Assembly (NCBI GenBank): GCA_945869695.1
Contig: CAMBPV010000001.1
Location: forward strand, 1-64,000
From: Prosthecobacter debontii
GTDB taxonomy: Bacteria > Verrucomicrobiota > Verrucomicrobiia > Verrucomicrobiales > Verrucomicrobiaceae
Direction of reading: 5' to 3'
Length of the DNA: 64,000 nucleotides
Shown: piece by piece, positions 1 to 64,000 of the stretch
Position numbering within the stretch: the stretch's first letter is position 1
Layout: every line of letters begins with the position of its first letter
Made by a program: the position numbers and the translations under genes
The notes under the pieces: generated by a model
What the model saw: only the letters and a program-made list of their open reading frames with translations
Databases searched by the model: none
What the model was told of the DNA's origin: nothing

Positions 1-60
1 CAAGCCTAATAAGAAACAGATAAATCCCTTCATGAAACCGCAGTGATCGGAGGCTAACAC

Positions 61-141
61 ATGCCGAGTCGCTCTTCCATTCAATATCAGGTCCCTCTTG
101 GCATAAGCCCCTTCACCTGCAAGAATGCGATCCATCCATGA
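61..141 (+). CDS. Short leader ORF (26 aa) coupled to the propeller gene
   Basis: A 26-codon ORF starts at an ATG preceded by a good Shine-Dalgarno GGAGG (49-53) with 7-base spacing. Its TGA stop (139-141) overlaps the ATG of the next gene (138-140) as ATGA. The next gene has no clear ribosome-binding site of its own, so it may depend on translation of this leader by termination-reinitiation. The peptide contains no run of one amino acid that would suggest classical attenuation and resembles no family I know. It could be a chance ORF, but the combination of SD, spacing and stop-start overlap makes it worth listing. Confidence 0.4.
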   Translation: MPSRSSIQYQVPLGISPFTCKNAIHP

Positions 142-1169
142 ACCTTAAAGATTTGTTGCTGCTCAGCTTTGTCGTACTTTTTGCAGGCCATGCCGCCGCT
201 CAGTTAGAGACACTGGGACAGGGTGAGTTCAGGTATCGCGTCGTTCCGAATTGGGGGAAGGAGGCCTTGGATTCCGTCCGCATAAAAAATGGGCATGGTA
301 TCCTGGTCGACCGCTCAGGGCGAATCGTTTTTCTGACTGATGATGCTGCGAATAATGTGATCGTTCTCAATCGTGAAGGAAAACTGATCGAGACTTGGAC
401 GGCCCGAATGCCAAGTGCCCACGGCCTAACCTCCACCATCGAAGGCAATCAAGAAAACATCTTTATTACCGACACGGCGCTGCATGAAGTACGAAAGTTG
501 AGTCTGCGCGGCGAAGAAATCCTCCAGCTTACATGGCCGGAGAAGTCAGGTCTCTATCAAACTGCCGCTGAGTATCGTCCTTCCAAGGTTCTCATGTCAC
601 CCCTTGGCGGAGAGTTCTTTGTCTTCGATGGCTACGGGAAAGACTACGTCCACCACTATCGCGGTGATGGCTCACTCATCCGCTCTTGGGGTGGAGATCA
701 AGGCGAAGGTGAAAGCAGATTGTCCCATTTCGGGCCACACGGAGGGATCATCGACACACGTGTCGCAGAACACCCCGTCATGCTGATATGCATGAGTGAT
801 CGCCGAGAGGTGAAACGATTCACACTTGATGGAAAGTATATCGATAAGTTCGCAATGCCGGGAGGGAATCCTCGGGATGCCGTTCTATTTGGCCAGCATC
901 TCATCATTCCCCATCTGAGTGACGATTGGCCCGCTGATCGAAATGCCCCGGGTTTTATCTCTGTGCTCGATCGCAACAACCGGATCATATCCAACGTCGG
1001 TGGCACACCGGCTGAGTATTCGAAGGAGGGAATCCTTCAGCCAATGAAGTCCATCGTCTCCCCTTTCGTGCACCCTCATGCCGTCGCACTTGATGCAGCG
1101 GGAAATATGTACGTCGCTCAGTTTGCGTCACCCGGGGCACCCCTCCTGAAACTCGAGCGGCTGAAGTAA
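138..1169 (+). CDS. Secreted NHL-type beta-propeller protein
   Basis: A 343-residue protein with an N-terminal signal peptide (hydrophobic residues about 5-21, ending in a small-residue AAA site). The rest reads as an NHL or six-bladed propeller: successive blades carry patterns such as GILVDRSGRIVFLTDDAANNVIVLN and FVFDGYGKDYVHHYRGDGS, and the last contains AVALDAAGNMYVAQF. Propellers of this kind occur in peptidylglycine-lyase-like and other periplasmic proteins, but no catalytic residues can be assigned here. The gene lies 4 bases upstream of a TauE/SafE transporter, suggesting co-transcription. The ATG forms an ATGA overlap with the leader ORF. The fold call is fairly sure; the function is unknown. 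Confidence 0.75.
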   Translation: MNLKDLLLLSFVVLFAGHAAAQLETLGQGEFRYRVVPNWGKEALDSVRIKNGHGILVDRSGRIVFLTDDAANNVIVLNREGKLIETWTARMPSAHGLTSTIEGNQENIFITDTALHEVRKLSLRGEEILQLTWPEKSGLYQTAAEYRPSKVLMSPLGGEFFVFDGYGKDYVHHYRGDGSLIRSWGGDQGEGESRLSHFGPHGGIIDTRVAEHPVMLICMSDRREVKRFTLDGKYIDKFAMPGGNPRDAVLFGQHLIIPHLSDDWPADRNAPGFISVLDRNNRIISNVGGTPAEYSKEGILQPMKSIVSPFVHPHAVALDAAGNMYVAQFASPGAPLLKLERLK

Positions 1170-1173
1170 CGAG

Positions 1174-1923
1174 ATGGAAGCAGGCACATTCATCTTGTTG
1201 CTCCTCGCAGGACTGGGTGCAGGCTTCATCGATGCCATTGCAGGTGGCGGAGGATTGATCTCCATGCCCGCACTGATGTGGGCTGGTCTTCCCCCACACT
1301 TGGCGCTGGGCACGAATAAGATGCAGAGTTCCTTCGGCACCGCAGCCGCAGTGATGAGATATTCCAGCGCGGGACTCATCAGTTGGAAACAGGTTCGACT
1401 CGCTGCCGTGGTCACTTTTGCATTCGCGGGAGTCGGCGCACTGACCGTTACTCGACTCAGCACTGAAATACTCAAAGCCATTGTGCCATGGATGCTGCTA
1501 GCCGTCGCAATCTACACCCTTATGTGTCCACGGATGGGCATTCATTCTGAACGAGCGCGATTGAATTCCGTCTCTTTTTCAATCCTTGCAGGAAGTGCGC
1601 TTGGATTTTATGACGGATTTTTTGGACCGGGCACTGGCTCCTTTTGGACACTCGCCTGCATCGGACTCTTGGGACTCGAACTCACGCGAGCAACCGCTTT
1701 CACCAAGGTTGTAAATCTTTCGAGCAACCTTGCCTCGCTACTCATTTTTATCTTCGCTTCCAAAGTGCGTTACGACATGGCGGCAGTCATGATTGCTGGG
1801 CAAATTGCTGGTGCGCGCATGGGTTCGAGCCTTGTCATTCGGCACGGAGCGCCTTTGGTGCGGATCGTTTTTCTCATCGTGATTTTTGTCATGATCATCA
1901 AATTGCTCTCGGATCAATTGTGA
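1174..1923 (+). CDS. TauE/SafE (TSUP) family membrane transporter
   Basis: A 249-residue integral membrane protein with about seven to eight hydrophobic segments. It has the two-fold internal pseudo-repeat typical of the TauE/SafE family: an early G-x-G-AGFIDAIAGGGGLI-x-P motif followed by GTNK (about residues 16-48), and a second-half DGFFGPGTGSF motif (about 149-159). TSUP proteins export or import sulfite, sulfoacetate or related small anions; the substrate cannot be read from the sequence. In a region rich in sulfatases a role in sulfur-anion movement is possible but is inference. It starts 4 bases after the propeller gene. Confidence 0.88.
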   Translation: MEAGTFILLLLAGLGAGFIDAIAGGGGLISMPALMWAGLPPHLALGTNKMQSSFGTAAAVMRYSSAGLISWKQVRLAAVVTFAFAGVGALTVTRLSTEILKAIVPWMLLAVAIYTLMCPRMGIHSERARLNSVSFSILAGSALGFYDGFFGPGTGSFWTLACIGLLGLELTRATAFTKVVNLSSNLASLLIFIFASKVRYDMAAVMIAGQIAGARMGSSLVIRHGAPLVRIVFLIVIFVMIIKLLSDQL

Positions 1924-2068
1924 TGATTTACGCAGACAAAATAGATCACGATGACATAGGAATTTGAGTCACCGATGAAGCGCGCGAAATCTGATCGGGT
2001 TGCGAAGATGTAACTTACGCTTGCTTCATTTCATTCACTGAATATTAATTCCATTTCAATCAACCCTA

Positions 2069-2074
2069 TATACT
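2069..2074 (+). promoter_or_regulatory. Possible -10 element upstream of ppdK
   Basis: TATACT lies 44 bases before the ppdK start within an AT-rich spacer. No convincing -35 hexamer is present at the expected distance, so this is a weak call. Confidence 0.25.
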
Positions 2075-2117
2075 CATCTCTGACATCAGTGGTCTGATCA
2101 AGAGACCCCAAAAAGCT

Positions 2118-5100
2118 ATGGCAACCAAAGGCAACAAGAGCATCAAGTACGTTTATAATTTCGGAGCAGGTAAGGCAGATGGTGACGGAACCATGAAAGC
2201 CTTGTTGGGAGGCAAAGGAGCCAACCTCGCTGAAATGAGCCGCATCGGCCTCCCCGTCCCTCCTGGATTCACAGTCACGACTGAAGTCTGCACTTATTTT
2301 TACGACCACAAGAAGACCTACCCTGCCGCCATGGAAGCTCAGATGCGCGCAGGCATCGCTTCGATGGAGAAGATCATGAACAGCAAGTTCGGTGATGCGA
2401 AAGGACTCCCCCTTCTCGTTGCTGTCCGTTCCGGTGCACGTGATTCCATGCCAGGCATGATGGACACGATTCTGAACCTTGGTCTGAATGACGAAACGGT
2501 TCTTTCACTCGCCAAGGTGACCAACAACGAGCGTTTCGCCTGGGACTGCTACCGCCGCTTCGTTCAAATGTATGGCGACGTGGTGCTCGGCGTCCAAAAG
2601 CGCGAGGGAGAAGATCACGAACCGTTTGAGGTCGTCATCGAAACCTTCAAGCACGAGCGTTACCATGCAGATATTGAAGATGCCAAGATGACCGCTGACG
2701 ACCAGAAGGAACTGGTGAAGCGTTTCAAGAAGCTCGTGAAAGACCGCACCGGTCACTCCTTCCCGAGCGACCCATGGGCTCAACTCCTTGGTGCTGCAGG
2801 TGCTGTGTTCGGAAGCTGGATGAACGATCGTGCTATTGTGTACCGTCGTAAATACAACATCCCCGCTGAATGGGGCACCGCTGTAAACGTGCAGGCAATG
2901 GTTTACGGAAACACTGGCGAAACCTCGGGCTCGGGCGTGGCCTTCACCCGCAATCCAGCCAATGGCGTCAATGAATTCTACGGTGAGTTCCTGATCAACG
3001 CTCAAGGTGAGGACGTCGTCGCAGGCGTCCGCACACCAGAACCCGTCGCACAGCTGGAAAAAGAAATGCCGAAGCCTTTTGCCGAACTGATGAAGGTTCG
3101 CAAAACTTTGGAGAAACATTTCAAGGATGTTCAAGACGTTGAGTTCACCATTCAGGAGGGCAAGCTGTTCATGCTTCAGACCCGGAATGGAAAACGCACC
3201 GCTATGGCTGCGCTGAAATTCAGCATGGACATGGTGAAAGAAAAATTGATCGACTGGGAGACGGCCGTCCTCCGCAATCCTGCCGACCAGTTGGACCAAT
3301 TGCTCGCTCCGGTTTTCGATCTCGCAGATTTGAAGAAGGCAAAAGCTCTCGCGACTGGCCTGCCGGCCGGTCCAGGCGCAGCTTCTGGCCGAGTCTACCT
3401 CAATGCTGACCGCGCCGTCATTGCTGAAGGCAAAGGTGAGAAAGTTCTCCTCGTCCGGAATGAAACCAGCCCCGAAGATCTTCGTGGCATGATCGCCGCA
3501 GAAGGTATCCTTACAGCCAAAGGCGGTGTGTCCTCACACGCCGCACTCGTTGCCCGTCAGATGGGCAAGGTTTGCATCTGCGGTGCGGCGGCGTTGGACA
3601 TCAACTACGACAAGAAGACTGTTACCGTATCAGGCCAGACCTTCAAGGAAGGTGACTTCATGTCCATCGATGGAACGAGCGGTATCGTCTACGGTGGCGA
3701 ACTGAAAACAGCTCCTTCCGAGATCATCACCGGAATTCTTCACGGGGATAAGGCTGCACTCGCTACTGAGAAACTGAAAGGCTTCAAGCAACTCATGGAC
3801 TGGTGCGCTAAGGCAACCAAGCTCCAAGTCCGCACCAATGCCGACAATCCAGAGCAGACCGAAAACGCGATTGCTTTCGGCGCACAAGGCATCGGACTCA
3901 CCCGCACAGAGCACATGTTCTTTGAAGGTGACCGCATCGACGCCATGCGTGAGATGATCCTCGCCACCACGGAGAAAGATCGTCGTGCCGCACTTGGCAA
4001 GTTGCTTCCTTACCAGAGAGAGGACTTCACTGGAATCTTCAAGGCACTCAAGGGATTGCCTGCGACGATCCGTCTTCTTGACCCACCGCTTCATGAGTTC
4101 CTCCCTCACACAGAGGCTCAGCAGAAAGATCTTTCCGCGAAGACTGGCATCAGTGTGGATAAAATCCAAGCTCGTGTGAATTCACTGCATGAGTTCAATC
4201 CAATGCTCGGACATCGCGGTTGCCGTCTCGGTATCGCGTATCCTGAGATCACTGAAATGCAGGCGCGCGCAATCTTTGAGGCCGCCGCTGATGTTTCCAA
4301 AAAAGGCATCAAGGTGAAACCCGAAGTGATGATTCCTCTGGTTGGCTTCAAGAAAGAACTCGACCTTCAGGTCGCAATCGTGCATAATGTTGCGAAGCAG
4401 GTGATGCAGGAAAAGAAAGTTAAGCTCGACTACCTCGTCGGCACGATGATTGAAGTGCCGCGCGGAGCACTGACGGCAGATGAGATTGCTCAGACTGCGC
4501 AGTTCTTTAGCTTCGGAACTAACGATCTCACTCAAACCGCGCTCGGCATCAGTCGTGACGACATGGGTAACTTCCTCCTTCCTTATACGGAGAACGAGAT
4601 CTTCAAGAAGAACCCCTTCGCCACACTCGATCAAACCGGCGTCGGCCAGCTGATGGAGATCGCCATCGATAAGGGTCGCCGCACCAATCCAGGCATTAAG
4701 CTTGGGATCTGCGGTGAACACGGTGGTGACCCGGAGAGCGTCAAGTTCTGTCACCGCCTAGGCCTCAGCTACGTCAGCTGCAGCCCATACCGAGTTCCCG
4801 TCGCCCGCCTGGCCGCTGCTCAAGCCGCCATCGAGGAGAAGCGCCGCGCTGCAGCGGCCCCAACAAATGTCCGAGGAAACAGCGCAGCCAAGTCGGCTGC
4901 CCCAAAAGCAACCGCTAAGAGCGCTGCTTCACCGGCAAAAAAAACAAACGCAACCAACAAAACAACAAGGAGTAATACCATGGCTAAAAAAGCAGCAGCG
5001 AAGAAAGCACCAGCAAAGAAGGCCCCAGCAAAAAAGGCAGTCGCCAAGAAAGCCCCTGCTAAGAAGGCAGTAGCTAAGAAGGCTCCTGCTAAGAAGGCCC

Positions 5101-5129
5101 CAGCCAAGAAGGCTGCCAAGAAGAAATAG
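2118..5129 (+). CDS. ppdK: Pyruvate, phosphate dikinase with histone-H1-like C-terminal tail
   Basis: A 1003-residue pyruvate phosphate dikinase (pyruvate + ATP + Pi to and from PEP + AMP + PPi), a reversible enzyme of glycolysis/gluconeogenesis. The N-terminal nucleotide-binding domain begins GAGKADGDG...[10 protein letters not shown]. The phosphohistidine swivel motif [12 protein letters not shown] places the catalytic His at 474. The PEP/pyruvate domain ends with [10 protein letters not shown] (Cys865) and [16 protein letters not shown]. The family fold finishes near residue 904, giving the usual length of about 900. Beyond it come about 50 residues of Ala/Lys/Thr/Ser linker and then 49 residues of KKAPA-type repeats like bacterial H1 (HC1/HC2-type) tails. 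That tail has its own in-frame Met955 behind a strong SD, so it may also be made separately. A strong terminator follows. The enzyme call is certain; the role of the tail is unknown. Confidence 0.97.
4967..4972 (+). promoter_or_regulatory. Internal Shine-Dalgarno AAGGAG inside ppdK
   Basis: A perfect AAGGAG sits 7 bases before an in-frame ATG (4980) within the ppdK reading frame. It is one of the best ribosome-binding sites in this window, better than that of ppdK itself, and would direct independent translation of the lysine-rich tail. Confidence 0.55.
4980..5129 (+). CDS. Candidate nested histone-H1-like small protein (49 aa), same frame as ppdK tail
   Basis: In-frame internal start at ppdK codon 955, preceded by AAGGAG with optimal spacing. 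The product would be 49 residues of only Met, Ala, Lys, Pro and Val, built from KKAPA and KKAVA units, and extremely basic. It resembles stand-alone bacterial histone-H1-like nucleoid proteins such as chlamydial HC1/HC2 tails. Two readings are possible: a free DNA-binding protein made from an internal site, or a once-separate downstream H1-like gene now fused to ppdK. Sequence alone cannot tell whether both products are made. Confidence 0.45.
4983..5126 (+). repeat. Tandem [10 protein letters not shown]-coding repeat
   Basis: About nine near-tandem 15-base units, each encoding Lys-Lys-Ala-(Pro/Val)-Ala or a close variant. Mixed AAA/AAG and GCA/GCC/GCT codons show the array has diverged at synonymous sites while the peptide pattern is kept. 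Confidence 0.85.
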
Positions 5130-5171
5130 TCTTCTCGGTGATCACCCAGGCGATTCTGTCGCCTATGAAAG

Positions 5172-5207
5172 CCCTGTGAGGTTCACCCCTCACAGGGTTT
5201 TTTGTTT
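5172..5207 (+). terminator. Rho-independent terminator after ppdK
   Basis: A perfect 9-bp stem CCCTGTGAG (5172-5180) / CTCACAGGG (5189-5197) with an 8-base loop is followed by a T-rich run (5198-5207). It lies 42 bases past the ppdK stop. Confidence 0.9.
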
Positions 5208-5229
5208 GGAGATTCAGCAGCACGTAACC

Positions 5230-6132
5230 CTACTTGGCGATCCGGTAGAGATGCGCGGGCAACCTTTCGCTGGTGCACCAGAAATGAGCACCATCGCGGC
5301 TGTAACACACCGCCTCGCCTTGAGGCATCAACGGCGTTTCGATCCGGATGGGCTTGAGCGCCAGAGCCTCACCCAGCGTCTGGTTTCCATGCACCGACCA
5401 CTCATATAAACTGGAGTAACTCATCACGACCACCCGATCCCCCTCGGGCGAGAAACATGCGGCCGTCGAGCGGCAATTGTCGATCGGACGCTTGCCACTT
5501 CTGGTCAATGGCGGGAGTCTAAAATTCCCCAGGTGCGTTAACTGCATGACGGATTGGGACGATAGCTTGATCGGAAAAGCGTAAACCCCGCATTGACCAT
5601 CATCTGTCTTTGTGATGATGAAAAGTTGTCCTGATTTCGGATGGCAAAGAAGAGACTCCGCATTGTGTCGCCCATCAGGATAACTCGCCCGAAAGATCTT
5701 CACGCCACCAACCTCGCCTTCGACCACCTCCTTTCCACTCGCTTTCACAGCAGGCTCCTCAATCTGATAAATCTGCAAGTCGCCACGAATGCCTAAATTA
5801 TCTCCGATATCGCCAATATAGAGCACAGGCACACCTGCATCACTGATCCCAGATGCCATGTCCTCCCAATCGAAATTGAATGCGCCGCTCAGCGTGAAAC
5901 GCCCGCGCACTGAACCCTTTTCATTCAATGCGAAAACGAATGGACCGTCCCCTGAGTCATTGTGCGTCCACAAAATTCCAGGCGTTCTCTGACTCAACGC
6001 AATCCCCGAGCTTTCATTCAACCGTGGATCATCCAGTGCCAGCGGCGAACTACTCACAGGTTCCTGCGCGAAGCAAGCCAGGCATGAGCAAACGACCAGC
6101 CCAAACAAAACAAAAGGCGTGAGTGCGTGCAT
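5230..6132 (-). CDS. Secreted protein of unknown function, propeller-like
   Basis: A 300-residue protein with a clear N-terminal signal peptide (residues 1-22, ending CFAQ). It contains a WTHNDSGDGPFVFALNEKG motif near residues 54-73 and an FDWEDMA motif. These resemble proteins with esterase-like/SdiA-regulated-type propellers in which acidic residues bind metal or phosphate, but the match is by eye only. The ATG lies 6 bases after the amidase stop, so it is probably the last gene of the ABC transporter-amidase-unknown operon on the minus strand. No lipobox or membrane anchor beyond the signal is seen. Confidence 0.7.
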   Translation of the reverse strand: MHALTPFVLFGLVVCSCLACFAQEPVSSSPLALDDPRLNESSGIALSQRTPGILWTHNDSGDGPFVFALNEKGSVRGRFTLSGAFNFDWEDMASGISDAGVPVLYIGDIGDNLGIRGDLQIYQIEEPAVKASGKEVVEGEVGGVKIFRASYPDGRHNAESLLCHPKSGQLFIITKTDDGQCGVYAFPIKLSSQSVMQLTHLGNFRLPPLTRSGKRPIDNCRSTAACFSPEGDRVVVMSYSSLYEWSVHGNQTLGEALALKPIRIETPLMPQGEAVCYSRDGAHFWCTSERLPAHLYRIAK

Positions 6133-6138
6133 CGTAAC

Positions 6139-6849
6139 TTAGCCCAAGGGTTTAACTGGCCCCGGAATGATCCGCTGATAATGCATCTTCACCCGACTGA
6201 GAAACCACTGCCATTTCTTTCCGGGTCGACCATTGTCCATGAGGAAGTGCGGGCAATTTTTGTGAGGTTGGCTGATGTAAGGACTGATTCTCGGCCAATG
6301 ATAATGAGGCACCACATGATTGAGCGGAATGCCGTAGGTATACATCAGGTAGGCGGACAACCGTGCAGTCCTGTCGATCGTCCAGGATAAATCATTGCCC
6401 TTGTGTTCACACATCTCGATTCCGATGCTGTAGTTATTTCCCGGCCCGTCAAAGTCAGCGTGCTCCCCCTGCTCTCTGCACGGGAGGTGTTGAATCGCCA
6501 CATCCTGCTGCACCGTGAAATGCCACGTTAAGTAGCCGATTCGGTTACCCCCTTTTCTTTGTGTCGCGCGGAGGGCTCCCCTCTTCAGGGCCAAAGCGTG
6601 CTGATAGGCATTGCCGGTGTAATTCTGCGTGCTGTGGACTGTGATGTAACGCGCCCGCATCGGCCGATAGTAGCGCCGTCCATACTTCCCAGAGGCAATT
6701 AGATCCGGTCTCACGTTACACTCTGCCAATAACTGCAATGGAGTCACCTGCCCTAACTGTCCCACGGATCCGGTCAGGGAAGAATTGTTCTGACAGGAAC
6801 AAAGCAGCCCGATAAGAGCAGTGAGGATGACGTGACGAAGAATGTTCAT
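6139..6849 (-). CDS. N-acetylmuramoyl-L-alanine amidase (amidase_2 type), lipoprotein
   Basis: I chose the ATG at 6849 rather than an upstream TTG (6930) because it begins a lipoprotein signal (MNILRHVILTALIGLLCSC, lipobox LCSC) and gives 236 residues. The mature part matches zinc-dependent amidase_2 enzymes that cleave the amide between MurNAc and L-Ala. It has YITVHST with the first zinc His, WHFTV, a central GNNYSIGIEMCEH segment, and the late His/Cys-Pro-His motif HKNCPHFL. It should act in the periplasm on peptidoglycan. It lies between the ABC transporter gene (84 bases upstream) and the 300-residue secreted protein, suggesting a cell-envelope operon. The enzyme class is well supported; the substrate (own wall or recycled fragments) is not known. 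Confidence 0.85.
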   Translation of the reverse strand: MNILRHVILTALIGLLCSCQNNSSLTGSVGQLGQVTPLQLLAECNVRPDLIASGKYGRRYYRPMRARYITVHSTQNYTGNAYQHALALKRGALRATQRKGGNRIGYLTWHFTVQQDVAIQHLPCREQGEHADFDGPGNNYSIGIEMCEHKGNDLSWTIDRTARLSAYLMYTYGIPLNHVVPHYHWPRISPYISQPHKNCPHFLMDNGRPGKKWQWFLSRVKMHYQRIIPGPVKPLG

Positions 6850-6933
6850 TGGATGGACTATCGATAATGTGTGGTCATTTTCCAGCCCGGATATCGGGTC
6901 ACCGAGACGCCAATACCCAACTGACTTCAAAAT

Positions 6934-9900
6934 TTAGACTCGAGTTAATTGCCGTTTCAAAGAGAAGTGAATCACAGCCAGAATGACTGCCAAGGCGAGA
7001 AAGATCACGACGCCATTAATCCACAAAGTGCTGAACACGGTATTGAAATAGGTCTTTACGGTTCCGAAGAAAACATTCGGACTCACCCGGCGACGATAGT
7101 CTTCACGCTCCATTTCAGCCTTAGTCACGAGATCCAATACCTTGCGATTGACATAAATTTCCTCTGCACTGGTTCCTTTGCTCTCGGATTGGAGCTCATC
7201 AAGCAACCCTTGCTCCAAAACGCCGCTCCTCACCGCGTTTCGAATCAATCGAAGCTGCCCTGAGATCTCGTCGGGCTTCCGAGACTGGAGCCCCGATATG
7301 ATGGCCAGCGCCTGTTTCGCGAGTTCCAGTTTGTTTCTTTGCTCTGGCGTTAGCTCAACATCCCGAGGGAGACTGACAAGCGCCTGAATTTCGTCCTCAA
7401 GGAAATCTTGGTTCCGAGTGAGAGGATTCAGTTTTGATTGTGAGATTAGGATCGCTTCATAAGACCATCGCAATGGCATGAACTGACACACAAAGGGAAC
7501 ATTCAACTTGCTGGCAGAATCGCCCTCGGGGGTGGTCTTGTCACCGGTCCAGCGTCTGATTGAATACACCAAATCGAGATTTTTGTTCATCTCCTCATAC
7601 TTGATCAGCGCACCGCCCAGAATGATCTGCGGAATGAGCATCAGCGGTATAGTGTTCAGTGCCGTGCGTGAGTCATGAACCAGGCTCGAGACCAAAAGAC
7701 CAAGAAAAACACCCGTCAGCGAGGTCAGGAACATCCACCACAGATGGATGGCAAACATTTCTCGAACCTCGAGGATGTAGTTTCCGATCAGAAGGTAAAT
7801 CACACACTGGATCAGTGCAAAAGTCCCCAGTGATAGCACTTTCCCAATCAAATAATAAAACGTTCGGAGGTTGTGATTCCGCTCCCGACTCAAGGTGTGA
7901 CGATCTCGAATGATCTCGTCGGCGCTATTGGTCAAGCCGAGGAACATGGATACCACCAAGCTCATGAAGAGATAGGTGGGAATGTGGAAGGCTGAGGCAA
8001 AGGTGTAGCGATCCTCCTCTGAATAGCGCAACACGGTCGCAATCAGCACGGCGAGCATCGGTGCCTCCAAGAGAGTCGTCAGCAAATTGGCACGATTCCT
8101 TAATTTACTGAGGAATGCACGCTTCACCAGAGTGCTGAAAAGGATACCCTCCTCCCGAATGGTGTGCTGAGGTGCCTTCGGGGCCTTTCGCGAGGCTACA
8201 CTCCCGGCTGCCAGAGCAGTCTCATCCCGACTTTTTTTGGGCTCACCCGATCCCACTCGATCCATCGACTCCATGACGATGTGATTCTGATAGCGGTCTC
8301 GCCAAAAGTTCGGAGGGAAGCGTCTTGCCGCCACGAGGTGACCGTCCGCACTTTTTTCCTGGATAACATCACCACTGATATCCCTGAGCGGCGTTTCCAT
8401 CACATCAAAGACGTAGTCAGGCGTGAGTCCGTCAGGCATCGGGCCGATCTCGGTGCTCGGCCCCGTCTCCTCGTTATACGCATTCCAGAAATACTCCAAC
8501 ATGCCCTGCGGCGTGCCGAAGTACACCATCTTCCCGCCCTTATCGAGAAGGAGTGCTTTATCGAACATCTGCAACAACCTGACGCTTGGCTGATGAATGG
8601 AAGCGAAGACAATCTTATTCCTCGCAAGGGAGCGGATGATCTCTAATACATGCTCCGAGTCCTTCGAGGACAGGCCCGATGTTGGCTCGTCAAAAAGATA
8701 GACATCGGAGATGCCGATCATGTCCAGTCCAGCATTCAGACGCTTCCGCTCGCCACCGCTCAAAAATTTCTGCTGGGGTGTGCCAGCCAAGCGTTTCCTG
8801 AGTTCCGATAGCCCTAACTCCGAGAGCTTTGCATCCACCCGTTTCCTCCGATCCTCCACTCGAAGGTGAGGGCAACGCACAGCCACTGAGAAATCCAGAT
8901 TTTCATCGACCCGCAGCAGTGGATCGAAAGCATCCTCCTGCGGAATGTAGGCGATGTAGGAGCTGAGGCTCTCGATGTTTGAATAGAGCGCCAAACCATT
9001 CATCAGCACCTCACCGCTTTTGGGTTTGAGTTGTCCTCCCAAAACGCGCAGCAGGGTGCTTTTTCCACACCCACTCGGACCCATCACACAAATCATCTCC
9101 CCACGCCGAGCCGTGAGACTAATGCCATCCAATGCCGTGTCTCGGCTATCGAATCGGTGAGCTGCTTCTTTAAGCTCGATCTGACGGATGACATTCCGCT
9201 CTTCTTCAATGATGCGGTCGGAAAAGTGGCATCGCAGAAACTGCCCATCATTCAGGGTGATGGTGTCGCCGTCACTGAGGAGGCATCGATCACGCACCGG
9301 CAGGTTATCCACGAGAATCACTCTCGGTGAACGAAGGACTTCCAGTGCTCCCGTTTTTTGAGCATACTGACATTCAATCCGAAGAAGAATTTCCCCCTCG
9401 GTTTCCTGGGAGAGCAAAATGTCCCCTTCCTCCAGCAGATCGGGATTATTGGAGACGAGATAAGTATTCCGACTGCCTTCGAGGCGAAACTGCCCTCCAA
9501 ACTCGCGCGCACGACGGCGCAGATCACGAAGAGAAATTTCAACCTCTCCCTTCGCCACGATGCTATCTTCGATAGAAGCATCGATGATCACGCCATCCTT
9601 CAGTTTTTGGCCACCGAGAGTTGCATCCGTATCTCGCAGGGCTTCGATCGTTACCCCCAAGCCGAAACTGATGCGCAGATTGGTGCCACGTGCCCTTTGC
9701 TCACTGATCTCTGCATTGCCACCATCCGTTAGTGTGAGATAAAGCTGCGTGCCCGTCAGCGTGCGTTTTGCATTGAAATAGGAGACGAGATCCCCGTAGT
9801 CCAGCGTGACGTCATCGAGGACGACTCGTTCACCTTGATACAGTCTCGAAAAATCACCCGGGGGCTGACGACGGCTTCTGACCAAAATGGGCACACTCCC

Positions 9901-10587
9901 CGTGTTCTTCAGGAGCACCAAGTTTTGGTAACGGAACGCAATCACGGAGCAATTGCCCGAAATGGAGCGAAGCAGCACATCACAGGGCTTGCTCGATGCA
10001 ATTCGAATGGTCTCGAGGGGCTGGGTACCCTTTCCGATGAAGGGATCATCTTTCGAAAACTCGTTTCCCGCATTCAGCTGATAAACAATATCGATCGCTT
10101 GGGCGGCGATGCCCAAATTCGTCATGAAGAGGTAATACTCTACCATTTGACGACGGTTTGACTGCGCATGAGAGATCAGCAGGTAGAGCTGCACACCGAG
10201 CAGGATTTTCTGATCTTCACTCAAGGTGCGCGCCAACTCCTTGGCCCTGCGAGTCAGATCCTGCTCTTGGTTCAGGGCCTCAGCGTAAAGTCTCCGTAAC
10301 TCCGAGTAAATCGCCTCCGGATAATCGTAGCGTAAGTATCCCAGGCTGGAGTCAATTTCCTCGCCATCCACCTCACCGTCCAATTTGCTAAATCCCGCAA
10401 AGACCTCGATCAGCACCGGCAACATCGTGTTTTTGGTCTTTCCTTCCAACCTCTTTCCCGAAGTGCCACTCACCCATTTTTGCCAGAGTGCCCGCACAAT
10501 CCCGCCAGCCTGCGCAGCCTTGGAGGCAGACGTAACCCCGGATGAATCGGAAAGCTTGTTTGGCGGGGTGGAGTCCGGAGAGGTCAT
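6934..10587 (-). CDS. TerB-like/ABCG-type ABC transporter fusion (1217 aa)
   Basis: A large ATPase-permease fusion. Residues about 1-200 form an alpha-helical region with an acidic SKLDGEVDGEEI stretch reminiscent of TerB/DjlA-type domains. A beta-rich region (about 200-480), possibly FHA-like, follows. The ATPase domain has Walker A GPSGCGKS (503-510, Lys509), the signature LSGGERKR (609-616) and Walker B YLFDEPTSGL (Asp633/Glu634). A His switch is visible in FASIHQPS. The domain order (ATPase then about six membrane segments from residue 830 on) and GERKR are typical of ABCG/White transporters, which are rare in bacteria except in cyanobacteria, Bacteroidetes and PVC groups. Family members usually export lipids or hydrophobic compounds; the substrate here is unknown. 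It appears to head an operon with an amidase. Confidence 0.85.
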   Translation of the reverse strand: MTSPDSTPPNKLSDSSGVTSASKAAQAGGIVRALWQKWVSGTSGKRLEGKTKNTMLPVLIEVFAGFSKLDGEVDGEEIDSSLGYLRYDYPEAIYSELRRLYAEALNQEQDLTRRAKELARTLSEDQKILLGVQLYLLISHAQSNRRQMVEYYLFMTNLGIAAQAIDIVYQLNAGNEFSKDDPFIGKGTQPLETIRIASSKPCDVLLRSISGNCSVIAFRYQNLVLLKNTGSVPILVRSRRQPPGDFSRLYQGERVVLDDVTLDYGDLVSYFNAKRTLTGTQLYLTLTDGGNAEISEQRARGTNLRISFGLGVTIEALRDTDATLGGQKLKDGVIIDASIEDSIVAKGEVEISLRDLRRRAREFGGQFRLEGSRNTYLVSNNPDLLEEGDILLSQETEGEILLRIECQYAQKTGALEVLRSPRVILVDNLPVRDRCLLSDGDTITLNDGQFLRCHFSDRIIEEERNVIRQIELKEAAHRFDSRDTALDGISLTARRGEMICVMGPSGCGKSTLLRVLGGQLKPKSGEVLMNGLALYSNIESLSSYIAYIPQEDAFDPLLRVDENLDFSVAVRCPHLRVEDRRKRVDAKLSELGLSELRKRLAGTPQQKFLSGGERKRLNAGLDMIGISDVYLFDEPTSGLSSKDSEHVLEIIRSLARNKIVFASIHQPSVRLLQMFDKALLLDKGGKMVYFGTPQGMLEYFWNAYNEETGPSTEIGPMPDGLTPDYVFDVMETPLRDISGDVIQEKSADGHLVAARRFPPNFWRDRYQNHIVMESMDRVGSGEPKKSRDETALAAGSVASRKAPKAPQHTIREEGILFSTLVKRAFLSKLRNRANLLTTLLEAPMLAVLIATVLRYSEEDRYTFASAFHIPTYLFMSLVVSMFLGLTNSADEIIRDRHTLSRERNHNLRTFYYLIGKVLSLGTFALIQCVIYLLIGNYILEVREMFAIHLWWMFLTSLTGVFLGLLVSSLVHDSRTALNTIPLMLIPQIILGGALIKYEEMNKNLDLVYSIRRWTGDKTTPEGDSASKLNVPFVCQFMPLRWSYEAILISQSKLNPLTRNQDFLEDEIQALVSLPRDVELTPEQRNKLELAKQALAIISGLQSRKPDEISGQLRLIRNAVRSGVLEQGLLDELQSESKGTSAEEIYVNRKVLDLVTKAEMEREDYRRRVSPNVFFGTVKTYFNTVFSTLWINGVVIFLALAVILAVIHFSLKRQLTRV

Positions 10588-10741
10588 CAATCAGCGGGAG
10601 ATCACGAAGGGGGATTATGGAACGATGAAGGTCAAAAACAACCCGTCCGTCGTCGATCTTCCGACCGAGTGCAATCATTTCGGATCAGTGAATGAAACCT
10701 CGGCACTTAGTCGGGACAATTTTTGTGGCAATTACTCTAAA

Positions 10742-10769
10742 GCGAACGAGGTTTTCCCGATTCGTTCGC
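10742..10769. promoter_or_regulatory. Perfect 8-bp inverted repeat upstream of ftsH
   Basis: GCGAACGA (10742-10749) and TCGTTCGC (10762-10769), separated by 12 bases, lie 46 bases before the ftsH start. There is no T-run, so it is more likely an operator or a 5'UTR hairpin than a terminator. It does not match the CIRCE consensus. Confidence 0.45.
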
Positions 10770-10814
10770 GCGAGTTCAGCTAGAACTCCCCCCGGATCGT
10801 AAACCCTCATATTC

Positions 10815-12920
10815 ATGTCTGACGAACCATCCAATAACCGCAGCGAAGGTCCCAATCGCCGCAATCAAGAGCCCCAGTTCAATTGGAGGGGTTTCATCTT
10901 CTTCGCACTCTGTGCCATGCTGGTCGGGTCAGCCTTGATGTTCAAGGACAGCGAAGGCAAGAGCATCACCAAGTCCTACGCCCAATTTAAAGAGATGCTG
11001 GATAAGGATCTCATCGTGGTCGATGCAGACCACCCTCTCAGCCTCTCTCGCAGCGCCTCCACAGGTGAAGAGTTCATCGTGGGCTTCTACCGCGACCTGA
11101 AGTCCGGCAGCCCGCAGTCACTCACCGTCAGCGACTCGGGAGACACTCAGGAATCCAGCAAGGTGCGAGTGACGAAGGAGCAGTTTCCAAAGTTCTCCAC
11201 CCCGGTGAATCTGGATTTTGAAAAAGAAGAACTGCACAAACTTCTTCAGGCGAAAAATCTGAATTACTCCCATGTCGTGGACAAAGACGTGTGGGGCTCC
11301 CTCTTGGTGACTTTCCTCCCGCTCCTCCTGATATTGGGGCTGATTTATTTCCTCGTCCGTCAGCAGCTCCGCAGCGCAGGCCGCGGTGCGATGAGCTTTG
11401 GCAAAAGCCGGGCTCGGCTGCTGGCTCAGGACCGAAATAAAGTGACTTTCAAAGACGTGGCCGGCGTCGAGGAAGCCAAAGATGAGGTCCAAGAGATCGT
11501 TGAGTTCCTCAAGGACCCCAAAAAGTTTCAACGCCTCGGTGGCAAGATCCCGAAAGGTGTGCTGATGGTTGGATCCCCAGGCACGGGCAAGACTCTCTTG
11601 GCCAAAGCGATCGCGGGCGAGGCGGACGTGCCGTTTTTCAGCATCAGCGGCTCTGACTTCGTCGAGATGTTTGTCGGCGTGGGTGCCAGCCGAGTTCGGG
11701 ACATGTTCGAGCAGGGCAAAAAGAATGCCCCCTGCTTGATTTTCATTGATGAAATCGACGCCGTGGGCCGTCACCGGGGCCATGGGATGGGCGGTGGACA
11801 TGATGAGCGGGAGCAAACGCTCAATGCTCTCCTCGTGGAGATGGATGGCTTCGACACTCAGGAAGGCATCATCATCATTGCGGCGACCAACCGTCCTGAT
11901 GTTCTTGACCCGGCCTTGCTCCGCCCGGGTCGATTTGACCGTCAAGTCACCGTCAGCCTGCCAGACGTCAAAGGACGCGAGGAGATCCTCCGCGTTCATG
12001 CCAAGAAAGTGAAATTGGCCGAGGAGGCTGACCTTTCGAAAATCGCCCGTGGAACGCCCGGTTTTTCGGGCGCTGAACTGGCCAATCTGATCAACGAAGC
12101 AGCTCTACTTGCAGCGCGGAAGGACATGAAGTCCATCTCCACACCTGAACTTGAAGAAGCCCGGGACAAAGTACGCTGGGGTCGTGAGCGCCGCAGCCTC
12201 GCCCTCAGTGAGAAGGAAAAGGAAAACACGGCCTACCACGAGGCGGGTCATGCTATCCTCATTGAAGTTTTGGAGCACACCGAACCGCTTCACAAAGTCA
12301 CTATCATCCCACGGGGACCTTCCTTGGGTTCCACGATGTGGTTGCCGGAAGAGGACAAGTTCACCCTGCGTCGCAATGAGATCCTCGACGATCTCGTCGT
12401 GGCGATGGGGGGCCGCGTTGCTGAAGAGATCAAGTTTGGAGACGTCACCAATGGAGCGATGGGCGACATCCGACAAGCGACGGGCCTTGCCCGGAAAATG
12501 GTCTGCGCCTGGGGCATGAGCCCCAAGATGGGAATGATCGAATATGGTGAAGACGAAGGAACCGTTTTCCTGGCACGCGACCTCGGCAGGTCTCGCAATT
12601 ACTCAGAAGTGACGGCCGGGCGGATTGATGATGAGGTGAAGAGGCTCATCGATGAAGCTTACGCCACAGCGACAGCCCTGCTCACTCAACATCGTGATCG
12701 CTTGGATGCCATCGCCGCCGCACTTCTTGAATACGAAACCTTAGATGGGTCCCAGATCAAAGAGATCATGCAGAATGGGAGGATGCTTAACCCGCCGACT
12801 CCACGTCAGCGTCCCCCAGCTCCCCCGCCGATCCCGAAGGTGACGGTGAATCGCCCGGTCCAGACTGAGGAAGAAGATCCTGGTGGTTTAGCCCCCGGAT
12901 TGGCGGGCGCTCCAGCGTAG
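10815..12920 (+). CDS. ftsH: ATP-dependent zinc metalloprotease FtsH
   Basis: A 701-residue membrane-anchored AAA+ protease that degrades unfolded membrane and selected cytosolic proteins. Two membrane segments (about residues 25-45 and 155-180) flank a periplasmic domain. They are followed by the AAA domain with Walker A GSPGTGKT (253-260), Walker B LIFIDEID, the second region of homology around [19 protein letters not shown], and the zinc site HEAGH (475-479). The C-terminal 45 residues are Pro-rich ([11 protein letters not shown]) and disordered, longer than in E. coli FtsH. A terminator follows, and an inverted repeat upstream may regulate it. The identification is certain. Confidence 0.98.
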
Positions 12921-12948
12921 CTTCTAGTTCAATTGTCGATCAATTTGA

Positions 12949-12979
12949 GCACCGCTCAGCACCTGAGCGGTGCTTTTTT
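12949..12979 (+). terminator. Rho-independent terminator after ftsH
   Basis: An 11-bp stem GCACCGCTCAG (12949-12959) / CTGAGCGGTGC (12963-12973) with a 3-base loop is followed by six T. Confidence 0.93.
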
Positions 12980-12994
12980 GTGTCAGCCCCTGAG

Positions 12995-13023
12995 TTGACA
13001 CTCATTCTTGGCAGGGCTAATGC
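12995..13023 (+). promoter_or_regulatory. Probable sigma-70 promoter of gapA
   Basis: A perfect -35 TTGACA (12995-13000) is followed after 17 bases by a weak -10 TAATGC (13018-13023). The gapA ATG is 38 bases further on. Confidence 0.45.
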
Positions 13024-13049
13024 TCCACTCTCAAAAAACCCAATCGTAA

Positions 13050-14111
<1,062 letters not shown>

Positions 14112-14144
14112 TCCAGAGGGGCTTCCCTAAACTTAATCCCCCGA

Positions 14145-14179
14145 AAGGCCGGACTTCCAACGAAGTCCGGCCTTTTTTT
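14145..14179 (+). terminator. Rho-independent terminator after gapA
   Basis: A 12-bp stem AAGGCCGGACTT (14145-14156) / AAGTCCGGCCTT (14163-14174) followed by a T-run to 14179. Confidence 0.93.
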
Positions 14180-14365
14180 GCGCACCTGATTAGGCCGAAA
14201 ACAGACAACACACGCCTTCTCGGCAAGTTTAGATTCCAATGATTAAAACCACATTAAACATGAATTCTCCTTAACAATAAAAGCAATTTAATCTAATATT
14301 TATGGTTTTGCATTGATTTATTTCAAATTAGAGATTCATTATCGAGTCTTTTCGTATTTTTGATA
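14180..14365. other. AT-rich leader upstream of the copper/heme unit
   Basis: About 185 bases with markedly higher A+T than the flanking genes. It must contain the promoter of the MbnP-MbnH fusion gene, but I cannot assign -35/-10 hexamers with confidence. No riboswitch or tRNA is recognisable. Confidence 0.4.
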
Positions 14366-16192
14366 ATGAAAATCTCAGCCTCGCGGCGCCAATCTCTATT
14401 TATGTGTAGATCGAGGGCGATCTCTCTCGTGATTTTCGTCGTCACATGGGTCGCTGCGAATTCGAACGCACTTGAGGTTGGACACAGAGACATCGCAATC
14501 GAGATCAAAGCCACATGGGCAGCGAAGCCTCTAGCCCTGAGTCAGGACGTGGAGACGGACGACATGAAGGTCAAGGTCACGCGGATCGATTACCTTCTGA
14601 GCCACGCCTCCCTGAAACGAAAAGATGGCTATTGGTTGCAAACCAGAGACTGGTTTGCCTCATTCAAGCACTCAGCCGGAAGGGACACAGCCCTGATCTT
14701 TGGCGTCCCTGCCGAGGAGTTCACGGCCATCCGATTTGCAGTGGGAGTAGACCCCGAAACGAATCGCTCAGATCCCCATCTCCGAGCACCCGAACATCCG
14801 CTAAATCCTGAAGTCAACGGCCTCCATTGGGGCTGGCAGGGTGGCTACATTTTCATGGCCCTCGAAGGCCACTACACCTCAAAAAGTGGGAATGATGGTG
14901 CCTACTCCCTCCATTTGGCAAATGATCCACACCTGGTGTGGGTCGAGGTGCCTTTGAAACTGCCACCAGCAGGTGTCGGCACGATCCATCTGACTCTCGA
15001 CCTCGAGCAGGTGTTCCACGGCAAAAACAAGATCAACCTCACTCAAGGTGAAAACTCGACCCACTCCCGTGAGGGTGACCCACTGGCACCCAAGTTAGCT
15101 GCAAACCTCCAGAATGCCTTCCGCCTGAAAACTCTTTCGGCTGATCAATTCCAATCTCCTTCAAAGGCCCCTGCGCTGAAGAATCGACTATCCTCCCCTT
15201 ATCCATTATCGATCTCTGCTCGATTTCCAAAAGTTCAGCTTCCTCCAGACAACTTTCCGACCATCGACGGCGTCGCCCTCGGGGAAAGACTCTTTCATGA
15301 GACGAATCTGTCCAAAACCAACAAACAATCCTGCGCCAGCTGCCACGACTCCAGCGCCGCATTTGCAGACCCGGGAAAAAGATTCAGCACCGGAGCCGAG
15401 GGCCAGATCGGATTCAGAAATGCGATGCCGCTTTTCAATCTTCTCTGGGAGAAGGAATTCTTTTGGGATGGCCGGGTTTCGGGCTTGAGGAATCAAGTCC
15501 TGAAGCCAGTTCAAGATCCGCACGAGATGAATGAGACCTTGGAGCGGGTTATCGGAAAACTGAACAGCAAGAAGGGTTATGCGGAGCGATTCGAAAAGAC
15601 ATTCGGCGACCCAAAGATCACGACTGAGCGAATCAGTCTCGCCCTCGAGCAATACCTGCACTCGCTGATCTCACAAGACTCCAAGTTTGACCGAGCCGCA
15701 CTCAATCAAACGACTCTCACGCCCTCTGAAGCAAGAGGACTGCAACTTTTTGTGACGGAAAGTGACCCCAAGCGAGGACTCAAAGGTGCCGACTGTTTTC
15801 ATTGCCATGGAGGCATGCTCTTTACCAATCATGAGTTCCACAATAATGGGCTCAAACTTGCAACTCATGACATCGGTCGCATGACGGTGACTCGATCTCC
15901 GGCGGATAAGGGAAAGTTCAAGACCCCATCCCTGAGAAACATTGCACTCACCGCGCCCTACATGCATGACGGTCGTTTTGAGACGCTCGAAGAGGTGGTC
16001 GAGCACTACGATCATGGCGTGGTCTCCACCGATACTCTGGATCCCAATCTCGCGAAACACCCGACTCAAGGCTTGGGACTCACCTCCGAAGACAAGGCCG
16101 ACCTCGTGGCCTTTCTACGCACCCTGACGGATCCGAAATACAACGAGCAGCGCCCCACTCTTTCTCAAACGGCACCCAAGACAGAACCATGA
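14366..16192 (+). CDS. MbnP-like copper protein fused to MbnH-like di-heme cytochrome c peroxidase
   Basis: 608 residues from the ATG at 14366 (an in-frame TTG lies 6 bases earlier). A signal anchor (about 15-35) leads into an MbnP-family domain (about 36-255) with the family pattern RIDYLLSHASL, an IRFAVGVDPETN segment, and LHWGWQGGYIFMALEGHY with Trp155 and Trp157. Residues about 280-600 are a MauG/CcpA/MbnH-type di-heme domain. Its two heme motifs are CASCH (323-327) and CFHCH (477-481), a FFWDGR motif carries the conserved inter-heme Trp367, and TAPYMHDGRF lies near the end. In methanotrophs MbnH and MbnP are separate proteins, and MbnH uses H2O2 to turn a Trp of MbnP into kynurenine, which creates a copper site. 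Here enzyme and substrate domain are one chain. The stop overlaps the next ATG (ATGA), so it is coupled to a copper-radical oxidase gene. Confidence 0.85.
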   Translation: MKISASRRQSLFMCRSRAISLVIFVVTWVAANSNALEVGHRDIAIEIKATWAAKPLALSQDVETDDMKVKVTRIDYLLSHASLKRKDGYWLQTRDWFASFKHSAGRDTALIFGVPAEEFTAIRFAVGVDPETNRSDPHLRAPEHPLNPEVNGLHWGWQGGYIFMALEGHYTSKSGNDGAYSLHLANDPHLVWVEVPLKLPPAGVGTIHLTLDLEQVFHGKNKINLTQGENSTHSREGDPLAPKLAANLQNAFRLKTLSADQFQSPSKAPALKNRLSSPYPLSISARFPKVQLPPDNFPTIDGVALGERLFHETNLSKTNKQSCASCHDSSAAFADPGKRFSTGAEGQIGFRNAMPLFNLLWEKEFFWDGRVSGLRNQVLKPVQDPHEMNETLERVIGKLNSKKGYAERFEKTFGDPKITTERISLALEQYLHSLISQDSKFDRAALNQTTLTPSEARGLQLFVTESDPKRGLKGADCFHCHGGMLFTNHEFHNNGLKLATHDIGRMTVTRSPADKGKFKTPSLRNIALTAPYMHDGRFETLEEVVEHYDHGVVSTDTLDPNLAKHPTQGLGLTSEDKADLVAFLRTLTDPKYNEQRPTLSQTAPKTEP

Positions 16193-19100
16193 AAATCCTA
16201 CTCAATCAACTTCCGCTAGCCACCCTTTTGCTATCGCTGATCACCTCCGATATGAGGGGAGAAGTAGGGCATGCAGCAGATGATGAATTGGCCCTCGCCG
16301 CCGCCCAGATCGCATCGAGGTCCACTCCCGGGGCCGCCGCTGCTTCGGGCACGACGGCAACTTTGGCCGCTGCCGTCGATCCCGCAGACTGCATTAACTC
16401 CGGGGCCTGGGGACCCGTGATCAACTGGACCCCGCACATCCCCGTATCGGCAGCTAACTTACCAGATGGTCGCATTCTCACTTTTGCCTCAAATCAAAGG
16501 ACCTCCTTCCCCGTCGGCCCTGAATTCACTTTCGCCGCCACTTGGAACCCCGCGACCGGTGTTTTCCAGGAGGTCAATCACCCGTCTCATGACATGTTTT
16601 GCGGAGGGATCACACTCATGCCCGATGGCAGAGTGATGGTGAACGGTGGTCGCAATTCAACCCCCTTTACCAGTGTCTTCGACTGGCGAAACAACAGCTG
16701 GACACGACTGCAAAACATGACTGGTGGACGCTGGTACAACACATCCGTTTCCATGCCCAATGGTCACGTATTCACAGCGACCGGTGACGGCACTGGCATC
16801 AATACCACCGAAAGATGGAGCCCCAGTGGTTGGACCCTTCTCACCGGTATGCCATGGCCCGCCATCCTGGGTTCCGACGCTGGCTACTTCAAGCACTGGC
16901 ACCCCTTCATGAGCGTAGGTCCCGATGGCCGAGTGCTCCACTTTGGTCCTACGGATACGATGCATTGGTTTACGACCGATGGCACTGGGAGCTTTGTCAA
17001 TGCTGGGACGGCAGTTCCGGGAACCCATTACCCTAAGGAAGGCTGCTTTGCCATGTATGACGAGGGGAAAGTCTTGGTGGCAGGGGGATCAATCAACACC
17101 AATTCCAGCCCGATCGATGGAAGTATCGGGATCAGCACCTCAGCAGCCTACATCGTGGACATGACGACAAACCCACCCAGGGCAACGGTCACCGGTTCGA
17201 TGGCTTTTCCCCGTCAATTCGCAAACGCCGTCGTTCTGCCGAGCGGAGAAGTGCTGGTCATGGGTGGAAACAGCCCCGGCGTAAAGTTCAGCGACCAAGG
17301 CTCCATCCTGCCGTGTGAAATTTGGAACCCCCGCACGGGAACATGGCGCACGGTGGCCAGCATCACCGTGCCTCGGAACTATCACAGCATCTCACTTTTG
17401 CTCGCAGATGGACGTGTGATGGCGGCCGGAGGTGGACTCGGAGGAGCGGATCACCGCGATGCTCAGCTTTACACACCGCCCTGTCTTTTCACAGCCACAG
17501 GCACCGCCGTCACACGCCCCGTTTTGACTTCCGCACCGAGCGTGGTTGCTCCGGGCTCAGTGTTTAACGTCGTCGGCACGCCTGGTTTGGCCAAATTTGC
17601 CCTCATTCGCATGGCATCACTCACTCACTCGGTCAACACGGATCAACGTTATCTCTCCGTCCCGTTTACCGAGACCACCGCCGGAAACTATCAACTCACC
17701 ACACACACCAATGCCAACGTTCTATTGCCTGGCTATTGGATGCTCTTTGGGATCAATGCGACGGGTGCCCACTCGATATCCCAGATCATGCATGTCAATG
17801 CCGCAGCGGGAGTCACACTCATCAATCCGGGAAACCAAACATCCAATGTAGGAACTCCCTCATCCCTCCCGATCAACGCGACTGCCCCAACGGGGACAAC
17901 CCTAGTCTACAGCGCCTCCGGCTTACCCGCTGGACTCAGTATGAATGCAGCATCGGGGCTGATCTCTGGGACTCCCACGACCAGCGGCATCTTCAATGTA
18001 ACAATCACCGCTAATGGAGGGGGATTGACATCGACGCAAAACTTCACGTGGACGACCTTGCTCATCAATACTGGCTCTGGCACCATCCTCCGAGAATGGT
18101 GGACCGGAATCAACGGTGGTGTTCTTGTCAGTGATCTCACCAGCAGCGCATCCTACCCAAACAGCCCCGCGGGCAGTAATCAGCTCACTTCTTTTGAGAC
18201 GCCTACGGATTGGGCCGACAACATGGGTCAGCGCGTCCGCGGATACATTCATCCACCCGTCACCGGGCAGTACCGATTTTGGATTGCCTCCAACGATGAG
18301 GGACAACTCAGACTCTCCACCAACCGAGACCCAGCCAATTCAACTTTGATCGCCGGAGTTCCCCAGTGGAGCGGCCCCAGAGAATGGAACAAGTTTCCTC
18401 AGCAAACATCCAGTCTCATCACTCTCCAAGCAGGCCAGTCCTACTATGTCGAGGCCCTGATGAAAGAAGGCGCAGGTGCTGACAATCTCGCGATCGCCTG
18501 GGCCACTCCCGGCAGCAGCACTCCGGTTGTCATTGCAGGACAATATCTTTCACCTTGGGTGAACAATAGTCCTCCGCTGCTCACCAATCCCGGCAATCGA
18601 GTTCACGTCATCGGATCACCCGTGAACGTGAATGTGATCGCCACGGATGCGAACAATGATCCCCTTTCCTATAGCGCCAGCGCATTGCCGACGGGACTGA
18701 GTATCAACACGAACACTGGCATCATCACAGGCACACCAACTGCGACAGGCACATTCAACAGCACCGTGAGGGTGACAGATGGCCGCAGCCCTGTGGTCTC
18801 GGCCACTTTTGTTTGGACCATCAATCTCATCGTGAATCTCAACCCACCCATCGCATCCCCACCGAGCACGACGGGTGTCGCCCTAAACTACACTTCTGGC
18901 AGCACCGGAGGCGCCAATGTGCGATACAAATGGAGCTGGGGCGACGGCACAGCGGACACGGCCTTCAGCAGCAATCCTGCTGCCACACACACCTTCGCTT
19001 CCCCGGGCCGCTACCAAATCACGATCACCGCCACCGATGATTCAGGTCGCATCACGACCTCCACATTCTACCAGGGCATTCATGCGCCTCTGTCGACCCT

Positions 19101-22100
19101 GCGCCCGACTTCCTCCAGCAGCATTGCCTTCGAAGACAGACCTGCTGGCACGAATGATCGCGTCTGGTGCGTGAATCCGGACAATGACAGCGTGGCAGTC
19201 TTCGATGCCGTTACTCGGGCGCGAGCCGCCGAGATCAATGTGGGCACCGCACCTCGCGCTCTTGCAATTGCACCCGACGGTCGTGTCTGGGTCTCCAATG
19301 TTGAAAGCAGCACCATCAGCATCATCAACCCATCCACACTGACAGTTGTTCAGACTCTCACCCTCGCTCGCGCGGCACGTCCATTCGGCATCGCTTTCGA
19401 TCCCGACGGAACCGATGGGTGGGTGGCCTGTGAAGGGACAGGACTTCTGCTTCGGATGAATCCAACCACTGGAACCCAATCCGCCAGCCTCAATGTGGGT
19501 CTCAATGCAAGACACCTTTCGGTCACCGCCAATAGTTCCCGAGTGCTGGTGTCACGGTTTATCACGCCTCCTTTACCCGGCGAAAGCACAGCCACCATCA
19601 ACAACACGGACCAAACCGGAGGCGAGGTGATCAGCGTGCTCACCAGCACACTTGCCATCGAGAAAACAACCATTCTCACCCACAGCACCCGCGCAGACTC
19701 GATCACAACCGGCCGAGGCATTCCAAACTACCTTGGCCCTGCAGTGATCTCACCCGATGGACTGACGGCGTGGGTTCCCTCGAAACAAGACAACATCAAA
19801 CGCGGCATGCTGAGAGATGGCTCTCAACTCACGCACGATCAGACGGTTCGCAGTGTCGCTAGCCGAATCGTCATCACAGGCGGCATTGCAGCCAACACAG
19901 ACGATATGCTTGGCCGAGTTGATTTTGACAATGCGGGTATCGCTAGCAATGGAACCTTTGAACGAACGGGCCTCTACTTTTTCACGGCACTCGAGGGCAG
20001 CCGGGAAATCGGAGTGGTGGATGTCTGGGGCAAAAAGGAGATCAAACGCTTTTCGGCGGGGCGCGCCCCACAGGCTGTCGTCACCTCTCCCGATGGCCGC
20101 ACTGTTTATGCTCATAACTTCATGGACCGCACGATCACCGTGCATGATGTCGGCCCGTTGTTGGATGGGGCTGATGCAACCCCCACTCTGACGGCCACAT
20201 TGAACTGCGTCACCACTGAGCGCTTATCCGCCCCCGTTCTACTCGGGAAACAGCATTTCTACGACGCAACAGACTCCCGAATCGCATTCCAACAATACAT
20301 CTCCTGCGCCTCCTGTCACAATGACGGCGCTCAAGATGGGCGCACTTGGGACTTCACCGGATTTGGTGAAGGACTCCGGAACACGATCACGCTGCGCGGT
20401 CACGGCGGCACCGCACACGGCCCCCTTCATTGGACGGGAAACTTCGATGAAGTGCAGGACTTTGAGAATCAAATTCGAAATCTCAATCTCGGCACCGGTC
20501 TGATCAGCGGCGGAAATCCCCATCCCCCGATGGGCACCGCCAATGCCGGTCGCAGCGCTGATCTCGATGCACTCGCCGCTTATGTGACCTCCCTTAGCTC
20601 ACAAGACATCAGTCCATTCCGCAGCACAAATGGCACGCTCACGACGGCCGCAGTTGCAGGTAAATCGGTCTTCGAGAACACAAATTGTGCCCAGTGTCAC
20701 TCCGGCCCTGCATTTACCAATAGCTCTCCCAATGTGGCGGCCAATATCGGCACGATCAAACCGACCACCGGCAATCGGCTCGGCACCTCGCTCACGGGAT
20801 TAGACGTTCCGACGTTACGCGGCCTCTGGGCGACAGGGCCCTATCTTCACGATGGTTCCGCCGCGACGCTGGCTGCAGCCGTTCAGGCCCATCAAGGCGT
20901 GAACTTAAATGCAACCGATCTGAGTAATCTCGTTTCCTACCTCCAGCAGATCGATGGCGGAGAAGTGTCAGCTCCCGTTTTGGCCGCACCGGCCATTACG
21001 CTCACAGGTCCGACCTCGGCACCCGGCGCTTTTGATGTGACCCTTAGTTCAACGCAAATCGTCACAGGCCTCACAGCCAGTGAATTTGTGCTGTCCAATG
21101 GCTCAGCCACGGCACTCAATGGATCAGGGGCGAGTTATACGCTGAGAATCACGCCAACCACTCCAGGGCCAGTTTCCGTCTCCCTTCCAGCAGGACGTTG
21201 CTTCAATGTGGCAAACATCGGCAACATCGCCTCAAACTCTTTGAGCATCACTTTAGTGAGCGGCGCACTGGTCCTCACGAGCTCAGATGTCGGACCCGTC
21301 ATCGTTCCCGGAACCACGTCTGCCAGCAACGGCACTTACACTCTGACTGCCGCGGGTGAAGACATCTACTTCAATGAAGACGGACTCCGTTTTGCCTTCC
21401 AGCAAGTCACTGGCGACGGAGAAATCATTGCGCGTGTCACCAGCCAGACTTTGACCAATGAGTGGGCCAAAGCAGGTGTCATGATTCGCGAAAACCTATC
21501 AGGGGGATCACGCCATGTCACCGCGTTCACGACACCCATTGCGGCTGGAAACGGTTTCGGAATGGTGTGGAGACCCACAGCTAACGCCGCGACGGACTAT
21601 GCGCGCGGCCCGAATCTGAATGCTGCCCCAAATAATTGGGTCAGGCTGGTGCGCGCGGGAACGACGATTACTGCCTATGCTTCAGCCAATGGCACATCAT
21701 GGACAGAGATTAGCTCTGCCACACTCGCCGCCCTGCCGAGCTCTGTTTACTTCGGGCTAGCCCTTTCAGCTGGGGACAATTACTCAGGAGCAGTCGGCAC
21801 CGGGACGTTTGATAACGTCAGCATCAATGGCGCACTCAACCCCACGCCGCCATCAGTGACTCTTGTGGCTTCACCGACGACGGTCAGCGGAGCCTTCACG
21901 GTTACCGCGACGTTCACCCAGAATATCACGGGTCTGAGTTCATCCGATTTCATCATTACCAATGGCACCGCATCCGCCATCTCGGGGAGCGGCACCCAAT
22001 ACTCGGTCACCATCACACCAAACGTTGCAGGAGCTGTTTCAATCACTCTCCCCGCAGGTTCTGTCACCAATGCAGCAGGTCTCGGAAACATCGCTTCCAA

Positions 22101-24009
22101 TACGATGAACGTAACGTTCAGCCCTCCAGTATCTGGTGCTCTCACGGGAGTCGATGTCGGTCGCGTATTGGTCCCCGGTTCCACGAGCCTGAGCCCTGCG
22201 AGTGGGCTCTATACCATCACTGCCTCGGGTGACGACATCTTTTTCAATGCCGACGGTTTCCATTTTGCCCAAACTCGAATCACCGGAGACGGAGAAATCC
22301 GAGCCCGCGTGACTGGCCAGACAAACACGAATGATTGGGCCAAAGCAGGCATCATGATGCGAGAAACGCTGACTGCCGGATCCCGCCACTCCACGGTCTT
22401 CACAACCCCCGCAACAACGGGGAACGGCTTCGGCATCGTTTCCCGCACGATAATCGACGGAACCACTTCATACCAAGGTCCTCGACCCATGAGTGCGCCG
22501 CCCAATAACTGGGTAAGACTGGTGAGGTCAGGAAACACACTGACCGGTTTTGTATCCTCAAATGGCACCACCTGGACACAATTAGGCACAACGACTTTCA
22601 GTGCCCTTGCTCCCACTCTGCACTTTGGGCTCGTGGTCACTGCGACGGATGACTACGCCTCAACCACCTCCACTTCAACTTTCGACAACGTTCAGATCAC
22701 CGGAGCTCCAGGTGCTGCCATGGCCTCCCGCTCCTCCACACGACTCCCCACCCCAGCTTCGGTCACCTCCGCAGATCCGAGCCTCCGACTGGGATCCACG
22801 GGAGATTCGGCACTCAGCCTTTCGTTCACAAGATCCACCTCTGCAGACACTCGATACGAATTACAGCTCTTGTCTGACCTTTCGAAGTCACCCTCAGGTT
22901 GGAGACGCGCCGGCACTGAGCCGACGATCACCCCAGGCGCGGCAGGTGGGCAGACCCTTTCCTATTCGGATTTTTCAAAGGAATTTGCGGGTTCTAATCA
23001 AGGCTTTGCTCGCCTCCACATTGAACAAGACACGAACGACGACGGATTCGCGGAAACCGAGAGAAACGGAGAGGTCTTCGGTTTCACCCGAACTCTCTAC
23101 CCCGTCGGAACCGCAACCGCAGGCAATCCATTTGCGGCTCCCTCACAGGGTTCGGGAGTGATTGCATCCGTTGGCACTCACTCGTTCACGCTCGATAACA
23201 CCTTGTCGCTTCCGAGCGGCAAAGCTTGCTATGCAGAGGTGATCAAAGGCAAATATGCGGGACATCGATTCGAAATTGACGAATCCGCCAGCCGTGGACG
23301 CACGATCAGTTTAGAGTCTAGGGCAGCCCAAAGCACCTTGAATGCTCTGCCAACAGATCTCAGAGGTGACAGTGTCGAGATCAGGCCACATCGCACCGTT
23401 TCCGAACTCTTCCCAGAAAGCCGTTTCACGGGCGCAACAAACATGGATTCCGCAGACCGACTTCTCTTTCACAACGGAAATAGCTTCGAAACACTTTGGC
23501 TTCACAAAAGCTCCAATGGCAGCCCGCGATGGGTCAAAGAAGGGGATATCACTCTGTCGAGCGCAGGTTCCCGGATCATTGGCGTCACGGAAGGTCTTTT
23601 GATCCAAATTCGCAACACCCCCGTTAGCCTCACCTTCAGTGGCATCGTCCGACAAAACGCCGTGGCACTCCCCCTCAAAACCGGAGCTCAACTGGTTGCC
23701 AATGTCTGGCCCGCAGGCATGTCCCCCAATTCCCTGGGTCTCACAGTTGCCAACGGCTTCGTGGGGAGTCAGAATCCAGCGAGTTCTGACCAAGTCCATG
23801 TTTGGTTGGGCGATACTAAAGTCGGCGCATCGGGCTATCTCACCCATTACCTTTTGAGGTCAACCACCCTTCACCAATGGACAACCACCGGTGACGCGGC
23901 TCTTGCGAGTCAAAACGAATCGACTCTCCTCCCCATCATGCGGGCAGCATTCATCAAAAGCACCACCGATAAGCCAATTTTCCTCTCCCCCTTATCCTGG
24001 GCGCCTTAA
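16189..24009 (+). CDS. Giant secreted copper-radical oxidase/PA14/propeller/c-heme multidomain protein (2606 aa)
   Basis: A signal peptide is followed by a kelch-type galactose/glyoxal-oxidase domain (about 50-540). All copper-radical ligands seem present: HDMFC (Cys138) and RWYNTS (Tyr183) for the thioether pair, NYHS (Tyr398, His399), and LTHSVNTDQR (His480). The Trp that stacks on the cofactor in galactose oxidase is not evident. Next come a putative Ig module (542-615), PA14 (631-790), a second Ig (796-865), PKD (885-954), and a YVTN-like propeller (991-1337). Two c-heme motifs follow, CASCH (1373-1377) and CAQCH (1500-1504), with a peroxidase-like LRGLWATGPYLHDGS. Then there are three Ig/laminin-like modules, two of which (1691-1884 and about 1982-2175) are close internal repeats. 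The end resembles a verrucomicrobial conserved C-terminal domain. The oxidase would make H2O2 beside a heme domain. It overlaps the MbnP-MbnH gene by 4 bases. Confidence 0.85.
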   Translation: MKILLNQLPLATLLLSLITSDMRGEVGHAADDELALAAAQIASRSTPGAAAASGTTATLAAAVDPADCINSGAWGPVINWTPHIPVSAANLPDGRILTFASNQRTSFPVGPEFTFAATWNPATGVFQEVNHPSHDMFCGGITLMPDGRVMVNGGRNSTPFTSVFDWRNNSWTRLQNMTGGRWYNTSVSMPNGHVFTATGDGTGINTTERWSPSGWTLLTGMPWPAILGSDAGYFKHWHPFMSVGPDGRVLHFGPTDTMHWFTTDGTGSFVNAGTAVPGTHYPKEGCFAMYDEGKVLVAGGSINTNSSPIDGSIGISTSAAYIVDMTTNPPRATVTGSMAFPRQFANAVVLPSGEVLVMGGNSPGVKFSDQGSILPCEIWNPRTGTWRTVASITVPRNYHSISLLLADGRVMAAGGGLGGADHRDAQLYTPPCLFTATGTAVTRPVLTSAPSVVAPGSVFNVVGTPGLAKFALIRMASLTHSVNTDQRYLSVPFTETTAGNYQLTTHTNANVLLPGYWMLFGINATGAHSISQIMHVNAAAGVTLINPGNQTSNVGTPSSLPINATAPTGTTLVYSASGLPAGLSMNAASGLISGTPTTSGIFNVTITANGGGLTSTQNFTWTTLLINTGSGTILREWWTGINGGVLVSDLTSSASYPNSPAGSNQLTSFETPTDWADNMGQRVRGYIHPPVTGQYRFWIASNDEGQLRLSTNRDPANSTLIAGVPQWSGPREWNKFPQQTSSLITLQAGQSYYVEALMKEGAGADNLAIAWATPGSSTPVVIAGQYLSPWVNNSPPLLTNPGNRVHVIGSPVNVNVIATDANNDPLSYSASALPTGLSINTNTGIITGTPTATGTFNSTVRVTDGRSPVVSATFVWTINLIVNLNPPIASPPSTTGVALNYTSGSTGGANVRYKWSWGDGTADTAFSSNPAATHTFASPGRYQITITATDDSGRITTSTFYQGIHAPLSTLRPTSSSSIAFEDRPAGTNDRVWCVNPDNDSVAVFDAVTRARAAEINVGTAPRALAIAPDGRVWVSNVESSTISIINPSTLTVVQTLTLARAARPFGIAFDPDGTDGWVACEGTGLLLRMNPTTGTQSASLNVGLNARHLSVTANSSRVLVSRFITPPLPGESTATINNTDQTGGEVISVLTSTLAIEKTTILTHSTRADSITTGRGIPNYLGPAVISPDGLTAWVPSKQDNIKRGMLRDGSQLTHDQTVRSVASRIVITGGIAANTDDMLGRVDFDNAGIASNGTFERTGLYFFTALEGSREIGVVDVWGKKEIKRFSAGRAPQAVVTSPDGRTVYAHNFMDRTITVHDVGPLLDGADATPTLTATLNCVTTERLSAPVLLGKQHFYDATDSRIAFQQYISCASCHNDGAQDGRTWDFTGFGEGLRNTITLRGHGGTAHGPLHWTGNFDEVQDFENQIRNLNLGTGLISGGNPHPPMGTANAGRSADLDALAAYVTSLSSQDISPFRSTNGTLTTAAVAGKSVFENTNCAQCHSGPAFTNSSPNVAANIGTIKPTTGNRLGTSLTGLDVPTLRGLWATGPYLHDGSAATLAAAVQAHQGVNLNATDLSNLVSYLQQIDGGEVSAPVLAAPAITLTGPTSAPGAFDVTLSSTQIVTGLTASEFVLSNGSATALNGSGASYTLRITPTTPGPVSVSLPAGRCFNVANIGNIASNSLSITLVSGALVLTSSDVGPVIVPGTTSASNGTYTLTAAGEDIYFNEDGLRFAFQQVTGDGEIIARVTSQTLTNEWAKAGVMIRENLSGGSRHVTAFTTPIAAGNGFGMVWRPTANAATDYARGPNLNAAPNNWVRLVRAGTTITAYASANGTSWTEISSATLAALPSSVYFGLALSAGDNYSGAVGTGTFDNVSINGALNPTPPSVTLVASPTTVSGAFTVTATFTQNITGLSSSDFIITNGTASAISGSGTQYSVTITPNVAGAVSITLPAGSVTNAAGLGNIASNTMNVTFSPPVSGALTGVDVGRVLVPGSTSLSPASGLYTITASGDDIFFNADGFHFAQTRITGDGEIRARVTGQTNTNDWAKAGIMMRETLTAGSRHSTVFTTPATTGNGFGIVSRTIIDGTTSYQGPRPMSAPPNNWVRLVRSGNTLTGFVSSNGTTWTQLGTTTFSALAPTLHFGLVVTATDDYASTTSTSTFDNVQITGAPGAAMASRSSTRLPTPASVTSADPSLRLGSTGDSALSLSFTRSTSADTRYELQLLSDLSKSPSGWRRAGTEPTITPGAAGGQTLSYSDFSKEFAGSNQGFARLHIEQDTNDDGFAETERNGEVFGFTRTLYPVGTATAGNPFAAPSQGSGVIASVGTHSFTLDNTLSLPSGKACYAEVIKGKYAGHRFEIDESASRGRTISLESRAAQSTLNALPTDLRGDSVEIRPHRTVSELFPESRFTGATNMDSADRLLFHNGNSFETLWLHKSSNGSPRWVKEGDITLSSAGSRIIGVTEGLLIQIRNTPVSLTFSGIVRQNAVALPLKTGAQLVANVWPAGMSPNSLGLTVANGFVGSQNPASSDQVHVWLGDTKVGASGYLTHYLLRSTTLHQWTTTGDAALASQNESTLLPIMRAAFIKSTTDKPIFLSPLSWAP
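21259..22715 (+). repeat. Internal duplication of a laminin-like module in the 2606-aa protein
   Basis: Two copies, 21259-21840 and 22132-22715, each encode about 195 residues. They share DVG...VLVPG or VIVPG, a TGDGEI-I/R-ARVT core, WAKAG-x-M-x-RE, and an NNWVRLVR segment. Ig-like linkers separate them. The copies differ at many positions, so the duplication is old. Confidence 0.85.
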
Positions 24010-24066
24010 ACCTGATGTCGAAGTTCCAGTTTGATGACCAAATCTTGAGCGCTTGCCGCTTCATGA

Positions 24067-24096
24067 TTGACTCGATTCAACATTTCCTGCTAAAGT
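24067..24096 (+). promoter_or_regulatory. Possible promoter of the pseudopilin gene
   Basis: TTGACT (24067-24072), an 18-base spacer and TAAAGT (24091-24096) lie 17 bases before the ATG. The match is moderate. Confidence 0.35.
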
Positions 24097-24112
24097 CGGT
24101 CATATTCATCAA

Positions 24113-24739
24113 ATGAAATCAAAACTTCTTCAAAGATTGCGCTCAAGACAGATTTCCAATTTCCAAAAGCATCGTGGATTTACCCTGATCGAGTTGCTTG
24201 TGGTGATCACGATCATTGCGATCTTGGCAGGTGCCTCCTTTCCTGTGATTAATGGAGTCATGGCACGTGCGAGAAAGGTGAAAGTCATGAGCGTGGCCAA
24301 AGACCTGCAGGTGGCAATCAAATCCTACCAAACCGAGTATAACCGATACCCTGGCCCTGCGGGTGCAGACTTGACTCTCGACACGTCCAGCGACCTTGAC
24401 TTGGTTTCAGTTTTATTGGGAAACGCAGGCACCGGTGCCTACATGAACCCCCGTGAAATCAAGTTCATCGAATTGCCCATGGCTAAGAATGGTGTTGGAG
24501 GGCTTGTTGGAACTGGTGGAGCCGGGGGATTCACGCTCCTTGATGAGTGGGGTCTAGGTTTCACCGTGATCATGGACAACAATTACGATAATCAAATTCT
24601 CAACCCGGATGCCGCTAACTCGGATCCCCGAGTCTCTACAGGTGCGAGCCCTCAACTGCCAATGAGCGCCATTGTCTATAGCAACGGGCCGGATAAGGCA
24701 CCTACGACCAAAGACGACATTGCTTCTTGGCGGAATTAA
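24113..24739 (+). CDS. Type II secretion-like pseudopilin (prepilin-type N-terminal methylation domain)
   Basis: A 208-residue protein with a short basic leader and the class III prepilin signal GFTLIELLVVITIIAILAGASFPVI (Gly at about 23, Glu at +5 of the mature chain). The globular part has the major-pseudopilin character of GspG: an early AKDLQVAIKSYQTEYNRYPG helix-loop and an Asp-rich C-terminal portion. Verrucomicrobia encode many such solitary pseudopilins. No prepilin peptidase or secretin lies nearby, so the partner machine is elsewhere. It ends 4 bases from the end of the convergent M23 peptidase gene. Confidence 0.88.
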   Translation: MKSKLLQRLRSRQISNFQKHRGFTLIELLVVITIIAILAGASFPVINGVMARARKVKVMSVAKDLQVAIKSYQTEYNRYPGPAGADLTLDTSSDLDLVSVLLGNAGTGAYMNPREIKFIELPMAKNGVGGLVGTGGAGGFTLLDEWGLGFTVIMDNNYDNQILNPDAANSDPRVSTGASPQLPMSAIVYSNGPDKAPTTKDDIASWRN

Positions 24740-24743
24740 GCCG

Positions 24744-25646
24744 CTACTTCTTCCCCTCGTCCGTCAATTTTCCCTGTTTCAGCTTGAGCTTCAGACGCGT
24801 CCAAAAGTCGGACTCGAGTTGCTCATCTGGAACGGTGGCTCTCGCAGGCTCAGCGCTTTGTGTGTTACCCGCTGGCGCAGGCGTCTCTTTGGGCATGATT
24901 TTGTCTTCAGGCTTCGTTTTGTCGGCATTCGCGCCACCTGGAAACACGGGTATGGAAATCGAATTTCCAGCCGAGCCCTTTTCGATATCGGCCAAACTCT
25001 TCCCGTAGGCGGCGAATGTGTTGACCGGCATTTCGAAGCGTTGGAGTCCCGACTGCAAATGCCGACGCGGCGTGATGAAAGCAGTGGGGCTGTAGTAGTT
25101 TGAGTAATCTCGCCCGAATTGGGATCGATTCATCCCGATCTTCAAATTCTTCCGGACCTCAAAGTGCAAGTGGACATAATACATGCCGTTGTTGCTCCCC
25201 ATGGTGCCAACTTGTTGGCCCCGAGCCACGATATCGTGAAGCTTCACATCCCGACGCTGCAGATGCCCGTAGAGTGAATCCACCATCTCGATCTTTCCGG
25301 TGACATCGCGAAAGGCATGGCGAATGATCACCACATTCCCCCAGCCCACGCCGATATTCTCCGACTGGACCACGACGCCGATGCCCATCGAATAAATTGG
25401 ATCTCCCAGGTCACTATCCCCGCCCCCGCGTCCATTCCAGTCCTCGCCCAAGTGCCCATTCGGATAAAAACCTCTCGCTTTGTAATAGCCAGTCCCATCA
25501 GGCTTTCCCACCGGAAAATCGAATCCGTCTGCCAACTGGCACCGGATCGTATCCACACCCAAGGAAGAGGAAACGCCCGAGAGAATCACCGCCACGAGAA
25601 AGACGGACAGCAAATGTCGTTGGCTAGCTGGAGATTTCACATTCAT
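24744..25646 (-). CDS. M23 family metallopeptidase (peptidoglycan endopeptidase)
   Basis: The ATG at 25646 is chosen because it starts a proper signal peptide (hydrophobic about residues 12-29), giving 300 residues. The lysostaphin-type zinc site is visible: GHLGEDW (His and Asp ligands) and HLHFE (HxH). Between them are GVVVQSENIGVGWGNVVIIRH, SLYGHL and GTMGSNNGMY, typical of active M23 peptidases. These enzymes cut peptide crosslinks in peptidoglycan. A C-terminal region of about 80 residues is Pro/Ala/Glu-rich and probably disordered. It is transcribed divergently from uppP, another cell-wall gene, and converges on the pseudopilin gene. Confidence 0.87.
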   Translation of the reverse strand: MNVKSPASQRHLLSVFLVAVILSGVSSSLGVDTIRCQLADGFDFPVGKPDGTGYYKARGFYPNGHLGEDWNGRGGGDSDLGDPIYSMGIGVVVQSENIGVGWGNVVIIRHAFRDVTGKIEMVDSLYGHLQRRDVKLHDIVARGQQVGTMGSNNGMYYVHLHFEVRKNLKIGMNRSQFGRDYSNYYSPTAFITPRRHLQSGLQRFEMPVNTFAAYGKSLADIEKGSAGNSISIPVFPGGANADKTKPEDKIMPKETPAPAGNTQSAEPARATVPDEQLESDFWTRLKLKLKQGKLTDEGKK

Positions 25647-25802
25647 GTGCGCAAACTCCGCTAAACGGAGGGGAATGAACCTATCCAATCTGCAACCGTT
25701 TGCCAATCTTTAATACTTCTTCACAGCGACGCAGCCCTTCAATAAGCGAAATTTTAAGAATCAATAGAACAGATAAATGATCAGGAGCTTGCAATAGCAA
25801 AG

Positions 25803-25811
25803 CCCCCCCCC
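25803..25811 (+). repeat. C9 homopolymer in the uppP 5' region
   Basis: Nine consecutive C bases, 32 bases before the uppP start. Such tracts can vary in length by slippage. Confidence 0.7.
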
Positions 25812-25843
25812 ATTCTAGCCGTCCAGCTTTCCCTCCCAAACTC

Positions 25844-26671
25844 ATGCCCGACTGGCTTGCCGCAATCATCCTAGGTCTCATTGAAGGCCTCACCGAATTC
25901 ATCCCTGTCTCATCGACAGGCCACTTGCTGATCGCAGAAGATTTGATGCAGAAGCGCGGCGTCCTTCACGCTTTGCTCACAGACCCGATCAAAAAAGAAC
26001 TCTTCACCATCATCATCCAAAGCAGTGCAGCGCTCGCCTTGGTCCCCCTTTTCTGGCGAAAGTTCAGTGGGATGATCTTTGCCATTCATGTTCCAGAAAA
26101 CCGCCAGCTGCTCCTGAAGTTATCCGCCGCATTCCTGATCACCTGCATCGTCGGCATGGCGCTCAAGAAAGCCGGCCTAGAGCTTCCAGAGTCTGCGGCT
26201 CCTGTTGCGTGGGCCACCTTGATCGGAGGCTTCGTCATCTTCGGTGTTGAGGCTTGGAGCAGAAACAGGCCCTCGACGTCCAACTTATCCTGGACTCTCG
26301 TCCTCATCTTTGCTGTTGGCCAGATCGTTGCCATGGTCTTTCCCGGAGCCTCGCGCTCAGGCTCCACGATCATGTTTGCTCTGGCGCTTGGCCTTGCTCG
26401 ACCTGCAGCCACGGAGTTCTCCTTCCTCCTGGGCGTTCCGACCCTCCTCGCCGCTGGCGGATACGAGCTTCTCAAGGCGGCAAAGGCAGGCGCACTCATC
26501 GGCATGGATTGGAACTTGGTAATCCTAGGAATGATCGCCTCCGCCATCTCAGCTTTCATTGTGGTCCGTTGGCTCATTCATTTTGTCCAATCCCACACTT
26601 TTAATGGTTTCGCCGTGTACCGCATTGTCCTGGGTTTGGCTCTGCTTGCGTTGATTGCCTGGGGCTTGTAG
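25844..26671 (+). CDS. uppP: Undecaprenyl-diphosphate phosphatase
   Basis: A 275-residue membrane enzyme that dephosphorylates undecaprenyl pyrophosphate, recycling the lipid carrier for peptidoglycan and other envelope polymers. It carries both BacA/UppP signatures: EGLTEFIPVSSTGHLLI (about 15-31, with catalytic Glu and His) and PGASRSGST (about 168-176, with the essential Arg/Ser). Eight hydrophobic segments are visible. It leads a run of close plus-strand genes (29 bases to DUF2062, then 9 to dgt). Confidence 0.96.
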   Translation: MPDWLAAIILGLIEGLTEFIPVSSTGHLLIAEDLMQKRGVLHALLTDPIKKELFTIIIQSSAALALVPLFWRKFSGMIFAIHVPENRQLLLKLSAAFLITCIVGMALKKAGLELPESAAPVAWATLIGGFVIFGVEAWSRNRPSTSNLSWTLVLIFAVGQIVAMVFPGASRSGSTIMFALALGLARPAATEFSFLLGVPTLLAAGGYELLKAAKAGALIGMDWNLVILGMIASAISAFIVVRWLIHFVQSHTFNGFAVYRIVLGLALLALIAWGL

Positions 26672-26700
26672 CCCTACAATGACCGACTCTACCGCCTCCT

Positions 26701-27342
26701 ATGCTGGACCTCGCCAAAGGCTACATCCGAAAATCGGTTTTCAAGACCTATCGGTATTTTAAGCATCCGAGGCGTCTCAAGAAAAACTCGCTCCTTCGCT
26801 GGTTCTCCTTTCACTTTCTCGACAAACGTGTCTGGAGACCAACGCAGCACACTTTCGCGGGCGGACTGGCCGTCGGGATGCTTGTCATGATGCAACTGGT
26901 GCCAGGACAAATGTTCTTTGCAGTCGTCATCGCCGCGGTTCTTCGGGTGAACATCCCCATCGCCATCGTCGCCTGCTGGATCACCAATCCAGTGACCATG
27001 GTGCCCGCTGCCGTTGCTCAGATCACATTGGCAAATTGGGTCATGTCGGCGTTTGGTCATGCAACAGTTCCCGCGCCGGATTTTGACTCCGCCCAGAAAT
27101 TTGTCTCCTTTTTGTGGGACTGGCTCAGCAGCGGAGGTGCGCCTCTCTCAGAGCCACCCTTCGGCGTGCAGACTTCACTCGCCTGGATCAAGGCCATGCT
27201 TGTCGGCGGTGCCTTGGGCGGGCTAATCCTGGCGGGTGTCGGGTACGTAGCCTCGTACTCCATTTGGGGTTTATGTGCTAATTTCTGGTGGAAGAAGCAC
27301 CCCGCTCCACCTCCCTCGAAAGAAATCACTGATGTGAGCTGA
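26701..27342 (+). CDS. DUF2062 membrane protein
   Basis: A 213-residue protein with a basic N-terminus, then a DUF2062-type region: HTFAGGLAVGMLVMMQLVPGQMFFAVVIAAVLRVNIPIAI followed by WITNPVTMVPAAVAQ. Three to four membrane segments are seen. The family is widespread and uncharacterised, often near glycan-transfer or division genes. Its position directly behind uppP suggests an envelope role, by context only. Confidence 0.85.
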   Translation: MLDLAKGYIRKSVFKTYRYFKHPRRLKKNSLLRWFSFHFLDKRVWRPTQHTFAGGLAVGMLVMMQLVPGQMFFAVVIAAVLRVNIPIAIVACWITNPVTMVPAAVAQITLANWVMSAFGHATVPAPDFDSAQKFVSFLWDWLSSGGAPLSEPPFGVQTSLAWIKAMLVGGALGGLILAGVGYVASYSIWGLCANFWWKKHPAPPPSKEITDVS

Positions 27343-27351
27343 ACCACCCCC

Positions 27352-28623
27352 ATGCCCACCAATTCATTCTACACCTCATTCGACACTGAGACGCTCGACG
27401 GGAAAGGCGCTCATGCAGATGACCACCGCAGCCAATTCCAGATTGACCGGGACCGGATCATTCACAGCTCATCGTTTCGGCGACTTCAAAGCAAGACGCA
27501 GGTGTTTCTATCAGGCGAGTACGACTTCTACCGCACACGACTCACCCATTCCATCGAGGTCTCTCAGATCGGTCGCTCCATTTGCGGCTGGCTACAAAAG
27601 TCCAGCGACCTCCTCTCGGACGACTTTTTCATCGATCCCGATCTCGTCGAGTGCGCCTGCCTCTCTCACGATCTAGGGCACCCACCCTTCGGTCACACCG
27701 GCGAGCGCACACTGCACTCCCTCATGGGCGGCAACGGAGGATTTGAGGGCAATGCCCAAACCCTGCGCATTCTGACCCAGACCCTCTTTTCTGAAGGGCG
27801 TGAAGGCATGAATCCAAGCCGAGCCCTGCTGGATTCCGTTCTCAAGTACAAGACGCTGCAATCCGAAGTCAAGGATGCCAAGAACCATTACCTCTACGAC
27901 GATCAGGAGCGCTTCCTCGACTTCACTCTCGCCGGACAATGCTTTCCCGTTGAGTTGACACCCGGCAAGGCGAGGAATCAGTTTCGCAGCATCGAGTGCC
28001 AGATCATGGATTGGGCGGATGACACCGCCTATTCTCTGAATGACATCGCTGACGGCATTCACGCTGGTTTCATCACCCTCTCCCGACTTGAGACTTGGGC
28101 CGCCGACCGGGGCCTTACCAAAGAAGAGTCCCCCCACTTTGAATTTCTCTGTGCCGCCATTCGTGAGAAGCGAGTCGAAGCACGCCTCAATCGGTGCATC
28201 GGTAACTGCATCCGGAGTTGCACCCTCACATCCGACACCAATTTCCTGAGCGCCTCTACCCGCAGGCATCAGTACAGACTCGTCGTTGCTCCTGAAGTCC
28301 AGGCTCAGGCCTCGCTTCACAAAAGGATTGCGCTGGACCTTGTCTTCCTCTCTCCCGCCCTCCAGCAACTTGATCACAAAGCAGACTTCATTCTGACTCG
28401 CCTCTTTGAAGTGCTCCGGGAACGCTACATCGAGAAACCTGCCGCATCGAAGCTTCATCTCATGCCCGCCGGACTCGAAGCAGTGATTGATGAATCCGAA
28501 AATAAATCAACCCGCGCTCGACTCGTCTGTGACTGGATCGCCAACATGACAGATCGTTTTGCTTTCCGCACCTACCGACGCCTTTTTGACGCCGACTTCG
28601 GATCCATCACGGATTTTGTGTAG
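27352..28623 (+). CDS. dgt: Deoxyguanosinetriphosphate triphosphohydrolase-like HD protein
   Basis: A 423-residue HD-superfamily hydrolase. dGTPases convert dGTP to deoxyguanosine and triphosphate. Characteristic pieces are DRDRIIHSSSFRRLQSKTQVF, RLTHSIEV (metal His66), CLSHDLGHPPFGHTGE (His106-Asp107), and a later MDWADDTAYSLNDI with the fourth ligand Asp. It starts 9 bases after the DUF2062 gene. Its last 17 bases overlap the end of the convergent hflX. The family is secure; strict dGTP specificity is not. Confidence 0.92.
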   Translation: MPTNSFYTSFDTETLDGKGAHADDHRSQFQIDRDRIIHSSSFRRLQSKTQVFLSGEYDFYRTRLTHSIEVSQIGRSICGWLQKSSDLLSDDFFIDPDLVECACLSHDLGHPPFGHTGERTLHSLMGGNGGFEGNAQTLRILTQTLFSEGREGMNPSRALLDSVLKYKTLQSEVKDAKNHYLYDDQERFLDFTLAGQCFPVELTPGKARNQFRSIECQIMDWADDTAYSLNDIADGIHAGFITLSRLETWAADRGLTKEESPHFEFLCAAIREKRVEARLNRCIGNCIRSCTLTSDTNFLSASTRRHQYRLVVAPEVQAQASLHKRIALDLVFLSPALQQLDHKADFILTRLFEVLRERYIEKPAASKLHLMPAGLEAVIDESENKSTRARLVCDWIANMTDRFAFRTYRRLFDADFGSITDFV

Positions 28624-29923
28624 TCGCCACCGTGAGGAATGGGGCAAACTTCGACTCCCACCTCTTGGGCACCACACACTGCACGAGTCCCACGCCCTGC
28701 TCGTAGTCTTCACTCAGCACCTTGCCCTCTTGATGAGCCAAGGCCACGAGGTCCATACGGTGTAGAGGAATCGTCAGATCCATCCGCACCACGCGATCGA
28801 TCATCATGTGGTGCAGCCGGTGCATCAAAGCATCCATCCCCTCACCCGTCCGGATCGAAATCGATTCCGCATCCGGAAACTCCCGCTGAAGCTCCCGAAG
28901 TCGATCAGGCTCCACCAAATCAATCTTGTTGAGCACCACCAAGACCTTTTTGTCACCCGCACCCAGTTCCTTCAGGACAGCGGTCGTCGTCCGATACATT
29001 TCCATGACATGCTTCGAGCTCGCATCCAGCACTTGGATGAGAAAATCAGCAATCACAGACTCCTCCAATGTGGCCCGGAATGACTGAACCAAATCATGAG
29101 GTAAATTTCTCACAAAACCGACAGTGTCCGTGACGAGAAGAGCCTGCCCATCCGGCAGTTCCAGTCTCCGCGTCGTCGTATCCAGGGTGGCAAACAACTT
29201 ATCCTCCACCAGCACCTCCGCATTCGTCAGTCGATTGAGGAGAGATGACTTCCCCGCATTGGTATAACCCACGATGGCGGCCATCGGCACACTCACACGG
29301 GCTCTTTCTTTCCTCGCAGTTTCGCGCTGTTTCTTTACCTCTTCGAGCTCCGCTTTCAGCTTATCCACTCTTTTGGAAGAAAGCCGACGATCCACCTCCA
29401 ACTGGGTTTCACCCTCGCCTCGCGTCGCTCCGCCACTCCCACTGCTTCCACCACTGCTACCACCACCCTGACGGTCCAGATGCATCCACATCCGCGTCAA
29501 GCGGGGCAGCGAGTACTCGAGCCTCGCCAGTTCGACTTGCAGTCGGGCTTCCTTCGTTCGGGCCCTCATGTTGAAAATATCCAGGATCACCTCATGCCGA
29601 TCAATCACACACGAGTTCGAATCCTGCTCCCAAGCCCGCTGCTGGGCCGGTGAAAGCTCGTTATCGATCACGATACAGTCCGCATCGAGTTCCTTCGCCT
29701 GGGCAATCAACTCAGCCGCTTTTCCTTTCCCTAATAGGTAGCGCGGGTTGGCCTCTCGAACAAAAACCAGCTCTTTGCCAGCAATCGCAATCCCGAGCGT
29801 TTCAACCAACTCCTGCAACTCATCCAGCAACGCCTGCGCATCCTCCTCTTCGCGGCGATCAAAATAAGCGCCAATCAGGAAGGCCCGCTCCACCTTGTTG
29901 GGCTTCTCACGAACATCAAACAC
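28607..29923 (-). CDS. hflX: Ribosome-associated GTPase HflX
   Basis: A 438-residue GTPase that splits stalled ribosomes under stress. The N-terminal HflX domain contains NPRYLLGKGKAAEL and IDNELSPAQQRAWE. A Gly/Ser-rich linker (GGGSSGGSSGSGGATRGEGETQLE) precedes the G domain with G1 GYTNAGKSSLLN, switch LFATLDTTTRRL, G3 DTVGFVRNLPH and G4 NKID. The C-terminal domain is present. The gene converges on dgt with a 17-base overlap and is divergent from a lipoprotein gene. Confidence 0.96.
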   Translation of the reverse strand: MFDVREKPNKVERAFLIGAYFDRREEEDAQALLDELQELVETLGIAIAGKELVFVREANPRYLLGKGKAAELIAQAKELDADCIVIDNELSPAQQRAWEQDSNSCVIDRHEVILDIFNMRARTKEARLQVELARLEYSLPRLTRMWMHLDRQGGGSSGGSSGSGGATRGEGETQLEVDRRLSSKRVDKLKAELEEVKKQRETARKERARVSVPMAAIVGYTNAGKSSLLNRLTNAEVLVEDKLFATLDTTTRRLELPDGQALLVTDTVGFVRNLPHDLVQSFRATLEESVIADFLIQVLDASSKHVMEMYRTTTAVLKELGAGDKKVLVVLNKIDLVEPDRLRELQREFPDAESISIRTGEGMDALMHRLHHMMIDRVVRMDLTIPLHRMDLVALAHQEGKVLSEDYEQGVGLVQCVVPKRWESKFAPFLTVATTQNP

Positions 29924-30006
29924 GCGTCCACCCTACGGCAGGAAATGGCTTTGCCAAGGGCTGGCGGTTGCCCTCGCTTCGATTTAGTGGCATACAAGAC
30001 CCGAAC

Positions 30007-30519
30007 ATGAAGTGGCTATCGCATTTAATCATCTCGCTATTCCTCATTCTCACCGGATGCGATTCAGGTGAACCTGGAGAAGTATCCCTCGGAGACTATG
30101 AAAGTGACCTCGGAGAAGCCGTGGTGCGTCAACTCATCAAAACGCTGCCTGATCCCGCGCCCAGCATCCCGAAATCCTACTGCGTCGTCAAAGGCAAGGA
30201 CCTTGAGAATACGAGAACAGAATTTGTCGAGCGCTTGAGTGATCTCAAACTCCGCTTCATCAGCGCCAATGTCCTTCTCGTTACCGATCCCGATAACGCC
30301 GTGGTCGATCCCGAAACACGACTGGCACCCATTTTTCTCCAGATTGCCCACATCAAATCAACCGGTGCCGACTCCTGGACAATCGATGTCGGATGGTCCT
30401 ACAAAAAGATCTTTGAGAAGCATCGCTGGGATGTAAAACTCAACGGCGGCAACTACCAGTTCGGCGAAAGCAAGAGAATCGAAGGCAACTACGATTCAAC
30501 TTCGCCAAGCCAAAAATGA
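30007..30519 (+). CDS. Small lipoprotein of unknown function
   Basis: A 170-residue product from the ATG at 30007. The longer upstream reading is rejected because it runs antisense to hflX and has no signal, whereas this start gives a lipoprotein signal MKWLSHLIISLFLILTGC with lipobox LTGC. The remainder is a mixed alpha/beta domain with no motif I recognise. It lies 39 bases before pgsA and is probably co-transcribed with it. Confidence 0.7.
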   Translation: MKWLSHLIISLFLILTGCDSGEPGEVSLGDYESDLGEAVVRQLIKTLPDPAPSIPKSYCVVKGKDLENTRTEFVERLSDLKLRFISANVLLVTDPDNAVVDPETRLAPIFLQIAHIKSTGADSWTIDVGWSYKKIFEKHRWDVKLNGGNYQFGESKRIEGNYDSTSPSQK

Positions 30520-30558
30520 CTTCTCCAAACACCCTGGTCACCAAGAATTGAGTCACCT

Positions 30559-31137
30559 ATGAATTTGCCCAATAAGCTAACCGTCGCCCGACTGGTCTTA
30601 ACCATCGTGTTCGTAGCTTGTTTTTATGCGCCCATTCCGAATCCCATGACGTGGGCGCTGCTGGTTTTCTCCATCGCATCCATCACCGACTACCTTGACG
30701 GCTACCTCGCTCGAAAGCACAACCTCGTCACAAACTTCGGTAAACTCGTCGATCCGCTCGCTGACAAAATCCTCATCGCCGCAGCCTTCATTCTTCTGGT
30801 GGAAAAAACCGAGATGAAAGCATGGATCGCCATTGCCATCTTGGGAAGAGAGTTTTTTGTCACAGGCATCCGTCTCGTCGCCGCCAATCAGGGAGTTGTC
30901 CTCGCAGCTGAAAAATTGGGCAAACACAAAATGGTTTGGCAGATCATCACCGTCGTTTACTTCATGCTCAAAACGGCTTCCAATGAGCCTGTATTTGCCT
31001 GGGCCAGCCCATTGTTTTCATCCAATTCCATCAACATTACGGTCGGTGCCGCCATCACTTATTTCACCACCGCCATCACTCTTGTCTCAGGCTACAGTTA
31101 CTTCTGGAAGAATCGCAGCCTCTTCTCCGATATGTAG
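30559..31137 (+). CDS. pgsA: CDP-diacylglycerol--glycerol-3-phosphate 3-phosphatidyltransferase
   Basis: A 192-residue membrane enzyme making phosphatidylglycerol phosphate from CDP-diacylglycerol and glycerol 3-phosphate. It starts LPNKLTVARLVL as in PgsA, and has the CDP-alcohol phosphotransferase motif DYLDGYLARKHNLVTNFGKL-VDPLADK (D-x2-DG-x2-AR-x8-G-x3-D-x3-D, about residues 44-70). Several membrane segments follow. The context (lipoprotein before it, RidA family after it, 12 bases) suggests an operon. Confidence 0.94.
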   Translation: MNLPNKLTVARLVLTIVFVACFYAPIPNPMTWALLVFSIASITDYLDGYLARKHNLVTNFGKLVDPLADKILIAAAFILLVEKTEMKAWIAIAILGREFFVTGIRLVAANQGVVLAAEKLGKHKMVWQIITVVYFMLKTASNEPVFAWASPLFSSNSINITVGAAITYFTTAITLVSGYSYFWKNRSLFSDM

Positions 31138-31149
31138 AACACCACCGCC

Positions 31150-31611
31150 ATGACCGCCGAAGAAGCCATTCAGCATCACCACATCAAGCTTCCCACTGCA
31201 CCCCCCAAGGGAGGCGTCTATAAGCCCGTCGTCATCGTCGGAAACATCGTCTACTTGTCTGGCCACGGACCCTACTTGGGAGACGGCAAATACATCACCG
31301 GAAAAGTCGGCGCCAATCTAGACCTCGACCAAGGCAAGCAAGCCGCCCGACAAGTCGGCCTCGCCATTCTCGCCACACTTCAAAAGGAGCTGGGCAGTCT
31401 CAATCGCATCACCCGCGTGATCAAACTTCTCGGCATGGTGAACAGCACTCCCGACTTCCCAGACCACCCCAAAGTCATCAACGGATGCAGCGAGCTCTTT
31501 GCCACCATCTGGGGCGACGACAACGGCATCGGAGCTCGAAGCGCCGTCGGCATGGGCTCCCTGCCAGGTGATATCTCGGTCGAGATCGAAGGCATTTTTG
31601 AGTTGGCCTAA
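31150..31611 (+). CDS. RidA-family protein
   Basis: A 153-residue protein of the RidA/YjgF/Rid superfamily, whose canonical members hydrolyse reactive enamine/imine intermediates. It has the GNIVYLSGHGP strand, an ARQVGLAILATLQKELGSLNRITRV helix, and the late ARSAVGMGSLPGDISVEIE segment in which the conserved Arg of RidA enzymes would sit. It is longer than archetypal RidA (about 128 residues), like the YoaB-type subgroups, so deaminase activity is not assured. Confidence 0.88.
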   Translation: MTAEEAIQHHHIKLPTAPPKGGVYKPVVIVGNIVYLSGHGPYLGDGKYITGKVGANLDLDQGKQAARQVGLAILATLQKELGSLNRITRVIKLLGMVNSTPDFPDHPKVINGCSELFATIWGDDNGIGARSAVGMGSLPGDISVEIEGIFELA

Positions 31612-31616
31612 ACCTC

Positions 31617-32489
31617 TCAAGGCACCGGCTCACCCGAGCCGGGATAGACCCACCGCACAACCTTCCCATCGCGAATGTGAGCCTGAGCGTGGGCTTCCAT
31701 CGGTCCGCAGAAAACAATGGTGTCATAGTGCACATCGATCACCCAGGTGGGTCTGCCTTCGGTCGTTACCAATTGTGGAGTCCCCATTCGCTTCACCTTC
31801 TTCGGCGTGATGTCGGTGACGTCCCCCGCATTCATACTGGCCAAGAGAATAGGATAACTGCCATTCCCAGCCCTCACGGGCTTGCCACTTTCATCGATCG
31901 CACCCGCGGGCACTTCAACACCGACCGCATTCGGTTTGGTCTGCTGATTTTTCTCCCACTGTTGCCTCAAGGTCTCCACCCGCCACGCCACCCACTTTTG
32001 GTAAGGCTCCGCAAACTGCGACTTCAGATCCGTTTCACTGACGCGCACGTAGCCCCGAGCAGTCGAAGTAGGCACTGGAGCCAGCGTCACGACACCGTTT
32101 TCGCATCCCAGCGCCGTTACCATTCCACCCGCCGCCATCCGCGAGAAACCCGCAGACATCTTGAATTCGACATCCCGCATTAACTTCACCACCCGTGGAA
32201 ACGCTGACAGCGGAATGACCGTCCAGTTCTTCGTCAAGACCTCCAAAGACTCAATCGCGGGCGGCTCAAACTTCGGCGCGCTTGCCCTCGCGACCTCGGT
32301 GTTGACCGGGGCAGTCAATTGACCTCCCAAGGAACCTTGCTTCTCGACAATACCCTTCTCCGCAGCATCACCTCGAATCCCATCAGGCCCCCTTTCGAAG
32401 ACCATCCTTTGCGACTTAGGTGCACCCAAATAGTCGTAGGCCAAAAATGCGATTCCTAAAATTAGCCAGGTGTAAATCAGTGCCTTCAT
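31617..32489 (-). CDS. Membrane-anchored protein of unknown function
   Basis: A 290-residue protein with one N-terminal membrane segment (about residues 5-20) and a soluble, probably periplasmic body containing QQWEKNQQTKPN and a C-terminal HYDTIVFCGPMEAHAQAHIRDGKVVRWVYPGSGEPVP. No family recognised. Its ATG overlaps the stop of the ceramidase/PVC fusion gene as ATGA, so the two are translationally coupled and likely work together. It converges on the RidA-family gene with 5 bases between stops. Confidence 0.7.
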   Translation of the reverse strand: MKALIYTWLILGIAFLAYDYLGAPKSQRMVFERGPDGIRGDAAEKGIVEKQGSLGGQLTAPVNTEVARASAPKFEPPAIESLEVLTKNWTVIPLSAFPRVVKLMRDVEFKMSAGFSRMAAGGMVTALGCENGVVTLAPVPTSTARGYVRVSETDLKSQFAEPYQKWVAWRVETLRQQWEKNQQTKPNAVGVEVPAGAIDESGKPVRAGNGSYPILLASMNAGDVTDITPKKVKRMGTPQLVTTEGRPTWVIDVHYDTIVFCGPMEAHAQAHIRDGKVVRWVYPGSGEPVP

Positions 32490-35400
32490 TTCAACCCCGG
32501 ACTTTGCAGATAGGCGATCAAATCCGCAAACGATTGCGGTGTCATCGCCGCCTCAAGGCCTTCGGGCATCAAGGATGTTCCCGCACTCTTCAAAGAGGCC
32601 ACATCACTGCGCAGCACCGACTTCGTCACATTCCCCGCCATCTTCAGCGTCAGGCTCGCGCTCGTTTCGGTGGCGATGACACCGTAGAGCTGCTCGCCGC
32701 TCTTCAGGGTGCAGTGGTAGGCCATGAAGCCGGGCTCGATGATCGCGCTGGGGTCGAGAATGGAGTTGAGGAGCTTTTCGGCGTCGTGCTGCGCCACGCT
32801 GCGCAGATCCGGGCCGAGTTCGAGGCCCACGCCGTCGAGTTTGTGGCAACTGATGCACACACTCGCGAAAACGGTCTTCCCGCGTGTCGCATCGCCTCGG
32901 AGCTTCAACGCCGGTTTGAACTTCTCCACCACCGCGGTGCGCGAAGCGCTCGTGGAGTCAGCGAAGACCTTCTCCGCCAGGTCGGCGATGTTTTTCTTCG
33001 GATGCTTCATCAACCGCGCCCGCATCGCCGCGTCCGCGGATTTGGCTTCGGGACGTTTCAGCAGCGCCAGCGTCCAGGCGTCGTTCGAGAGAAGCGTTTC
33101 GAGGATCTGCACGCGCAGCGCCGGTGTGCGCTGGTCCCAGCCTTCGAGCAAAAACTGCTCGCCACCCTGAGGTTGCAGCTTCGAGACGAGCCGCAGCACC
33201 TCCGCGTTGCCCGTCTTCGCCCATAGCTCCGGCAATAGTGCTTTGACGCGTTCCCGATGCTCGCGATCCGAGGCCAGCAAGGTCAGCGATTCCATCGTCG
33301 GAGCCGTTTGGATCGACTCCGCGGCCTGTTGCAGCCTCGCGGCCATTTGATCGACCGCCGCCCGTGCCTTCGCATCCGTGACCTGTTTCGCGAAAGCGGC
33401 CAGAGAGAGGTTTTTCTCATCCAAGACGGTCAGCAGCTCCTCCAGGCCCTTTTGCGCATCCATCCGCGTCACAAGCGCCGCGATGGCTTTTTCGTTCTTC
33501 GTCGCCAAAGCGCAGCGCAGGAGCATCGCGAAGGATTTGGCATCCGCACGAGCACAAACTCGCTCCAAATGCGGCAGCACCGAACTCAACGCCGCGCCTT
33601 GCAGCGGCGAACCCGGCTCCGCGCTGTTCAGCACCTCCGCGAGCAAATCTCCGGCCCACTCGAACTTCAGCTCGCCAAGCGTGCAGGCCAGTTGAAGGCG
33701 CACCTTGGCATCTTGATCAAGCAGTCGCGCCTCCAGCGCCATTTGGAGCAATCGAACATCATCACCCTTCCAGTCAATCTTCTCAGCCATTTGAAGGGCT
33801 TGCTCGCGAATGTGCCACTGCTCACCGTAGTCATCATTCAAAAGGACAATGCAATCAGAGGCGCTGAGTTTGCCCAATGAAAGAGCAGTCCATGCATCTG
33901 CCATCGTGCCAATACCTGATGCAACTGGGTTAAAAGCTGGAGCCTTGCCATCCCATAACGCCCTCATTTGCGCTTTGTCCCTGCACCAGCCATTCGCGCT
34001 TGCGAAAGTGGCTTCGGCTTTAGCCGAATCATTCGCCCCAGATCGAGCTGAAGCTCGAACTACTTTCCAAATCCGTCCCTTGTCATCCCCTTCGCGGTAA
34101 TGCGGCAGAAGCTCTTCTTTGCCATTCTGCGGCAGCCACTGCGGGTGCTCGATCATGTAGCGATACATATCCGCCACCCACAGTGCGCCGTCGGGGCCGG
34201 TGCGGACCATGACGGGGCGGCACCAGCGGTCTTCGCTGGCGAGGAAGTCCATCTTGGACTCGGCGGGATCGCGTACGGCTTTGAAGGTGACGCCGTCGTC
34301 TTCGAGGAGGTGATGTTGCACGACGTTGTGGAAGGGCTCGCAGGTGAAGGCGTGCGTTTTGCCGTCCTTGAAGAGCTTCACATCGCGATACACCTCGATG
34401 CCGCAGGCGCTGGTGAAGCGTCCGGCCTGGTCGAAGCTGTGGAAGCGCTTCTCCATGCTGCTGGCGGGATACACGGGCGGATTGCGCGGGAAGAGCTGAT
34501 GAATCGGGTCCGGCGGGATGACGTGCGGATTGCGGCGCAGGTAGTGATCCTGCAAAACATAGTGCCAGAGCGGGAAACTGTTCTGCACGCCGAACCAGTG
34601 GCCCCAGTCATCGCGGGCGCGGCCGAACTGCGAGGGGCCGGTCTGCGGATCAAACTCGCCGGTGTCGGGTTTGAAGCGGAAATCGCGGCTGCCGAGGTCG
34701 ATCTTCTCGCCGGTGAGCTTGCACTCGATCTGCGTGCCTTTGTTGTAGCCGCCGTGATGCGCGCCCGCGGCGCAATACACCCAGCCGTCCATGCCCCAGC
34801 GAAGGCCGTTCACGCGGAGCTGCTGATTGCCGGTGCTGAAGCCGGTGTAGAGCACTTTCTTCGTGCAATCGGGCGAAATGAAAAAGATGTCCGGCGCGGC
34901 GGTGACGATGACGCCTTCACGCCAGGTCAAGATGCCGGTGGGATAGCTCAAGTCGCTGACGATGACGTGGCGCTTGTCGTAGCGACCGTCGCTGTCCGTG
35001 TCCTCCAGCCGCACGACGCGTCCGCCAGCCGTGCCATTGCCATCCATGCCGAGCGGGTAGTCCGCCATCTCGATGACCCACAGGCGACCCTGCTCATCCC
35101 AATCAAACGCGACCGGATCGAGCACCACCGGCTCCGCCGCGACGAGTTCGATCCGGTAACCCTCGCGCACATGCCACTTCTTCGCCGACTCTTCCGGCGA
35201 GAGCGGTTGCGAGGCCATTTCGACCTTCGTCGCTGGCGCAGGTGCGGCGGGTTTTTCCAAACCGGCGACCTCCACCTTCTCAAACTCACCTTCCAGCGGC
35301 GCGAAGTCATCGCAGCGTTTGCCAAAGAACAATTCCTTCGCGCCGGGAGCCGTGACGGGCAGTTCGGCGTCGATCTCTACCTTGCCATTGAGTGTCACCT

Positions 35401-37819
35401 TCACCCGCGAGCCAATGCGTTCCAGCTTCACGTCATTCCATGTCCCAGGCTCGATGACCGTCGTGCCGCGCACGATTTGCGCGGCCGCATTGCCATTGAA
35501 GACGAACAACCGGCCCGGCGACGAGTCCTTAAAGTTCCCGCCAATGCCGAGGTGATCGCCCGGTGCTTGATGATCGCCCTTCGGCCCGCGCGAGATGAGG
35601 TAGGCGGTCACGGCGCTGACGTTATTGGCCTTCGTGTTCTTGAAGCGCATCGACGCAGACCAGTTCTCATGCGCCATCAGCAAGGCGGAGCTCTGCACCT
35701 GCGCCCGCTTCTTCCGCTCCGCCCGCGAAACCGCCCGCTTCGCATTCTCCTCGCCCACTTTCGAGATGTTCCAAAGCTTCGCGATGAGCGAAGGCTCAAT
35801 GACGCGATCCCAGATCGTGATCTCGTCGAGTCGTCCTTCGAGTTTTTGCCCCAACTCTAGCGTTTCTGGGCCACCAGATGACTCCAGTGAAAGCACGGGC
35901 TCGGGTTCTCCATCAATGTATATTTTAAGTTCCCCCTGATCCTGAACGAGCGCCGCAAAGTGCCAATCATCAGCATGTCCGATCTCAGCTGATGCTTTGT
36001 GGCCTGCGGCAACGTTCACTTGATGCCGATCATTTTGGCGAAGTATGATGTCGCCAATAAGGCTACCACTTCGATTCGATGCGCCGCTTTCATGGCCTAG
36101 CCAGAACCAAAGTGCCACGGAGAACTGACCATCAAGCTTCAGATTTGGAATTTCAAGATGTCCACCTGCGAGGTGGATCGCTCGGTTGATGTGTTTGGTG
36201 CTGCTGAATGCAGAACCGGTGAGAGCAGATTCGCTGTCGTAGCCGCGTCCACTGCCGACTCCGGGTAGATAGAAAGCATGAGGGCCAACCAGCTTCGCCA
36301 GTTGTGTCTCTTGATTGATTACGGAGATCAAAGAGCTTCCCCCTGTTTGGCCGCAGCCAAAGTGAGCCAGAGGATCAGTGGAATAGATTTCTGCCGCATA
36401 AGGCCCGGCGAGAGAATCCTGTTGGCGCTTTTTTTCGTCTGTGAGCGAAGCGATGGCTTTACTCAACTGATCCACCATTTGAGGTTCAGCTTTGACCTCA
36501 AGCCCGGCTGTTCGCGCAGGCCACGTTGTGTATCCGCCGAGTGTGTGCTGCTCAGGTGGTGGAATGTAGCCTGTGGCGCCGTTCGCTAGCTCAATGTTGA
36601 AGTGCGTTCCGAATGGCGACATCAGCCGCAGCTTCAATCCCGTGATAGCATACACCTCGTTCGGCAGCGTCGCGATACTCAGATCGCCGATGCGGATGGC
36701 TTGGAGCTTCACGGTGGTCTTTTGCCGCTCGTGGAGGATGAGCGCCTCTCTCGCATACACTTCCTCTTTGCTCTTCGGCACGTCGTTCTCGATCTTCGCG
36801 GCGATGGGGCGGGCCCAAGCGAGGCGTTTTTCGTCGGGGACGCGGTAGTTGAGCTCCATTGTCTTCTCGATCATGCCGAGCGGGGCGTGATCGACATACG
36901 TCACGGTTTGCAGGGCTTTGATCGCGCTGTCGGCGACCTCGGAGGCGTAGGTGTCGATGGTGAGGGTCTTTTTCTCCGCACCGTAGTCCATCCACATCTG
37001 GTCGCCACTGGTGCCCTGGCTCATGGCGCAGACGAAGGGGCCGTTGCCATCGCCCTGCTGGCCCATTTTCGCGGCGAGGTGACGGCAGAAGTGCCCATAG
37101 TAGTCGGCGGAGATCGGGCCGGTGCCAAAGTAGTGCTGCGAGTAGTTCGCCAGCACGCCGAGCGGTTTGCCATCGAGCGTTTCCAGTGCGATGACGCTGA
37201 GCTGCGGGTCCACCGGGCCGCTGGGGCCGACGACGTCCTTGCTGAGGTAGCCGGGGTGCATGTTCGCACGGCCCGTGGGCTGGCCGAAGGGATCGACGAC
37301 CTCCTTGCCCGGCAGGCGAATCCAGCGGCGGTTGTGCGTGTGCTCCCAGTCGTCGTAGTTGCCCCAGCCGATACGCGCCGGTTGCAGCGCCGCATTCGCC
37401 GCCACAATCGCCTCGGCAATCTTCGGCGTGAGGAATTTCGCATACACGGTGTCCTTCCGCGTGCCGAGGCAGCCCATCGCCGCCGGCGCGGAGTGCGTGT
37501 GCGTGGCGCTGACCATCATGCGATCCACCGGGATGCCGCACTGCTTTGCCGCGATGCCTTTGGCCTCATCGATGAGTGCCTGCTCCATCATGCAGGTGTC
37601 CACAATGGCGAAAGCGATCTTCATCTTGCCATCATCGAACACAAAACTGCGCACGAAGAGCTTGTCCGCGAGCTTTTCGCCTCGTCCTTCGAGAAACCCG
37701 CCCGCGATGATGCGAGGGAACTCCGTCGGCGAGATGTCCACCGTGGCCACTCCGGCGCGGAAGGTGGCCGCAGAGGCGATGGTGCTGAGAAGAGAAAGGA
37801 AAAGAAGGGCCTGCTTCAT
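32486..37819 (-). CDS. Neutral ceramidase-like/LamG/PVC-type heme protein fusion (1777 aa)
   Basis: The ATG at 37819 begins a good signal peptide; further upstream codons lie inside a palindromic repeat and are rejected. Residues about 18-450 match neutral/alkaline non-lysosomal ceramidases: zinc motif ATHTHSAP (His107, His109), NYSQHYFG, and QGTSGDQMWM near the catalytic Ser. Next are a LamG-like lectin fold (about 546-668), a DUF1080-like beta domain (about 716-851), and a PVC/Pirellula-Verrucomicrobium-type propeller (from about 886, GYRIELVAAEPVVLDP). A helical HEAT-like region follows, then a C-terminal heme domain with CISCH (1655-1659). Such PVC cytochromes are thought to be periplasmic dehydrogenases. 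A hydrolase on the front of one is unusual. Base composition changes at domain borders, and three palindromes interrupt the reading frame near 34000. Confidence 0.85.
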   Translation of the reverse strand: MKQALLFLSLLSTIASAATFRAGVATVDISPTEFPRIIAGGFLEGRGEKLADKLFVRSFVFDDGKMKIAFAIVDTCMMEQALIDEAKGIAAKQCGIPVDRMMVSATHTHSAPAAMGCLGTRKDTVYAKFLTPKIAEAIVAANAALQPARIGWGNYDDWEHTHNRRWIRLPGKEVVDPFGQPTGRANMHPGYLSKDVVGPSGPVDPQLSVIALETLDGKPLGVLANYSQHYFGTGPISADYYGHFCRHLAAKMGQQGDGNGPFVCAMSQGTSGDQMWMDYGAEKKTLTIDTYASEVADSAIKALQTVTYVDHAPLGMIEKTMELNYRVPDEKRLAWARPIAAKIENDVPKSKEEVYAREALILHERQKTTVKLQAIRIGDLSIATLPNEVYAITGLKLRLMSPFGTHFNIELANGATGYIPPPEQHTLGGYTTWPARTAGLEVKAEPQMVDQLSKAIASLTDEKKRQQDSLAGPYAAEIYSTDPLAHFGCGQTGGSSLISVINQETQLAKLVGPHAFYLPGVGSGRGYDSESALTGSAFSSTKHINRAIHLAGGHLEIPNLKLDGQFSVALWFWLGHESGASNRSGSLIGDIILRQNDRHQVNVAAGHKASAEIGHADDWHFAALVQDQGELKIYIDGEPEPVLSLESSGGPETLELGQKLEGRLDEITIWDRVIEPSLIAKLWNISKVGEENAKRAVSRAERKKRAQVQSSALLMAHENWSASMRFKNTKANNVSAVTAYLISRGPKGDHQAPGDHLGIGGNFKDSSPGRLFVFNGNAAAQIVRGTTVIEPGTWNDVKLERIGSRVKVTLNGKVEIDAELPVTAPGAKELFFGKRCDDFAPLEGEFEKVEVAGLEKPAAPAPATKVEMASQPLSPEESAKKWHVREGYRIELVAAEPVVLDPVAFDWDEQGRLWVIEMADYPLGMDGNGTAGGRVVRLEDTDSDGRYDKRHVIVSDLSYPTGILTWREGVIVTAAPDIFFISPDCTKKVLYTGFSTGNQQLRVNGLRWGMDGWVYCAAGAHHGGYNKGTQIECKLTGEKIDLGSRDFRFKPDTGEFDPQTGPSQFGRARDDWGHWFGVQNSFPLWHYVLQDHYLRRNPHVIPPDPIHQLFPRNPPVYPASSMEKRFHSFDQAGRFTSACGIEVYRDVKLFKDGKTHAFTCEPFHNVVQHHLLEDDGVTFKAVRDPAESKMDFLASEDRWCRPVMVRTGPDGALWVADMYRYMIEHPQWLPQNGKEELLPHYREGDDKGRIWKVVRASARSGANDSAKAEATFASANGWCRDKAQMRALWDGKAPAFNPVASGIGTMADAWTALSLGKLSASDCIVLLNDDYGEQWHIREQALQMAEKIDWKGDDVRLLQMALEARLLDQDAKVRLQLACTLGELKFEWAGDLLAEVLNSAEPGSPLQGAALSSVLPHLERVCARADAKSFAMLLRCALATKNEKAIAALVTRMDAQKGLEELLTVLDEKNLSLAAFAKQVTDAKARAAVDQMAARLQQAAESIQTAPTMESLTLLASDREHRERVKALLPELWAKTGNAEVLRLVSKLQPQGGEQFLLEGWDQRTPALRVQILETLLSNDAWTLALLKRPEAKSADAAMRARLMKHPKKNIADLAEKVFADSTSASRTAVVEKFKPALKLRGDATRGKTVFASVCISCHKLDGVGLELGPDLRSVAQHDAEKLLNSILDPSAIIEPGFMAYHCTLKSGEQLYGVIATETSASLTLKMAGNVTKSVLRSDVASLKSAGTSLMPEGLEAAMTPQSFADLIAYLQSPGLK
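33993..34058. repeat. Triple REP-like hairpin cluster inside the PVC fusion gene
   Basis: Three short perfect palindromes in tandem: TTCGC/GCGAA (33993-34006), TTCGGCT/AGCCGAA (34013-34028) and TCGAGCT/AGCTCGA (34043-34058). They fall in frame and encode an Ala/Ser-rich stretch between the propeller and HEAT-like regions. The pattern resembles bacterial REP/BIME elements. Confidence 0.6.
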
Positions 37820-37926
37820 GAGTGAGAGAGGAACGTTACAGATGTGGTCTTCCTTCCTTTTTGCAGAATGGCTCCCGAAAGAAACTAAAAGAGCCAAAGT
37901 CAGAACTTGAACCGATTTATTCAAAA

Positions 37927-37980
37927 ACGATTTTCCGCCTATAACGCACAAAAATTGGGTTATAGGCTGAAAATCATTTC
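37927..37980. repeat. 54-bp palindromic repeat, copy A (3' side of the ATPase gene)
   Basis: An outer arm of 19 bases ending GCCTATAAC (37927-37945), a 14-base centre, and an inner arm starting TTATAGGCT (37960-37980). The arms are inverted copies of each other. The ATPase stop codon (37974-37976) lies inside it. Copy B at 39417-39470 has the same length and spacing. Confidence 0.85.
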
Positions 37981-39380
37981 AGCAATTCATCCGCTTGAAT
38001 GATGCGGTGAAAATAGCCTGACGCCTCGACATCCTTGGAAATCGGACCATCCACGACAAGAACAGACTGGATCGATCGGCGTGGAAATTCCTGCCGGAGA
38101 AGCTCCACTTTTCGTTCGACTTCTGTGATCACGGCGCGGCCGAGCGGAGCTGTTTGACGCTTCATTTCGCAGAGCGTGATCACTTTGTCGTCACGATCAT
38201 AAGCGAGATCAATCTGCACGCCTAAGGCACCTTTGCGTGGAGCTCGGAACCAGGGACCCACATCGTAGCTAATGGCCTCAAAGCCGATCAGCCGTGCGAT
38301 TTGGTCACTGTGACGCATGCACACGAGCTCAAAGGCGCGGCCCATCCATGAACGAAAGGCTCCGGTCTGGCGGAGCGTGATGAAGAGGTCGCGCTTGCCG
38401 CCTTCGCGGATTTGTTTGAGCCGTGTGCGCATGAAGGCGTGGTAGAAACTGATCCATGGGTCGCTCAGATGGTAGCGGATGAGGCGTGTTTCGTGCCCTT
38501 TGTCGAAAGGACGCTGCGAGGAGATGAAGCCAGCTGCTTCGAGATCGTGCAGATGCTGAGAAAAGGTGCCTCCCTCGGCGATGTCCGTCTTGGTGGCGAG
38601 TTCACGGCGGCCCAGGCCATAGGGTGAGTCGGCGAGGACGCGGATGATGCGCTGGAAATCGCCGCCATTGCCAAAGTGGCTCACGAAAATGCGCTCGTAT
38701 TCTTCAACAAAGTAGCCGTCGGCGCGAAAGGCATGCTTCTCCATGCCGAGCGGGATGGATGGCGCGTCGGCGAGGAGTTCGAGGTACTTGGGGACGCCTC
38801 CAGTGAAGCATTGCGCATCGAGGATCTCGGCAAAGCCGCGCTTTGAAAGCATACGTGCCGTCTCAGTGAGGCGAAAGCCTTGCAGGTGAATGGTCAAGTC
38901 AACACGACCGTAGAACGCGCTGGACTTAAGCACCTTGGTGGTCATGAAGGAGGCAATGGATCCGCACAGGATGAGCGTGCGACCCGGTTTACGGCTCCAG
39001 TAGTTCTCCCAGACCATTTTGAGCGTGGAAACGAGCTCGCTGCGGTAATTAGCCAGCCATTGAAACTCGTCCAGCACGATGACAATGGGACGCTTCTCCA
39101 GCGCTTGGTCCAGCGCCATGAGCGCGGCCTGCCAGGTGGTGGCGTGCGGAATTTTCTTCCGGAACTGCCGGGAGGCTTGATCGAGGAAACTGGCTATTTG
39201 CACCTGCGTGGGCCGGTTTTCGAGTCCTTCGATGAAAAGCGCAGGCTGCTTGCCAATGGCCTTGCGGATCAGCGCGGTCTTTCCAATGCGACGCCGACCA
39301 TAGATCAGCGCGACTTTGGCCTCCCTCGCATCAATTGCGAGGCGCAATGCATTTACCTCTTCATTTCGCCCTACAAACAT
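37974..39380 (-). CDS. Archaeal-type ATPase with C-terminal DUF234-like nuclease domain
   Basis: I prefer ATG 39380 (468 aa, MFVGRNEEV...), matching the usual start of this family, over an upstream codon at 39404. The N-terminal STAND/AAA-like ATPase (ATPase_2 type) has Walker A GRRRIGKT (Lys34) and Walker B IVIVLDEFQW (Asp104-Glu105). A winged-helix region (YGLGRRELATKTDIAEGGTFSQHLHDLEAAGFI) follows. The C-terminal DUF234-like domain has a PD-(D/E)xK pattern: an IDL Asp, then ITLCEMKR with Glu-x-Lys. Proteins of this kind are abundant in archaea and in patches in bacteria, with unknown function and suspected mobility. The gene is bracketed by two 54-bp palindromic repeats and has no operon partner. 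Confidence 0.88.
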   Translation of the reverse strand: MFVGRNEEVNALRLAIDAREAKVALIYGRRRIGKTALIRKAIGKQPALFIEGLENRPTQVQIASFLDQASRQFRKKIPHATTWQAALMALDQALEKRPIVIVLDEFQWLANYRSELVSTLKMVWENYWSRKPGRTLILCGSIASFMTTKVLKSSAFYGRVDLTIHLQGFRLTETARMLSKRGFAEILDAQCFTGGVPKYLELLADAPSIPLGMEKHAFRADGYFVEEYERIFVSHFGNGGDFQRIIRVLADSPYGLGRRELATKTDIAEGGTFSQHLHDLEAAGFISSQRPFDKGHETRLIRYHLSDPWISFYHAFMRTRLKQIREGGKRDLFITLRQTGAFRSWMGRAFELVCMRHSDQIARLIGFEAISYDVGPWFRAPRKGALGVQIDLAYDRDDKVITLCEMKRQTAPLGRAVITEVERKVELLRQEFPRRSIQSVLVVDGPISKDVEASGYFHRIIQADELLK

Positions 39381-39416
39381 GACGAAAATTAGCTTTGAAA
39401 TCAAATAACGTCGACA

Positions 39417-39470
39417 ACGATTTTCAGCCTATAACAAAATTTTTTTGCTTTATAGGCTAATTTTCATTTC
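39417..39470. repeat. 54-bp palindromic repeat, copy B (5' side of the ATPase gene)
   Basis: The left arm matches copy A at 18 of 19 bases, the 14-base centre is unrelated, and the right arm matches at 17 of 21. It lies 36 bases upstream of the ATPase start, so it could also act as operator or promoter region. Confidence 0.85.
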
Positions 39471-39548
39471 CCCGATTCAGGTCTTATAGACAGAATTCCG
39501 CTCGATAAATCGATAAAAGAATAACCGGACTGCGTCGTTTACGCTTGG

Positions 39549-41042
39549 ATGCAATGCCTTCGATTCTTGATTTTCACCTTCGCAGCTTGCGCGCACTCTC
39601 TTCTTTTTGGCGTTGATAGTCGGCCCAATATACTCTTCATCATTTTCGATGACTGGGGCTGGCAACACGCAGGAGCCTATGGGTGCGATTGGGTAAAGAC
39701 TCCGAACTTTGATCGCGTCGCCAAAGAGGGTACACTCTTCAAAAACGCCTTCACATCGAATCCGAAGTGCAGCCCATGCCGCGCAAGCATTTTAACAGGC
39801 AGGAACACCTGGCAACTGGAAGAGGCGGCATGCCACAACGGCCTGTTTCCTGCAAAATTTGCGGTTTACCCCGATCTATTAGAGGATGTGGGTTATACCA
39901 TCGGCCTTACGGGAAAGGGCTGGGGTCCCGGGGATTTTAAAACAGCCGCAGGTCGCACTCGAAACCCCGCCGGACCAGGCTTTGATGAGGCAAAAATGCC
40001 CACTTTGGCCAAGGGGATCAGTGTGAAAGACTACGCGACAAATTTTCAGAGTTTCCTGAACCGACAGGAAGCAGGAAGGCCCTTTTGTTTCTGGATGGGT
40101 TTCTCCGAGCCTCATCGGGCATATGAGGAAGGATCGGGCTTGAGGCTGGGTAAGAAGCTATCAGACGTCAAGGTTCCGGGATACTTACCCGACAATGAGG
40201 TGATCCGAGGAGACTTGGCAGACTACGCCATCGAGGTGGAATGGGCAGACGCACACATCGGGCGAGCCCTGAAGATGCTGGAAGAGAAAGGTGTGCTGGA
40301 TGACACACTCGTCATCGTCACTTCCGACCATGGAATGCCCTTCCCGCGGGTGAAGGGGCAGATCTATGAAGACGGCTTTCATCTCCCGCTTGCCATGCGT
40401 TGGGGGAAGGGAATCCGACCCGGACGAGTGGTCGAGGACTTCATCAATGTACGTGACCTTGCTCCCACTTACCTCGAATTGGCGGGCATCAGACCCCACG
40501 AGCAGATGACAGGCAGGAGTCTCGTGAACATCCTGCGCTCCGAGAAGTCTGGTTGGATCGAAGACCGCAGGGTGATGCTCATCGGTAAAGAGCGGCATGA
40601 TCTCGGACGCCCGAATGACTGGGGTTATCCCGTGCGGGCCATCCGCACACCAGAGTATTTTTATAGCCACAATTACAACCCCGAGCGTTGGCCAGCCTGC
40701 AATCCTGAGACAGGCTTCGGCAACACGGATGACAGCCCCACAAAGAGATGGATCACCGAGAACAAGGGACCCTTTTACGACCTAGCCTTCAGCTACCGGG
40801 CGGAGGAAGAACTTTTTGACGTCCGCACGGACCCTGAGTGTTTGAAGAATCTAGTCAACAGTCCAGAGCACCGAGACATCGCTGCAAAGCTCCGGAAGCA
40901 ACTCGATGATCAGTTGATCGACGAAAAAGATCCGAGAGCACTCGGGCAGGAGAGCGTTTTTGACACCTACAAATACCTCGGCAACAGGAGCCGGAAGGGA
41001 TACGCAGAGTGGGAAATGAGACAAGAAGAAAAAGAACGCTGA
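39549..41042 (+). CDS. Secreted sulfatase (heparan N-sulfatase/SGSH-like)
   Basis: A 497-residue sulfatase with a signal peptide (about 1-20). The metal-binding start NILFIIFDDWGWQH and the formylglycine motif CSPCRASILTGR (Cys74 is the residue converted to formylglycine) are intact. Further metal and sulfate ligands are seen at TSDHGMPFPRVKG. The short YGCDWVKTPNFDRVAKEG and C-terminal EELFDVRTDPECLKNL are typical of SGSH-like sulfatases of PVC bacteria. It would remove sulfate from glycans in the periplasm. No sulfatase-maturing enzyme is in the window. It is 67 bases upstream of a thioesterase gene; a functional link is not obvious. Confidence 0.92.
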   Translation: MQCLRFLIFTFAACAHSLLFGVDSRPNILFIIFDDWGWQHAGAYGCDWVKTPNFDRVAKEGTLFKNAFTSNPKCSPCRASILTGRNTWQLEEAACHNGLFPAKFAVYPDLLEDVGYTIGLTGKGWGPGDFKTAAGRTRNPAGPGFDEAKMPTLAKGISVKDYATNFQSFLNRQEAGRPFCFWMGFSEPHRAYEEGSGLRLGKKLSDVKVPGYLPDNEVIRGDLADYAIEVEWADAHIGRALKMLEEKGVLDDTLVIVTSDHGMPFPRVKGQIYEDGFHLPLAMRWGKGIRPGRVVEDFINVRDLAPTYLELAGIRPHEQMTGRSLVNILRSEKSGWIEDRRVMLIGKERHDLGRPNDWGYPVRAIRTPEYFYSHNYNPERWPACNPETGFGNTDDSPTKRWITENKGPFYDLAFSYRAEEELFDVRTDPECLKNLVNSPEHRDIAAKLRKQLDDQLIDEKDPRALGQESVFDTYKYLGNRSRKGYAEWEMRQEEKER

Positions 41043-41109
41043 ATGAAAACCAACGCAGTGAGCACACTTGCACCGAGTCACTTTTCTCTGCAAGATGTGC
41101 GCTCCCTCC

Positions 41110-41574
41110 ATGGCCCACCGATTCACCTGCATTGAACGCGTCCAGTTTTCCGACACCGACATGGCTGGAATCGTGCATTTTTCAAATTTCTTCCGCTTCA
41201 TGGAGCGCGGAGAACATGCCTTCCTCAGGTCCATTGGTTTATCCGTGCGTGAGGACCCGGCGCTGATTGCGCCTGAGGATGTCGTGGTTTGGCCCCGAGT
41301 GCATGCTTCATGCGATTTCCATGCCCCGCTGCGCTTTGAAGAGGAGGTCCAGATCGAGGTGCTCGTCGAAGAAGTGCGCAATCGAGCCATTCGGTATCTC
41401 ATCCGACTTTGGCGCCCTGATGGCGAACTGGCAGGTGAAGGCCGCATGGCGGCAGCCTGTGCGCAGAAAGATCCCGACACCGGTAAAATGAAGGCCGTCG
41501 AGATACCTCCTCGTATTCGTAGCAAGATCGAGGCTGCTCCCCCCGAATTACTTCGGCGGCCAGCCCGCTCATGA
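41110..41574 (+). CDS. Hotdog-fold acyl-CoA thioesterase (4-HBT/YbgC type)
   Basis: I chose the ATG at 41110 (154 residues) because family homology starts at once with FTCIERVQFSDTDMAGIVHFSNFFRFMERGEHAFLR. This carries the catalytic Asp of the 4-hydroxybenzoyl-CoA thioesterase family (SDTDMAGIVH). Upstream in-frame ATGs at 41068 and 41095 add only an unconserved stretch. The enzyme hydrolyses acyl-CoA thioesters; YbgC relatives act at the envelope with the Tol system. It is followed after 22 bases by a small membrane protein and then a PaaK-like adenylating enzyme, so CoA chemistry may be shared. Confidence 0.86.
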   Translation: MAHRFTCIERVQFSDTDMAGIVHFSNFFRFMERGEHAFLRSIGLSVREDPALIAPEDVVVWPRVHASCDFHAPLRFEEEVQIEVLVEEVRNRAIRYLIRLWRPDGELAGEGRMAAACAQKDPDTGKMKAVEIPPRIRSKIEAAPPELLRRPARS

Positions 41575-41596
41575 TCTATTGATCTGCTTAATTCCA

Positions 41597-42178
41597 ATGA
41601 CTCAATCAACCCCACCCACAAAAAAGAAAACCATGGCTTGGCAAACATTTGCTCTGATGACAGTGCTCTCTTGGGGCGTTTACGGCGTCCTCCTCCACAC
41701 CGGCAGACTCGGCATGATGAAAGCCGGAGACGTGGGCAATGCCTCCATGAAGGCTTTCCTCCTTGTCGGAGCAGCCTACTTCCTCGTCGCTATTGTCGGG
41801 CCCGTTATCGTTCTGATGCGGAATAAGACCAACTGGTCCTTCACGGGTGCGGGTCTCTCTTGGAGCTTCATTGCCGGTGTCGCCGGTGCCATCGGAGCCT
41901 TCACTCTCATCCTCGCACTCGGCGCTGCTGCCAAAGGTGGAGCTTCAACTGCGAATGTGATGTCGCTCGTCTTCGGGGGAGCCCCGATCGTGAATGCCCT
42001 TGTCGCCATGTCTCTTCACCCACCCGAAGGGGGGCTGAAATCTGTCCCATTTGCCTTCTGGCTAGGAATCGCGATGGCTGCCACGGGGGGCTACCTTGTC
42101 TCCAGCACAAATCCGAACGCACAAGCGCCTAGCAAATCACCAGCAGCACACGGATCACCCCCTGCTGCTGGCAAGTGA
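41597..42178 (+). CDS. Small DMT-superfamily-like membrane protein
   Basis: 193 residues from ATG 41597 (a TTG 18 bases upstream is less likely). Five hydrophobic segments are visible, beginning TFALMTVLSWGVYGVLLHTG. The pattern GAFTLILALGAAAKGGASTANVMSLVFGGAPIVNALVA resembles half of an EamA/DMT drug-metabolite transporter. The C-terminus is a Pro/Ala/Ser-rich tail of about 25 residues. Half-length DMT proteins usually dimerise. It lies between the thioesterase and a PaaK-like gene (9 bases), probably one transcript. Substrate unknown. Confidence 0.7.
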   Translation: MTQSTPPTKKKTMAWQTFALMTVLSWGVYGVLLHTGRLGMMKAGDVGNASMKAFLLVGAAYFLVAIVGPVIVLMRNKTNWSFTGAGLSWSFIAGVAGAIGAFTLILALGAAAKGGASTANVMSLVFGGAPIVNALVAMSLHPPEGGLKSVPFAFWLGIAMAATGGYLVSSTNPNAQAPSKSPAAHGSPPAAGK

Positions 42179-42187
42179 CCCGGCGCC

Positions 42188-43462
42188 GTGTCTTTGCCGC
42201 ACGCCATCATCGATCGTGTCCGTTTACGCTCCAATCAGTGGCGTAAGCTCCGCGCGGTTGTGATGCACCTCGCCACGAGTGATTCCTTTTACGGGCACAA
42301 ATTTCGCGAATGGGGTGCGAGGGTGACCGCGATGAATCGGCTGGAAGATTTCATCGCGAAAGTGCCGCCAACGGTTAAGGCCGACATCCTTGCGGATCGC
42401 GTGGAGCATCCACCCTTCGGCACCAATCTCATGAAGCCTCTCACTCATTACACGCGCTTCTGCGCCACGAGTGGGACCAGCACTGGCCAGCCTATGGCAT
42501 GGATCGACACCCCGGATAGCTGGGAGGCCATGCTTGTCTGTTGGCGGCGTGTTTACGAGGCGGCGGGCTTGGAAAAGGGTAAAGACAGACTGCTTTTTGC
42601 TTTCTCATTTGGCCCGTTCCTCGGCTTTTGGACGGCGTTCGAGGCGGCTGCTAAAGATTACCTCGTGATCCCTGCGGGCGGACTTTCGAGCCAGGCCCGA
42701 CTGGAGGCCATGGCCCGTTACGGAGTGACCGTCCTTTGCTGCACTCCAACTTACGCACAACGTCTCGGCGAGATGATCGGCGATCAATCCGGCATCGAGC
42801 GGATGAGCCTCAGAGTGAGGAAGATCATTGTCGCTGGCGAGACGGGTGGCAGCATCCCTGAGGTTCGCAGGCGTCTTGAAAAACTGTGGGACTGCGAGAT
42901 TTTCGACCACCATGGCATGACGGAGATCGGCCCCATCAGTTACCAGATGCCGGGACATCCCGGCACCCTTTGCGTAATGGAAGAATCCTATTTTGCCGAG
43001 GTGGTGGACCCCGTGACTCTCGCCGAGGTGGCGGATGGCGAATGCGGTGAGTTGCTTCTCACCAATCTTGACCGCACCGCCTGCCCACTGATGCGCTACC
43101 GCACCGGGGACTGGGTCAAGAAGAGGATAATCGGTGGTCACCTTTGCCTTGAAGGTGGGATGCTAAGCCGAGTCGATGAAATGGCGGTCATCCGCGGGGT
43201 GAATGTCTATCCGAGTGCCATTGAAGGCATCGTCAGAGAGTTTGATGAAATCGTGGAGTTTGTGATCGAACAACGAAACGTTGACGGAATGGAAGAGATC
43301 GAGCTGCTCATTGAAGTGAATGGAAACGTGGCCAAAAGCCCGCTGAAACGGCTGGAAAATAAATTGCGGGACACCCTCCATCTTCGGATCCCCGTTCGAC
43401 TGGTCGAGTCCGGATCGCTACCGAAAGCCGAGTTTAAGTCAAAGCGCTGGCGGCGGGTTTGA
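42188..43462 (+). CDS. Phenylacetate-CoA ligase-like adenylating enzyme (PaaK family)
   Basis: 424 residues from a GTG start. It belongs to the ANL superfamily: the P-loop is CATSGTSTGQPMAW (about 94-107). The central region has FDHHGMTEIGPISYQMPG, corresponding to the adenylate-binding Y/H-G-x-T-E motif. The C-terminal AMP-binding subdomain starts near LSRVDEMAVIRGVNVYPSAIEGIVREF, with a late Lys. PaaK-type enzymes activate aryl or fatty acids as acyl-AMP and then as CoA thioesters. The neighbour thioesterase suggests a CoA-based modification. The gene directly precedes the ABC transporter pair. The substrate is unknown. Confidence 0.85.
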   Translation: MSLPHAIIDRVRLRSNQWRKLRAVVMHLATSDSFYGHKFREWGARVTAMNRLEDFIAKVPPTVKADILADRVEHPPFGTNLMKPLTHYTRFCATSGTSTGQPMAWIDTPDSWEAMLVCWRRVYEAAGLEKGKDRLLFAFSFGPFLGFWTAFEAAAKDYLVIPAGGLSSQARLEAMARYGVTVLCCTPTYAQRLGEMIGDQSGIERMSLRVRKIIVAGETGGSIPEVRRRLEKLWDCEIFDHHGMTEIGPISYQMPGHPGTLCVMEESYFAEVVDPVTLAEVADGECGELLLTNLDRTACPLMRYRTGDWVKKRIIGGHLCLEGGMLSRVDEMAVIRGVNVYPSAIEGIVREFDEIVEFVIEQRNVDGMEEIELLIEVNGNVAKSPLKRLENKLRDTLHLRIPVRLVESGSLPKAEFKSKRWRRV

Positions 43463-43489
43463 GTGCCGCGCATTTTATTCTTTCGCAAC

Positions 43490-44170
43490 ATGCCACTCAT
43501 CGAACTCAAAAACGTCTCCAAGTCCTACACTGATCCGGGCAGCGGATCCTCGGTTCCCGTTTTACGCGGTATTAACCTTCGGATCGAGGCTGGGGAATCC
43601 GTCGCCATCATTGGTCCATCAGGCTGCGGGAAAAGCACCTTGCTGAATATTCTTGGCACCTTGGATGAGCCCGATGAGGGAGAAGTTCTTTTTGAGGGAG
43701 ATACCCTTCGCGGAAGTGATGGCCAAAGGCTCAGTGCACTCCGCAGTGAAAAGATCGGATTCATCTTTCAGCTCCATCATCTGATGCCTCAATGCACCGT
43801 TCTCGAGAATGTCCTTCTTCCGACACTCGCGCTCCGGGAAAAACCCGAAGCAATCGAAGCTCGAAACCGCGCGGAAGAATTACTCGAAGCAGTTGGCCTC
43901 AAAGATCGTGCTTCGTGGAAGCCCGCCCAGCTCTCGGGTGGAGAGCGCCAACGCGTCGCTGTTGTTCGTGCACTGATGAATAAACCACGCCTGCTTCTTG
44001 CTGATGAGCCCACCGGGGCGCTCGATGAAAAGAATGCCGATGGCCTCACTCTGCTTCTTCTCGACCTCCAGAAGAAAACGGGCACGAGCCTTGTGCTCGT
44101 CACTCATCACCCTGCACAGGCGGCAAAGATGAGTCGGGTTTTGAAAATCCACGAAGGTCAAATTGAGTGA
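43490..44170 (+). CDS. ABC transporter ATP-binding protein (LolD/MacB type)
   Basis: 226 residues from ATG 43490, where family homology begins (MPLIELKNVSKSY); a GTG at 43463 right after the preceding stop is an alternative. It has Walker A GPSGCGKST (Lys48), Q-loop FIFQLHHLMPQCTVLENVLLP, signature LSGGERQRVAVVRAL, Walker B LLLADEPTGALD, and a His switch in LVTHHP. This pattern is the LolD/MacB/FtsE class that drives lipoprotein release or efflux without transporting through its own pore. It overlaps the FtsX-type permease gene by GTGA. Confidence 0.93.
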   Translation: MPLIELKNVSKSYTDPGSGSSVPVLRGINLRIEAGESVAIIGPSGCGKSTLLNILGTLDEPDEGEVLFEGDTLRGSDGQRLSALRSEKIGFIFQLHHLMPQCTVLENVLLPTLALREKPEAIEARNRAEELLEAVGLKDRASWKPAQLSGGERQRVAVVRALMNKPRLLLADEPTGALDEKNADGLTLLLLDLQKKTGTSLVLVTHHPAQAAKMSRVLKIHEGQIE

Positions 44171-47100
44171 GTCTTGCGGCCATGTCACTCGCCTCTTTCA
44201 TTCTTCAATCCCTCAAGCACTACTGGAAAGGTCACCTTGGTTTACTTCTGGGAGTCAGTTTAGCCACGGCCATTCTCAGTGGTTCGCTAGTCGTCGGTGA
44301 TTCCGTGCGGGCAAGCCTGAAGCGAGTCGCTGAGTTGCGCCTCGGAGAGGTGAGGTCAGGCATGATCGGTGGAGATCGATGGTTCACAGCAGACCTTGCA
44401 GCCCGGGCCAATGCAGTCCCTCTGATTCAAACGAGTGGCTCCGCGAGTGCCGCGACAGGGGCTGCGAGAGCCAATGGCATCCAAGTGCTGGGAGTGGACA
44501 CCTCCTTCTGGTCTCTCAGTCCCAGTGGCCGCGCAGTGCCCATCGCGGATGATGAACTCGCCGTCAATGAACCTCTGGCGCGGAAACTCAGCGTGAAGGC
44601 TGGCGATACGATCATTGTTCGTATCGAAAAACCCAGCGCCATCTCTCGGGATGCGCCGCTCTCTGGCAGCACGAATGAGCAAATCAGTCTTCGACGGAAA
44701 GTGGTATCCGTCGTTTCAGCATCCGACTTTGGCACCTTTCACTTGAACGCCTCACAGCGTCCACCCGACACCGTGTTTATGCCCCTGGGTAATCTGGCGG
44801 GTCAGTTGGAAAAAGGGGATCGGATCAATGTCATGCTGTCCTCGGGCGAGCCCGCTGCGCTCGCAGCACCCCGACCAAGCTTGGAAGATTTCTCCCTGAA
44901 ACTCATGAAGCTTAGCTCACCTCAAAAGGAGTGGGAGATCAGCACCGACCGCGTGTTTCTCGATGGCACCCTCTCTGAGTCTCTCCTGAAGAGGCCCGGT
45001 GCATACGGGGTGCTGACTTACCTCATCAATGGAATCTCCTCATCCAAAGGTGCGACCCCTTACTCCATGGTGACTGCTCTGGATGGTGCAGAAATCTCAT
45101 CTCCCATCACTCACTTAAAGGCGGGGGACTCGACCATCACTCAATGGCTGGCTGAGGATCAGGGTTTGGCAGTGGGAGACAGTTTTGAGGTCCGGTATTT
45201 TGTCGTGGGAATCGGACGCGCGCTCAGAGAGGAGAAGGCTATTTTTAAGGTCGGCGCCATCTTACCCATGACCGACCCGAATGTCACACGCTCATGGACG
45301 CCCGAATTCCCCGGCGTTTCAGACGTGGACAATTGCAGCGACTGGGACCCTGGCATTCCCATGGATAACAAAGCCATCCGCGACAAAGACGAAAAGTATT
45401 GGGATGACTACAAGGGCACTCCAAAAGTCTTCATCGGTCTCGCTGATGGACAACGACTTTGGGGAAATCGATTCGGCAATGATACCGCCACTCGTTTTCC
45501 AGATGCGGGTGAGTCTGAAGAACAAATCCGCAATGAGATCACCCGCTCTCTTTCACTCGCGGACATTGGACTCGTGCCGCGTGATCTAGGGGGTGAAGCC
45601 GCGGCTGCATCAAAAGGCAGCGTTGATTTTGGTGGGCTCTTCATCGGTCTCAGCATGTTTCTCATTGCCGCTGCACTCATCTTTGCATCGCTGCTCCTCC
45701 TGTTTACCTTGGAGCGTCGTGCGCCGCAGATGGGGTTGTTGCTGGCCATTGGCTGGACACCCAAGAAAATCCGGCGCGCCATTTTGACGGAAGCTGGGGT
45801 CGTTGCGCTTTTGGGTTCGGCACTCGGACTTTTGATGGGCTCAGTCTACACCCGGGCCGCATTGGCAGGACTCGGCGGAGTTTGGTCGGGGGCCACACCG
45901 GGTCTTGAATTGATCTACCAATCAACGCCCCTGACTCTCGGCATCGCATGGATTGCAGCCCTCGGAGTTTCACTGTTAACGATCTGGCAAACGGTAAGGA
46001 AGCTATTCAAAGTGCCGGCGAGAGATTTGCTCGGCGGCGGACTCCAGAGCACGACGGCCTCTCGACTTCAAAACTCAAGCCGCCGCGCTAAGCTCATCGC
46101 ACATGGCTCTTACATCCTAGCCGTCGTGCTCATCGCAGCCGCTGCTAAAACAACGGATGCGCAGGCTCTCGCAGGCATGTTCTTCGGGGCAGGAGCGCTC
46201 ATCATGACTTCCGGACTTGCCTTTGCTTCTACGGTGATGAAGCGCAGTGGGCAGGGCCAGAAAATTGCCCGATCCGTCTGGCAAATCGGCACCCGAAACA
46301 TTTCCCGCCGCCCATCACGCAGTGTCGCTGTGCTGGGAATGATGGCCGGAGGCATTTTCATCGTGATGGCAGTGAACGCCTTCCGGCTGGGTAGCGATGC
46401 GGATTCCTCTCGGCGCGATTCAGGCACCGGTGGCTTTTCTCTGATTGGTGAATCATCACTTCCCATTTACGAAGATCTGAACAGCAAGGCAGGGCTCGAT
46501 GCCTTTGGTTTGGACGAAGAAATCCTGAGGACGGCAAGCATCGTACCTTTCCGTGTGCGCGAAGGTGACGATGCAAGTTGCCTCAATCTGAACCGAGCGC
46601 AAAATCCAGTGCTGGTCGGAGTCAATGCATGTATGTTAGCTGAGAAAAAAGCGTTCCGATTTGTCGGAACGGGCTCTTGGGATCAACTGAAATACTCGCC
46701 CTCAACAGAATCCCTCTCCATCCCTGCGATCGCCGATCAAGCTACCGCAATGTGGGGTCTAGGTAAGGGGGTAGGCGATTACTTGGACTATACGGATGGC
46801 AAAGGGAGACCAGTTAAGGTGCAGATCGTAGCGTTGCTTGCGGGATCGATCCTCCAAGGCAAGATGATCATCAACGAGCGAGCGTTTCTTGAAAAATTCC
46901 CGGATGCAGCGGGTTACAAGTTCCTGCTAATCGATTCGCCATCCGACAAGACCCCTGAACTCAGCTCTCATCTCACACGACAGCTCGAAGCACGCGGTCT
47001 GGCTTTGGAGTCCACCGGAGCGCGGTTAGCAGAGTTCAATAGCGTGCAAAACACCTACATCGGCATCTTCACGGTGCTCGGAGGCCTTGGTGTGCTTCTA

Positions 47101-47433
47101 GGCACAGCTGGCCTTGGCGTGCTCCTAGCCCGGCATGTGATGGAGCGTCAGGGTGAGTTGGGGCTTATGCAAGCGCTCGGATTTAAACAAGGCGCGCTCC
47201 GCTCAATGATCCTCGGGGAGCACTTGATGCTTTTGGTCGGGGGACTCGTCCTCGGCGTCTTGAGTGCGGCGGTCGCTGTCTGGCCAGCATTGAAACAAGG
47301 CGGCGGAGATTTACCCGTTGGTTTCCTTGCCTACTTGCTTGCGGGGGTTCTGCTCTTCGGGATCGCCATTTGCGCAACCGCGGCACATGCAGCCATCAGC
47401 GGAAAACTGATTGATGCCATCCGAAGGGAATAG
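44167..47433 (+). CDS. FtsX-type ABC permease, single long chain (1088 aa)
   Basis: It starts at GTG 44167 overlapping the ATPase stop (GTGA), with GAAGG at 44153-44157; ATG 44182 is an alternative. One N-terminal membrane segment (about 15-40) precedes a large periplasmic domain of about 430 residues. A first FtsX unit follows (about 490-640, FIGLSMFLIAAALIFASLLLLFTLERRAPQMGLLLAIGW), then more membrane segments and a second periplasmic region. A C-terminal FtsX unit (about 955-1080) contains HVMERQGELGLMQALGFKQGALRSMI. Two FtsX units in one chain and large soluble domains resemble the long permeases of PVC bacteria rather than LolC/LolE. The cargo may be a lipoprotein or lipid-linked product; this is inference. 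Confidence 0.88.
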   Translation: MSLAAMSLASFILQSLKHYWKGHLGLLLGVSLATAILSGSLVVGDSVRASLKRVAELRLGEVRSGMIGGDRWFTADLAARANAVPLIQTSGSASAATGAARANGIQVLGVDTSFWSLSPSGRAVPIADDELAVNEPLARKLSVKAGDTIIVRIEKPSAISRDAPLSGSTNEQISLRRKVVSVVSASDFGTFHLNASQRPPDTVFMPLGNLAGQLEKGDRINVMLSSGEPAALAAPRPSLEDFSLKLMKLSSPQKEWEISTDRVFLDGTLSESLLKRPGAYGVLTYLINGISSSKGATPYSMVTALDGAEISSPITHLKAGDSTITQWLAEDQGLAVGDSFEVRYFVVGIGRALREEKAIFKVGAILPMTDPNVTRSWTPEFPGVSDVDNCSDWDPGIPMDNKAIRDKDEKYWDDYKGTPKVFIGLADGQRLWGNRFGNDTATRFPDAGESEEQIRNEITRSLSLADIGLVPRDLGGEAAAASKGSVDFGGLFIGLSMFLIAAALIFASLLLLFTLERRAPQMGLLLAIGWTPKKIRRAILTEAGVVALLGSALGLLMGSVYTRAALAGLGGVWSGATPGLELIYQSTPLTLGIAWIAALGVSLLTIWQTVRKLFKVPARDLLGGGLQSTTASRLQNSSRRAKLIAHGSYILAVVLIAAAAKTTDAQALAGMFFGAGALIMTSGLAFASTVMKRSGQGQKIARSVWQIGTRNISRRPSRSVAVLGMMAGGIFIVMAVNAFRLGSDADSSRRDSGTGGFSLIGESSLPIYEDLNSKAGLDAFGLDEEILRTASIVPFRVREGDDASCLNLNRAQNPVLVGVNACMLAEKKAFRFVGTGSWDQLKYSPSTESLSIPAIADQATAMWGLGKGVGDYLDYTDGKGRPVKVQIVALLAGSILQGKMIINERAFLEKFPDAAGYKFLLIDSPSDKTPELSSHLTRQLEARGLALESTGARLAEFNSVQNTYIGIFTVLGGLGVLLGTAGLGVLLARHVMERQGELGLMQALGFKQGALRSMILGEHLMLLVGGLVLGVLSAAVAVWPALKQGGGDLPVGFLAYLLAGVLLFGIAICATAAHAAISGKLIDAIRRE

Positions 47434-47460
47434 AGGCAAACGTTGGCCTCTTTCCCTTTC
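47432..47460 (+). terminator. Weak terminator after the ABC permease gene
   Basis: A 6-bp stem AGAGGC (47432-47437) / GCCTCT (47446-47451) is followed by TTTCCCTTTC. It overlaps the permease stop codon and has an imperfect T-run. Confidence 0.35.
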
Positions 47461-47479
47461 AGGCGAACCCCAATCCGGA

Positions 47480-48103
47480 TTAGGGTTTTACAGGGGAAGG
47501 AGCGGCTGCTGGAGCCGGAGCCGCAGCGGCTGGCTTTCCAGGCGCTGGCGTCGCGGGGGCTGGAGTAGAAACAGGAGCTGGAGCAGGCGGCGGAGTTGCG
47601 GGCTTCACATCTGCTTTAGCATCCGTTTTCACTTCTGGCTTCGCATCGGTTTTCTTGGCATCGGCAGGAGCAGCAGGCGTCGGTGCTGGAACGGGGACCG
47701 TCTTCGTTGCTGTCGCAGCGGGAGCCTCAGCAGGTTTGGCTCCTGGGGTTGCGGCAGGCACTGCCGGCGTAGCGGAAGCGGGCGCAGGCGTGACTGCCGC
47801 TGGAGGCGTGACTGCGGCTGGGGGAGGGGCTTCGAAAAGTTTCTTCGTATCGACTTTGCTCCGTTGAACTTTTGTGGTCAGGACCGCCAAGCAAAGCGTC
47901 AGGATGAAAAGGGCAGCGCCCAGGTAGCCCGTGAATTTTTGAAGGACGTTTGTTGTCTGAGCTCCGAACATTTGATCCGTGACTCCACCGCCGAAGGCAG
48001 CACCGAGACCCTCCTGGCGGGGACGTTGCATAAGTACGACGAGGACGAGAAGGAGGCAGACGATGACCTCAATCACTGTGAGAATTCCGATCAAAATGGA
48101 CAT
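47480..48103 (-). CDS. secG: Protein translocase subunit SecG with long Ala/Pro-rich tail
   Basis: 207 residues from ATG 48103; a TTG 12 bases upstream is less likely. The first 75 residues are SecG: two membrane helices (VIEVIVCLLLVLVVLMQRPRQEG and YLGAALFILTLCLAVLTTKV) and the conserved GLGAAFGGG loop. SecG assists SecYE/SecA protein export. The remaining 130 residues are Ala/Pro/Lys repeats (AAVTPPAAVTPAPAS, DAKKTDAKPEVKTDAKAD), far longer than the usual 70-110-residue protein. The gene lies just downstream of the TrmH-family methyltransferase and probably shares its transcript. Confidence 0.9.
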   Translation of the reverse strand: MSILIGILTVIEVIVCLLLVLVVLMQRPRQEGLGAAFGGGVTDQMFGAQTTNVLQKFTGYLGAALFILTLCLAVLTTKVQRSKVDTKKLFEAPPPAAVTPPAAVTPAPASATPAVPAATPGAKPAEAPAATATKTVPVPAPTPAAPADAKKTDAKPEVKTDAKADVKPATPPPAPAPVSTPAPATPAPGKPAAAAPAPAAAPSPVKP

Positions 48104-48147
48104 AAGGGCGCGCAATATGCCGGGACTCGGCTGATTGGCAAGAAGTT

Positions 48148-48726
48148 CTAACCTTTCACCCCTAACCCGTGCCGCTGGCGGACGGCCTCAAAGAGGCAAA
48201 CCCCGGTCGCCACGGATACATTGAGGCACTCGACTTTGCCAAACATGGGCACCATCGCCATGAAATCACAGCGCTCACCGGTCAATCTTCTCATGCCTGG
48301 CCCCTCGGCCCCCATGACAATGGCCATCGGGCCCTTGAGATCGATTTCATAAATACTCTGGGTGGCCTCATCACCCGTGCCGACGATCCAAATTCCAAGC
48401 TCCTTCAGTTTGTCCATGGCCCTGGCCAGATTGGTCACCCGCACGATGGGTAGCCTCTCGGCGGCCCCGCACGCCACCCGGCAGACCGTGTCGGTGATCG
48501 GCGCTGACTTGTCCTTCGGTAATATCACGAAAGATACTCCCGCTGCGTCGGCGGAGCGGAGGCAGGCGCCCAGATTGTGAGGGTCCTGCACACAGTCAAG
48601 GATCAACACAAGGGGCGATGGATTGGCCTCCACCAGCGAAGGGAGATCAGATTCTTCCAGAGAGCGAACTTGTGCCTTCGGGTCTGAATGCCGATTGGCG
48701 CGGGCGGTAGGTTGAGGGCGAGGCAT
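48148..48726 (-). CDS. TrmH/SpoU family RNA 2'-O-methyltransferase (RlmB-like)
   Basis: 192 residues from ATG 48726 ([13 protein letters not shown]). Three SpoU motifs are clear: [21 protein letters not shown] (motif 1 with the catalytic Asn/Arg), [13 protein letters not shown] (motif 2) and [23 protein letters not shown] (motif 3), which make the trefoil-knot SAM site. It transfers methyl to a ribose 2'-OH of rRNA or tRNA. The N-terminal substrate-binding domain of RlmB is nearly absent, so the exact target (23S G2251 or another) is open. It lies between a sigma factor terminator and secG, same strand. Confidence 0.87.
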
Positions 48727-48734
48727 GGAGGAGG

Positions 48735-48772
48735 AGAAAAAAACGGCACATAAGCTTCCGCTCATGTGCCGT
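48735..48772 (-). terminator. Rho-independent terminator after the sigma factor gene
   Basis: On the minus strand a 9-bp stem ACGGCACAT / ATGTGCCGT (plus positions 48764-48772 and 48743-48751) with a 12-base loop is followed by seven T (plus 48735-48742). It lies 29 bases past the sigma factor stop. Confidence 0.92.
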
Positions 48773-48801
48773 AGATGAAAGCATTGATATCAAGAAAATG
48801 G

Positions 48802-49698
48802 CTAGTCGTCGGCTTCTTTGACTTTTTCCTTCTTCTTGCGTTTGCCGCCGGCATTGCGGAGCGCTTTCGGAATAGGATCCTCTTTCTTCTGCAAAGCACG
48901 ACGCAGCTTCCTCAGCGCGATGTTCTGCAACTGACGAATACGCTCGCGGGTCACACCGAATTCCTGACCCACTTCTTCCAGTGTCCGCGGCTTCTGGCCC
49001 ATCAGTCCGAAACGCGCATCAATGATCTTGCGCTCACGCTCATCCAGCACGGTCAAAAGACCATCGAGCTGGCTATGCATGTTCTTGTGACTCAGCAGGT
49101 CAAAGGGAGTCTGGGCGTTTTCATCGCCCACGATTTCGCCGAACTCAGTGCTATCATCTTCACTGATCGGCGCATCGAGAGACGCTGGACGCATCGAAGC
49201 AACCTTGAGCTGGGAAAGCTTGGCACGGTCGATTCCGATTTCTTCAGAAAGCTCATCGTCCGTGGGTTCCCTGCCCAGTTCTTCAGACATCGCCATGGCC
49301 ACGCGACGCATTTTACTGATCTTGTCCACCATGTGGACAGGAAGTCGGATGGTTTTGGACTGATTGGCCAAAGCGCGTTTGATGGACTGCTTGATCCACC
49401 ATGCTGCGTAGGTCGAGAGCTTGCCACCTTTGTTCGGGTCAAAGCGTTCCACTGCCTTCATCAGGCCGATGTTGCCTTCGGAGATCAGATCCAAGAGAGG
49501 CAATCCGTAGTTCGCATAATCCTGAGCGATCTTCACGACGAGGCGCAGGTTCGCGCGGATCATGTGAGAACGTGCCTCGGGGTCGCCACGCTTGATGCGC
49601 TCTGCCAGTTCGACTTCCTGATCAGGCGTGAGAAGATCGGTTTTGCCGATCTCTCGAAGATAAATTTTAATTCCGCCGTCTAGTTCCATATTGGACAT
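48802..49698 (-). CDS. RNA polymerase sigma-70 factor, RpoD/RpoS-like (group 1/2)
   Basis: 298 residues with regions 1.2 to 4.2 and no region 1.1. Region 1.2 has IKIYLREIGKTDLLTPDQEVELA. Region 2 has ANLRLVVKIAQDY, LLDLISEGNIGLMKAVERFDP and STYAAWWIKQSI. Region 3 has RLPVHMVDKISKMRR. Region 4 has LDERERKIIDARFGL and the helix-turn-helix TLEEVGQEFGVTRERIRQLQNIALRKLR. The C-terminus is a 15-residue basic/acidic tail (GGKRKKKEKVKEADD). The small size suggests a group 2 factor. No good SD is seen. Its own terminator follows; the upstream 400-base spacer must hold its promoter. Confidence 0.93.
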   Translation of the reverse strand: MSNMELDGGIKIYLREIGKTDLLTPDQEVELAERIKRGDPEARSHMIRANLRLVVKIAQDYANYGLPLLDLISEGNIGLMKAVERFDPNKGGKLSTYAAWWIKQSIKRALANQSKTIRLPVHMVDKISKMRRVAMAMSEELGREPTDDELSEEIGIDRAKLSQLKVASMRPASLDAPISEDDSTEFGEIVGDENAQTPFDLLSHKNMHSQLDGLLTVLDERERKIIDARFGLMGQKPRTLEEVGQEFGVTRERIRQLQNIALRKLRRALQKKEDPIPKALRNAGGKRKKKEKVKEADD

Positions 49699-50102
49699 TT
49701 AAAAATAGATACGCTTGAGGTATGAAGTTTATTGGACCTCGGAAGAAAATCCGGGTTCCAGTTGAAGTAACGTCGCCATGGTGGGTTTTGTGTGTGTGAT
49801 CCTCAGCAATTTCTCTGCCAAGCTCAATGCGGGATACACGGTGTTTCCACCTGAATGGACAAAGGGAGATAGCACAAAAAAAAGGGAATGCTACTGTTCA
49901 ACTCAAATTCTTCGGGTTCGTCAATTGAAAAAAGCGGAAAAGTCAACTTCCTCGTCAGCTTTTTTCAGGAAAAACGAGCCGTCAGACGACGCTTCCGCCG
50001 CCATCTGTCTATGCCCTTTTTGAAATCACCGTCGCAAAGACGGAGTTGGTTTCCCAACTCCGTCCCTCGATTATCTAGATTTCAGCAGCAAAAAGCGCTC
50101 GG
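49699..50102. other. Spacer between sigma factor and Gfo/Idh/MocA gene
   Basis: About 400 bases with no convincing gene. It should hold the promoter and leader of the sigma factor gene (minus strand) and the 3' region of the oxidoreductase gene. An 81-codon reading on the plus strand has no SD and an unlikely composition. No tRNA or riboswitch was recognised. Confidence 0.5.
50039..50064 (-). terminator. Hairpin downstream of the Gfo/Idh/MocA gene
   Basis: A perfect 11-bp stem GACGGAGTTGG (50039-50049) / CCAACTCCGTC (50054-50064) with a 4-base loop, 39 bases past the stop. On the minus strand it is followed only by TTTG, so it is a terminator with a short T-run or an mRNA-stabilising hairpin. 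Confidence 0.55.
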
Positions 50103-51656
50103 CTAAATTTCGGGCAACTTGAACTCTTCGACGTAGTTTTCAGTGGCCAGCGCATTCGCCTCGGCTGCGAATTCACCGGTGAACTTTTCGGCCACCGGAT
50201 CAAATTCGAGCCATGGGCCCGCATTAATCTTGTCCACATTCAGGTCGATTTTGTTATCCACGAGGTTCTGCACGAAGTGCTCGTAGGTTTCGAGACCCGC
50301 CTTGTCGTTCTTGATGCGCTCCCTGACCTCATCGACGCCCGTCGCTTTGCCGAGGCGATATGAAATGTTGGCCAGATGTGCCAGTGACGCCGCATGGAAG
50401 CCGTGGGAGACGTGAAGGTTAGGATTGATCAGCTTTCCTGCCCTCACCGAGTTGATGAAGTTCAACATGTGGTCAGAGCCGTCGTTGAAGTTATCGAACT
50501 TCGTGATGGTCTTGCCCTCAAGGTCATAGGCCTTGGACTCGATGATGTAACCGCCTTCGCAGTGAATGACATTACCGACACGAGCCGCACCGGTCTTGCC
50601 ATTGACCCGGTAAACAGGCTCCAGCTTCCAGTCCATATCCTTCAGCGGCAGGCCGCGATTATCAAAAAGCAGCGGTGCTGGCTGATAATCCCAGAATGCG
50701 AGTTGGTTATTGGCAGTCTCACCGTCATCCTTGTTACCCCAGCGTCCACCGAGGCTCATCACGCGTTTGGGCAGCAACTCAGGATCTCCCAGCGCCCAGC
50801 GACCCACGTCGGTCTGGTGCGGCCCTTGGTTTCCAATGTCGCCATTGCCGAAGGCCCACTGCCAGTGCCAGTCATAGTGGAACTGAGTGCGGCTCACGGG
50901 TGCGATACCGCGAGGTCCCGCCCATAGCTTGTAATCTGTATCCACTTCCTGCGGCGCACCCTTGGGGTCGGTCTTCACATTCCGGAGATCATGGAAGGTT
51001 CCTTTGATCACGCCATCCTTGGCTTCGACTGGCGCGTCGACTTTGCCGATGGGCTCACGCTTTTTGAAATTGATGCCACGGGAAAGTGTCACCTTGCCAA
51101 TGTGACCTTCCTTCACCCAAGCCATGGCCGCAGCCCAGCCAGGGCTGGACCTGCGCTGCATGCCGTGCTGGACCACGATGCCCTTCTTAGCCACCTTCTC
51201 GGCTGCGTTCAGCAGTTGGCGACCTTCCCAGATGTTGTGGCAAACGGGCTTCTCGACATACACATGTTTACCATGCTGCATTGCCGTCATGGCGATGAGC
51301 GTGTGAGTGTGATTGGGCGTCGCGATGGTGACGGCATCCACTTCAGGATCGAGCATGAGCTTCCGATAATCAGTATACGCGGTAACTGTGTTGCCTTTCT
51401 TTGCCTGACTCGCGAGACCCTTCTGGAGCACGATATTGTCCACGTCACAGAGGGCAACGATGCGCACGCCAGGAATCTCCTCGAGGCTCTTGATGTGCCC
51501 TGCCCCGCGTCCGTTAAAACCGATGACCGCGACACGAATGTCACCATTGGCACCGGTGGGAGCAGCCCAAGTCGGAAGTGCGGCCAAGCCTGTGGCACCG
51601 GCGAGAGATGTGCGGATGAAATGACGACGACTGGTTTGGGTGGATGGAGGCTGCAT
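50103..51656 (-). CDS. Gfo/Idh/MocA family oxidoreductase, Tat-exported
   Basis: 517 residues with a twin-arginine signal (SRRHFIRTSLAGATGLAALPTWA). The Rossmann segment reads VAVIGFNGRGAGHIKSL, the family motif EKPVCHN (EKP, with Lys as catalytic candidate) is at about residue 135, and TPNHTHTLIAMTAMQHGKHVYV precedes it. These NAD(P)-dependent enzymes oxidise or reduce sugars and inositols. The Tat-exported, cofactor-carrying subtype is very common in Planctomycetes and Verrucomicrobia and fits glycan degradation. It stands between spacers and is probably monocistronic. Confidence 0.93.
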   Translation of the reverse strand: MQPPSTQTSRRHFIRTSLAGATGLAALPTWAAPTGANGDIRVAVIGFNGRGAGHIKSLEEIPGVRIVALCDVDNIVLQKGLASQAKKGNTVTAYTDYRKLMLDPEVDAVTIATPNHTHTLIAMTAMQHGKHVYVEKPVCHNIWEGRQLLNAAEKVAKKGIVVQHGMQRRSSPGWAAAMAWVKEGHIGKVTLSRGINFKKREPIGKVDAPVEAKDGVIKGTFHDLRNVKTDPKGAPQEVDTDYKLWAGPRGIAPVSRTQFHYDWHWQWAFGNGDIGNQGPHQTDVGRWALGDPELLPKRVMSLGGRWGNKDDGETANNQLAFWDYQPAPLLFDNRGLPLKDMDWKLEPVYRVNGKTGAARVGNVIHCEGGYIIESKAYDLEGKTITKFDNFNDGSDHMLNFINSVRAGKLINPNLHVSHGFHAASLAHLANISYRLGKATGVDEVRERIKNDKAGLETYEHFVQNLVDNKIDLNVDKINAGPWLEFDPVAEKFTGEFAAEANALATENYVEEFKLPEI

Positions 51657-51770
51657 GTGGATGGATGAAGTTAAAAAACCAACACTGAATAGTTGAATTG
51701 ATACCGAAGATTATCGAAAACGGATGTCCCAAGGCAATCTTTCGTTTCGAAAAATCGCACCCGGATCGCA

Positions 51771-52970
51771 CTAGTTTACCACCCTTTGCACAGTTCCGTT
51801 CCAATCAAGAACAAGAATCTCGCCCTGAGCATCCTCGCAAAAGGCAGTGGGCTTGATCAAAACGGCGGGCTTCTTTTTGGGGTCTGATGGCGGGGTCTGA
51901 GGACTGGTGTAGAGCAACTCGTTCGACAAGACTTTGCCCTCGTCAGAAACCTTCAGAGCCCAAATTTTCCCAATCACAAAATCACCGTAAATGTAAGCAC
52001 CCTTCCGCTCAGGGAATCGAGCACCGCGATAAACAAAGCCCCCGGTGATGCTCAAGCCTTCGCCGTGATTGTATTCAAAAATGGGGTCAATAAACTTGAC
52101 CCCTTCCGGTGCCGCATCCGTCCGAAGAGGGAACTGCCTGGCGCCCTCGCGGAAGCTCCAACCGTAGTTGCCACCGTTCTGGATCCAATTGATCTCCTCC
52201 CACAAATCTTGACCGACATCCGCGCACCAAAGACGTCCTTTTTCATCAAAACTCAGACCCCATGGATTGCGAATTCCACTCGCATAAATCTGAGGCTGCG
52301 CATTCACGCCATTGGCATAAGGATTGTCCGCCGGGATTCCGTAAGCATGGCGAAATTCACGGGAGTTCACGTCGATGCGCAGAATTTTACCATTGAGCGA
52401 GGCATTGTTATTCGCCATGCGAAGTTCGTCATTTCGCTTCGAATTGTCGCCAGTGCCGACATAAAGGAATCCGTCCTGCCCAAACACAATGTTACCGCCG
52501 TGATGGTTCCAATTCACCAAGGGCATTTCGAGCAGCACACGTTCAGAAGCCATGTCTGCTTTGTCAGGATCGCTGCCGGAAACTTTCAATTCGCTAATGA
52601 CCTTCCGCTTCGGCTTTTGCTGGGTATAAGACAGATAGAATAGCCCGTTTTCACGAAACTTGGGATGGAAGGCCAAGCCGTTAATTCCCTCTTCAAACAA
52701 GCCGTCCTTCGCTTCCATCTCGCGGGTGGAGAAGTCTAAAAAAGTTTTCGCCTCCGCGCTCGTGTCCTCTTTGGGCAAGATCAAAATCTTGCCGCGCTGA
52801 AGTGCCAGAAATTGGCGTTGACTCCCATCATCGGGGATCACCACAGCGATTGGCCGATCCGTCACCAAACCCGCAAAGGCTCGGGTAAGTTTGACTCGAT
52901 CCGGTTGCTGGCCGAAAGAGAGTGAAGCAAAGAGGACAGAGGCAAAAGCCAGTTTGGACGTGATCGACAT
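51771..52970 (-). CDS. PQQ-dependent sugar dehydrogenase-like (glucose/sorbosone dehydrogenase family)
   Basis: 399 residues from ATG 52970, which begins a signal peptide (MSITSKLAFASVLFASLSFGQ); upstream in-frame codons run into the divergent gene. The six-bladed propeller shows the family hallmarks: GINGLAFHPKFRENGLFYLSYT, NHHGGNIVFGQDGFLYVGTGDN (His-His and Gly-rich blade), NGKILRIDV, ASGIRNPWGLSFD, WCADVGQDLWEEIN, and NYGWSFREG. Family members oxidise aldoses in the periplasm with PQQ. Without PQQ-binding residues confirmed, activity is not certain. It is divergent from a PVC cytochrome gene that could accept the electrons. Confidence 0.87.
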   Translation of the reverse strand: MSITSKLAFASVLFASLSFGQQPDRVKLTRAFAGLVTDRPIAVVIPDDGSQRQFLALQRGKILILPKEDTSAEAKTFLDFSTREMEAKDGLFEEGINGLAFHPKFRENGLFYLSYTQQKPKRKVISELKVSGSDPDKADMASERVLLEMPLVNWNHHGGNIVFGQDGFLYVGTGDNSKRNDELRMANNNASLNGKILRIDVNSREFRHAYGIPADNPYANGVNAQPQIYASGIRNPWGLSFDEKGRLWCADVGQDLWEEINWIQNGGNYGWSFREGARQFPLRTDAAPEGVKFIDPIFEYNHGEGLSITGGFVYRGARFPERKGAYIYGDFVIGKIWALKVSDEGKVLSNELLYTSPQTPPSDPKKKPAVLIKPTAFCEDAQGEILVLDWNGTVQRVVN

Positions 52971-52997
52971 GGTTGGAAGGAGTGCGGGTGTGAATTG

Positions 52998-53007
52998 GCC
53001 TATAGGC
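52998..53007. promoter_or_regulatory. 10-bp palindrome in the divergent sugar dehydrogenase/cytochrome spacer
   Basis: GCCTATAGGC is a perfect palindrome in the middle of an 88-base divergent intergenic region. It shares its GCCTATA core with the arms of the 54-bp repeats near 37927 and 39417. It may be an operator; chance cannot be excluded. Confidence 0.3.
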
Positions 53008-53058
53008 TCGTTTACCAACGACGCAAGAAGCCACTCTTTGCCAAAGTAATTTAGATTC

Positions 53059-56019
53059 ATGCGCGTCCCTCTTGCTCTTCTAGTCCTTTCCCTCCCAGGC
53101 TTTGGCCAAATTGGCCCAGCTGGAAATGACGCCGTCAAAAAGATCATGGAGACCCGTCCCGGACGCGGCGTCATGCGCGATGACACACCGCCCACCGCGC
53201 CGCAGGACGCGGTGAAGCTCTTTAAAACTCGCAGCGATGTCGCGATCGACCTCATGGCGCATGAACCGGTCGTCGAGCAGCCGCTTTATGTGAGCTGGGA
53301 CTCGAAAGGCCGCATGTGGGTCACGCAGTATCGCCAGTATCAGTTTCCCGCCGGATTGAAGATCGTCAGCTACGACCAGCATCTCCGGGCGAAGTTCGAC
53401 AAGGTGCCGCTCCCGCCACCTCGCGGCGAAAAAGGCGCCGATAAGATCACCGTCTTCGAAGACACGGATGGCGACGGCTTTTACGACAAGCACGAAGACG
53501 TCATCACCGGCCTGAATATCGCCAGTGCTGCGCTGCATGGCATGGGCCGCATCTGGGTGCTCAATCCGCCTTACCTCCTGAGCTATCCCGATGCCGACTT
53601 CGATGCCAAACCGGATGCCGACCCCGAGGTCGAGCTCAGCGGCTTCGGCCTCGAAGACACCCACAGCGTCGCCACTAGCCTGCAATGGGGCATGGATGGC
53701 TGGCTTTACGGCGCGAATGGCAGCACCACCACCGGCAATGTCAGCAGCGCCAACACCAAGAACGTCAAATGGGAAGGTCAGTGCATCTGGCGCTACCATC
53801 CGAAAAAGAAGACTTTTGAAATTTACGCCGAAGGCGGCGGCAATACCTTCAGCCTCGACTTCGACAGCAAAGGCCGCCTGTTTTCCGGCACGAACGGTGC
53901 CACTCGCGGCATGCACTACGAGCAAGGCAGCTACGGCATCAAAGGTTGGGGCAAACACGGCCCACTCACCAATCCGTATGCCTTTGGCTGGTTCGAGCAC
54001 ATGAAGCATGAGGGCGACAACAAACGCTTCCCGCAAGCCTTCACCGTCTATGAAGGCGGTCTGCTCGGCAGCGCCTACGAGGGCAAAATCATCGCCCCGA
54101 ACGCCCTGCACAACCTCGTCTATGTCAGCGAGCGCCTCCCCGACGGCTCCACCTTCCGCACCAAGGATGAGGAGCAACTCATCACCACCCCCGACCGCTG
54201 GTTCCGTCCGGTCTGGGCTGGCGTCGGCCCCGATGGCGGCTTCTACATGGCCGATTGGTATGACACGAGACTCAGCCACGTCAGCCCCGTCGATGACTGG
54301 CACAAAACCAGCGGCCGCATCTACCGAGTGCGTCCCGCGAGTGGTGCGCCAAAGCTGAAGCCCTTCGATTTGAGCAAAGCGAGTGGTGAGGAGCTGCTCG
54401 GTTACCTGAGCCATCCGAATGAATGGTTCAGGAAGCAGGCGGTGCTGGAGATCGGGTGGCGTAACCTCCAAGACCTCGCCCCTAAACTCTCCCAGTCACT
54501 TGGATCACTGGAGTCCCTTTGGTCCCTTGATGCGCTCGGAGCCGTCAAAGAGCTTCCAATCACCTCAAACGATCCCTACATTCGCCGCTGGGCTTGGAGG
54601 ATGGCCGGAGAGAGGCAAATCCTACCACCTCTCGGCGAAGAAAAGCATCTGGAAGTCTGTGCTCAAATCCTCGCCTCAGCCAAGAAACTGCCGAGTGCAG
54701 GCGCTCTCGCTCTTCTGCGAGCTGGCGACATTGAAGACATCAGCGGCCACCTCCCGCTCCTCGCTTGGTGGGCACTCGAATCAAAGGCTGAAAAGGAACG
54801 CGGAGCCGTTTTCACTTTCCTCAAAGCCGATCCCGCCTTCCTCCAAACCAAACTCTTCCGTGATCACCTCGCCGAAAAGCTCGCGAAACGCTACGCGCTG
54901 GCTGGGGGCGAAGAAAACCTCAACTCCTGCGCCGACTTGCTCGCTCTCACGAACGACGAAGCCCTGCGCGGCAAGTTCATCGCAGGCATCGCCTCCGCCT
55001 TTGAAGGCGCGGAGATGCCGAAACTGCCGGATTCTCTCACCAAGGCCCTCAACGGCTACATGGCGAAACAAAGCGGTGGCGACCTCACACTGGCCTTGCG
55101 CAGCGGAAACGCCGACGCACTCGCCAAAGCCCTCAAACTGCTTTCCGATACCAAAGCGACCAACACCGCCCGCATCGCCATCGCGAAGACGTTGGCGGAA
55201 CTCGGCAAGCAAGAGGCGGTGATGCCCATGGTGGCCCTTTTGAAGTCCAGCGCGGCTCCGAGCCTCAAACGCGGCATGTTGCAGGCGGCGGCTAAATTCG
55301 ACGACAAACGCCTCCCCGAAGCCCTGCTGCTCGGCTGGGAAGGCCAAATCGCGGGCGACAAGGCCCTGCGCGAGGACGCCCTCCGCGTCATGGCCGGTCG
55401 CAAAGAATGGGCGCAGATCCTCATGAATTTCGTCAACGAGTGGAAAGTGCCCGCGAAGCATTTCACCACCGACATCGTCCGCCAGCTCAGCCTGCACAAA
55501 GATTCCGACATCGACGCCGCCATCGATAAGCACTGGAAAGGCCTGCTCGCCACCGGTCCCACCAAGGCGAAGAAAATAGAAGCCGAGCGCATTAAGGCCG
55601 TGCTCAAAACCGGCCTCGGCGATGCCGCCAAGGGCAAATTACAGTTCACCGCCCGCTGTTTCATCTGCCACAAGCTCTTCGGCGAAGGCGGCACCATCGG
55701 CCCTGAGCTCACCGGCTACGACCGCGCCAACGTGGACTTCTGGCTCGACAACCTCTTCAATCCGAGTATGGAAATCCGCGAAGGCTTCGGAGCCTACATC
55801 GTGAAAACCAAAAGCGGCCAGTTCCTCACCGGACTCATCGACGCTCAGGACGCCAACGGCATCGTCATTAAAGACATGGCCAACAACAAAACGGCCGTGA
55901 AGCAGATCGACATCGAGAAAATGGAGGCATCACCGATCTCCCTTATGCCTGAAGGCATGACCGCCGGGATGAGCGATGCGGATATGAAGGACTTCTTCAG
56001 TTACCTGATGAAAAAGTAG
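53059..56019 (+). CDS. PVC-type propeller/HEAT/c-heme protein (membrane-bound dehydrogenase-like)
   Basis: 986 residues with a signal peptide (1-16). A propeller (about 50-430) has VAIDLMAHEPVVEQPLYVSWDSKGRMWVTQY, an EDTDGDGFYDKHEDV Ca-binding-like loop, SLQWGMDGWLYGANG, and RWFRPVWAGVGPDGGFYMADWYD. A helical HEAT-like region (about 440-850) and a C-terminal heme domain of the Pirellula/Verrucomicrobium type follow: CFICH (867-871), then GGTIGPELTGYDRANVDFWLDNLFNPSMEIREGF and LMPEGMTAGMSD. These proteins are believed to oxidise sugars or alcohols in the periplasm and pass electrons to the heme; the substrate is unknown. It has the same C-terminal half as the 32486-37819 fusion and is divergent from a PQQ-type dehydrogenase. 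Confidence 0.92.
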   Translation: MRVPLALLVLSLPGFGQIGPAGNDAVKKIMETRPGRGVMRDDTPPTAPQDAVKLFKTRSDVAIDLMAHEPVVEQPLYVSWDSKGRMWVTQYRQYQFPAGLKIVSYDQHLRAKFDKVPLPPPRGEKGADKITVFEDTDGDGFYDKHEDVITGLNIASAALHGMGRIWVLNPPYLLSYPDADFDAKPDADPEVELSGFGLEDTHSVATSLQWGMDGWLYGANGSTTTGNVSSANTKNVKWEGQCIWRYHPKKKTFEIYAEGGGNTFSLDFDSKGRLFSGTNGATRGMHYEQGSYGIKGWGKHGPLTNPYAFGWFEHMKHEGDNKRFPQAFTVYEGGLLGSAYEGKIIAPNALHNLVYVSERLPDGSTFRTKDEEQLITTPDRWFRPVWAGVGPDGGFYMADWYDTRLSHVSPVDDWHKTSGRIYRVRPASGAPKLKPFDLSKASGEELLGYLSHPNEWFRKQAVLEIGWRNLQDLAPKLSQSLGSLESLWSLDALGAVKELPITSNDPYIRRWAWRMAGERQILPPLGEEKHLEVCAQILASAKKLPSAGALALLRAGDIEDISGHLPLLAWWALESKAEKERGAVFTFLKADPAFLQTKLFRDHLAEKLAKRYALAGGEENLNSCADLLALTNDEALRGKFIAGIASAFEGAEMPKLPDSLTKALNGYMAKQSGGDLTLALRSGNADALAKALKLLSDTKATNTARIAIAKTLAELGKQEAVMPMVALLKSSAAPSLKRGMLQAAAKFDDKRLPEALLLGWEGQIAGDKALREDALRVMAGRKEWAQILMNFVNEWKVPAKHFTTDIVRQLSLHKDSDIDAAIDKHWKGLLATGPTKAKKIEAERIKAVLKTGLGDAAKGKLQFTARCFICHKLFGEGGTIGPELTGYDRANVDFWLDNLFNPSMEIREGFGAYIVKTKSGQFLTGLIDAQDANGIVIKDMANNKTAVKQIDIEKMEASPISLMPEGMTAGMSDADMKDFFSYLMKK

Positions 56020-56640
56020 GAAACGCTGATCGTGAGGTGCATAGAGCCTGCCGACTCGACTAAGAGCAGGAGCAGCACCCGTCAAATCTTCCGCCAAATT
56101 GGGTCGTCATTAACGGTCAAATCGCCAAATATCCTACTTATTCAACCGGCAATGAGCTTACTTTTACGGTAATCTCTCCTTTCTTGTTCCGCAGGAACGA
56201 TCCTTTCCCGGCTCCCACCGCTCCGACGGCAACGGTCTCACCTGCCGTGGTCCAGCCCGCCAGACAGCCCTCGAACACACTGCGTTTCTTCGCGGCGCTC
56301 GGCTATCCCCTGCGATGGTAAATGATGAAGATGCTGGTGAAACACGGCCCGCTCTGCGCCTTGCGGAGCGCTGTCATGCTGAGGCGGAATTTCGACGGCG
56401 TGAGCAAGCACTTGCGGGTTTGGAGTGCTGGCGGCGTGGTCAAGGGTCTGCCCGGCAAGGATCGGCGGCAGATTTTTTCTGCACCCCTCCGGCCAATCAA
56501 CGCGGAGTCGCCCGCCTCGACTACGGCATCCTCAAGCTCGACCTCCGCACCACCCCCAACCTGAGCCACACCTGCAAGTCACGGCATGAGGCCGCTTTGA
56601 AAAGTTCCCGAAGTAAGTTTGATCACTCAGCGACGGATGC
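56020..56640. other. Gene-poor 620-base spacer with decayed reading frames
   Basis: The stretch between the PVC cytochrome and the P-type ATPase gene has no intact gene that I can support. Several short overlapping frames on both strands have atypical composition. One minus-strand frame continues through a single TAG and is listed separately as a possible remnant. Confidence 0.5.
56138..56569 (-). pseudogene. Possible gene remnant with one internal stop
   Basis: On the minus strand one frame runs from 56569 to a TAA at 56138-56140, interrupted only by TAG at 56303-56305. The 54 residues after the TAG (SAAKKRSVFEGCLAGW..., then SFLRNKKGEITVKVSSLPVE) look like a genuine protein C-terminus. The part before the TAG is less convincing. 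No family is recognised. It could be a decayed gene, or two unrelated chance frames. Confidence 0.3.
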
Positions 56641-58914
56641 CTAGTGCTCCTTTGAAAACAAGATCCGCAGGCTGTTTAGGCAGACGACGACGGTGCTACC
56701 CTCATGGGTGAGGACGCCGAGGGTGAGGGGTACGATGCCGAAGAGGGAGGCGATGGCCATGATGATGACCGATCCCAATGAGATGGCGATGTTTTGCTTA
56801 ATGATGCGCCGGGCCACTTTGCTGATGTGACGGGCGGAGAGCAGCTTTTCGATTTTGTCCTGCATGAGGACGACATCACTCTGCTCCAGTGCGGCGTCAC
56901 TCCCACGGGCACCCATGGCCACGGAAACGTAGGCGGCAGCCAGGCTCGGCGCATCGTTCACCCCATCGCCGATCATCGCCACCTTGTGACCTTTCTGGGT
57001 CATCTCGGTGATGGCAGCGACCTTGTCTTCAGGGTGCAATCCCGCGCGCACTTCAGCGATGCCTAGCGCCGTGCCCACCTCTGCGGCTGCCGCGCGGCGG
57101 TCACCTGTGAGCATCACTGTGCGGACATTCTCTTTGGCTAGCTGAGCCAGCACGGCGCGGCTGCCACTGCGGATCTCATCTTTGAGCAAAACTCGACCCA
57201 TGATTTTTTCATGCACCACCCAGATTTCGGAGAACCCGAGGGGCGCATCCGGAACATCGGCGAGCACCTGGCCCAGCTCGCTCTGTTTCATGAGCTCCCG
57301 CCGGCCGACGTAGCTGATGCCACTTTCCGTTCGTCCACGCAGCCCCTGCCCCGTGATCGATTGAAACTCAGCCAGCACTTCAGCAGTTACGCCGTGCGCT
57401 TTTCCATACTGCGTGATCGCCCGTGCGATCGGGTGATTGGAATTGGCCTCCAGCGTCACCGCGATGCGGAGCACTTGGTCCTCATTGCCAGGCGGAAAAC
57501 TTTCGATCAGGGAGACCTTGAGTTGCCCCTCGGTCAGCGTGCCTGTTTTGTCCATCGCGATGGTATCCACCTCGGCAAGTTTCTCGATGGCCGCTCCTCC
57601 GCGAAAAAGAATACCGCGTCGCGCACCCCAGGCGATGGCAGCGAGAATCGCAGAGGGTATGGAGAGCACGAGTGCACAGGGGCTCATGACCACCAATAGA
57701 GTCATGGCCCGATAAAATGCCGACTTGCCCATCTCCGTGTTTTCAAAGGGCGGAATCTTAAAGATCAGCGACCACACCAAAAACATGACCACCACCAGAC
57801 CCAGGGTGATGATGGTGTAGCGAGTGCCAAATTGATCCGTAAATCGCTGACTCGGTGCCCGTAGATGTTGTGCGTTTTGGATCAGGTGAATGATTTTGGC
57901 CAGCGCGCTCTGCGTAGCCAGTTTCTCCACTCGCGCATTGACCACGCCCCACAAATTCAGCGTCCCGCCGAAGACTGGTGCGCCGATTTCTTTATCAATG
58001 GGCATCGACTCACCCGTCAGGGTTGATTCATCGACAGCGGTCTGTCCCGTGATCACTGAGCCGTCCACCGGAAAAAGTTCATCGGGTTTGACAAGGATAG
58101 TATCTCCCACCTGCAGCGCGGCTACGGGTCGATCCTCAGTCGTGCCATCCTGCAGCACCACATGTGCAAACTTGGGTGCCGCCTTCGTCAGCGCATTGAT
58201 TTCCCGATGCGTGCGGTGAAGGGCAAAGTGCTCCAAAGCTCCCGAGGTAGAAAAGAGGAAGAGCAAAAGCGCACCTTCCTCCCACGCGCCGATGCTCACA
58301 GCTCCCACGGCCACTGCCAGCATGAGGAAATGAATGTCGAGCTGCTTCTCTCGGATCTTTTCCCAGGCATCACCTGCCGCATCCCAACCGCCCGAAATCA
58401 GCGAGACACCGAAAATCGAGTGCACCAGCCACTCGGGCGCATGGAACACCTTTTTCGCCACAAATCCGGCGATGAGCGCGACCCCGCAAACCGACGCCTG
58501 AATAGCGAGCATCTGCCACTCCTCCCGGCTTGCGCGCTCCAGATCCTCAGCCTCGGGCCACTCAAACTCGCGCCATTTCCAGAGTTTCGGCGCCGTAGGG
58601 CAAGAGGGTTTTTCCAAAAGCACGTGATCACCCGTTTGTTTCAGATTCAGGGCTCCGATCGGGTGAAGCGGTGGAGCTTTCAGAAGCTTTCCATCCACCA
58701 CCCATGAGGAGTCGAGGGAGCGAAGAAGCTCCGTGAGCTTAGCCTGCAAGGCAGCCGCATCGACCCTGCCCAGAGTAGCGACGGACACCTGCTTGTCCTC
58801 AGGATTCACGCGAATAGCCTCCACACCCTGTTCGCTCAAAAGAAAATCGGCCATCTTATCCACCCACGTGCTGGCCTCGATCGGGGAGGAGGCGGAGGGA
58901 GTGGCGTTTTCCAT
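56641..58914 (-). CDS. P1B-type heavy-metal-transporting ATPase (SPC subtype)
   Basis: 757 residues from ATG 58914; a GTG 33 bases upstream is an alternative. The N-terminal 80 residues look like a metal-binding HMA fold but lack the CxxC. The ATPase core has TGES, the membrane motif SPC (411-413) in place of the usual CPC, DKTGTLTEG (Asp455), an HP motif (NSNHPIA), and GDGVNDAPSL. The last helix has HEGST (His737). SPC together with HEG(G/S)T is the pattern of P1B-4 pumps, which export cobalt, iron or zinc, so a Co/Fe/Zn efflux role is more likely than copper. Divergent from rlmN. Confidence 0.92.
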   Translation of the reverse strand: MENATPSASSPIEASTWVDKMADFLLSEQGVEAIRVNPEDKQVSVATLGRVDAAALQAKLTELLRSLDSSWVVDGKLLKAPPLHPIGALNLKQTGDHVLLEKPSCPTAPKLWKWREFEWPEAEDLERASREEWQMLAIQASVCGVALIAGFVAKKVFHAPEWLVHSIFGVSLISGGWDAAGDAWEKIREKQLDIHFLMLAVAVGAVSIGAWEEGALLLFLFSTSGALEHFALHRTHREINALTKAAPKFAHVVLQDGTTEDRPVAALQVGDTILVKPDELFPVDGSVITGQTAVDESTLTGESMPIDKEIGAPVFGGTLNLWGVVNARVEKLATQSALAKIIHLIQNAQHLRAPSQRFTDQFGTRYTIITLGLVVVMFLVWSLIFKIPPFENTEMGKSAFYRAMTLLVVMSPCALVLSIPSAILAAIAWGARRGILFRGGAAIEKLAEVDTIAMDKTGTLTEGQLKVSLIESFPPGNEDQVLRIAVTLEANSNHPIARAITQYGKAHGVTAEVLAEFQSITGQGLRGRTESGISYVGRRELMKQSELGQVLADVPDAPLGFSEIWVVHEKIMGRVLLKDEIRSGSRAVLAQLAKENVRTVMLTGDRRAAAAEVGTALGIAEVRAGLHPEDKVAAITEMTQKGHKVAMIGDGVNDAPSLAAAYVSVAMGARGSDAALEQSDVVLMQDKIEKLLSARHISKVARRIIKQNIAISLGSVIIMAIASLFGIVPLTLGVLTHEGSTVVVCLNSLRILFSKEH

Positions 58915-58968
58915 CCCTCTATTTGCCACATGAAAAAAGGAAGGCACAAAAAATCTTCGATTTGTGCT

Positions 58969-60099
58969 ATGATCGTCCGGATGATCGCAAAGCCCACTTC
59001 CCCTTCCTTACTCGGAACAACTCAGGACGAGTTGTTGGCCATGTTCGCGGAGTGGGGTGAAACGGCCTATCGCGCCAAGCAGGTGGTGGAATGGGTTTAT
59101 CGGCGTCGAGTCACCAGCTTCGACGAGATGACCAATCTCAGCCTCGATTTGCGCACTCGACTGGCTGAACAGTTTTCGTTACGCACGACCACCGTCAGCA
59201 GCGTGACCGGCTCTCACGACACCACACGGAAATATCTCCTCAGGCTTCATGACGGACGGTTCGTGGAGACAGTGCTCATCCCCGCCTCACCCGCGCTTTA
59301 CGGCGACCGCGCTGACCGCCGCACCCTGTGCGTTTCCAGCCAGGTAGGCTGCGCTTACGACTGCAAATTCTGCGCCAGTGGATTGGCAGGATTCACTCGA
59401 AATCTGACCGTTGCAGAGATCATCGAGCAAGTGGTGCAGGTTGAGGCTCACTGCGGCGAGCGCGTGGATAACATCGTGTTCATGGGCATGGGCGAGCCTC
59501 TGGCCAACTACTCGAACCTCAGCAAAGCACTGGAAATTCTCAATGCGCACTGGGGCATCGGCATCGGTGCGCGACACATGACCGTGTCCACCAGCGGCCT
59601 GGCTCCGCAGATCAAAAAACTGGCAGAGCTGCCCTTGCAGATCCGTCTCGCCATTTCGCTGCATGGTGCCACTGACGATGTGCGGGATAAGATCATGCCG
59701 GTGAACCGGAAGTATCCGCTGGTCGAGCTGTTCGAGGCTCTCGATCATTGGACCTCTCTGAGAAAACAGCGGATCACTTTTGAATACATCCTCATTGAGG
59801 GCGTAAACGACGGCCTTGATCAAGCCCGCGTCCTCGCCTCCCGCGCTCATCGCCTCGATGCCCTGGTGAACCTGATCCCCTACAACACCGTCGACGGACT
59901 CGAGTGGAAGCGCCCGAGCGAGTCCCTTCAAGATGCCTTCAAGGACGTCCTCGTCAAAGCCGGCGTCATGACCACCCTCAGACGTGAAAAGGGACACGAC
60001 ATCGCCGCAGCCTGCGGCCAACTCCGCCTCAAACAAGAGACCGAGCTGGGGATCATCGAGAGCGCGATCCCGGGGAAACGGATAACGATCGGTGTTTAG
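58969..60099 (+). CDS. rlmN: Dual-specificity 23S rRNA/tRNA adenine-2-methyltransferase RlmN
   Basis: 376 residues from ATG 58969; ATG 58981 or an upstream ATG at 58930 are possible, and the last would overlap the divergent ATPase leader. It is a radical-SAM enzyme that methylates C2 of A2503 in 23S rRNA and of A37 in some tRNAs. The iron-sulfur motif CAYDCKFC (Cys128, 132, 135) is intact, and the late AAACGQL carries the Cys that forms the covalent RNA intermediate. MGMGEPLANY and STSGLAPQIKKLAE are also typical. It is monocistronic by position. Confidence 0.95.
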   Translation: MIVRMIAKPTSPSLLGTTQDELLAMFAEWGETAYRAKQVVEWVYRRRVTSFDEMTNLSLDLRTRLAEQFSLRTTTVSSVTGSHDTTRKYLLRLHDGRFVETVLIPASPALYGDRADRRTLCVSSQVGCAYDCKFCASGLAGFTRNLTVAEIIEQVVQVEAHCGERVDNIVFMGMGEPLANYSNLSKALEILNAHWGIGIGARHMTVSTSGLAPQIKKLAELPLQIRLAISLHGATDDVRDKIMPVNRKYPLVELFEALDHWTSLRKQRITFEYILIEGVNDGLDQARVLASRAHRLDALVNLIPYNTVDGLEWKRPSESLQDAFKDVLVKAGVMTTLRREKGHDIAAACGQLRLKQETELGIIESAIPGKRITIGV

Positions 60100-60193
60100 G
60101 TGCTGGCAGTTGGTCGAGAGGAAAGTCTTCGAATAATGATCTTGCCCGAAATTCAGGTTTCCGACAGGATATCGAATAATCACAGATACCCTG

Positions 60194-62638
60194 ATGTCAG
60201 CTTACTTGCGCACTACCGTCCTAATCTTCAGCGTTCTCGCCTTCCTGGTCGGGACGCTTCGAGCCCAGGACACGACGACACAAGCAGCTACGGGAGTAAC
60301 TGACATTGCGGCGACCTTTCGTGGGTCGGTCACACCGGGCTCTGGTGCCTTCAGCGCGTATTCGTGGTGCTGGTTTGACTACGGCACGACCTCTAACTAC
60401 GGCTCAACGGTCAATGCCGATCCCCTGAATGCGACCGGTGCCAACCCCGTGGCCGTTTCGGCCAATCCGCCCGGCCTGCTGCCCAACACAACCTACCACT
60501 ACCGAGTGAGGCTGGGCGCCCTTTTATCCCTCTACTCCGGCGGCTTCGCGGGCGATGACATGACCTTCACCACGGGACCAGCCGCCACCCTGCCGAGTTT
60601 CGAGTCCACCACCTCCTCCATCATCGGTGCCACAGCGGCGAACTTCGATGTCAGGGGGGCGAAGAGCGGCGCCTCAGCGGCCACAGTCTCCGTCGAGTAT
60701 GGTCTGACGGCAGCCTACGGATTGGTGCTGACATTTCCGGACGTCATGCCGGTCAACAGCTCCCAGTCATTCCAGCAATCTCGCGTCACCGGACTGACGC
60801 CCACCACGACCTATCACTGGCGTTTAAAGATCACCAACGCACAAGGCAGCGCCTACAGTCTGGATCAGACCTTTACCACCCTCGCCACGCCAGTCGTCAC
60901 CACAGGCAGCACCAGTGCTGTGACGTTTAATGGTGTGACTTTCAGCGGCACGGTCGATTCGGCGGGCCACACCGTCGGCATGAATTTTGAATACGGCACG
61001 ACCACCGCCTATGGCTCTACCGCGTCGGGAACGCCCTATCAGATCAGCACTGCTGGCACCACCGCGATCACGGCCACGGCCATGGGTCTGCTTCCGAGCA
61101 CCACTTATCACTACCGCCTTTCAGCCTCGGACTTTTGGAATGGTGGTGACATTTATTCCGGAGCGGATCAGACCTTCGTCACCCCTTCAAACATCACCGC
61201 GCTTCCAGCCACGAATGTGACCGATCTCTCAGCCACGATCTCCAGTCGCATCGACACGGGCGGCAGCAGCTACTTGCTCTCCATCGAGTTCGGAACCAGC
61301 ACCGCTTACGGCATGAGTGCTGGTTTCGTCACCACGCAGAATGATACGCTGAACCCCAACATCAAGACACTCAGCGCCACGCCGCCGAATCTGCTACCTT
61401 CCACCACGTATCATTTCCGTCTCAAAGCCAGGCTCGGCGCGAACGGTCCCGTCTTCTATGGTAGTGATCAAAGCTTCACCACGAGCCCTCCGGCAACGCC
61501 TCCCGGCCTTGGCACGTTGGGTGCTGATGCGACGTCTTCCACCGCAGTGTCGGTCGGACTGAATGTCAGTGCCGGCAGTTCCGTCACCACGCTGTTTTTC
61601 GACTATGGTCTCGATACCACTTACGGATCGACGGCGACTTGCACCACCACGTTTGCGGTTAACACCACGACCTACGTGAGCCTGCCCATCACTGGCCTCA
61701 CGATGGGAACCACGTATCACTTCCGTGCTCGTGCGACGAACAATGAGGGCACCACCACGACTGCCAACTCCACATTTACAACACTGCCACCGCCATCTGC
61801 CACGACCACTGCGGCGACGTTCATCGGTGCCACGAGCGGCACGCTCAACGGCATCTACAATCTACAGGGCGGCAGTTTCACCGTGACCTTCGACTACGGC
61901 CTCACCACGGCCTATGGCTCCACAGCAAACAACGGTAGCGGTGGCGCTCCCGTTTTGATTATTGGTGGTGGTGGCCCAATCGGCGGTGGCGGGATCATCA
62001 TCGGAGGCGGAGGTCCGATCGGCGGGGGTAGTGCGACTACACCGCAGGGCGCAACTGCCACCATCACCAGTCTCGCACCGGAGACGACTTATCACTACAG
62101 GCTTCGTTTGACGGACAACAGCGGGAATAATTACACCGGTGCTGATGCCACCTTCACGACTCTCGCGGCGCTGACTCCCATCGAAGAATGGCGGCAATCA
62201 TTCTTCAACACCACGTCCAACAGCGGAGACGCTGCTGACACAGCCACGCCCTGCGGTGACGGCATGAGCAACCTCCTCAAATATGCTCTGAGGCTCAATC
62301 CAACGCAGCCTGGCGTTCCGCCTGCCGTTTCGCTCGTCCCCTACACCGACGGCTCCACCCGGCTAAGCCTTTCCTTCAACCGCGCGCTTTTTGCCACTGA
62401 CCTCACGTTCGAGGTGGAGGCAGCTGGCGATCTCGCCGGTCCGTGGGTCACGATTGCAAGTGCCAGCGGTGACGGCCTCTTCGCGGTAACGCCTCCCGGT
62501 GATCCAGCACTGTTGACTGAGGCTCGTCCGCCGTTCGGACTCATATTCGCCCACTCCACTTCATCGGTAGTCGTGCATGATACGGTTCCCTGCGCATCCG
62601 CTGCGCGCCGCTTCCTCCGGCTTAAGATCACGCGTTGA
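60194..62638 (+). CDS. Secreted multi-repeat (fibronectin-III-like) surface protein
   Basis: 814 residues with a signal peptide (about 1-24). Six beta-sandwich repeats of about 90-110 residues each contain an FDYGTT-x-x-YGST or EYG-type motif and end in TTYH(Y/W/F)R. A Gly-rich insertion (GGGGPIGGGGIIIGGGGPIGGG, coded at about 61955-62035) interrupts the last repeat. The C-terminal 150 residues begin EEWRQSFFNTTSNSGD and contain GDGMSNLLKYAL, a tail found on many secreted verrucomicrobial proteins. It is probably an adhesin or a scaffold at the surface. No catalytic domain is seen. Confidence 0.8.
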   Translation: MSAYLRTTVLIFSVLAFLVGTLRAQDTTTQAATGVTDIAATFRGSVTPGSGAFSAYSWCWFDYGTTSNYGSTVNADPLNATGANPVAVSANPPGLLPNTTYHYRVRLGALLSLYSGGFAGDDMTFTTGPAATLPSFESTTSSIIGATAANFDVRGAKSGASAATVSVEYGLTAAYGLVLTFPDVMPVNSSQSFQQSRVTGLTPTTTYHWRLKITNAQGSAYSLDQTFTTLATPVVTTGSTSAVTFNGVTFSGTVDSAGHTVGMNFEYGTTTAYGSTASGTPYQISTAGTTAITATAMGLLPSTTYHYRLSASDFWNGGDIYSGADQTFVTPSNITALPATNVTDLSATISSRIDTGGSSYLLSIEFGTSTAYGMSAGFVTTQNDTLNPNIKTLSATPPNLLPSTTYHFRLKARLGANGPVFYGSDQSFTTSPPATPPGLGTLGADATSSTAVSVGLNVSAGSSVTTLFFDYGLDTTYGSTATCTTTFAVNTTTYVSLPITGLTMGTTYHFRARATNNEGTTTTANSTFTTLPPPSATTTAATFIGATSGTLNGIYNLQGGSFTVTFDYGLTTAYGSTANNGSGGAPVLIIGGGGPIGGGGIIIGGGGPIGGGSATTPQGATATITSLAPETTYHYRLRLTDNSGNNYTGADATFTTLAALTPIEEWRQSFFNTTSNSGDAADTATPCGDGMSNLLKYALRLNPTQPGVPPAVSLVPYTDGSTRLSLSFNRALFATDLTFEVEAAGDLAGPWVTIASASGDGLFAVTPPGDPALLTEARPPFGLIFAHSTSSVVVHDTVPCASAARRFLRLKITR
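61955..62035 (+). repeat. Gly-rich GGGGPIGGG/III repeat in the surface protein
   Basis: Short imperfect repeats coding for GGGGPI and GGGGII blocks, built from GGT/GGC/GGA triplets. They form a loop insertion within the sixth beta-sandwich repeat. Confidence 0.8.
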
Positions 62639-62699
62639 GTTCTCCGGCGGTCAATTTTCCTGCAAGCTTCAACTCGTTTTAGAGTTCTCCGTTCCTGAC

Positions 62700-64000
62700 A
62701 TGCGCAAGTTCATCCTCCTCACCGCTCTCTGCCCTCTGTTGTCCGCTTTTTCGGCACATCCGCTGAATGTGCTCTTCATCGCCGTCGACGACCTGCGACC
62801 GGACATCGGCTGCTACGGCGTTAAGCATGCGAAAACGCCGAACCTCGACCGTCTTGCTGCTCGCGGGATCGTTTTCGACCGCGCTTACTGCGCTCAGGCC
62901 GTGTGCAGTCCCTCACGCACCGCCATTTTGACCGGATTACGACCGGACACGACGAAGGTGTGGGATCTCGACACGCACTTCCGTGATGCTCAGCCAGATT
63001 GCGTGACGCTGCCGCAGCACTTCCGCTCCAATGGCTACCACACCGCCGCTCTGGGGAAGATCGAGCATCATGGCTTTGAAGACGGACCGTCGTGGAGCGA
63101 GCCACGTTGGTTTCCGAGCGGCGAAATGGTCAGCGTGGACGAAAAAGACTGGACGAAGCACACCGTGACGAGGTTTGACGGCGTGGAGAGTGAGTTCGCG
63201 AATCCGCTCGAAGACGTCGCGAAGCGCAAAGGCGGCAAAGCGGGTAAAAAAGGCCCTTCATTCGAAATCAGCCCGAAATCCGACGATGAACTCCCCGATG
63301 GTGCCGTGGCCGCAGAGGCCGTGAAACGCCTCGCAGCGCTCAAAGCGGCCGGAAAGCCGTTTTTCTTCGGCGTGGGTTTTGTGAAGCCGCATCTGCCCTT
63401 CGTCGCGCCGAAGAAGTATTGGGACATGCACGATGCCGACACGATCCCCGGGCCGGCTTTTGCCACGTTCCCTGAAGGGACACCCGATTTCGTCGGTCAC
63501 AACAATAGCGAGTTGCACGCTTATCCAGGTGTTCCCAAAGAAAACCCCATCCCCGCCGACTTCGCGAAGCCGCTGCGCCACGGCTACAACGCCTGCATCA
63601 CCTACACCGATGCACAGGTCGGCCGCCTGCTTGATGCGCTTGACAAAGAAGGCCTCTCTGACAGCACGGTTATCGTTTTATGGGGCGACCACGGCTGGCA
63701 ACTCGGCGAGCATGGCCTGTGGCACAAGCACACGAACTTCGAGATCGCCGCACGTGCGCCGTTGCTCATCGCTTTGCCCAAGAGCAGCACCGCAGGCAAA
63801 CACTGCGCCGCGCCGACTGAGTTCGTCGATGTCTATCCCACGCTCGCCGACGTGTGCGGCCTCAGCATCCCGAAAGGGCTCGCGGGCATGAGTTTGAAGC
63901 CCTACCTCGAAAATCCCGACGCGCCGATGCAGAAGCCCGCCATTAGCGTCTATCCGCGCTCGTCGAAAGAGCACGGCGGCAGCCTCATGGGCTACAGCGT
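62700..64000 (+). CDS. Iduronate-2-sulfatase-like sulfatase (3' end beyond the window)
   Basis: The frame opens at ATG 62700 and runs to the window end (433 codons seen). A signal peptide (about 1-20) precedes the metal-binding VLFIAVDDLRPDIGCYG. The formylglycine motif CSPSRTAILTGLRPDTTKVWDL has Cys69 and is the iduronate-2-sulfatase pattern. Further metal/sulfate ligands are in GKIEHHGF, VKPHLPFVAP and WGDHGWQLGEHGLWHKHTNF. It should desulfate glycosaminoglycan-like or algal uronic polymers in the periplasm. A Lys-rich stretch (AKRKGGKAGKKG) near residue 180 looks like a family-variable loop. Only the C-terminal part is missing. Confidence 0.93.
   Translation, partial: MRKFILLTALCPLLSAFSAHPLNVLFIAVDDLRPDIGCYGVKHAKTPNLDRLAARGIVFDRAYCAQAVCSPSRTAILTGLRPDTTKVWDLDTHFRDAQPDCVTLPQHFRSNGYHTAALGKIEHHGFEDGPSWSEPRWFPSGEMVSVDEKDWTKHTVTRFDGVESEFANPLEDVAKRKGGKAGKKGPSFEISPKSDDELPDGAVAAEAVKRLAALKAAGKPFFFGVGFVKPHLPFVAPKKYWDMHDADTIPGPAFATFPEGTPDFVGHNNSELHAYPGVPKENPIPADFAKPLRHGYNACITYTDAQVGRLLDALDKEGLSDSTVIVLWGDHGWQLGEHGLWHKHTNFEIAARAPLLIALPKSSTAGKHCAAPTEFVDVYPTLADVCGLSIPKGLAGMSLKPYLENPDAPMQKPAISVYPRSSKEHGGSLMGYS

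Follow-up and report, generated by a model that had tools for sequence, protein, structure and literature searches.

A putative secreted two-gene copper enzyme unit of Verrucomicrobiota in which an MbnP-MbnH fusion may serve as the copper-maturation partner of a copper-radical oxidase

The di-heme enzyme MbnH reportedly converts the first Trp of the WxW motif of MbnP to kynurenine. A copper site formed by conversion of Trp to kynurenine is known in MopE and CorA, and the same chemistry has only been suggested for the di-heme partners of these two proteins (PMC3912023, PMC3621798). In another described arrangement, mtoX, a copper oxidase yielding H2O2, is found beside SCO1 and MauG, sometimes fused (PMC5739008), and in Bacillus YtkA/CtaK works with Sco in CuA assembly (PMC13344008, PMC9145763). 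Here we compare these systems with a two-gene locus, P0001 and P0002, in the window, that is, the whole stretch of 64,000 nucleotides that was analysed.

The source genome belongs to the Verrucomicrobiaceae (4.9 Mb, 333 contigs), and its closest relatives as judged by the oxidase are Verrucomicrobiaceae MAGs. By sequence, the gene upstream of P0001 encodes a glyceraldehyde-3-phosphate dehydrogenase. Because a terminator-like hairpin (approximately 14147-14180) lies between that gene and P0001, and because the first gene downstream of P0002 starts at 24113, we take the unit to consist of P0001 and P0002 alone. Both proteins carry signal peptides, with export predicted from the N-terminal sequences. 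The features of the unit are collected in Table 1. Elsewhere in the window, the last part (4842-5126) of the pyruvate phosphate dikinase frame (2118-5129) encodes an Ala/Lys/Pro tail that resembles histone H1 and has AKKAPAKK repeats.

Table 1. Features of the P0001-P0002 unit, in window coordinates.
Feature	Position	Strand	Remark
P0001, exported MbnP-MbnH fusion, 608 aa	14366..16192	+	kept in relatives
MbnP (PF20243) domain, residues 42-229	14489..15052	+	105.9 bits vs cut-off 27 (Pfam profile)
W155-x-W157 motif	14828..14836	+	W155 = expected kynurenine precursor
MbnH/MauG-type di-heme domain, residues 293-595	15242..16150	+	best fold match 6e1c
Heme motif 1, CASCH, residues 323-327	15332..15346	+	
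Inter-heme Trp367, in FFWDGR	15464..15466	+	invariant 23/23
Heme motif 2, CFHCH, residues 477-481	15794..15808	+	
Tyr548, axial-ligand position	16007..16009	+	Tyr in MbnH 6e1c, Met in peroxidase 1iqc
ATGA stop/start overlap of P0001 and P0002	16189..16192	+	4-nt overlap also in most relatives
P0002, exported multidomain copper-radical oxidase/cytochrome, 2606 aa	16189..24009	+	
Galactose-oxidase-type copper-radical domain, residues 67-540	16387..17808	+	solved galactose oxidases, 9g8h 3.5e-87
Cys138, Tyr-Cys cross-link position	16600..16602	+	Cys in 74/80, Ala in 6 Thiotrichaceae
Tyr183, radical Tyr position	16735..16737	+	81/81
Tyr398-His399 copper ligands	17380..17385	+	81/81
His480 copper ligand	17626..17628	+	80/80 readable
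YVTN beta-propeller, residues 976-1335	19114..20193	+	1l0q; hydrazine synthase beta 5c2v_B
Di-heme module, residues 1336-1605	20194..21003	+	kin of MauG/peroxidases and hydrazine synthase gamma
Heme motif CASCH, residues 1373-1377	20305..20319	+	
Trp1415, aligned with inter-heme Trp367	20431..20433	+	invariant in module alignment
Heme motif CAQCH, residues 1500-1504	20686..20700	+	
His1568, candidate axial ligand replacing Met/Tyr	20890..20892	+	nearly invariant, 41 sequences
C-terminal region, residues 2191-2606	22759..24006	+	conserved

A sequence-only reading of the window had identified P0001 as a fusion of MbnP and MbnH, and the family profiles bear this out: both PF20243 and PF03150 (CCP_MauG; 178 bits, cut-off 25.6) are matched above their cut-offs, and the MbnH part can be aligned with 6e1c, a solved structure of MbnH, at 1.3e-35. 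The NCBIfam equivalog cut-offs are missed by P0001 for both TIGR04052 (39 vs 140 bits) and TIGR04039 (233.6 vs 362.85 bits). Trp367, Gln377, Pro381 and Glu387 of P0001 align with 6e1c, and the two CxxCH motifs together with this Trp/Gln/Pro/Glu set around heme 1 agree with a MauG/MbnH-type enzyme, the set itself being common to peroxidases also. The axial position is occupied by Tyr in 24/24 MauG/MbnH-type sequences compared, and the distal His of peroxidase 1iqc is absent from P0001 in the alignment. In the MbnP part, the W155-x-W157 motif aligns with the WxW of the solved 7l6g, albeit in a weak match (E 0.16); W155 is invariant in the fusions (30/30 and 22/22), and W157 is present in 30/30 and 20/22. 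The predicted structure of the fusion is of too low confidence (mean pLDDT 76, pTM 0.63) to tell whether the MbnP and MbnH parts touch.

The copper-radical oxidase domain of P0002, which matches PF09118 at 61.2 bits, is followed by Ig-like, PA14-like and PKD domains, the YVTN propeller, the di-heme module, two DUF1349 domains and the conserved C-terminal region. The earlier reading had also listed five copper-radical residues in P0002; judged by alignment to solved galactose oxidases all five are kept, and our recheck confirmed them along with its coordinates, the ATGA overlap, both c-heme pairs and Trp367. The ligand geometry of P0002 is predicted from the alignment to solved 9g8h. The stacking Trp290 of galactose oxidase was not found, the position being Gly201 in P0002 and Trp in 0/81 relatives; this position is also variable among known AA5 enzymes. 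Trp182, directly before the radical Tyr183, is invariant (81/81). Ala stands at the Cys138 position, with the other ligands kept, in six Thiotrichaceae oxidases (L127, L128, L132, L133, L138 and L143), which from their sequences are possibly radical oxidases without the cross-link. After the signal peptide, at P0002 residues ~25-45 (window ~16261-16323), lies a motif HA..D...A..A (e.g. GHAADDELALAAAQ), which is shared from the Verrucomicrobiota oxidases to those of Leucothrix, Trueperaceae and Rhodothermales. Further along the chain, the di-heme module is homologous to the MbnH part of P0001 (hhalign probability 99.6). The placement of His1568 near the axial position in the alignment suggests that the hemes of this module may be ligated differently. 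The NCBIfam cut-off for hydrazine synthase beta-gamma is not reached by P0002 (80.9 vs 1250 bits).

We compared 57 related genomes, and an oxidase with the heme module was found in 20 of them. One specific MbnP-MbnH clade was present in all 20 oxidase-bearing genomes and was found in 0/37 of the genomes without the oxidase, so that the co-occurrence required by the earlier reading holds in related genomes (Fisher test, 8e-16, uncorrected for relatedness). Most of the genomes compared are MAGs with contig breaks, the presence counts ignore shared ancestry, and absence from a MAG is weak evidence. In a tree of 42 MbnP-MbnH fusions, in which one G019 fragment was left unplaced, all oxidase-linked copies fall in one clade (support 95), joined there by one contig-cut copy and by three copies from genomes in which the linked oxidase has been lost but an unlinked one is kept. 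Most of the oxidase/MbnP-MbnH pairs overlap by 4 nt. Among the bearers of the pair is a relative in culture, Brevifollis gellanilyticus (L093). Chance adjacency of the two genes, which was also considered, is ruled out by this conserved overlap and by the tracking of the oxidase by the clade. Of 12 additional Verrucomicrobial genomes in which the oxidase is unlinked, 11 also have a P0001-like fusion of 50-55% identity, these fusions being judged by identity, outside the tree, and genomes overlapping the other search being counted once. Among 145 genomes sampled across the phylum, the oxidase was found in one, the source genome itself, so within Verrucomicrobiota the unit has a narrow distribution.

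Fusions of the sister clades are present in genomes without the oxidase. Two sister-clade fusions (L074 and L077) adjoin GSDH (glucose/sorbosone dehydrogenase-like) proteins. The source genome holds a second MbnP-MbnH fusion, 46% identical, which overlaps a sulfatase-like gene (L084, contig C217, 2764-4503). The GSDH-type and sulfatase-like neighbours of the sister clades show that MbnP-MbnH does not go with copper oxidases alone. Other MbnP-MbnH fusions adjoin a CusA-type pump and CopRS-like regulators. In a same-genus genome (L046:1326-19547), an array runs from MbnP through a 2368-aa GSDH-type protein and an MbnP-MbnH fusion to the oxidase.

A scan of GTDB contigs for the oxidase returned 80 loci; outside Verrucomicrobiota the oxidase has a patchy distribution in Gammaproteobacteria, Anaerolineae, Phycisphaerae, Acidobacteriota, Rhodothermales and Trueperaceae. 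The oxidase, propeller and di-heme module are joined in nearly all loci with a long enough contig; in two (L086 and L096) the oxidase chain is divided into two frames. A MauG-type di-heme gene different from MbnP-MbnH lies beside the oxidase in 11 gammaproteobacterial loci, and in 11/11 of these neighbours the Trp/Gln/Pro/Glu set and the axial Tyr are complete. A YtkA-like domain scored above cut-off, as a fusion, in four of the seven gammaproteobacterial MauG-type neighbours scanned, and in Leucothrix pacifica a small separate protein adjoining the di-heme gene gives a sub-threshold YtkA-like match. Five more genomes hold close homologues of the MauG-type neighbour, either unlinked to the oxidase or on a separate contig, and one Phycisphaerae contig breaks off within an apparent MauG-type partner gene directly downstream of the oxidase. 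No partner was detected in oxidase-bearing Rhodothermales, Trueperaceae, Methyloglobulus and some Chloroflexota genomes, which rules out a universal or obligatory partner. Cocleimonas, whose oxidase has C138A, keeps an unlinked YtkA-like and MauG-type pair that is cut by the contig end. This pair fits copper delivery, and equally other roles; it rules out a joint loss of Cys138 and partner in Thiotrichaceae. In a Blastocatellia genome (L185), MbnP is fused to cytochrome c and is followed by an MbnH with an apparent CusF-like C-terminal domain; this genome's oxidase lies elsewhere, unlinked.

Since the pairing is kept in relatives and a different copper-domain/heme partner is found in other phyla, the heme partner probably helps to build or run the copper enzyme. 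The presence of two unrelated copper domains with MauG-type enzymes beside the same oxidase, together with the published mtoX-SCO1-MauG operons, speaks for a partner dedicated to copper maturation. We therefore tentatively favour, at somewhat less than even confidence, a secreted two-gene copper enzyme unit in which P0001 is the dedicated copper-maturation partner of the P0002 oxidase. P0002 would be an alcohol or aldehyde oxidase of the galactose-oxidase type within a very large exported protein. By oxidising Trp155 in the MbnP half of P0001 to kynurenine, the MbnH half would create a copper site, and the MbnP domain would then hold copper or pass it to the oxidase outside the cytoplasm. A wider generalization is more doubtful, namely that the coupling of a MauG-type di-heme enzyme to a copper-binding domain (MbnP, YtkA-like or SCO1) is a recurrent bacterial device for the oxidative loading of secreted copper oxidases with copper, which in the present unit may draw its H2O2 from the oxidase itself.

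Horseradish peroxidase keeps a copper-radical oxidase active in vitro. Radical-site activation is what we would regard as the main rival to copper maturation, given the precedent of the fungal tandem Perox-AlcOx pair, in which a heme peroxidase activates the neighbouring copper-radical oxidase (PMC9770985). Here either MbnH or the internal di-heme module of P0002 would maintain the oxidase in its active Cu(II)-tyrosyl-radical state, with MbnP docking or sensing copper. Heme partners do lie beside or inside the oxidase in every lineage seen; however, the partners have the MauG-type axial Tyr and not the peroxidase Met, P0001 lacks the distal His of 1iqc, and the copper-type domain on each partner is left unexplained, so we consider this role unlikely.

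The two genes could instead be only co-regulated, with MbnP-MbnH serving general envelope copper handling and the di-heme module of P0002 passing oxidase electrons to the respiratory chain. MbnP-MbnH clades outside the unit adjoin copper/heavy-metal pumps and regulators, and fusion to a cytochrome domain is a known way of making dehydrogenases. Nevertheless, the oxidase-linked fusions are one clade that tracks the oxidase and not other genes (20/20), and the 4-nt gene overlap is tight, which makes mere co-regulation decidedly unlikely.

The copper-loading proposal of the sequence-only reading stands in its general direction, given the unrelated copper-domain/MauG-type partner beside the oxidase in other phyla; its specific self-priming loop, in which oxidase-derived H2O2 would let MbnH form the kynurenine copper site that then supplies the oxidase, is possible and gained no support. 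Every part of it is present, signal peptides on both proteins included. Fusions of the sister clades occur without the oxidase, however, so the oxidase is not needed as their H2O2 source; several distant oxidase-bearing genomes are without a detected partner, and the di-heme module of P0002 could itself consume H2O2. As a copper-free oxidase makes no H2O2, the loop could amplify and not self-start, and we judge it improbable. Direct modification of the oxidase (at the Tyr-Cys link or Trp182) or of its heme module by the MauG-type partner appears very unlikely too, since the Tyr-Cys link in known copper-radical oxidases forms with copper and O2 alone and Cocleimonas retains the partner though its oxidase is without Cys138. 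The points in its favour are that Trp182 is invariant beside the radical Tyr and that MauG modifies another protein, methylamine dehydrogenase (PMC5739008, PMC3912023).

Because the conserved unit ties an MbnP-MbnH pair to a named enzyme whose H2O2 is easily assayed, it makes two questions testable: how bacteria metallate copper enzymes outside the cytoplasm, and which functions the widespread MbnP/MbnH and orphan MauG-type genes have. A search of the open-access literature found no description of the two-gene unit or of the combined architecture, and the oxidase-propeller-di-heme architecture, present in several phyla, appears to be new to the open literature searched. The MbnP/MbnH pair of methanobactin operons, with MopE/SACCP and CorA/CorB, shares with P0001 the MbnP domain with WxW and a di-heme enzyme with an axial Tyr, whereas P0001 is a single-chain fusion, under both TIGRFAM equivalog cut-offs, that is coupled to a copper-radical oxidase. 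The AA5 enzymes (galactose oxidase, aryl alcohol oxidase, GlxA) have in common with P0002 the Kelch propeller and E-set and the five copper/radical residues; P0002 differs in the Gly at the Trp290 position, the Trp before the radical Tyr and the fused propeller and di-heme module, and it is far under the GlxA cut-off. Hydrazine synthase beta-gamma likewise has a YVTN propeller and then a di-heme c module, but P0002 is far under the curated cut-offs and is fused to a copper-radical oxidase. In the fungal tandem peroxidase-alcohol oxidase, a copper-radical oxidase gene is also paired with a heme enzyme (PMC9770985), but the fungal peroxidase is of an unrelated class and the copper domain is absent there. 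Finally, the mtoX-SCO1-mauG operons (methanethiol oxidase) similarly join an H2O2-making copper oxidase to a copper chaperone and a MauG-type enzyme (PMC5739008), whereas the oxidase and the copper domain of the present unit are both unrelated to theirs.

Follow-up and report, generated by a model that had tools for sequence, protein, structure and literature searches.

The open reading frame at 14366-16192 on the forward strand of a 64,000-nucleotide stretch of Prosthecobacter debontii DNA (the window) raises the question of whether an enzyme that forms kynurenine and the protein that it modifies can be joined in one polypeptide, and what such a protein would serve. In methanotrophs the copper protein MbnP and the di-heme enzyme MbnH are separate. 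A sequence-only reading of the window had claimed that here they are the N- and C-terminal halves of a single chain, that the modification is intramolecular, and that the fusion is a strong natural argument for the MbnP-MbnH pairing.

The fused gene and its spread

The gene encodes 608 amino acids between an ATG at 14366 and a stop codon that ends at 16192, and a TTG at 14360 is an alternative start that would add two codons. It is set apart from the upstream GAPDH-like gene by an intrinsic terminator on the same strand at about 14147-14181, read directly from the sequence (ggccggactt...aagtccggcctttttt). The first part of the protein (14366-14473) is a predicted signal-peptide-like segment with a helix over residues 8-34, as judged from sequence and model secondary structure, and the protein is probably exported. 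The MbnP domain follows (14477-15139), then a linker modelled with low confidence (15140-15226; 21-44 residues in homologues) and a di-heme domain of the MbnH/MauG type (15242-16150). The Pfam profile for MbnP, PF20243, matches residues 42-229 with 105.9 bits (gathering cut-off 27) and CCP_MauG, PF03150, matches residues 302-447 with 178 bits (cut-off 25.6). The best-scoring NCBIfam model is TIGR04039 (MbnH), with 233.6 bits over residues 293-595, which is below its cut-off of 362.85. Two haem motifs, CASCH (residues 323-327) and CFHCH (477-481), lie in the C-terminal half.

The claim that both domains share one open reading frame is borne out well beyond this locus. Both halves were found in one frame at 103 of the 107 loci examined, one of which (L053) carries a frameshift; the four exceptions are three loci cut by contig ends (L086, L110 and L112) and a broken fragment (L060). 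The same genome holds a second fusion, of 579 amino acids, on contig C217. The 103 fused loci and this second copy rule out a chance read-through or an assembly artefact, and the gene encodes a genuine fusion of MbnP with an MbnH/MauG-type domain.

Fused versions in other Verrucomicrobiota, which the sequence-only reading had proposed to look for, are numerous. Of the 387 Verrucomicrobiota genomes sampled, 22 contain PF20243, with nearly all matches falling in open frames of about 580-810 amino acids (the exceptions are a frameshifted copy in G108 and a fragment in G121), and no separate intact MbnP gene was seen in this sample. GTDB genomes were scanned as well, and of the 352 relatives obtained the best 80 are nearly all labelled Verrucomicrobiota and fused wherever the contig extends far enough; this view rests on the best 80 of 352, and fusions beyond the phylum may exist. 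Separate pairs of MbnP and di-heme genes were observed in Deinococcus, Trichormus and Pseudoalteromonas. When the MbnP half was used in a tblastn search of a plasmid set, the sole match was a distant relative from D. radiodurans, and a scan of viral contigs with D. radiodurans MbnP as query gave no match. Among the loci sampled, the fusion is the usual form of MbnP/MbnH in Verrucomicrobiota and occurs phylum-wide, which extends what had been read from the window.

Relation of the halves to known proteins

The motif LHWGWQGGY with Trp155 and Trp157 is present in the N-terminal half as had been described. Trp155 (codon 14828-14830, forward strand) aligns with the first Trp of the WxW motif in MtMbnP (GMAWNWQ), Trichormus (WWNWR), Pseudoalteromonas (FWTWQ) and Deinococcus (YWAWN), the last three being separate MbnP proteins from three further phyla, and is the predicted kynurenine site. 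In M. trichosporium MbnP this first Trp is reportedly oxidised to kynurenine, with His and Met at the copper. All 89 aligned fusions retain Arg73, His154, Trp155, Glu167, His183 and His233 together with both haem motifs, so the modifiable position expected from separate MbnP proteins is there without exception. Trp157 is kept in 88 of the 89. The remaining one, L059 (13601-15304), has HWDPQQ in place of HWxWQ, so that in this natural variant Pro stands where the second Trp would be while the first is retained; this fits the expectation that only the first Trp is modified.

His183 is common to fusions and canonical MbnP in the alignment. The fusion lacks the four-Cys region of canonical MbnP, to which 7l6g owes its name 'metallo-mystery pair system four-Cys motif protein', and after the signal segment the MbnP half of the window's protein contains no Cys; where canonical MbnP has this region, the fusions carry the invariant His233 (THS). 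Since the four-Cys region is missing, the copper site of the fusion must differ from that of canonical MbnP. His183 and His233 are candidate ligands from the alignment, and by analogy a site of two His and kynurenine, as described for MopE/CorA (PMC3912023), is a reasonable guess. In the structure model of the MbnP half alone (pLDDT 95.2) this half adopts the MbnP fold, and 7l6g is its only significant PDB match (probability 1.00, E 3.5e-8).

For the C-terminal half, the question was whether it groups with MbnH or with classical cytochrome c peroxidases (CcPs). Tyr548 occupies the position of the Tyr ligand in MauG and MbnH, which is Met in CcPs, and Tyr is found there in 88 of the 89 aligned fusions. 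In the tree the fused C-terminal halves form one group among the labelled rows, and the CcPs stand apart with an SH-aLRT of 99; the rows on the MauG/MbnH side have Tyr where CcPs have Met. When the full-length model was compared with known structures (VIA-align), MbnH 6e1c ranked first with a Z of 35.5, ahead of MauG (31.5) and CcPs (at most 31.3), and 7l6g scored 18.2. The tree position, the ligand column and the structural ranking rule out a classical bacterial CcP, in agreement with the earlier proposal. The nearest set in the tree consists of MbnH and the Deinococcus pair (SH-aLRT 85), and the exact sister placement with MbnH rather than with MauG has modest support; the MauG model TIGR03791 scores 169.5 bits, where its cut-off requires 443.85.

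The proposal that a kynurenine-forming enzyme and its substrate are fused stands as regards the Trp and the side of the tree, but not as regards identity with the curated families. The MbnP equivalog model TIGR04052 reaches 39 bits against a cut-off of 140, and with both halves below their NCBIfam equivalog cut-offs and the four-Cys motif missing, the fusions are a divergent branch.

The full-length model (pLDDT 89.3) has a pTM of 0.83, which gives the relative placement of the domains with some confidence, while linker residues 261-269 fall below a pLDDT of 50. About 20 CcP structures align to this model from residues 154-156, that is from the WxW loop, the alignment ranges being given as first and last residues only. 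This starting point suggests, indirectly, that the loop packs against the di-heme domain, where the N-terminal segment of CcPs runs.

The MbnP/MbnH pair of methanotroph methanobactin operons (7l6g, 6e1c; TIGR04052/TIGR04039) shares with the fusion the two domains and the fold of each half, a WxW motif with a conserved first Trp, a Tyr-ligand di-heme enzyme and, in most MbnH compared, a second haem motif of the form C[F/H]HCH. It differs from the fusion in being encoded by two genes, in carrying the four-Cys motif, in the level of the NCBIfam scores, and in its linkage to methanobactin genes, whereas the fusion is linked to genes for copper radical oxidases, YHYH proteins and sulfatases. The pair in Deinococcus radiodurans (L151, an 'MbnP family protein' and a 'cytochrome-c peroxidase') is similar in its MbnP half, in which WAWNSGYIF aligns with HWGWQGGYIF of the fusion, in its CFHCH second haem motif and in its copper context, but is split over two genes, after which CopC/CopD follow. 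MopE/CorA with SACCP/CorB of methanotrophs combines kynurenine at a copper site with a co-transcribed di-heme protein, the site resembling the one guessed for the fusion, but again from separate genes. MauG is a Tyr-ligand di-heme enzyme, like the C-terminal half, and modifies Trp in a protein, as is predicted for the fusion; it differs in being encoded separately, in acting on methylamine dehydrogenase and, for the MauG examined here, in having CAACH as its second haem motif.

Genes beside the fusion

The downstream gene (16189-24009, forward strand), whose start overlaps the end of the fusion by 4 nt (ATGA), encodes a copper radical oxidase of the galactose oxidase type, to which the sequence-only reading had not extended. 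The protein has 2606 amino acids and consists in order of the galactose-oxidase-type domain, Ig/PKD repeats, a YVTN propeller, a two-CxxCH domain and further repeats. Its oxidase domain scores 301 bits against solved galactose oxidases, and the active-site Cys, Tyr, Tyr-His and His motifs are all present (HDMFC, GRWY, YHS and THSVNTDQR, intact). This protein has a CCP_MauG-like haem domain of its own. Where the fusion has its ligand Tyr, it shows His by eye.

The 387 Verrucomicrobiota genomes hold eight PF09118 copper-radical-oxidase domains, and every one lies directly downstream of a fusion (in G000, G187, G190, G199, G215, G234, G240 and G339), a linkage that is new here. With the loci from genome contigs added, about 24 fusions have an oxidase neighbour, frequently with a 4-nt overlap. 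The presence of the oxidase is clustered on the fusion tree: it changes 6 times, compared with 18 times on average when the labels are shuffled. This indicates that the oxidase partner was for the most part inherited together with the fusion and was sometimes lost; L062-L070, inside the oxidase-linked clade, have no oxidase alongside.

Comparison of HMM positions at the 27 fusion loci of the phylum sample placed the oxidase beside 8 and, at 17, a YHYH protein (PF14240) no more than about 4 kb away, leaving 2 with neither. By sequence motifs about half of the fusion loci have neither within 4.5 kb, an undercount owing to short loci and divergent motifs; the YHYH tally in particular is too low, as the HMM search finds more. 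Sulfatases, GSDH, PQQ-propeller and cupredoxin-bearing proteins also occur beside fusions. At three loci (L036, L050 and L059) a YHYH domain and a sulfatase are joined in one protein upstream of the fusion, and the second fusion, on C217, has an upstream sulfatase gene with a 4-nt overlap and a partial YHYH match (L007:1475-2764, G000:C217:957-1175). Elsewhere in the window, on the reverse strand, 32489-37951 encodes an 1821-amino-acid protein with DUF7133, alkaline-ceramidase-like and cytochrome c domains, and 6934-10590 a 1218-amino-acid ABC-transporter-like protein that has, by eye, a long FHA-like N-terminal part and adjoins an FtsH-like gene.

What the fusion may do

The most probable reading, at roughly 0.6, is that the fusion is an exported, self-maturing Cu(I) protein that would serve the exported enzyme encoded next to it. 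Peroxide would activate the C-terminal di-heme domain, as with MbnH and MauG, and the activated domain would convert Trp155 in the MbnP domain joined to it into kynurenine. The kynurenine would complete a copper site with conserved histidines, possibly His183 and His233, and the copper-charged domain would then handle copper for its neighbour, here the oxidase at 16189-24009. That the Trp and haem sites are invariant while the neighbours differ points to a conserved reaction on the attached domain, and the identity of the neighbours suggests that its product serves copper-dependent or otherwise exported enzymes. CopC and CopD behind the Deinococcus pair agree with this reading; the missing four-Cys region, the scores below the NCBIfam cut-offs, the modest tree support for MbnH as sister, the loci with neither an oxidase nor a YHYH protein nearby and the oxidase-free L062-L070 weigh against it. 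The modification would probably occur within one chain; a dimer could act in trans, and for that reason intramolecular modification had been overstated.

The copper radical oxidase gene lies strictly downstream of the fusion, and the substrate of MauG is a separate protein; these facts could instead mean that the di-heme domain modifies or serves the neighbour (oxidase, YHYH protein or sulfatase), the MbnP domain being a targeting or copper-donor arm. We consider this unlikely: the neighbours vary (GSDH and cupredoxin-bearing proteins among them) while Trp155 is invariant in every context, and the Tyr-Cys cofactor of galactose oxidase forms without a helper enzyme. The H2O2 expected from a copper radical oxidase also invites a view of the C-terminal half as an ordinary peroxidase clearing it, next to an unmodified MbnP half acting as a plain copper chaperone; membership of PF03150 agrees with this, as does the neighbour's own CCP_MauG-like haem domain. 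An ordinary peroxidase would, however, sit poorly with a Tyr where CcPs have their Met ligand, with the distance from CcPs in the tree, with the invariant first Trp of WxW, and with a fusion partner from exactly the known substrate family of MbnH, and is improbable to a similar degree. Least probable, and very unlikely in our judgement, is an MbnP half devoid of kynurenine chemistry in which Trp155 is retained solely for folding. The loss of the four-Cys region and the low TIGR04052 score would allow it, but the 89/89 invariance of Trp155, the equally invariant candidate His ligands, the intact haem sites and the conservation of the position across phyla speak against it.

Within the preferred reading of a self-maturing Cu(I) protein, a more specific version is tentative, and we hold it to be possible though doubtful. 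The fusion could be a dedicated copper-loading module, in which the oxidase makes H2O2, the di-heme domain forms kynurenine with this H2O2, and the Cu(I) site so completed supplies copper to the oxidase, or to the YHYH proteins at other loci. If so, these YHYH proteins would be copper proteins, the copper site would be peroxide-switched, and bacterial galactose-oxidase-type enzymes would, to our knowledge for the first time, have a metallochaperone assigned to them.

The fusion adds support to the MbnP-MbnH pairing, but is not the key argument for it, as the pairing has reportedly already been shown by experiment. It offers a single-chain system outside methanotrophs, with a fixed 1:1 ratio, for studying kynurenine formation, and L059 is a natural variant without the second Trp. 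Since every copper radical oxidase sampled in Verrucomicrobiota adjoins a fusion, the MbnP/MbnH pair gains a concrete candidate client, and the fusion neighbourhood is a first lead for the YHYH proteins.

Follow-up and report, generated by a model that had tools for sequence, protein, structure and literature searches.

In the 64,000-nucleotide stretch of Prosthecobacter debontii DNA analyzed here (hereafter the window; positions 1 to 64,000 of contig CAMBPV010000001.1, assembly GCA_945869695.1), one gene of the PDC-S27 family lies between two palindromic direct repeats. With a probability that we put at roughly 0.58, this arrangement is best read as a minimal mobile cassette, in which the palindromes would be cognate sites of the encoded protein, used for autoregulation and as boundaries of the unit; such a cassette would consist of one PDC-S27 gene and its private palindrome, which most relatives carry at a single end and the closest ones (subfamily A) at both. 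As judged from genome comparisons, the palindrome is tied to the gene, with a fixed geometry and a variable centre, and differs between subfamilies; the palindrome-gene-palindrome unit was likewise found at unrelated sites, some of which have gene-less versions. From these comparisons we infer that the unit may mobilise itself.

The gene occupies positions 37974 to 39380 on the reverse strand and encodes 468 amino acids counted from its ATG. That codon, at 39380 (MFVGR...), is the likely start, preferred to the TTG at 39404 given by the ORF finder because nine of nine close relatives begin there. The protein matched Pfam ATPase_2 (E 2.6e-17) and, over its full length, the PADLOC profile PDLC04984 for PDC-S27 (E 2.9e-100, residues 10–475 of 476), a profile also matched by all 45 aligned relatives. 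Of the ATPase_2-DUF234 name proposed in the initial annotation, the first part holds, whereas Pfam DUF234 had no match in the window protein and was matched in 15 of the 45 aligned relatives. PDC-S27 is described in PADLOC as a single-gene phage-defence candidate, an ATPase fused to a PD-(D/E)XK nuclease, and is counted 3,503 times in Archaea and 4,562 times in Bacteria (PMC12988326). The window protein has the same design, and both domains were found: an ATPase_2 domain of the STAND/AAA+ type (residues 2–201; 38778–39377, reverse strand) with conserved Walker A (GRRRIGK) and Walker B (LDE) motifs, and a PD-(D/E)XK nuclease-fold domain (residues 325–468; 37977–38408, reverse strand) in which QID...ExK is conserved. 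Columns GRRR-GK, DE and Q-D...E-K are invariant in the 45 relatives. An anti-phage role of the window gene is a candidate function.

An AlphaFold2 model built from the 45 sequences had a mean pLDDT of 93.8. Its residues 1–316 were closest in fold to two archaeal Walker-type ATPases, PABY2304 (2qen; Z 20.7, rmsd 3.6, 294 residues aligned) and SSO1545 (2fna; Z 19.8, rmsd 3.1, 287 aligned), followed by STAND proteins (CED-4, plant NLRs), Orc1/Cdc6 and TnsC. The 2qen and 2fna chains have about 350 residues, and the alignments stop short of the nuclease part of the window protein; a sequence search for solved relatives returned 2qen alone (E 0.0044). The C-terminal 144 residues modelled alone (pLDDT 93.8) matched EndoMS (Z 10.4), AF1548, of unknown function (Z 10.4), Can2 (Z 9.7) and McrC of McrBC (Z 8.5), entries that we take to belong to the PD-(D/E)XK family; R2 retrotransposon proteins, at Foldseek ranks 8 and 10 for this domain, were set aside as too weak a match. 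Fold and motif together point to a predicted nuclease. Between the two domains, about residues 240–290 (38511–38663, reverse strand) appear to resemble a winged helix, with a helix-helix-helix-strand arrangement in the model and weak profile matches (MarR_2, E 0.066; ArsR-type). Elsewhere in the window, a 1,777-aa ORF (32486–37821) combines neutral-ceramidase-like, laminin-G-like, DUF7133 and cytochrome c domains, and its 5' region is repeated at several positions in family genomes; a 15-bp tandem repeat at 4983–5113 is lysine/alanine-rich in translation and perhaps belongs to a basic protein tail.

The palindromes were identified from the sequence and by repeat search. Their 47-bp cores, to which no strand is assigned, lie at 37929–37975, downstream of the gene, and at 39419–39465, upstream of it, in direct orientation and 1,490 bp apart from start to start, each copy being an inverted repeat as well. 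In the register shared with relatives, each consists of two 17-bp arms around a 13-bp centre; the 19-14-21 division given initially describes the same structure in a register of its own. The downstream copy overlaps the TGA stop codon (37974–37976), is symmetric at 16 of 17 arm positions and has the centre CCAATTTTTGTGC read in gene sense. The upstream copy, whose inner arm is perfect and outer arm degenerate (12 of 17 positions symmetric), has the centre GCAAAAAAATTTT, unrelated to that of its partner, and the ATG lies 38 bp inward from it. A gene between two palindromic direct repeats, with the stop codon in one and the start just inward of the other, is what the initial annotation had claimed, and this description stands.

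Searches for the repeat argued against its being a common genomic element. In the window genome (4,919,537 bases in 333 contigs), the pattern GCCTATAAC-N10-18-TTATAGGC was found at these two places only, the reversed-pattern control giving 0; a weak half-site at 21134 of the window was ruled out as a palindrome. A half-site census of 68 genomes of the family, allowing one mismatch, returned 62 matches against 9 for the reversed pattern: 38 at ten loci that have the gene, 5 at three solo palindromes that lack it, and 19 isolated half-sites that were counted without one-by-one inspection. The repeat was thus found both with the gene (ten loci, the window's included) and without it (three solos), the comparison that had been suggested from the window. 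In 16 more distant genomes searched in full with arm patterns, the ATPase gene lay within 1.5 kb at 22 of the 27 fetched matching loci, a count in which a palindrome matched on both strands counts twice. Dispersed repeats of the REP/MITE type that flank the gene by chance would account for the solo copies, which occur at two sites in three genomes, but the window genome contains just two copies and the distant matches keep close to the gene; this reading was rejected on the genome counts and is given hardly any weight.

Nor do the palindromes behave as RNA hairpins, either terminators or processing sites. Each copy would form a long hairpin, and the centre is T-rich in most subfamily-A copies, as such a role might lead one to expect. 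However, a terminator scan found no G+C-rich stem followed by a T run at 37929–37975 or 39419–39465, an Rfam search returned no RNA family at the palindromes, the centre keeps its length while its sequence varies, and the palindromes are private to the gene. We regard an RNA role as improbable, and the census and terminator scan together show that the repeat is not a widespread terminator.

Matches to the window protein at E ≤ 1e-8 were present in 26 of the 68 family genomes. Subfamily-A genes are patchily distributed, being found at several sites in 10 of these genomes (the window's included), and their products are otherwise 60–77% identical to the window protein; thirteen genomes of other families gave no match to the gene. 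Synteny conserved across the order, which would have spoken for a resident gene, is not what these counts describe. All ten loci carry a palindrome at the start and another at the stop. Counting the three solos, 22 of 24 palindromes measure 47 bp and two 48 bp, with a centre of 13–14 bp whose sequence varies. The arms vary symmetrically (TT to AG at positions 8–9), and 11–17 of 17 positions are symmetric, the lowest values being those of L051 and of the window's upstream copy. As read from the sequence, an AGGA-type motif that may be the ribosome-binding site precedes the ATG in eight relatives and is contributed by the inner arm of the upstream palindrome. Control of the gene from both ends, the other possibility raised in the initial annotation, is possible, the upstream copy having this ribosome-binding-site-like sequence. 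Base 3 of the centre is A in upstream and G in downstream copies at all seven loci compared, which represent three sites (the other three of the ten fell outside the comparison); since the difference holds across sites, both copies moved together with the gene. One locus (L052, genome G072) has three palindromes, two of them upstream, and its downstream copy is closer to the outer than to the inner upstream one. In the subfamily-A phylogeny, the two members at the priA-alr site group together (100/98), and those at the hisS site and the window gene are without resolved order, for which reason no transfer between genera is claimed from the tree.

The ten members occupy six sites, named by reading the flanks and not from searches: hisS (four members), priA-alr (two), the window site, and one each for L050, L051 and L052. 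Among 38 alignments between loci at different sites, homology began at a median of -47.5 and ended at +49, which are the outer edges of the palindromes; 34 of the starts and 31 of the ends came from alignments anchored in the gene. The window locus is an exception, sharing its downstream flank with L044 and L048, where a ceramidase-type gene is common to the three; one flank of the window unit may therefore be inherited and not new. At hisS, 4 of 30 loci are filled, two (L092 and L094) have a solo palindrome and no gene, and 24 have neither in the stretch shown, with the reservation that in five of the 24 the alignment stops inside the gene, so that less of the intergenic stretch is visible. 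The third solo palindrome lies at another site, in G024, and none of the three solo-palindrome genomes contains a subfamily-A gene. No consistent target duplication was found at the hisS and priA-alr sites, and no clean gene-less priA-alr site was found among the fetched loci, their flanks being too diverged.

Two further comparisons placed the boundaries. In subfamily B, L062 has the unit at a base where L057, L065, L070 and L072 have none; the left boundary of the L062 unit is the first base of its palindrome array, the right one lies about 10 bp past the stop, where there is no repeat, and any target duplication is 3 bp at most. The four empty loci have their own copy 1.67 kb away, at a place where L062 lacks it, with a junction that is not base-exact. 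Empty sites in relatives, the sign of mobility initially called for, are thus present at hisS and at the L062 site. The other case is a pair of loci from two Bacteroidales genomes, L345 and L346, whose DNA is about 80% identical over a segment reaching from the upstream palindrome to +56/+60 beyond the stop codon; the shared segment ends just beyond the downstream palindrome and holds no other gene, and the 7-kb stretches compared gave no further match outside palindrome, gene and palindrome. Near the unit of L345, a TIR-like gene (5396–6700 of the L345 stretch in gene-sense orientation) is itself placed between 82-bp direct repeats. Taken together, the gene-less sites, the three solos and the L345/L346 pair support movement as a unit, as far as sequence comparison can tell. 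That the unit changes site upholds this part of the mobile-unit proposal of the initial annotation; that it moves itself is a further possibility.

The association was examined in the wider family with 167 ATPase loci: 47 from family genomes (window included), 80 from many phyla and 40 paralogues from three Bacteroidales genomes. Removal of four identical genes (that of L208, for instance, is identical to that of L051) left 163, and control ORFs were drawn from the same stretches. Within 250 bp upstream, a palindrome scoring at least 11 was present at 122 of 163 loci against 9 of 218 control ORFs, and one scoring at least 13 at 92 of 163 against 6 of 218; downstream, the figures at a score of at least 13 were 35 of 157 against 9 of 218. 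Since related loci are not independent, p values overstate these differences. For the loci from many phyla taken by themselves, no clear excess was seen downstream (12/76 against 5/78, Fisher p 0.075). Among cultured relatives, Emticicia oligotrophica DSM 17448 (L397), Niabella drilacis DSM 25811 (L263) and Chitinophaga filiformis DSM 527 (L235) are examples in which the upstream palindrome is clear. The upstream palindrome was below threshold at 41 of the 163 loci and, in a separate look, at L398 on a haloarchaeal plasmid. More distant relatives in the same family genomes form four further groups, each with an upstream palindrome type of its own in one to three tandem copies. Three Bacteroidales genomes (G098, G083 and G099) have 16 PDC-S27-type matches each; their paralogues are diverged and their palindromes differ from gene to gene, several having a near-identical downstream copy.

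The upstream palindrome is thus far commoner than the downstream one, and most relatives have the upstream copy only, as expected of a plain operator; this counts against the cassette, as do the loci that lack an upstream palindrome and the right end of the subfamily-B unit, which has no repeat. The prevalence of the upstream copy suits an explanation in which PDC-S27 is an autoregulated defence gene of passive mobility, gene and palindrome being spread by ordinary horizontal transfer and recombination, the palindromes being operators only, and the downstream copies being insulators or having arisen by tandem duplication and loss of the second gene copy. The overlap of the upstream copy with the ribosome-binding-site-like sequence at eight subfamily-A loci fits this, as do the standing of the family as a defence candidate and the downstream repeat of L382, which is the upstream region copied up to the start codon, as from a lost tandem copy. 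Left unexplained, however, are the stop of homology at the outer edge of the downstream palindrome, both in subfamily A and in L345/L346, and the A/G difference that separates upstream from downstream copies in the same way at different sites. We consider purely passive spread rather unlikely and retain the cassette as the preferred reading.

Whether the unit is inserted by a recognizable reaction was approached through the repeats around it. Flanking direct repeats of at least 30 bp and at least 80% identity were found at 38 of 156 loci (34 after dropping four duplicates) and at 6 of 430 controls, the six positives including two further genes of the ATPase-nuclease type and a TIR-like gene that entered the count twice. 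At the 34 non-redundant loci, 22 of the repeats are palindromic by score, that of L383 solely through its hairpin; the remaining 12 include three, at L051, L362 and L380, that are partial or degenerate copies of a palindrome. At five distant loci, a stretch of target DNA that is not palindromic is directly repeated on either side of the unit, over 42–145 bp: 110 bp at L372, the 3'-terminal part of an acetyltransferase-like gene, truncated immediately ahead of its stop codon; 145 bp at L383, a gene end with a terminator-like hairpin; about 60 bp at L251; 73 bp at L255; and 42 bp at L265, which lies outside the direct-repeat count as its repeat is more than 500 bp upstream. Other candidates were dropped: the 200-bp repeat of L059/L064 probably reflects paralogous neighbouring genes, and those of L226, L234 (30 bp), L248, L364 and L382 are probably dispersed repeats, tRNA genes or a copied upstream region. 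At L220, segments of the upstream flank recur downstream of the gene in swapped order.

These duplications are an argument for a self-transposing element of a new enzyme class, in which the ATPase-nuclease would cut the palindromes or nick the target with a long stagger and so leave duplications of 42–145 bp. It is a stronger form of the cassette reading, with which it overlaps. The duplicated gene ends at loci such as L372 and L383 favour it, together with the palindrome-bounded unit at unrelated sites and the PD-(D/E)XK fold with conserved catalytic-type residues. Against it, the duplications are seen at few loci, their lengths are very unequal and none is clear in subfamily A; the right-hand palindrome is absent from most units; and there is no sign of recent high-copy expansion, near-identical multiple copies within one genome being absent from the tables examined. 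We hold this stronger form to be doubtful. The inconsistency of target duplication (3 bp at most at L062, none clear in subfamily A, 42–145 bp at five distant loci) also weighs against the cassette itself, and on the sequences compared the lengths vary too much for a classical transposase.

Relatives were also present in mobile genomes, in 8 phage and 152 plasmid records, and 4 of 8 plasmid and phage loci (L395, L396, L397 and L399) have an upstream palindrome scoring at least 13 in the expected place. In the phage WO record MN180249 (L401, 2486–3949), the gene and two tandem palindromes, a pair read from the sequence that the score-based scan did not list, lie between gpC and gpD in the structural module; at this place, four WO records that lack the gene carry a single palindrome of that type. 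The latter could be what gene loss left behind, a target site, or an element with no relation to the unit.

For the cassette, the following scheme can be drawn. The spacing is constant while the centre varies, the arms change symmetrically and each gene has a palindrome of its own, all of which points to two half-sites read by a symmetric oligomer; the encoded ATPase is the obvious candidate binder because site and protein change together between subfamilies. The winged-helix ATPase would bind its own palindrome as such an oligomer and, at the upstream copy over the start region, would repress its own gene, an autorepression suggested by the position of that palindrome. A trigger (phage infection, should the gene indeed serve defence) might then alter the state of the ATPase and release the nuclease. 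That unit boundaries coincide with palindromes hints at another role, in the movement or maintenance of the unit: the same protein-site complexes might, at lower confidence, join the two ends and help to move it, and solo palindromes would be what remains after recombination between the direct repeats deletes the gene. Autorepression is the likelier of the two roles.

Known systems offer partial likenesses. Elements of the IS200/IS605 type have one small gene, a Y1 HUH transposase, and two subterminal palindromes, one per end and equally oriented. The subfamily-A units work alike in having such palindromes at both ends at all ten loci, a feature absent from most other subfamilies, but their sole gene encodes a STAND/AAA+ ATPase with a PD-(D/E)XK fold and no Y1 HUH transposase, and their copy number is low. 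In REP-RAYT systems a gene is likewise flanked by palindromes, with many more dispersed through the genome, whereas here the palindromes are not dispersed (two copies in 4.9 Mb, and the census of 68 genomes). Restriction-modification controllers and autoregulated toxin-antitoxin genes have a private palindrome at the start of a gene for a DNA-binding protein; the window gene resembles them in its start-region site and predicted DNA-binding domain, and differs in having a further copy over the stop codon, as the boundary of a unit that changes its location. Integron gene cassettes depend on an integrase and an attC core, GTTRRRY; set beside this core by eye only, the palindrome arms, GTTATAGGC and GTTATAGGAAG, have no apparent fit. 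Classical insertion sequences leave target duplications of constant length, unlike the units described here.

To our knowledge, PDC-S27 has no known mechanism. The open-access literature searched gave no report of PDC-S27 palindromes or of palindrome-bounded mobility, and nothing in support of the remark in the initial annotation that mobility had long been suspected for this family. The main text of the paper that describes PDC-S27 with the same two domains as the window protein is without the terms palindrom, inverted repeat or flank (PMC12988326). What is known is the gene family as a defence candidate, and the finding would be categorically new if the protein moves its own gene.

With a private palindrome for each gene, biochemical work has a defined piece of DNA to aim at, autoregulation and mobility become open to direct tests, and unit boundaries are easier to locate. 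It is a tentative possibility, and less probable than the cassette as such, that PDC-S27 genes are self-mobilising single-gene elements with their own palindromes as ends, whose widely staggered nicks could duplicate tens to more than 100 target bases. If the protein does mobilise itself, defence genes would conceal a mobile element of a new enzyme class, and phage defence would be one face of a selfish gene.
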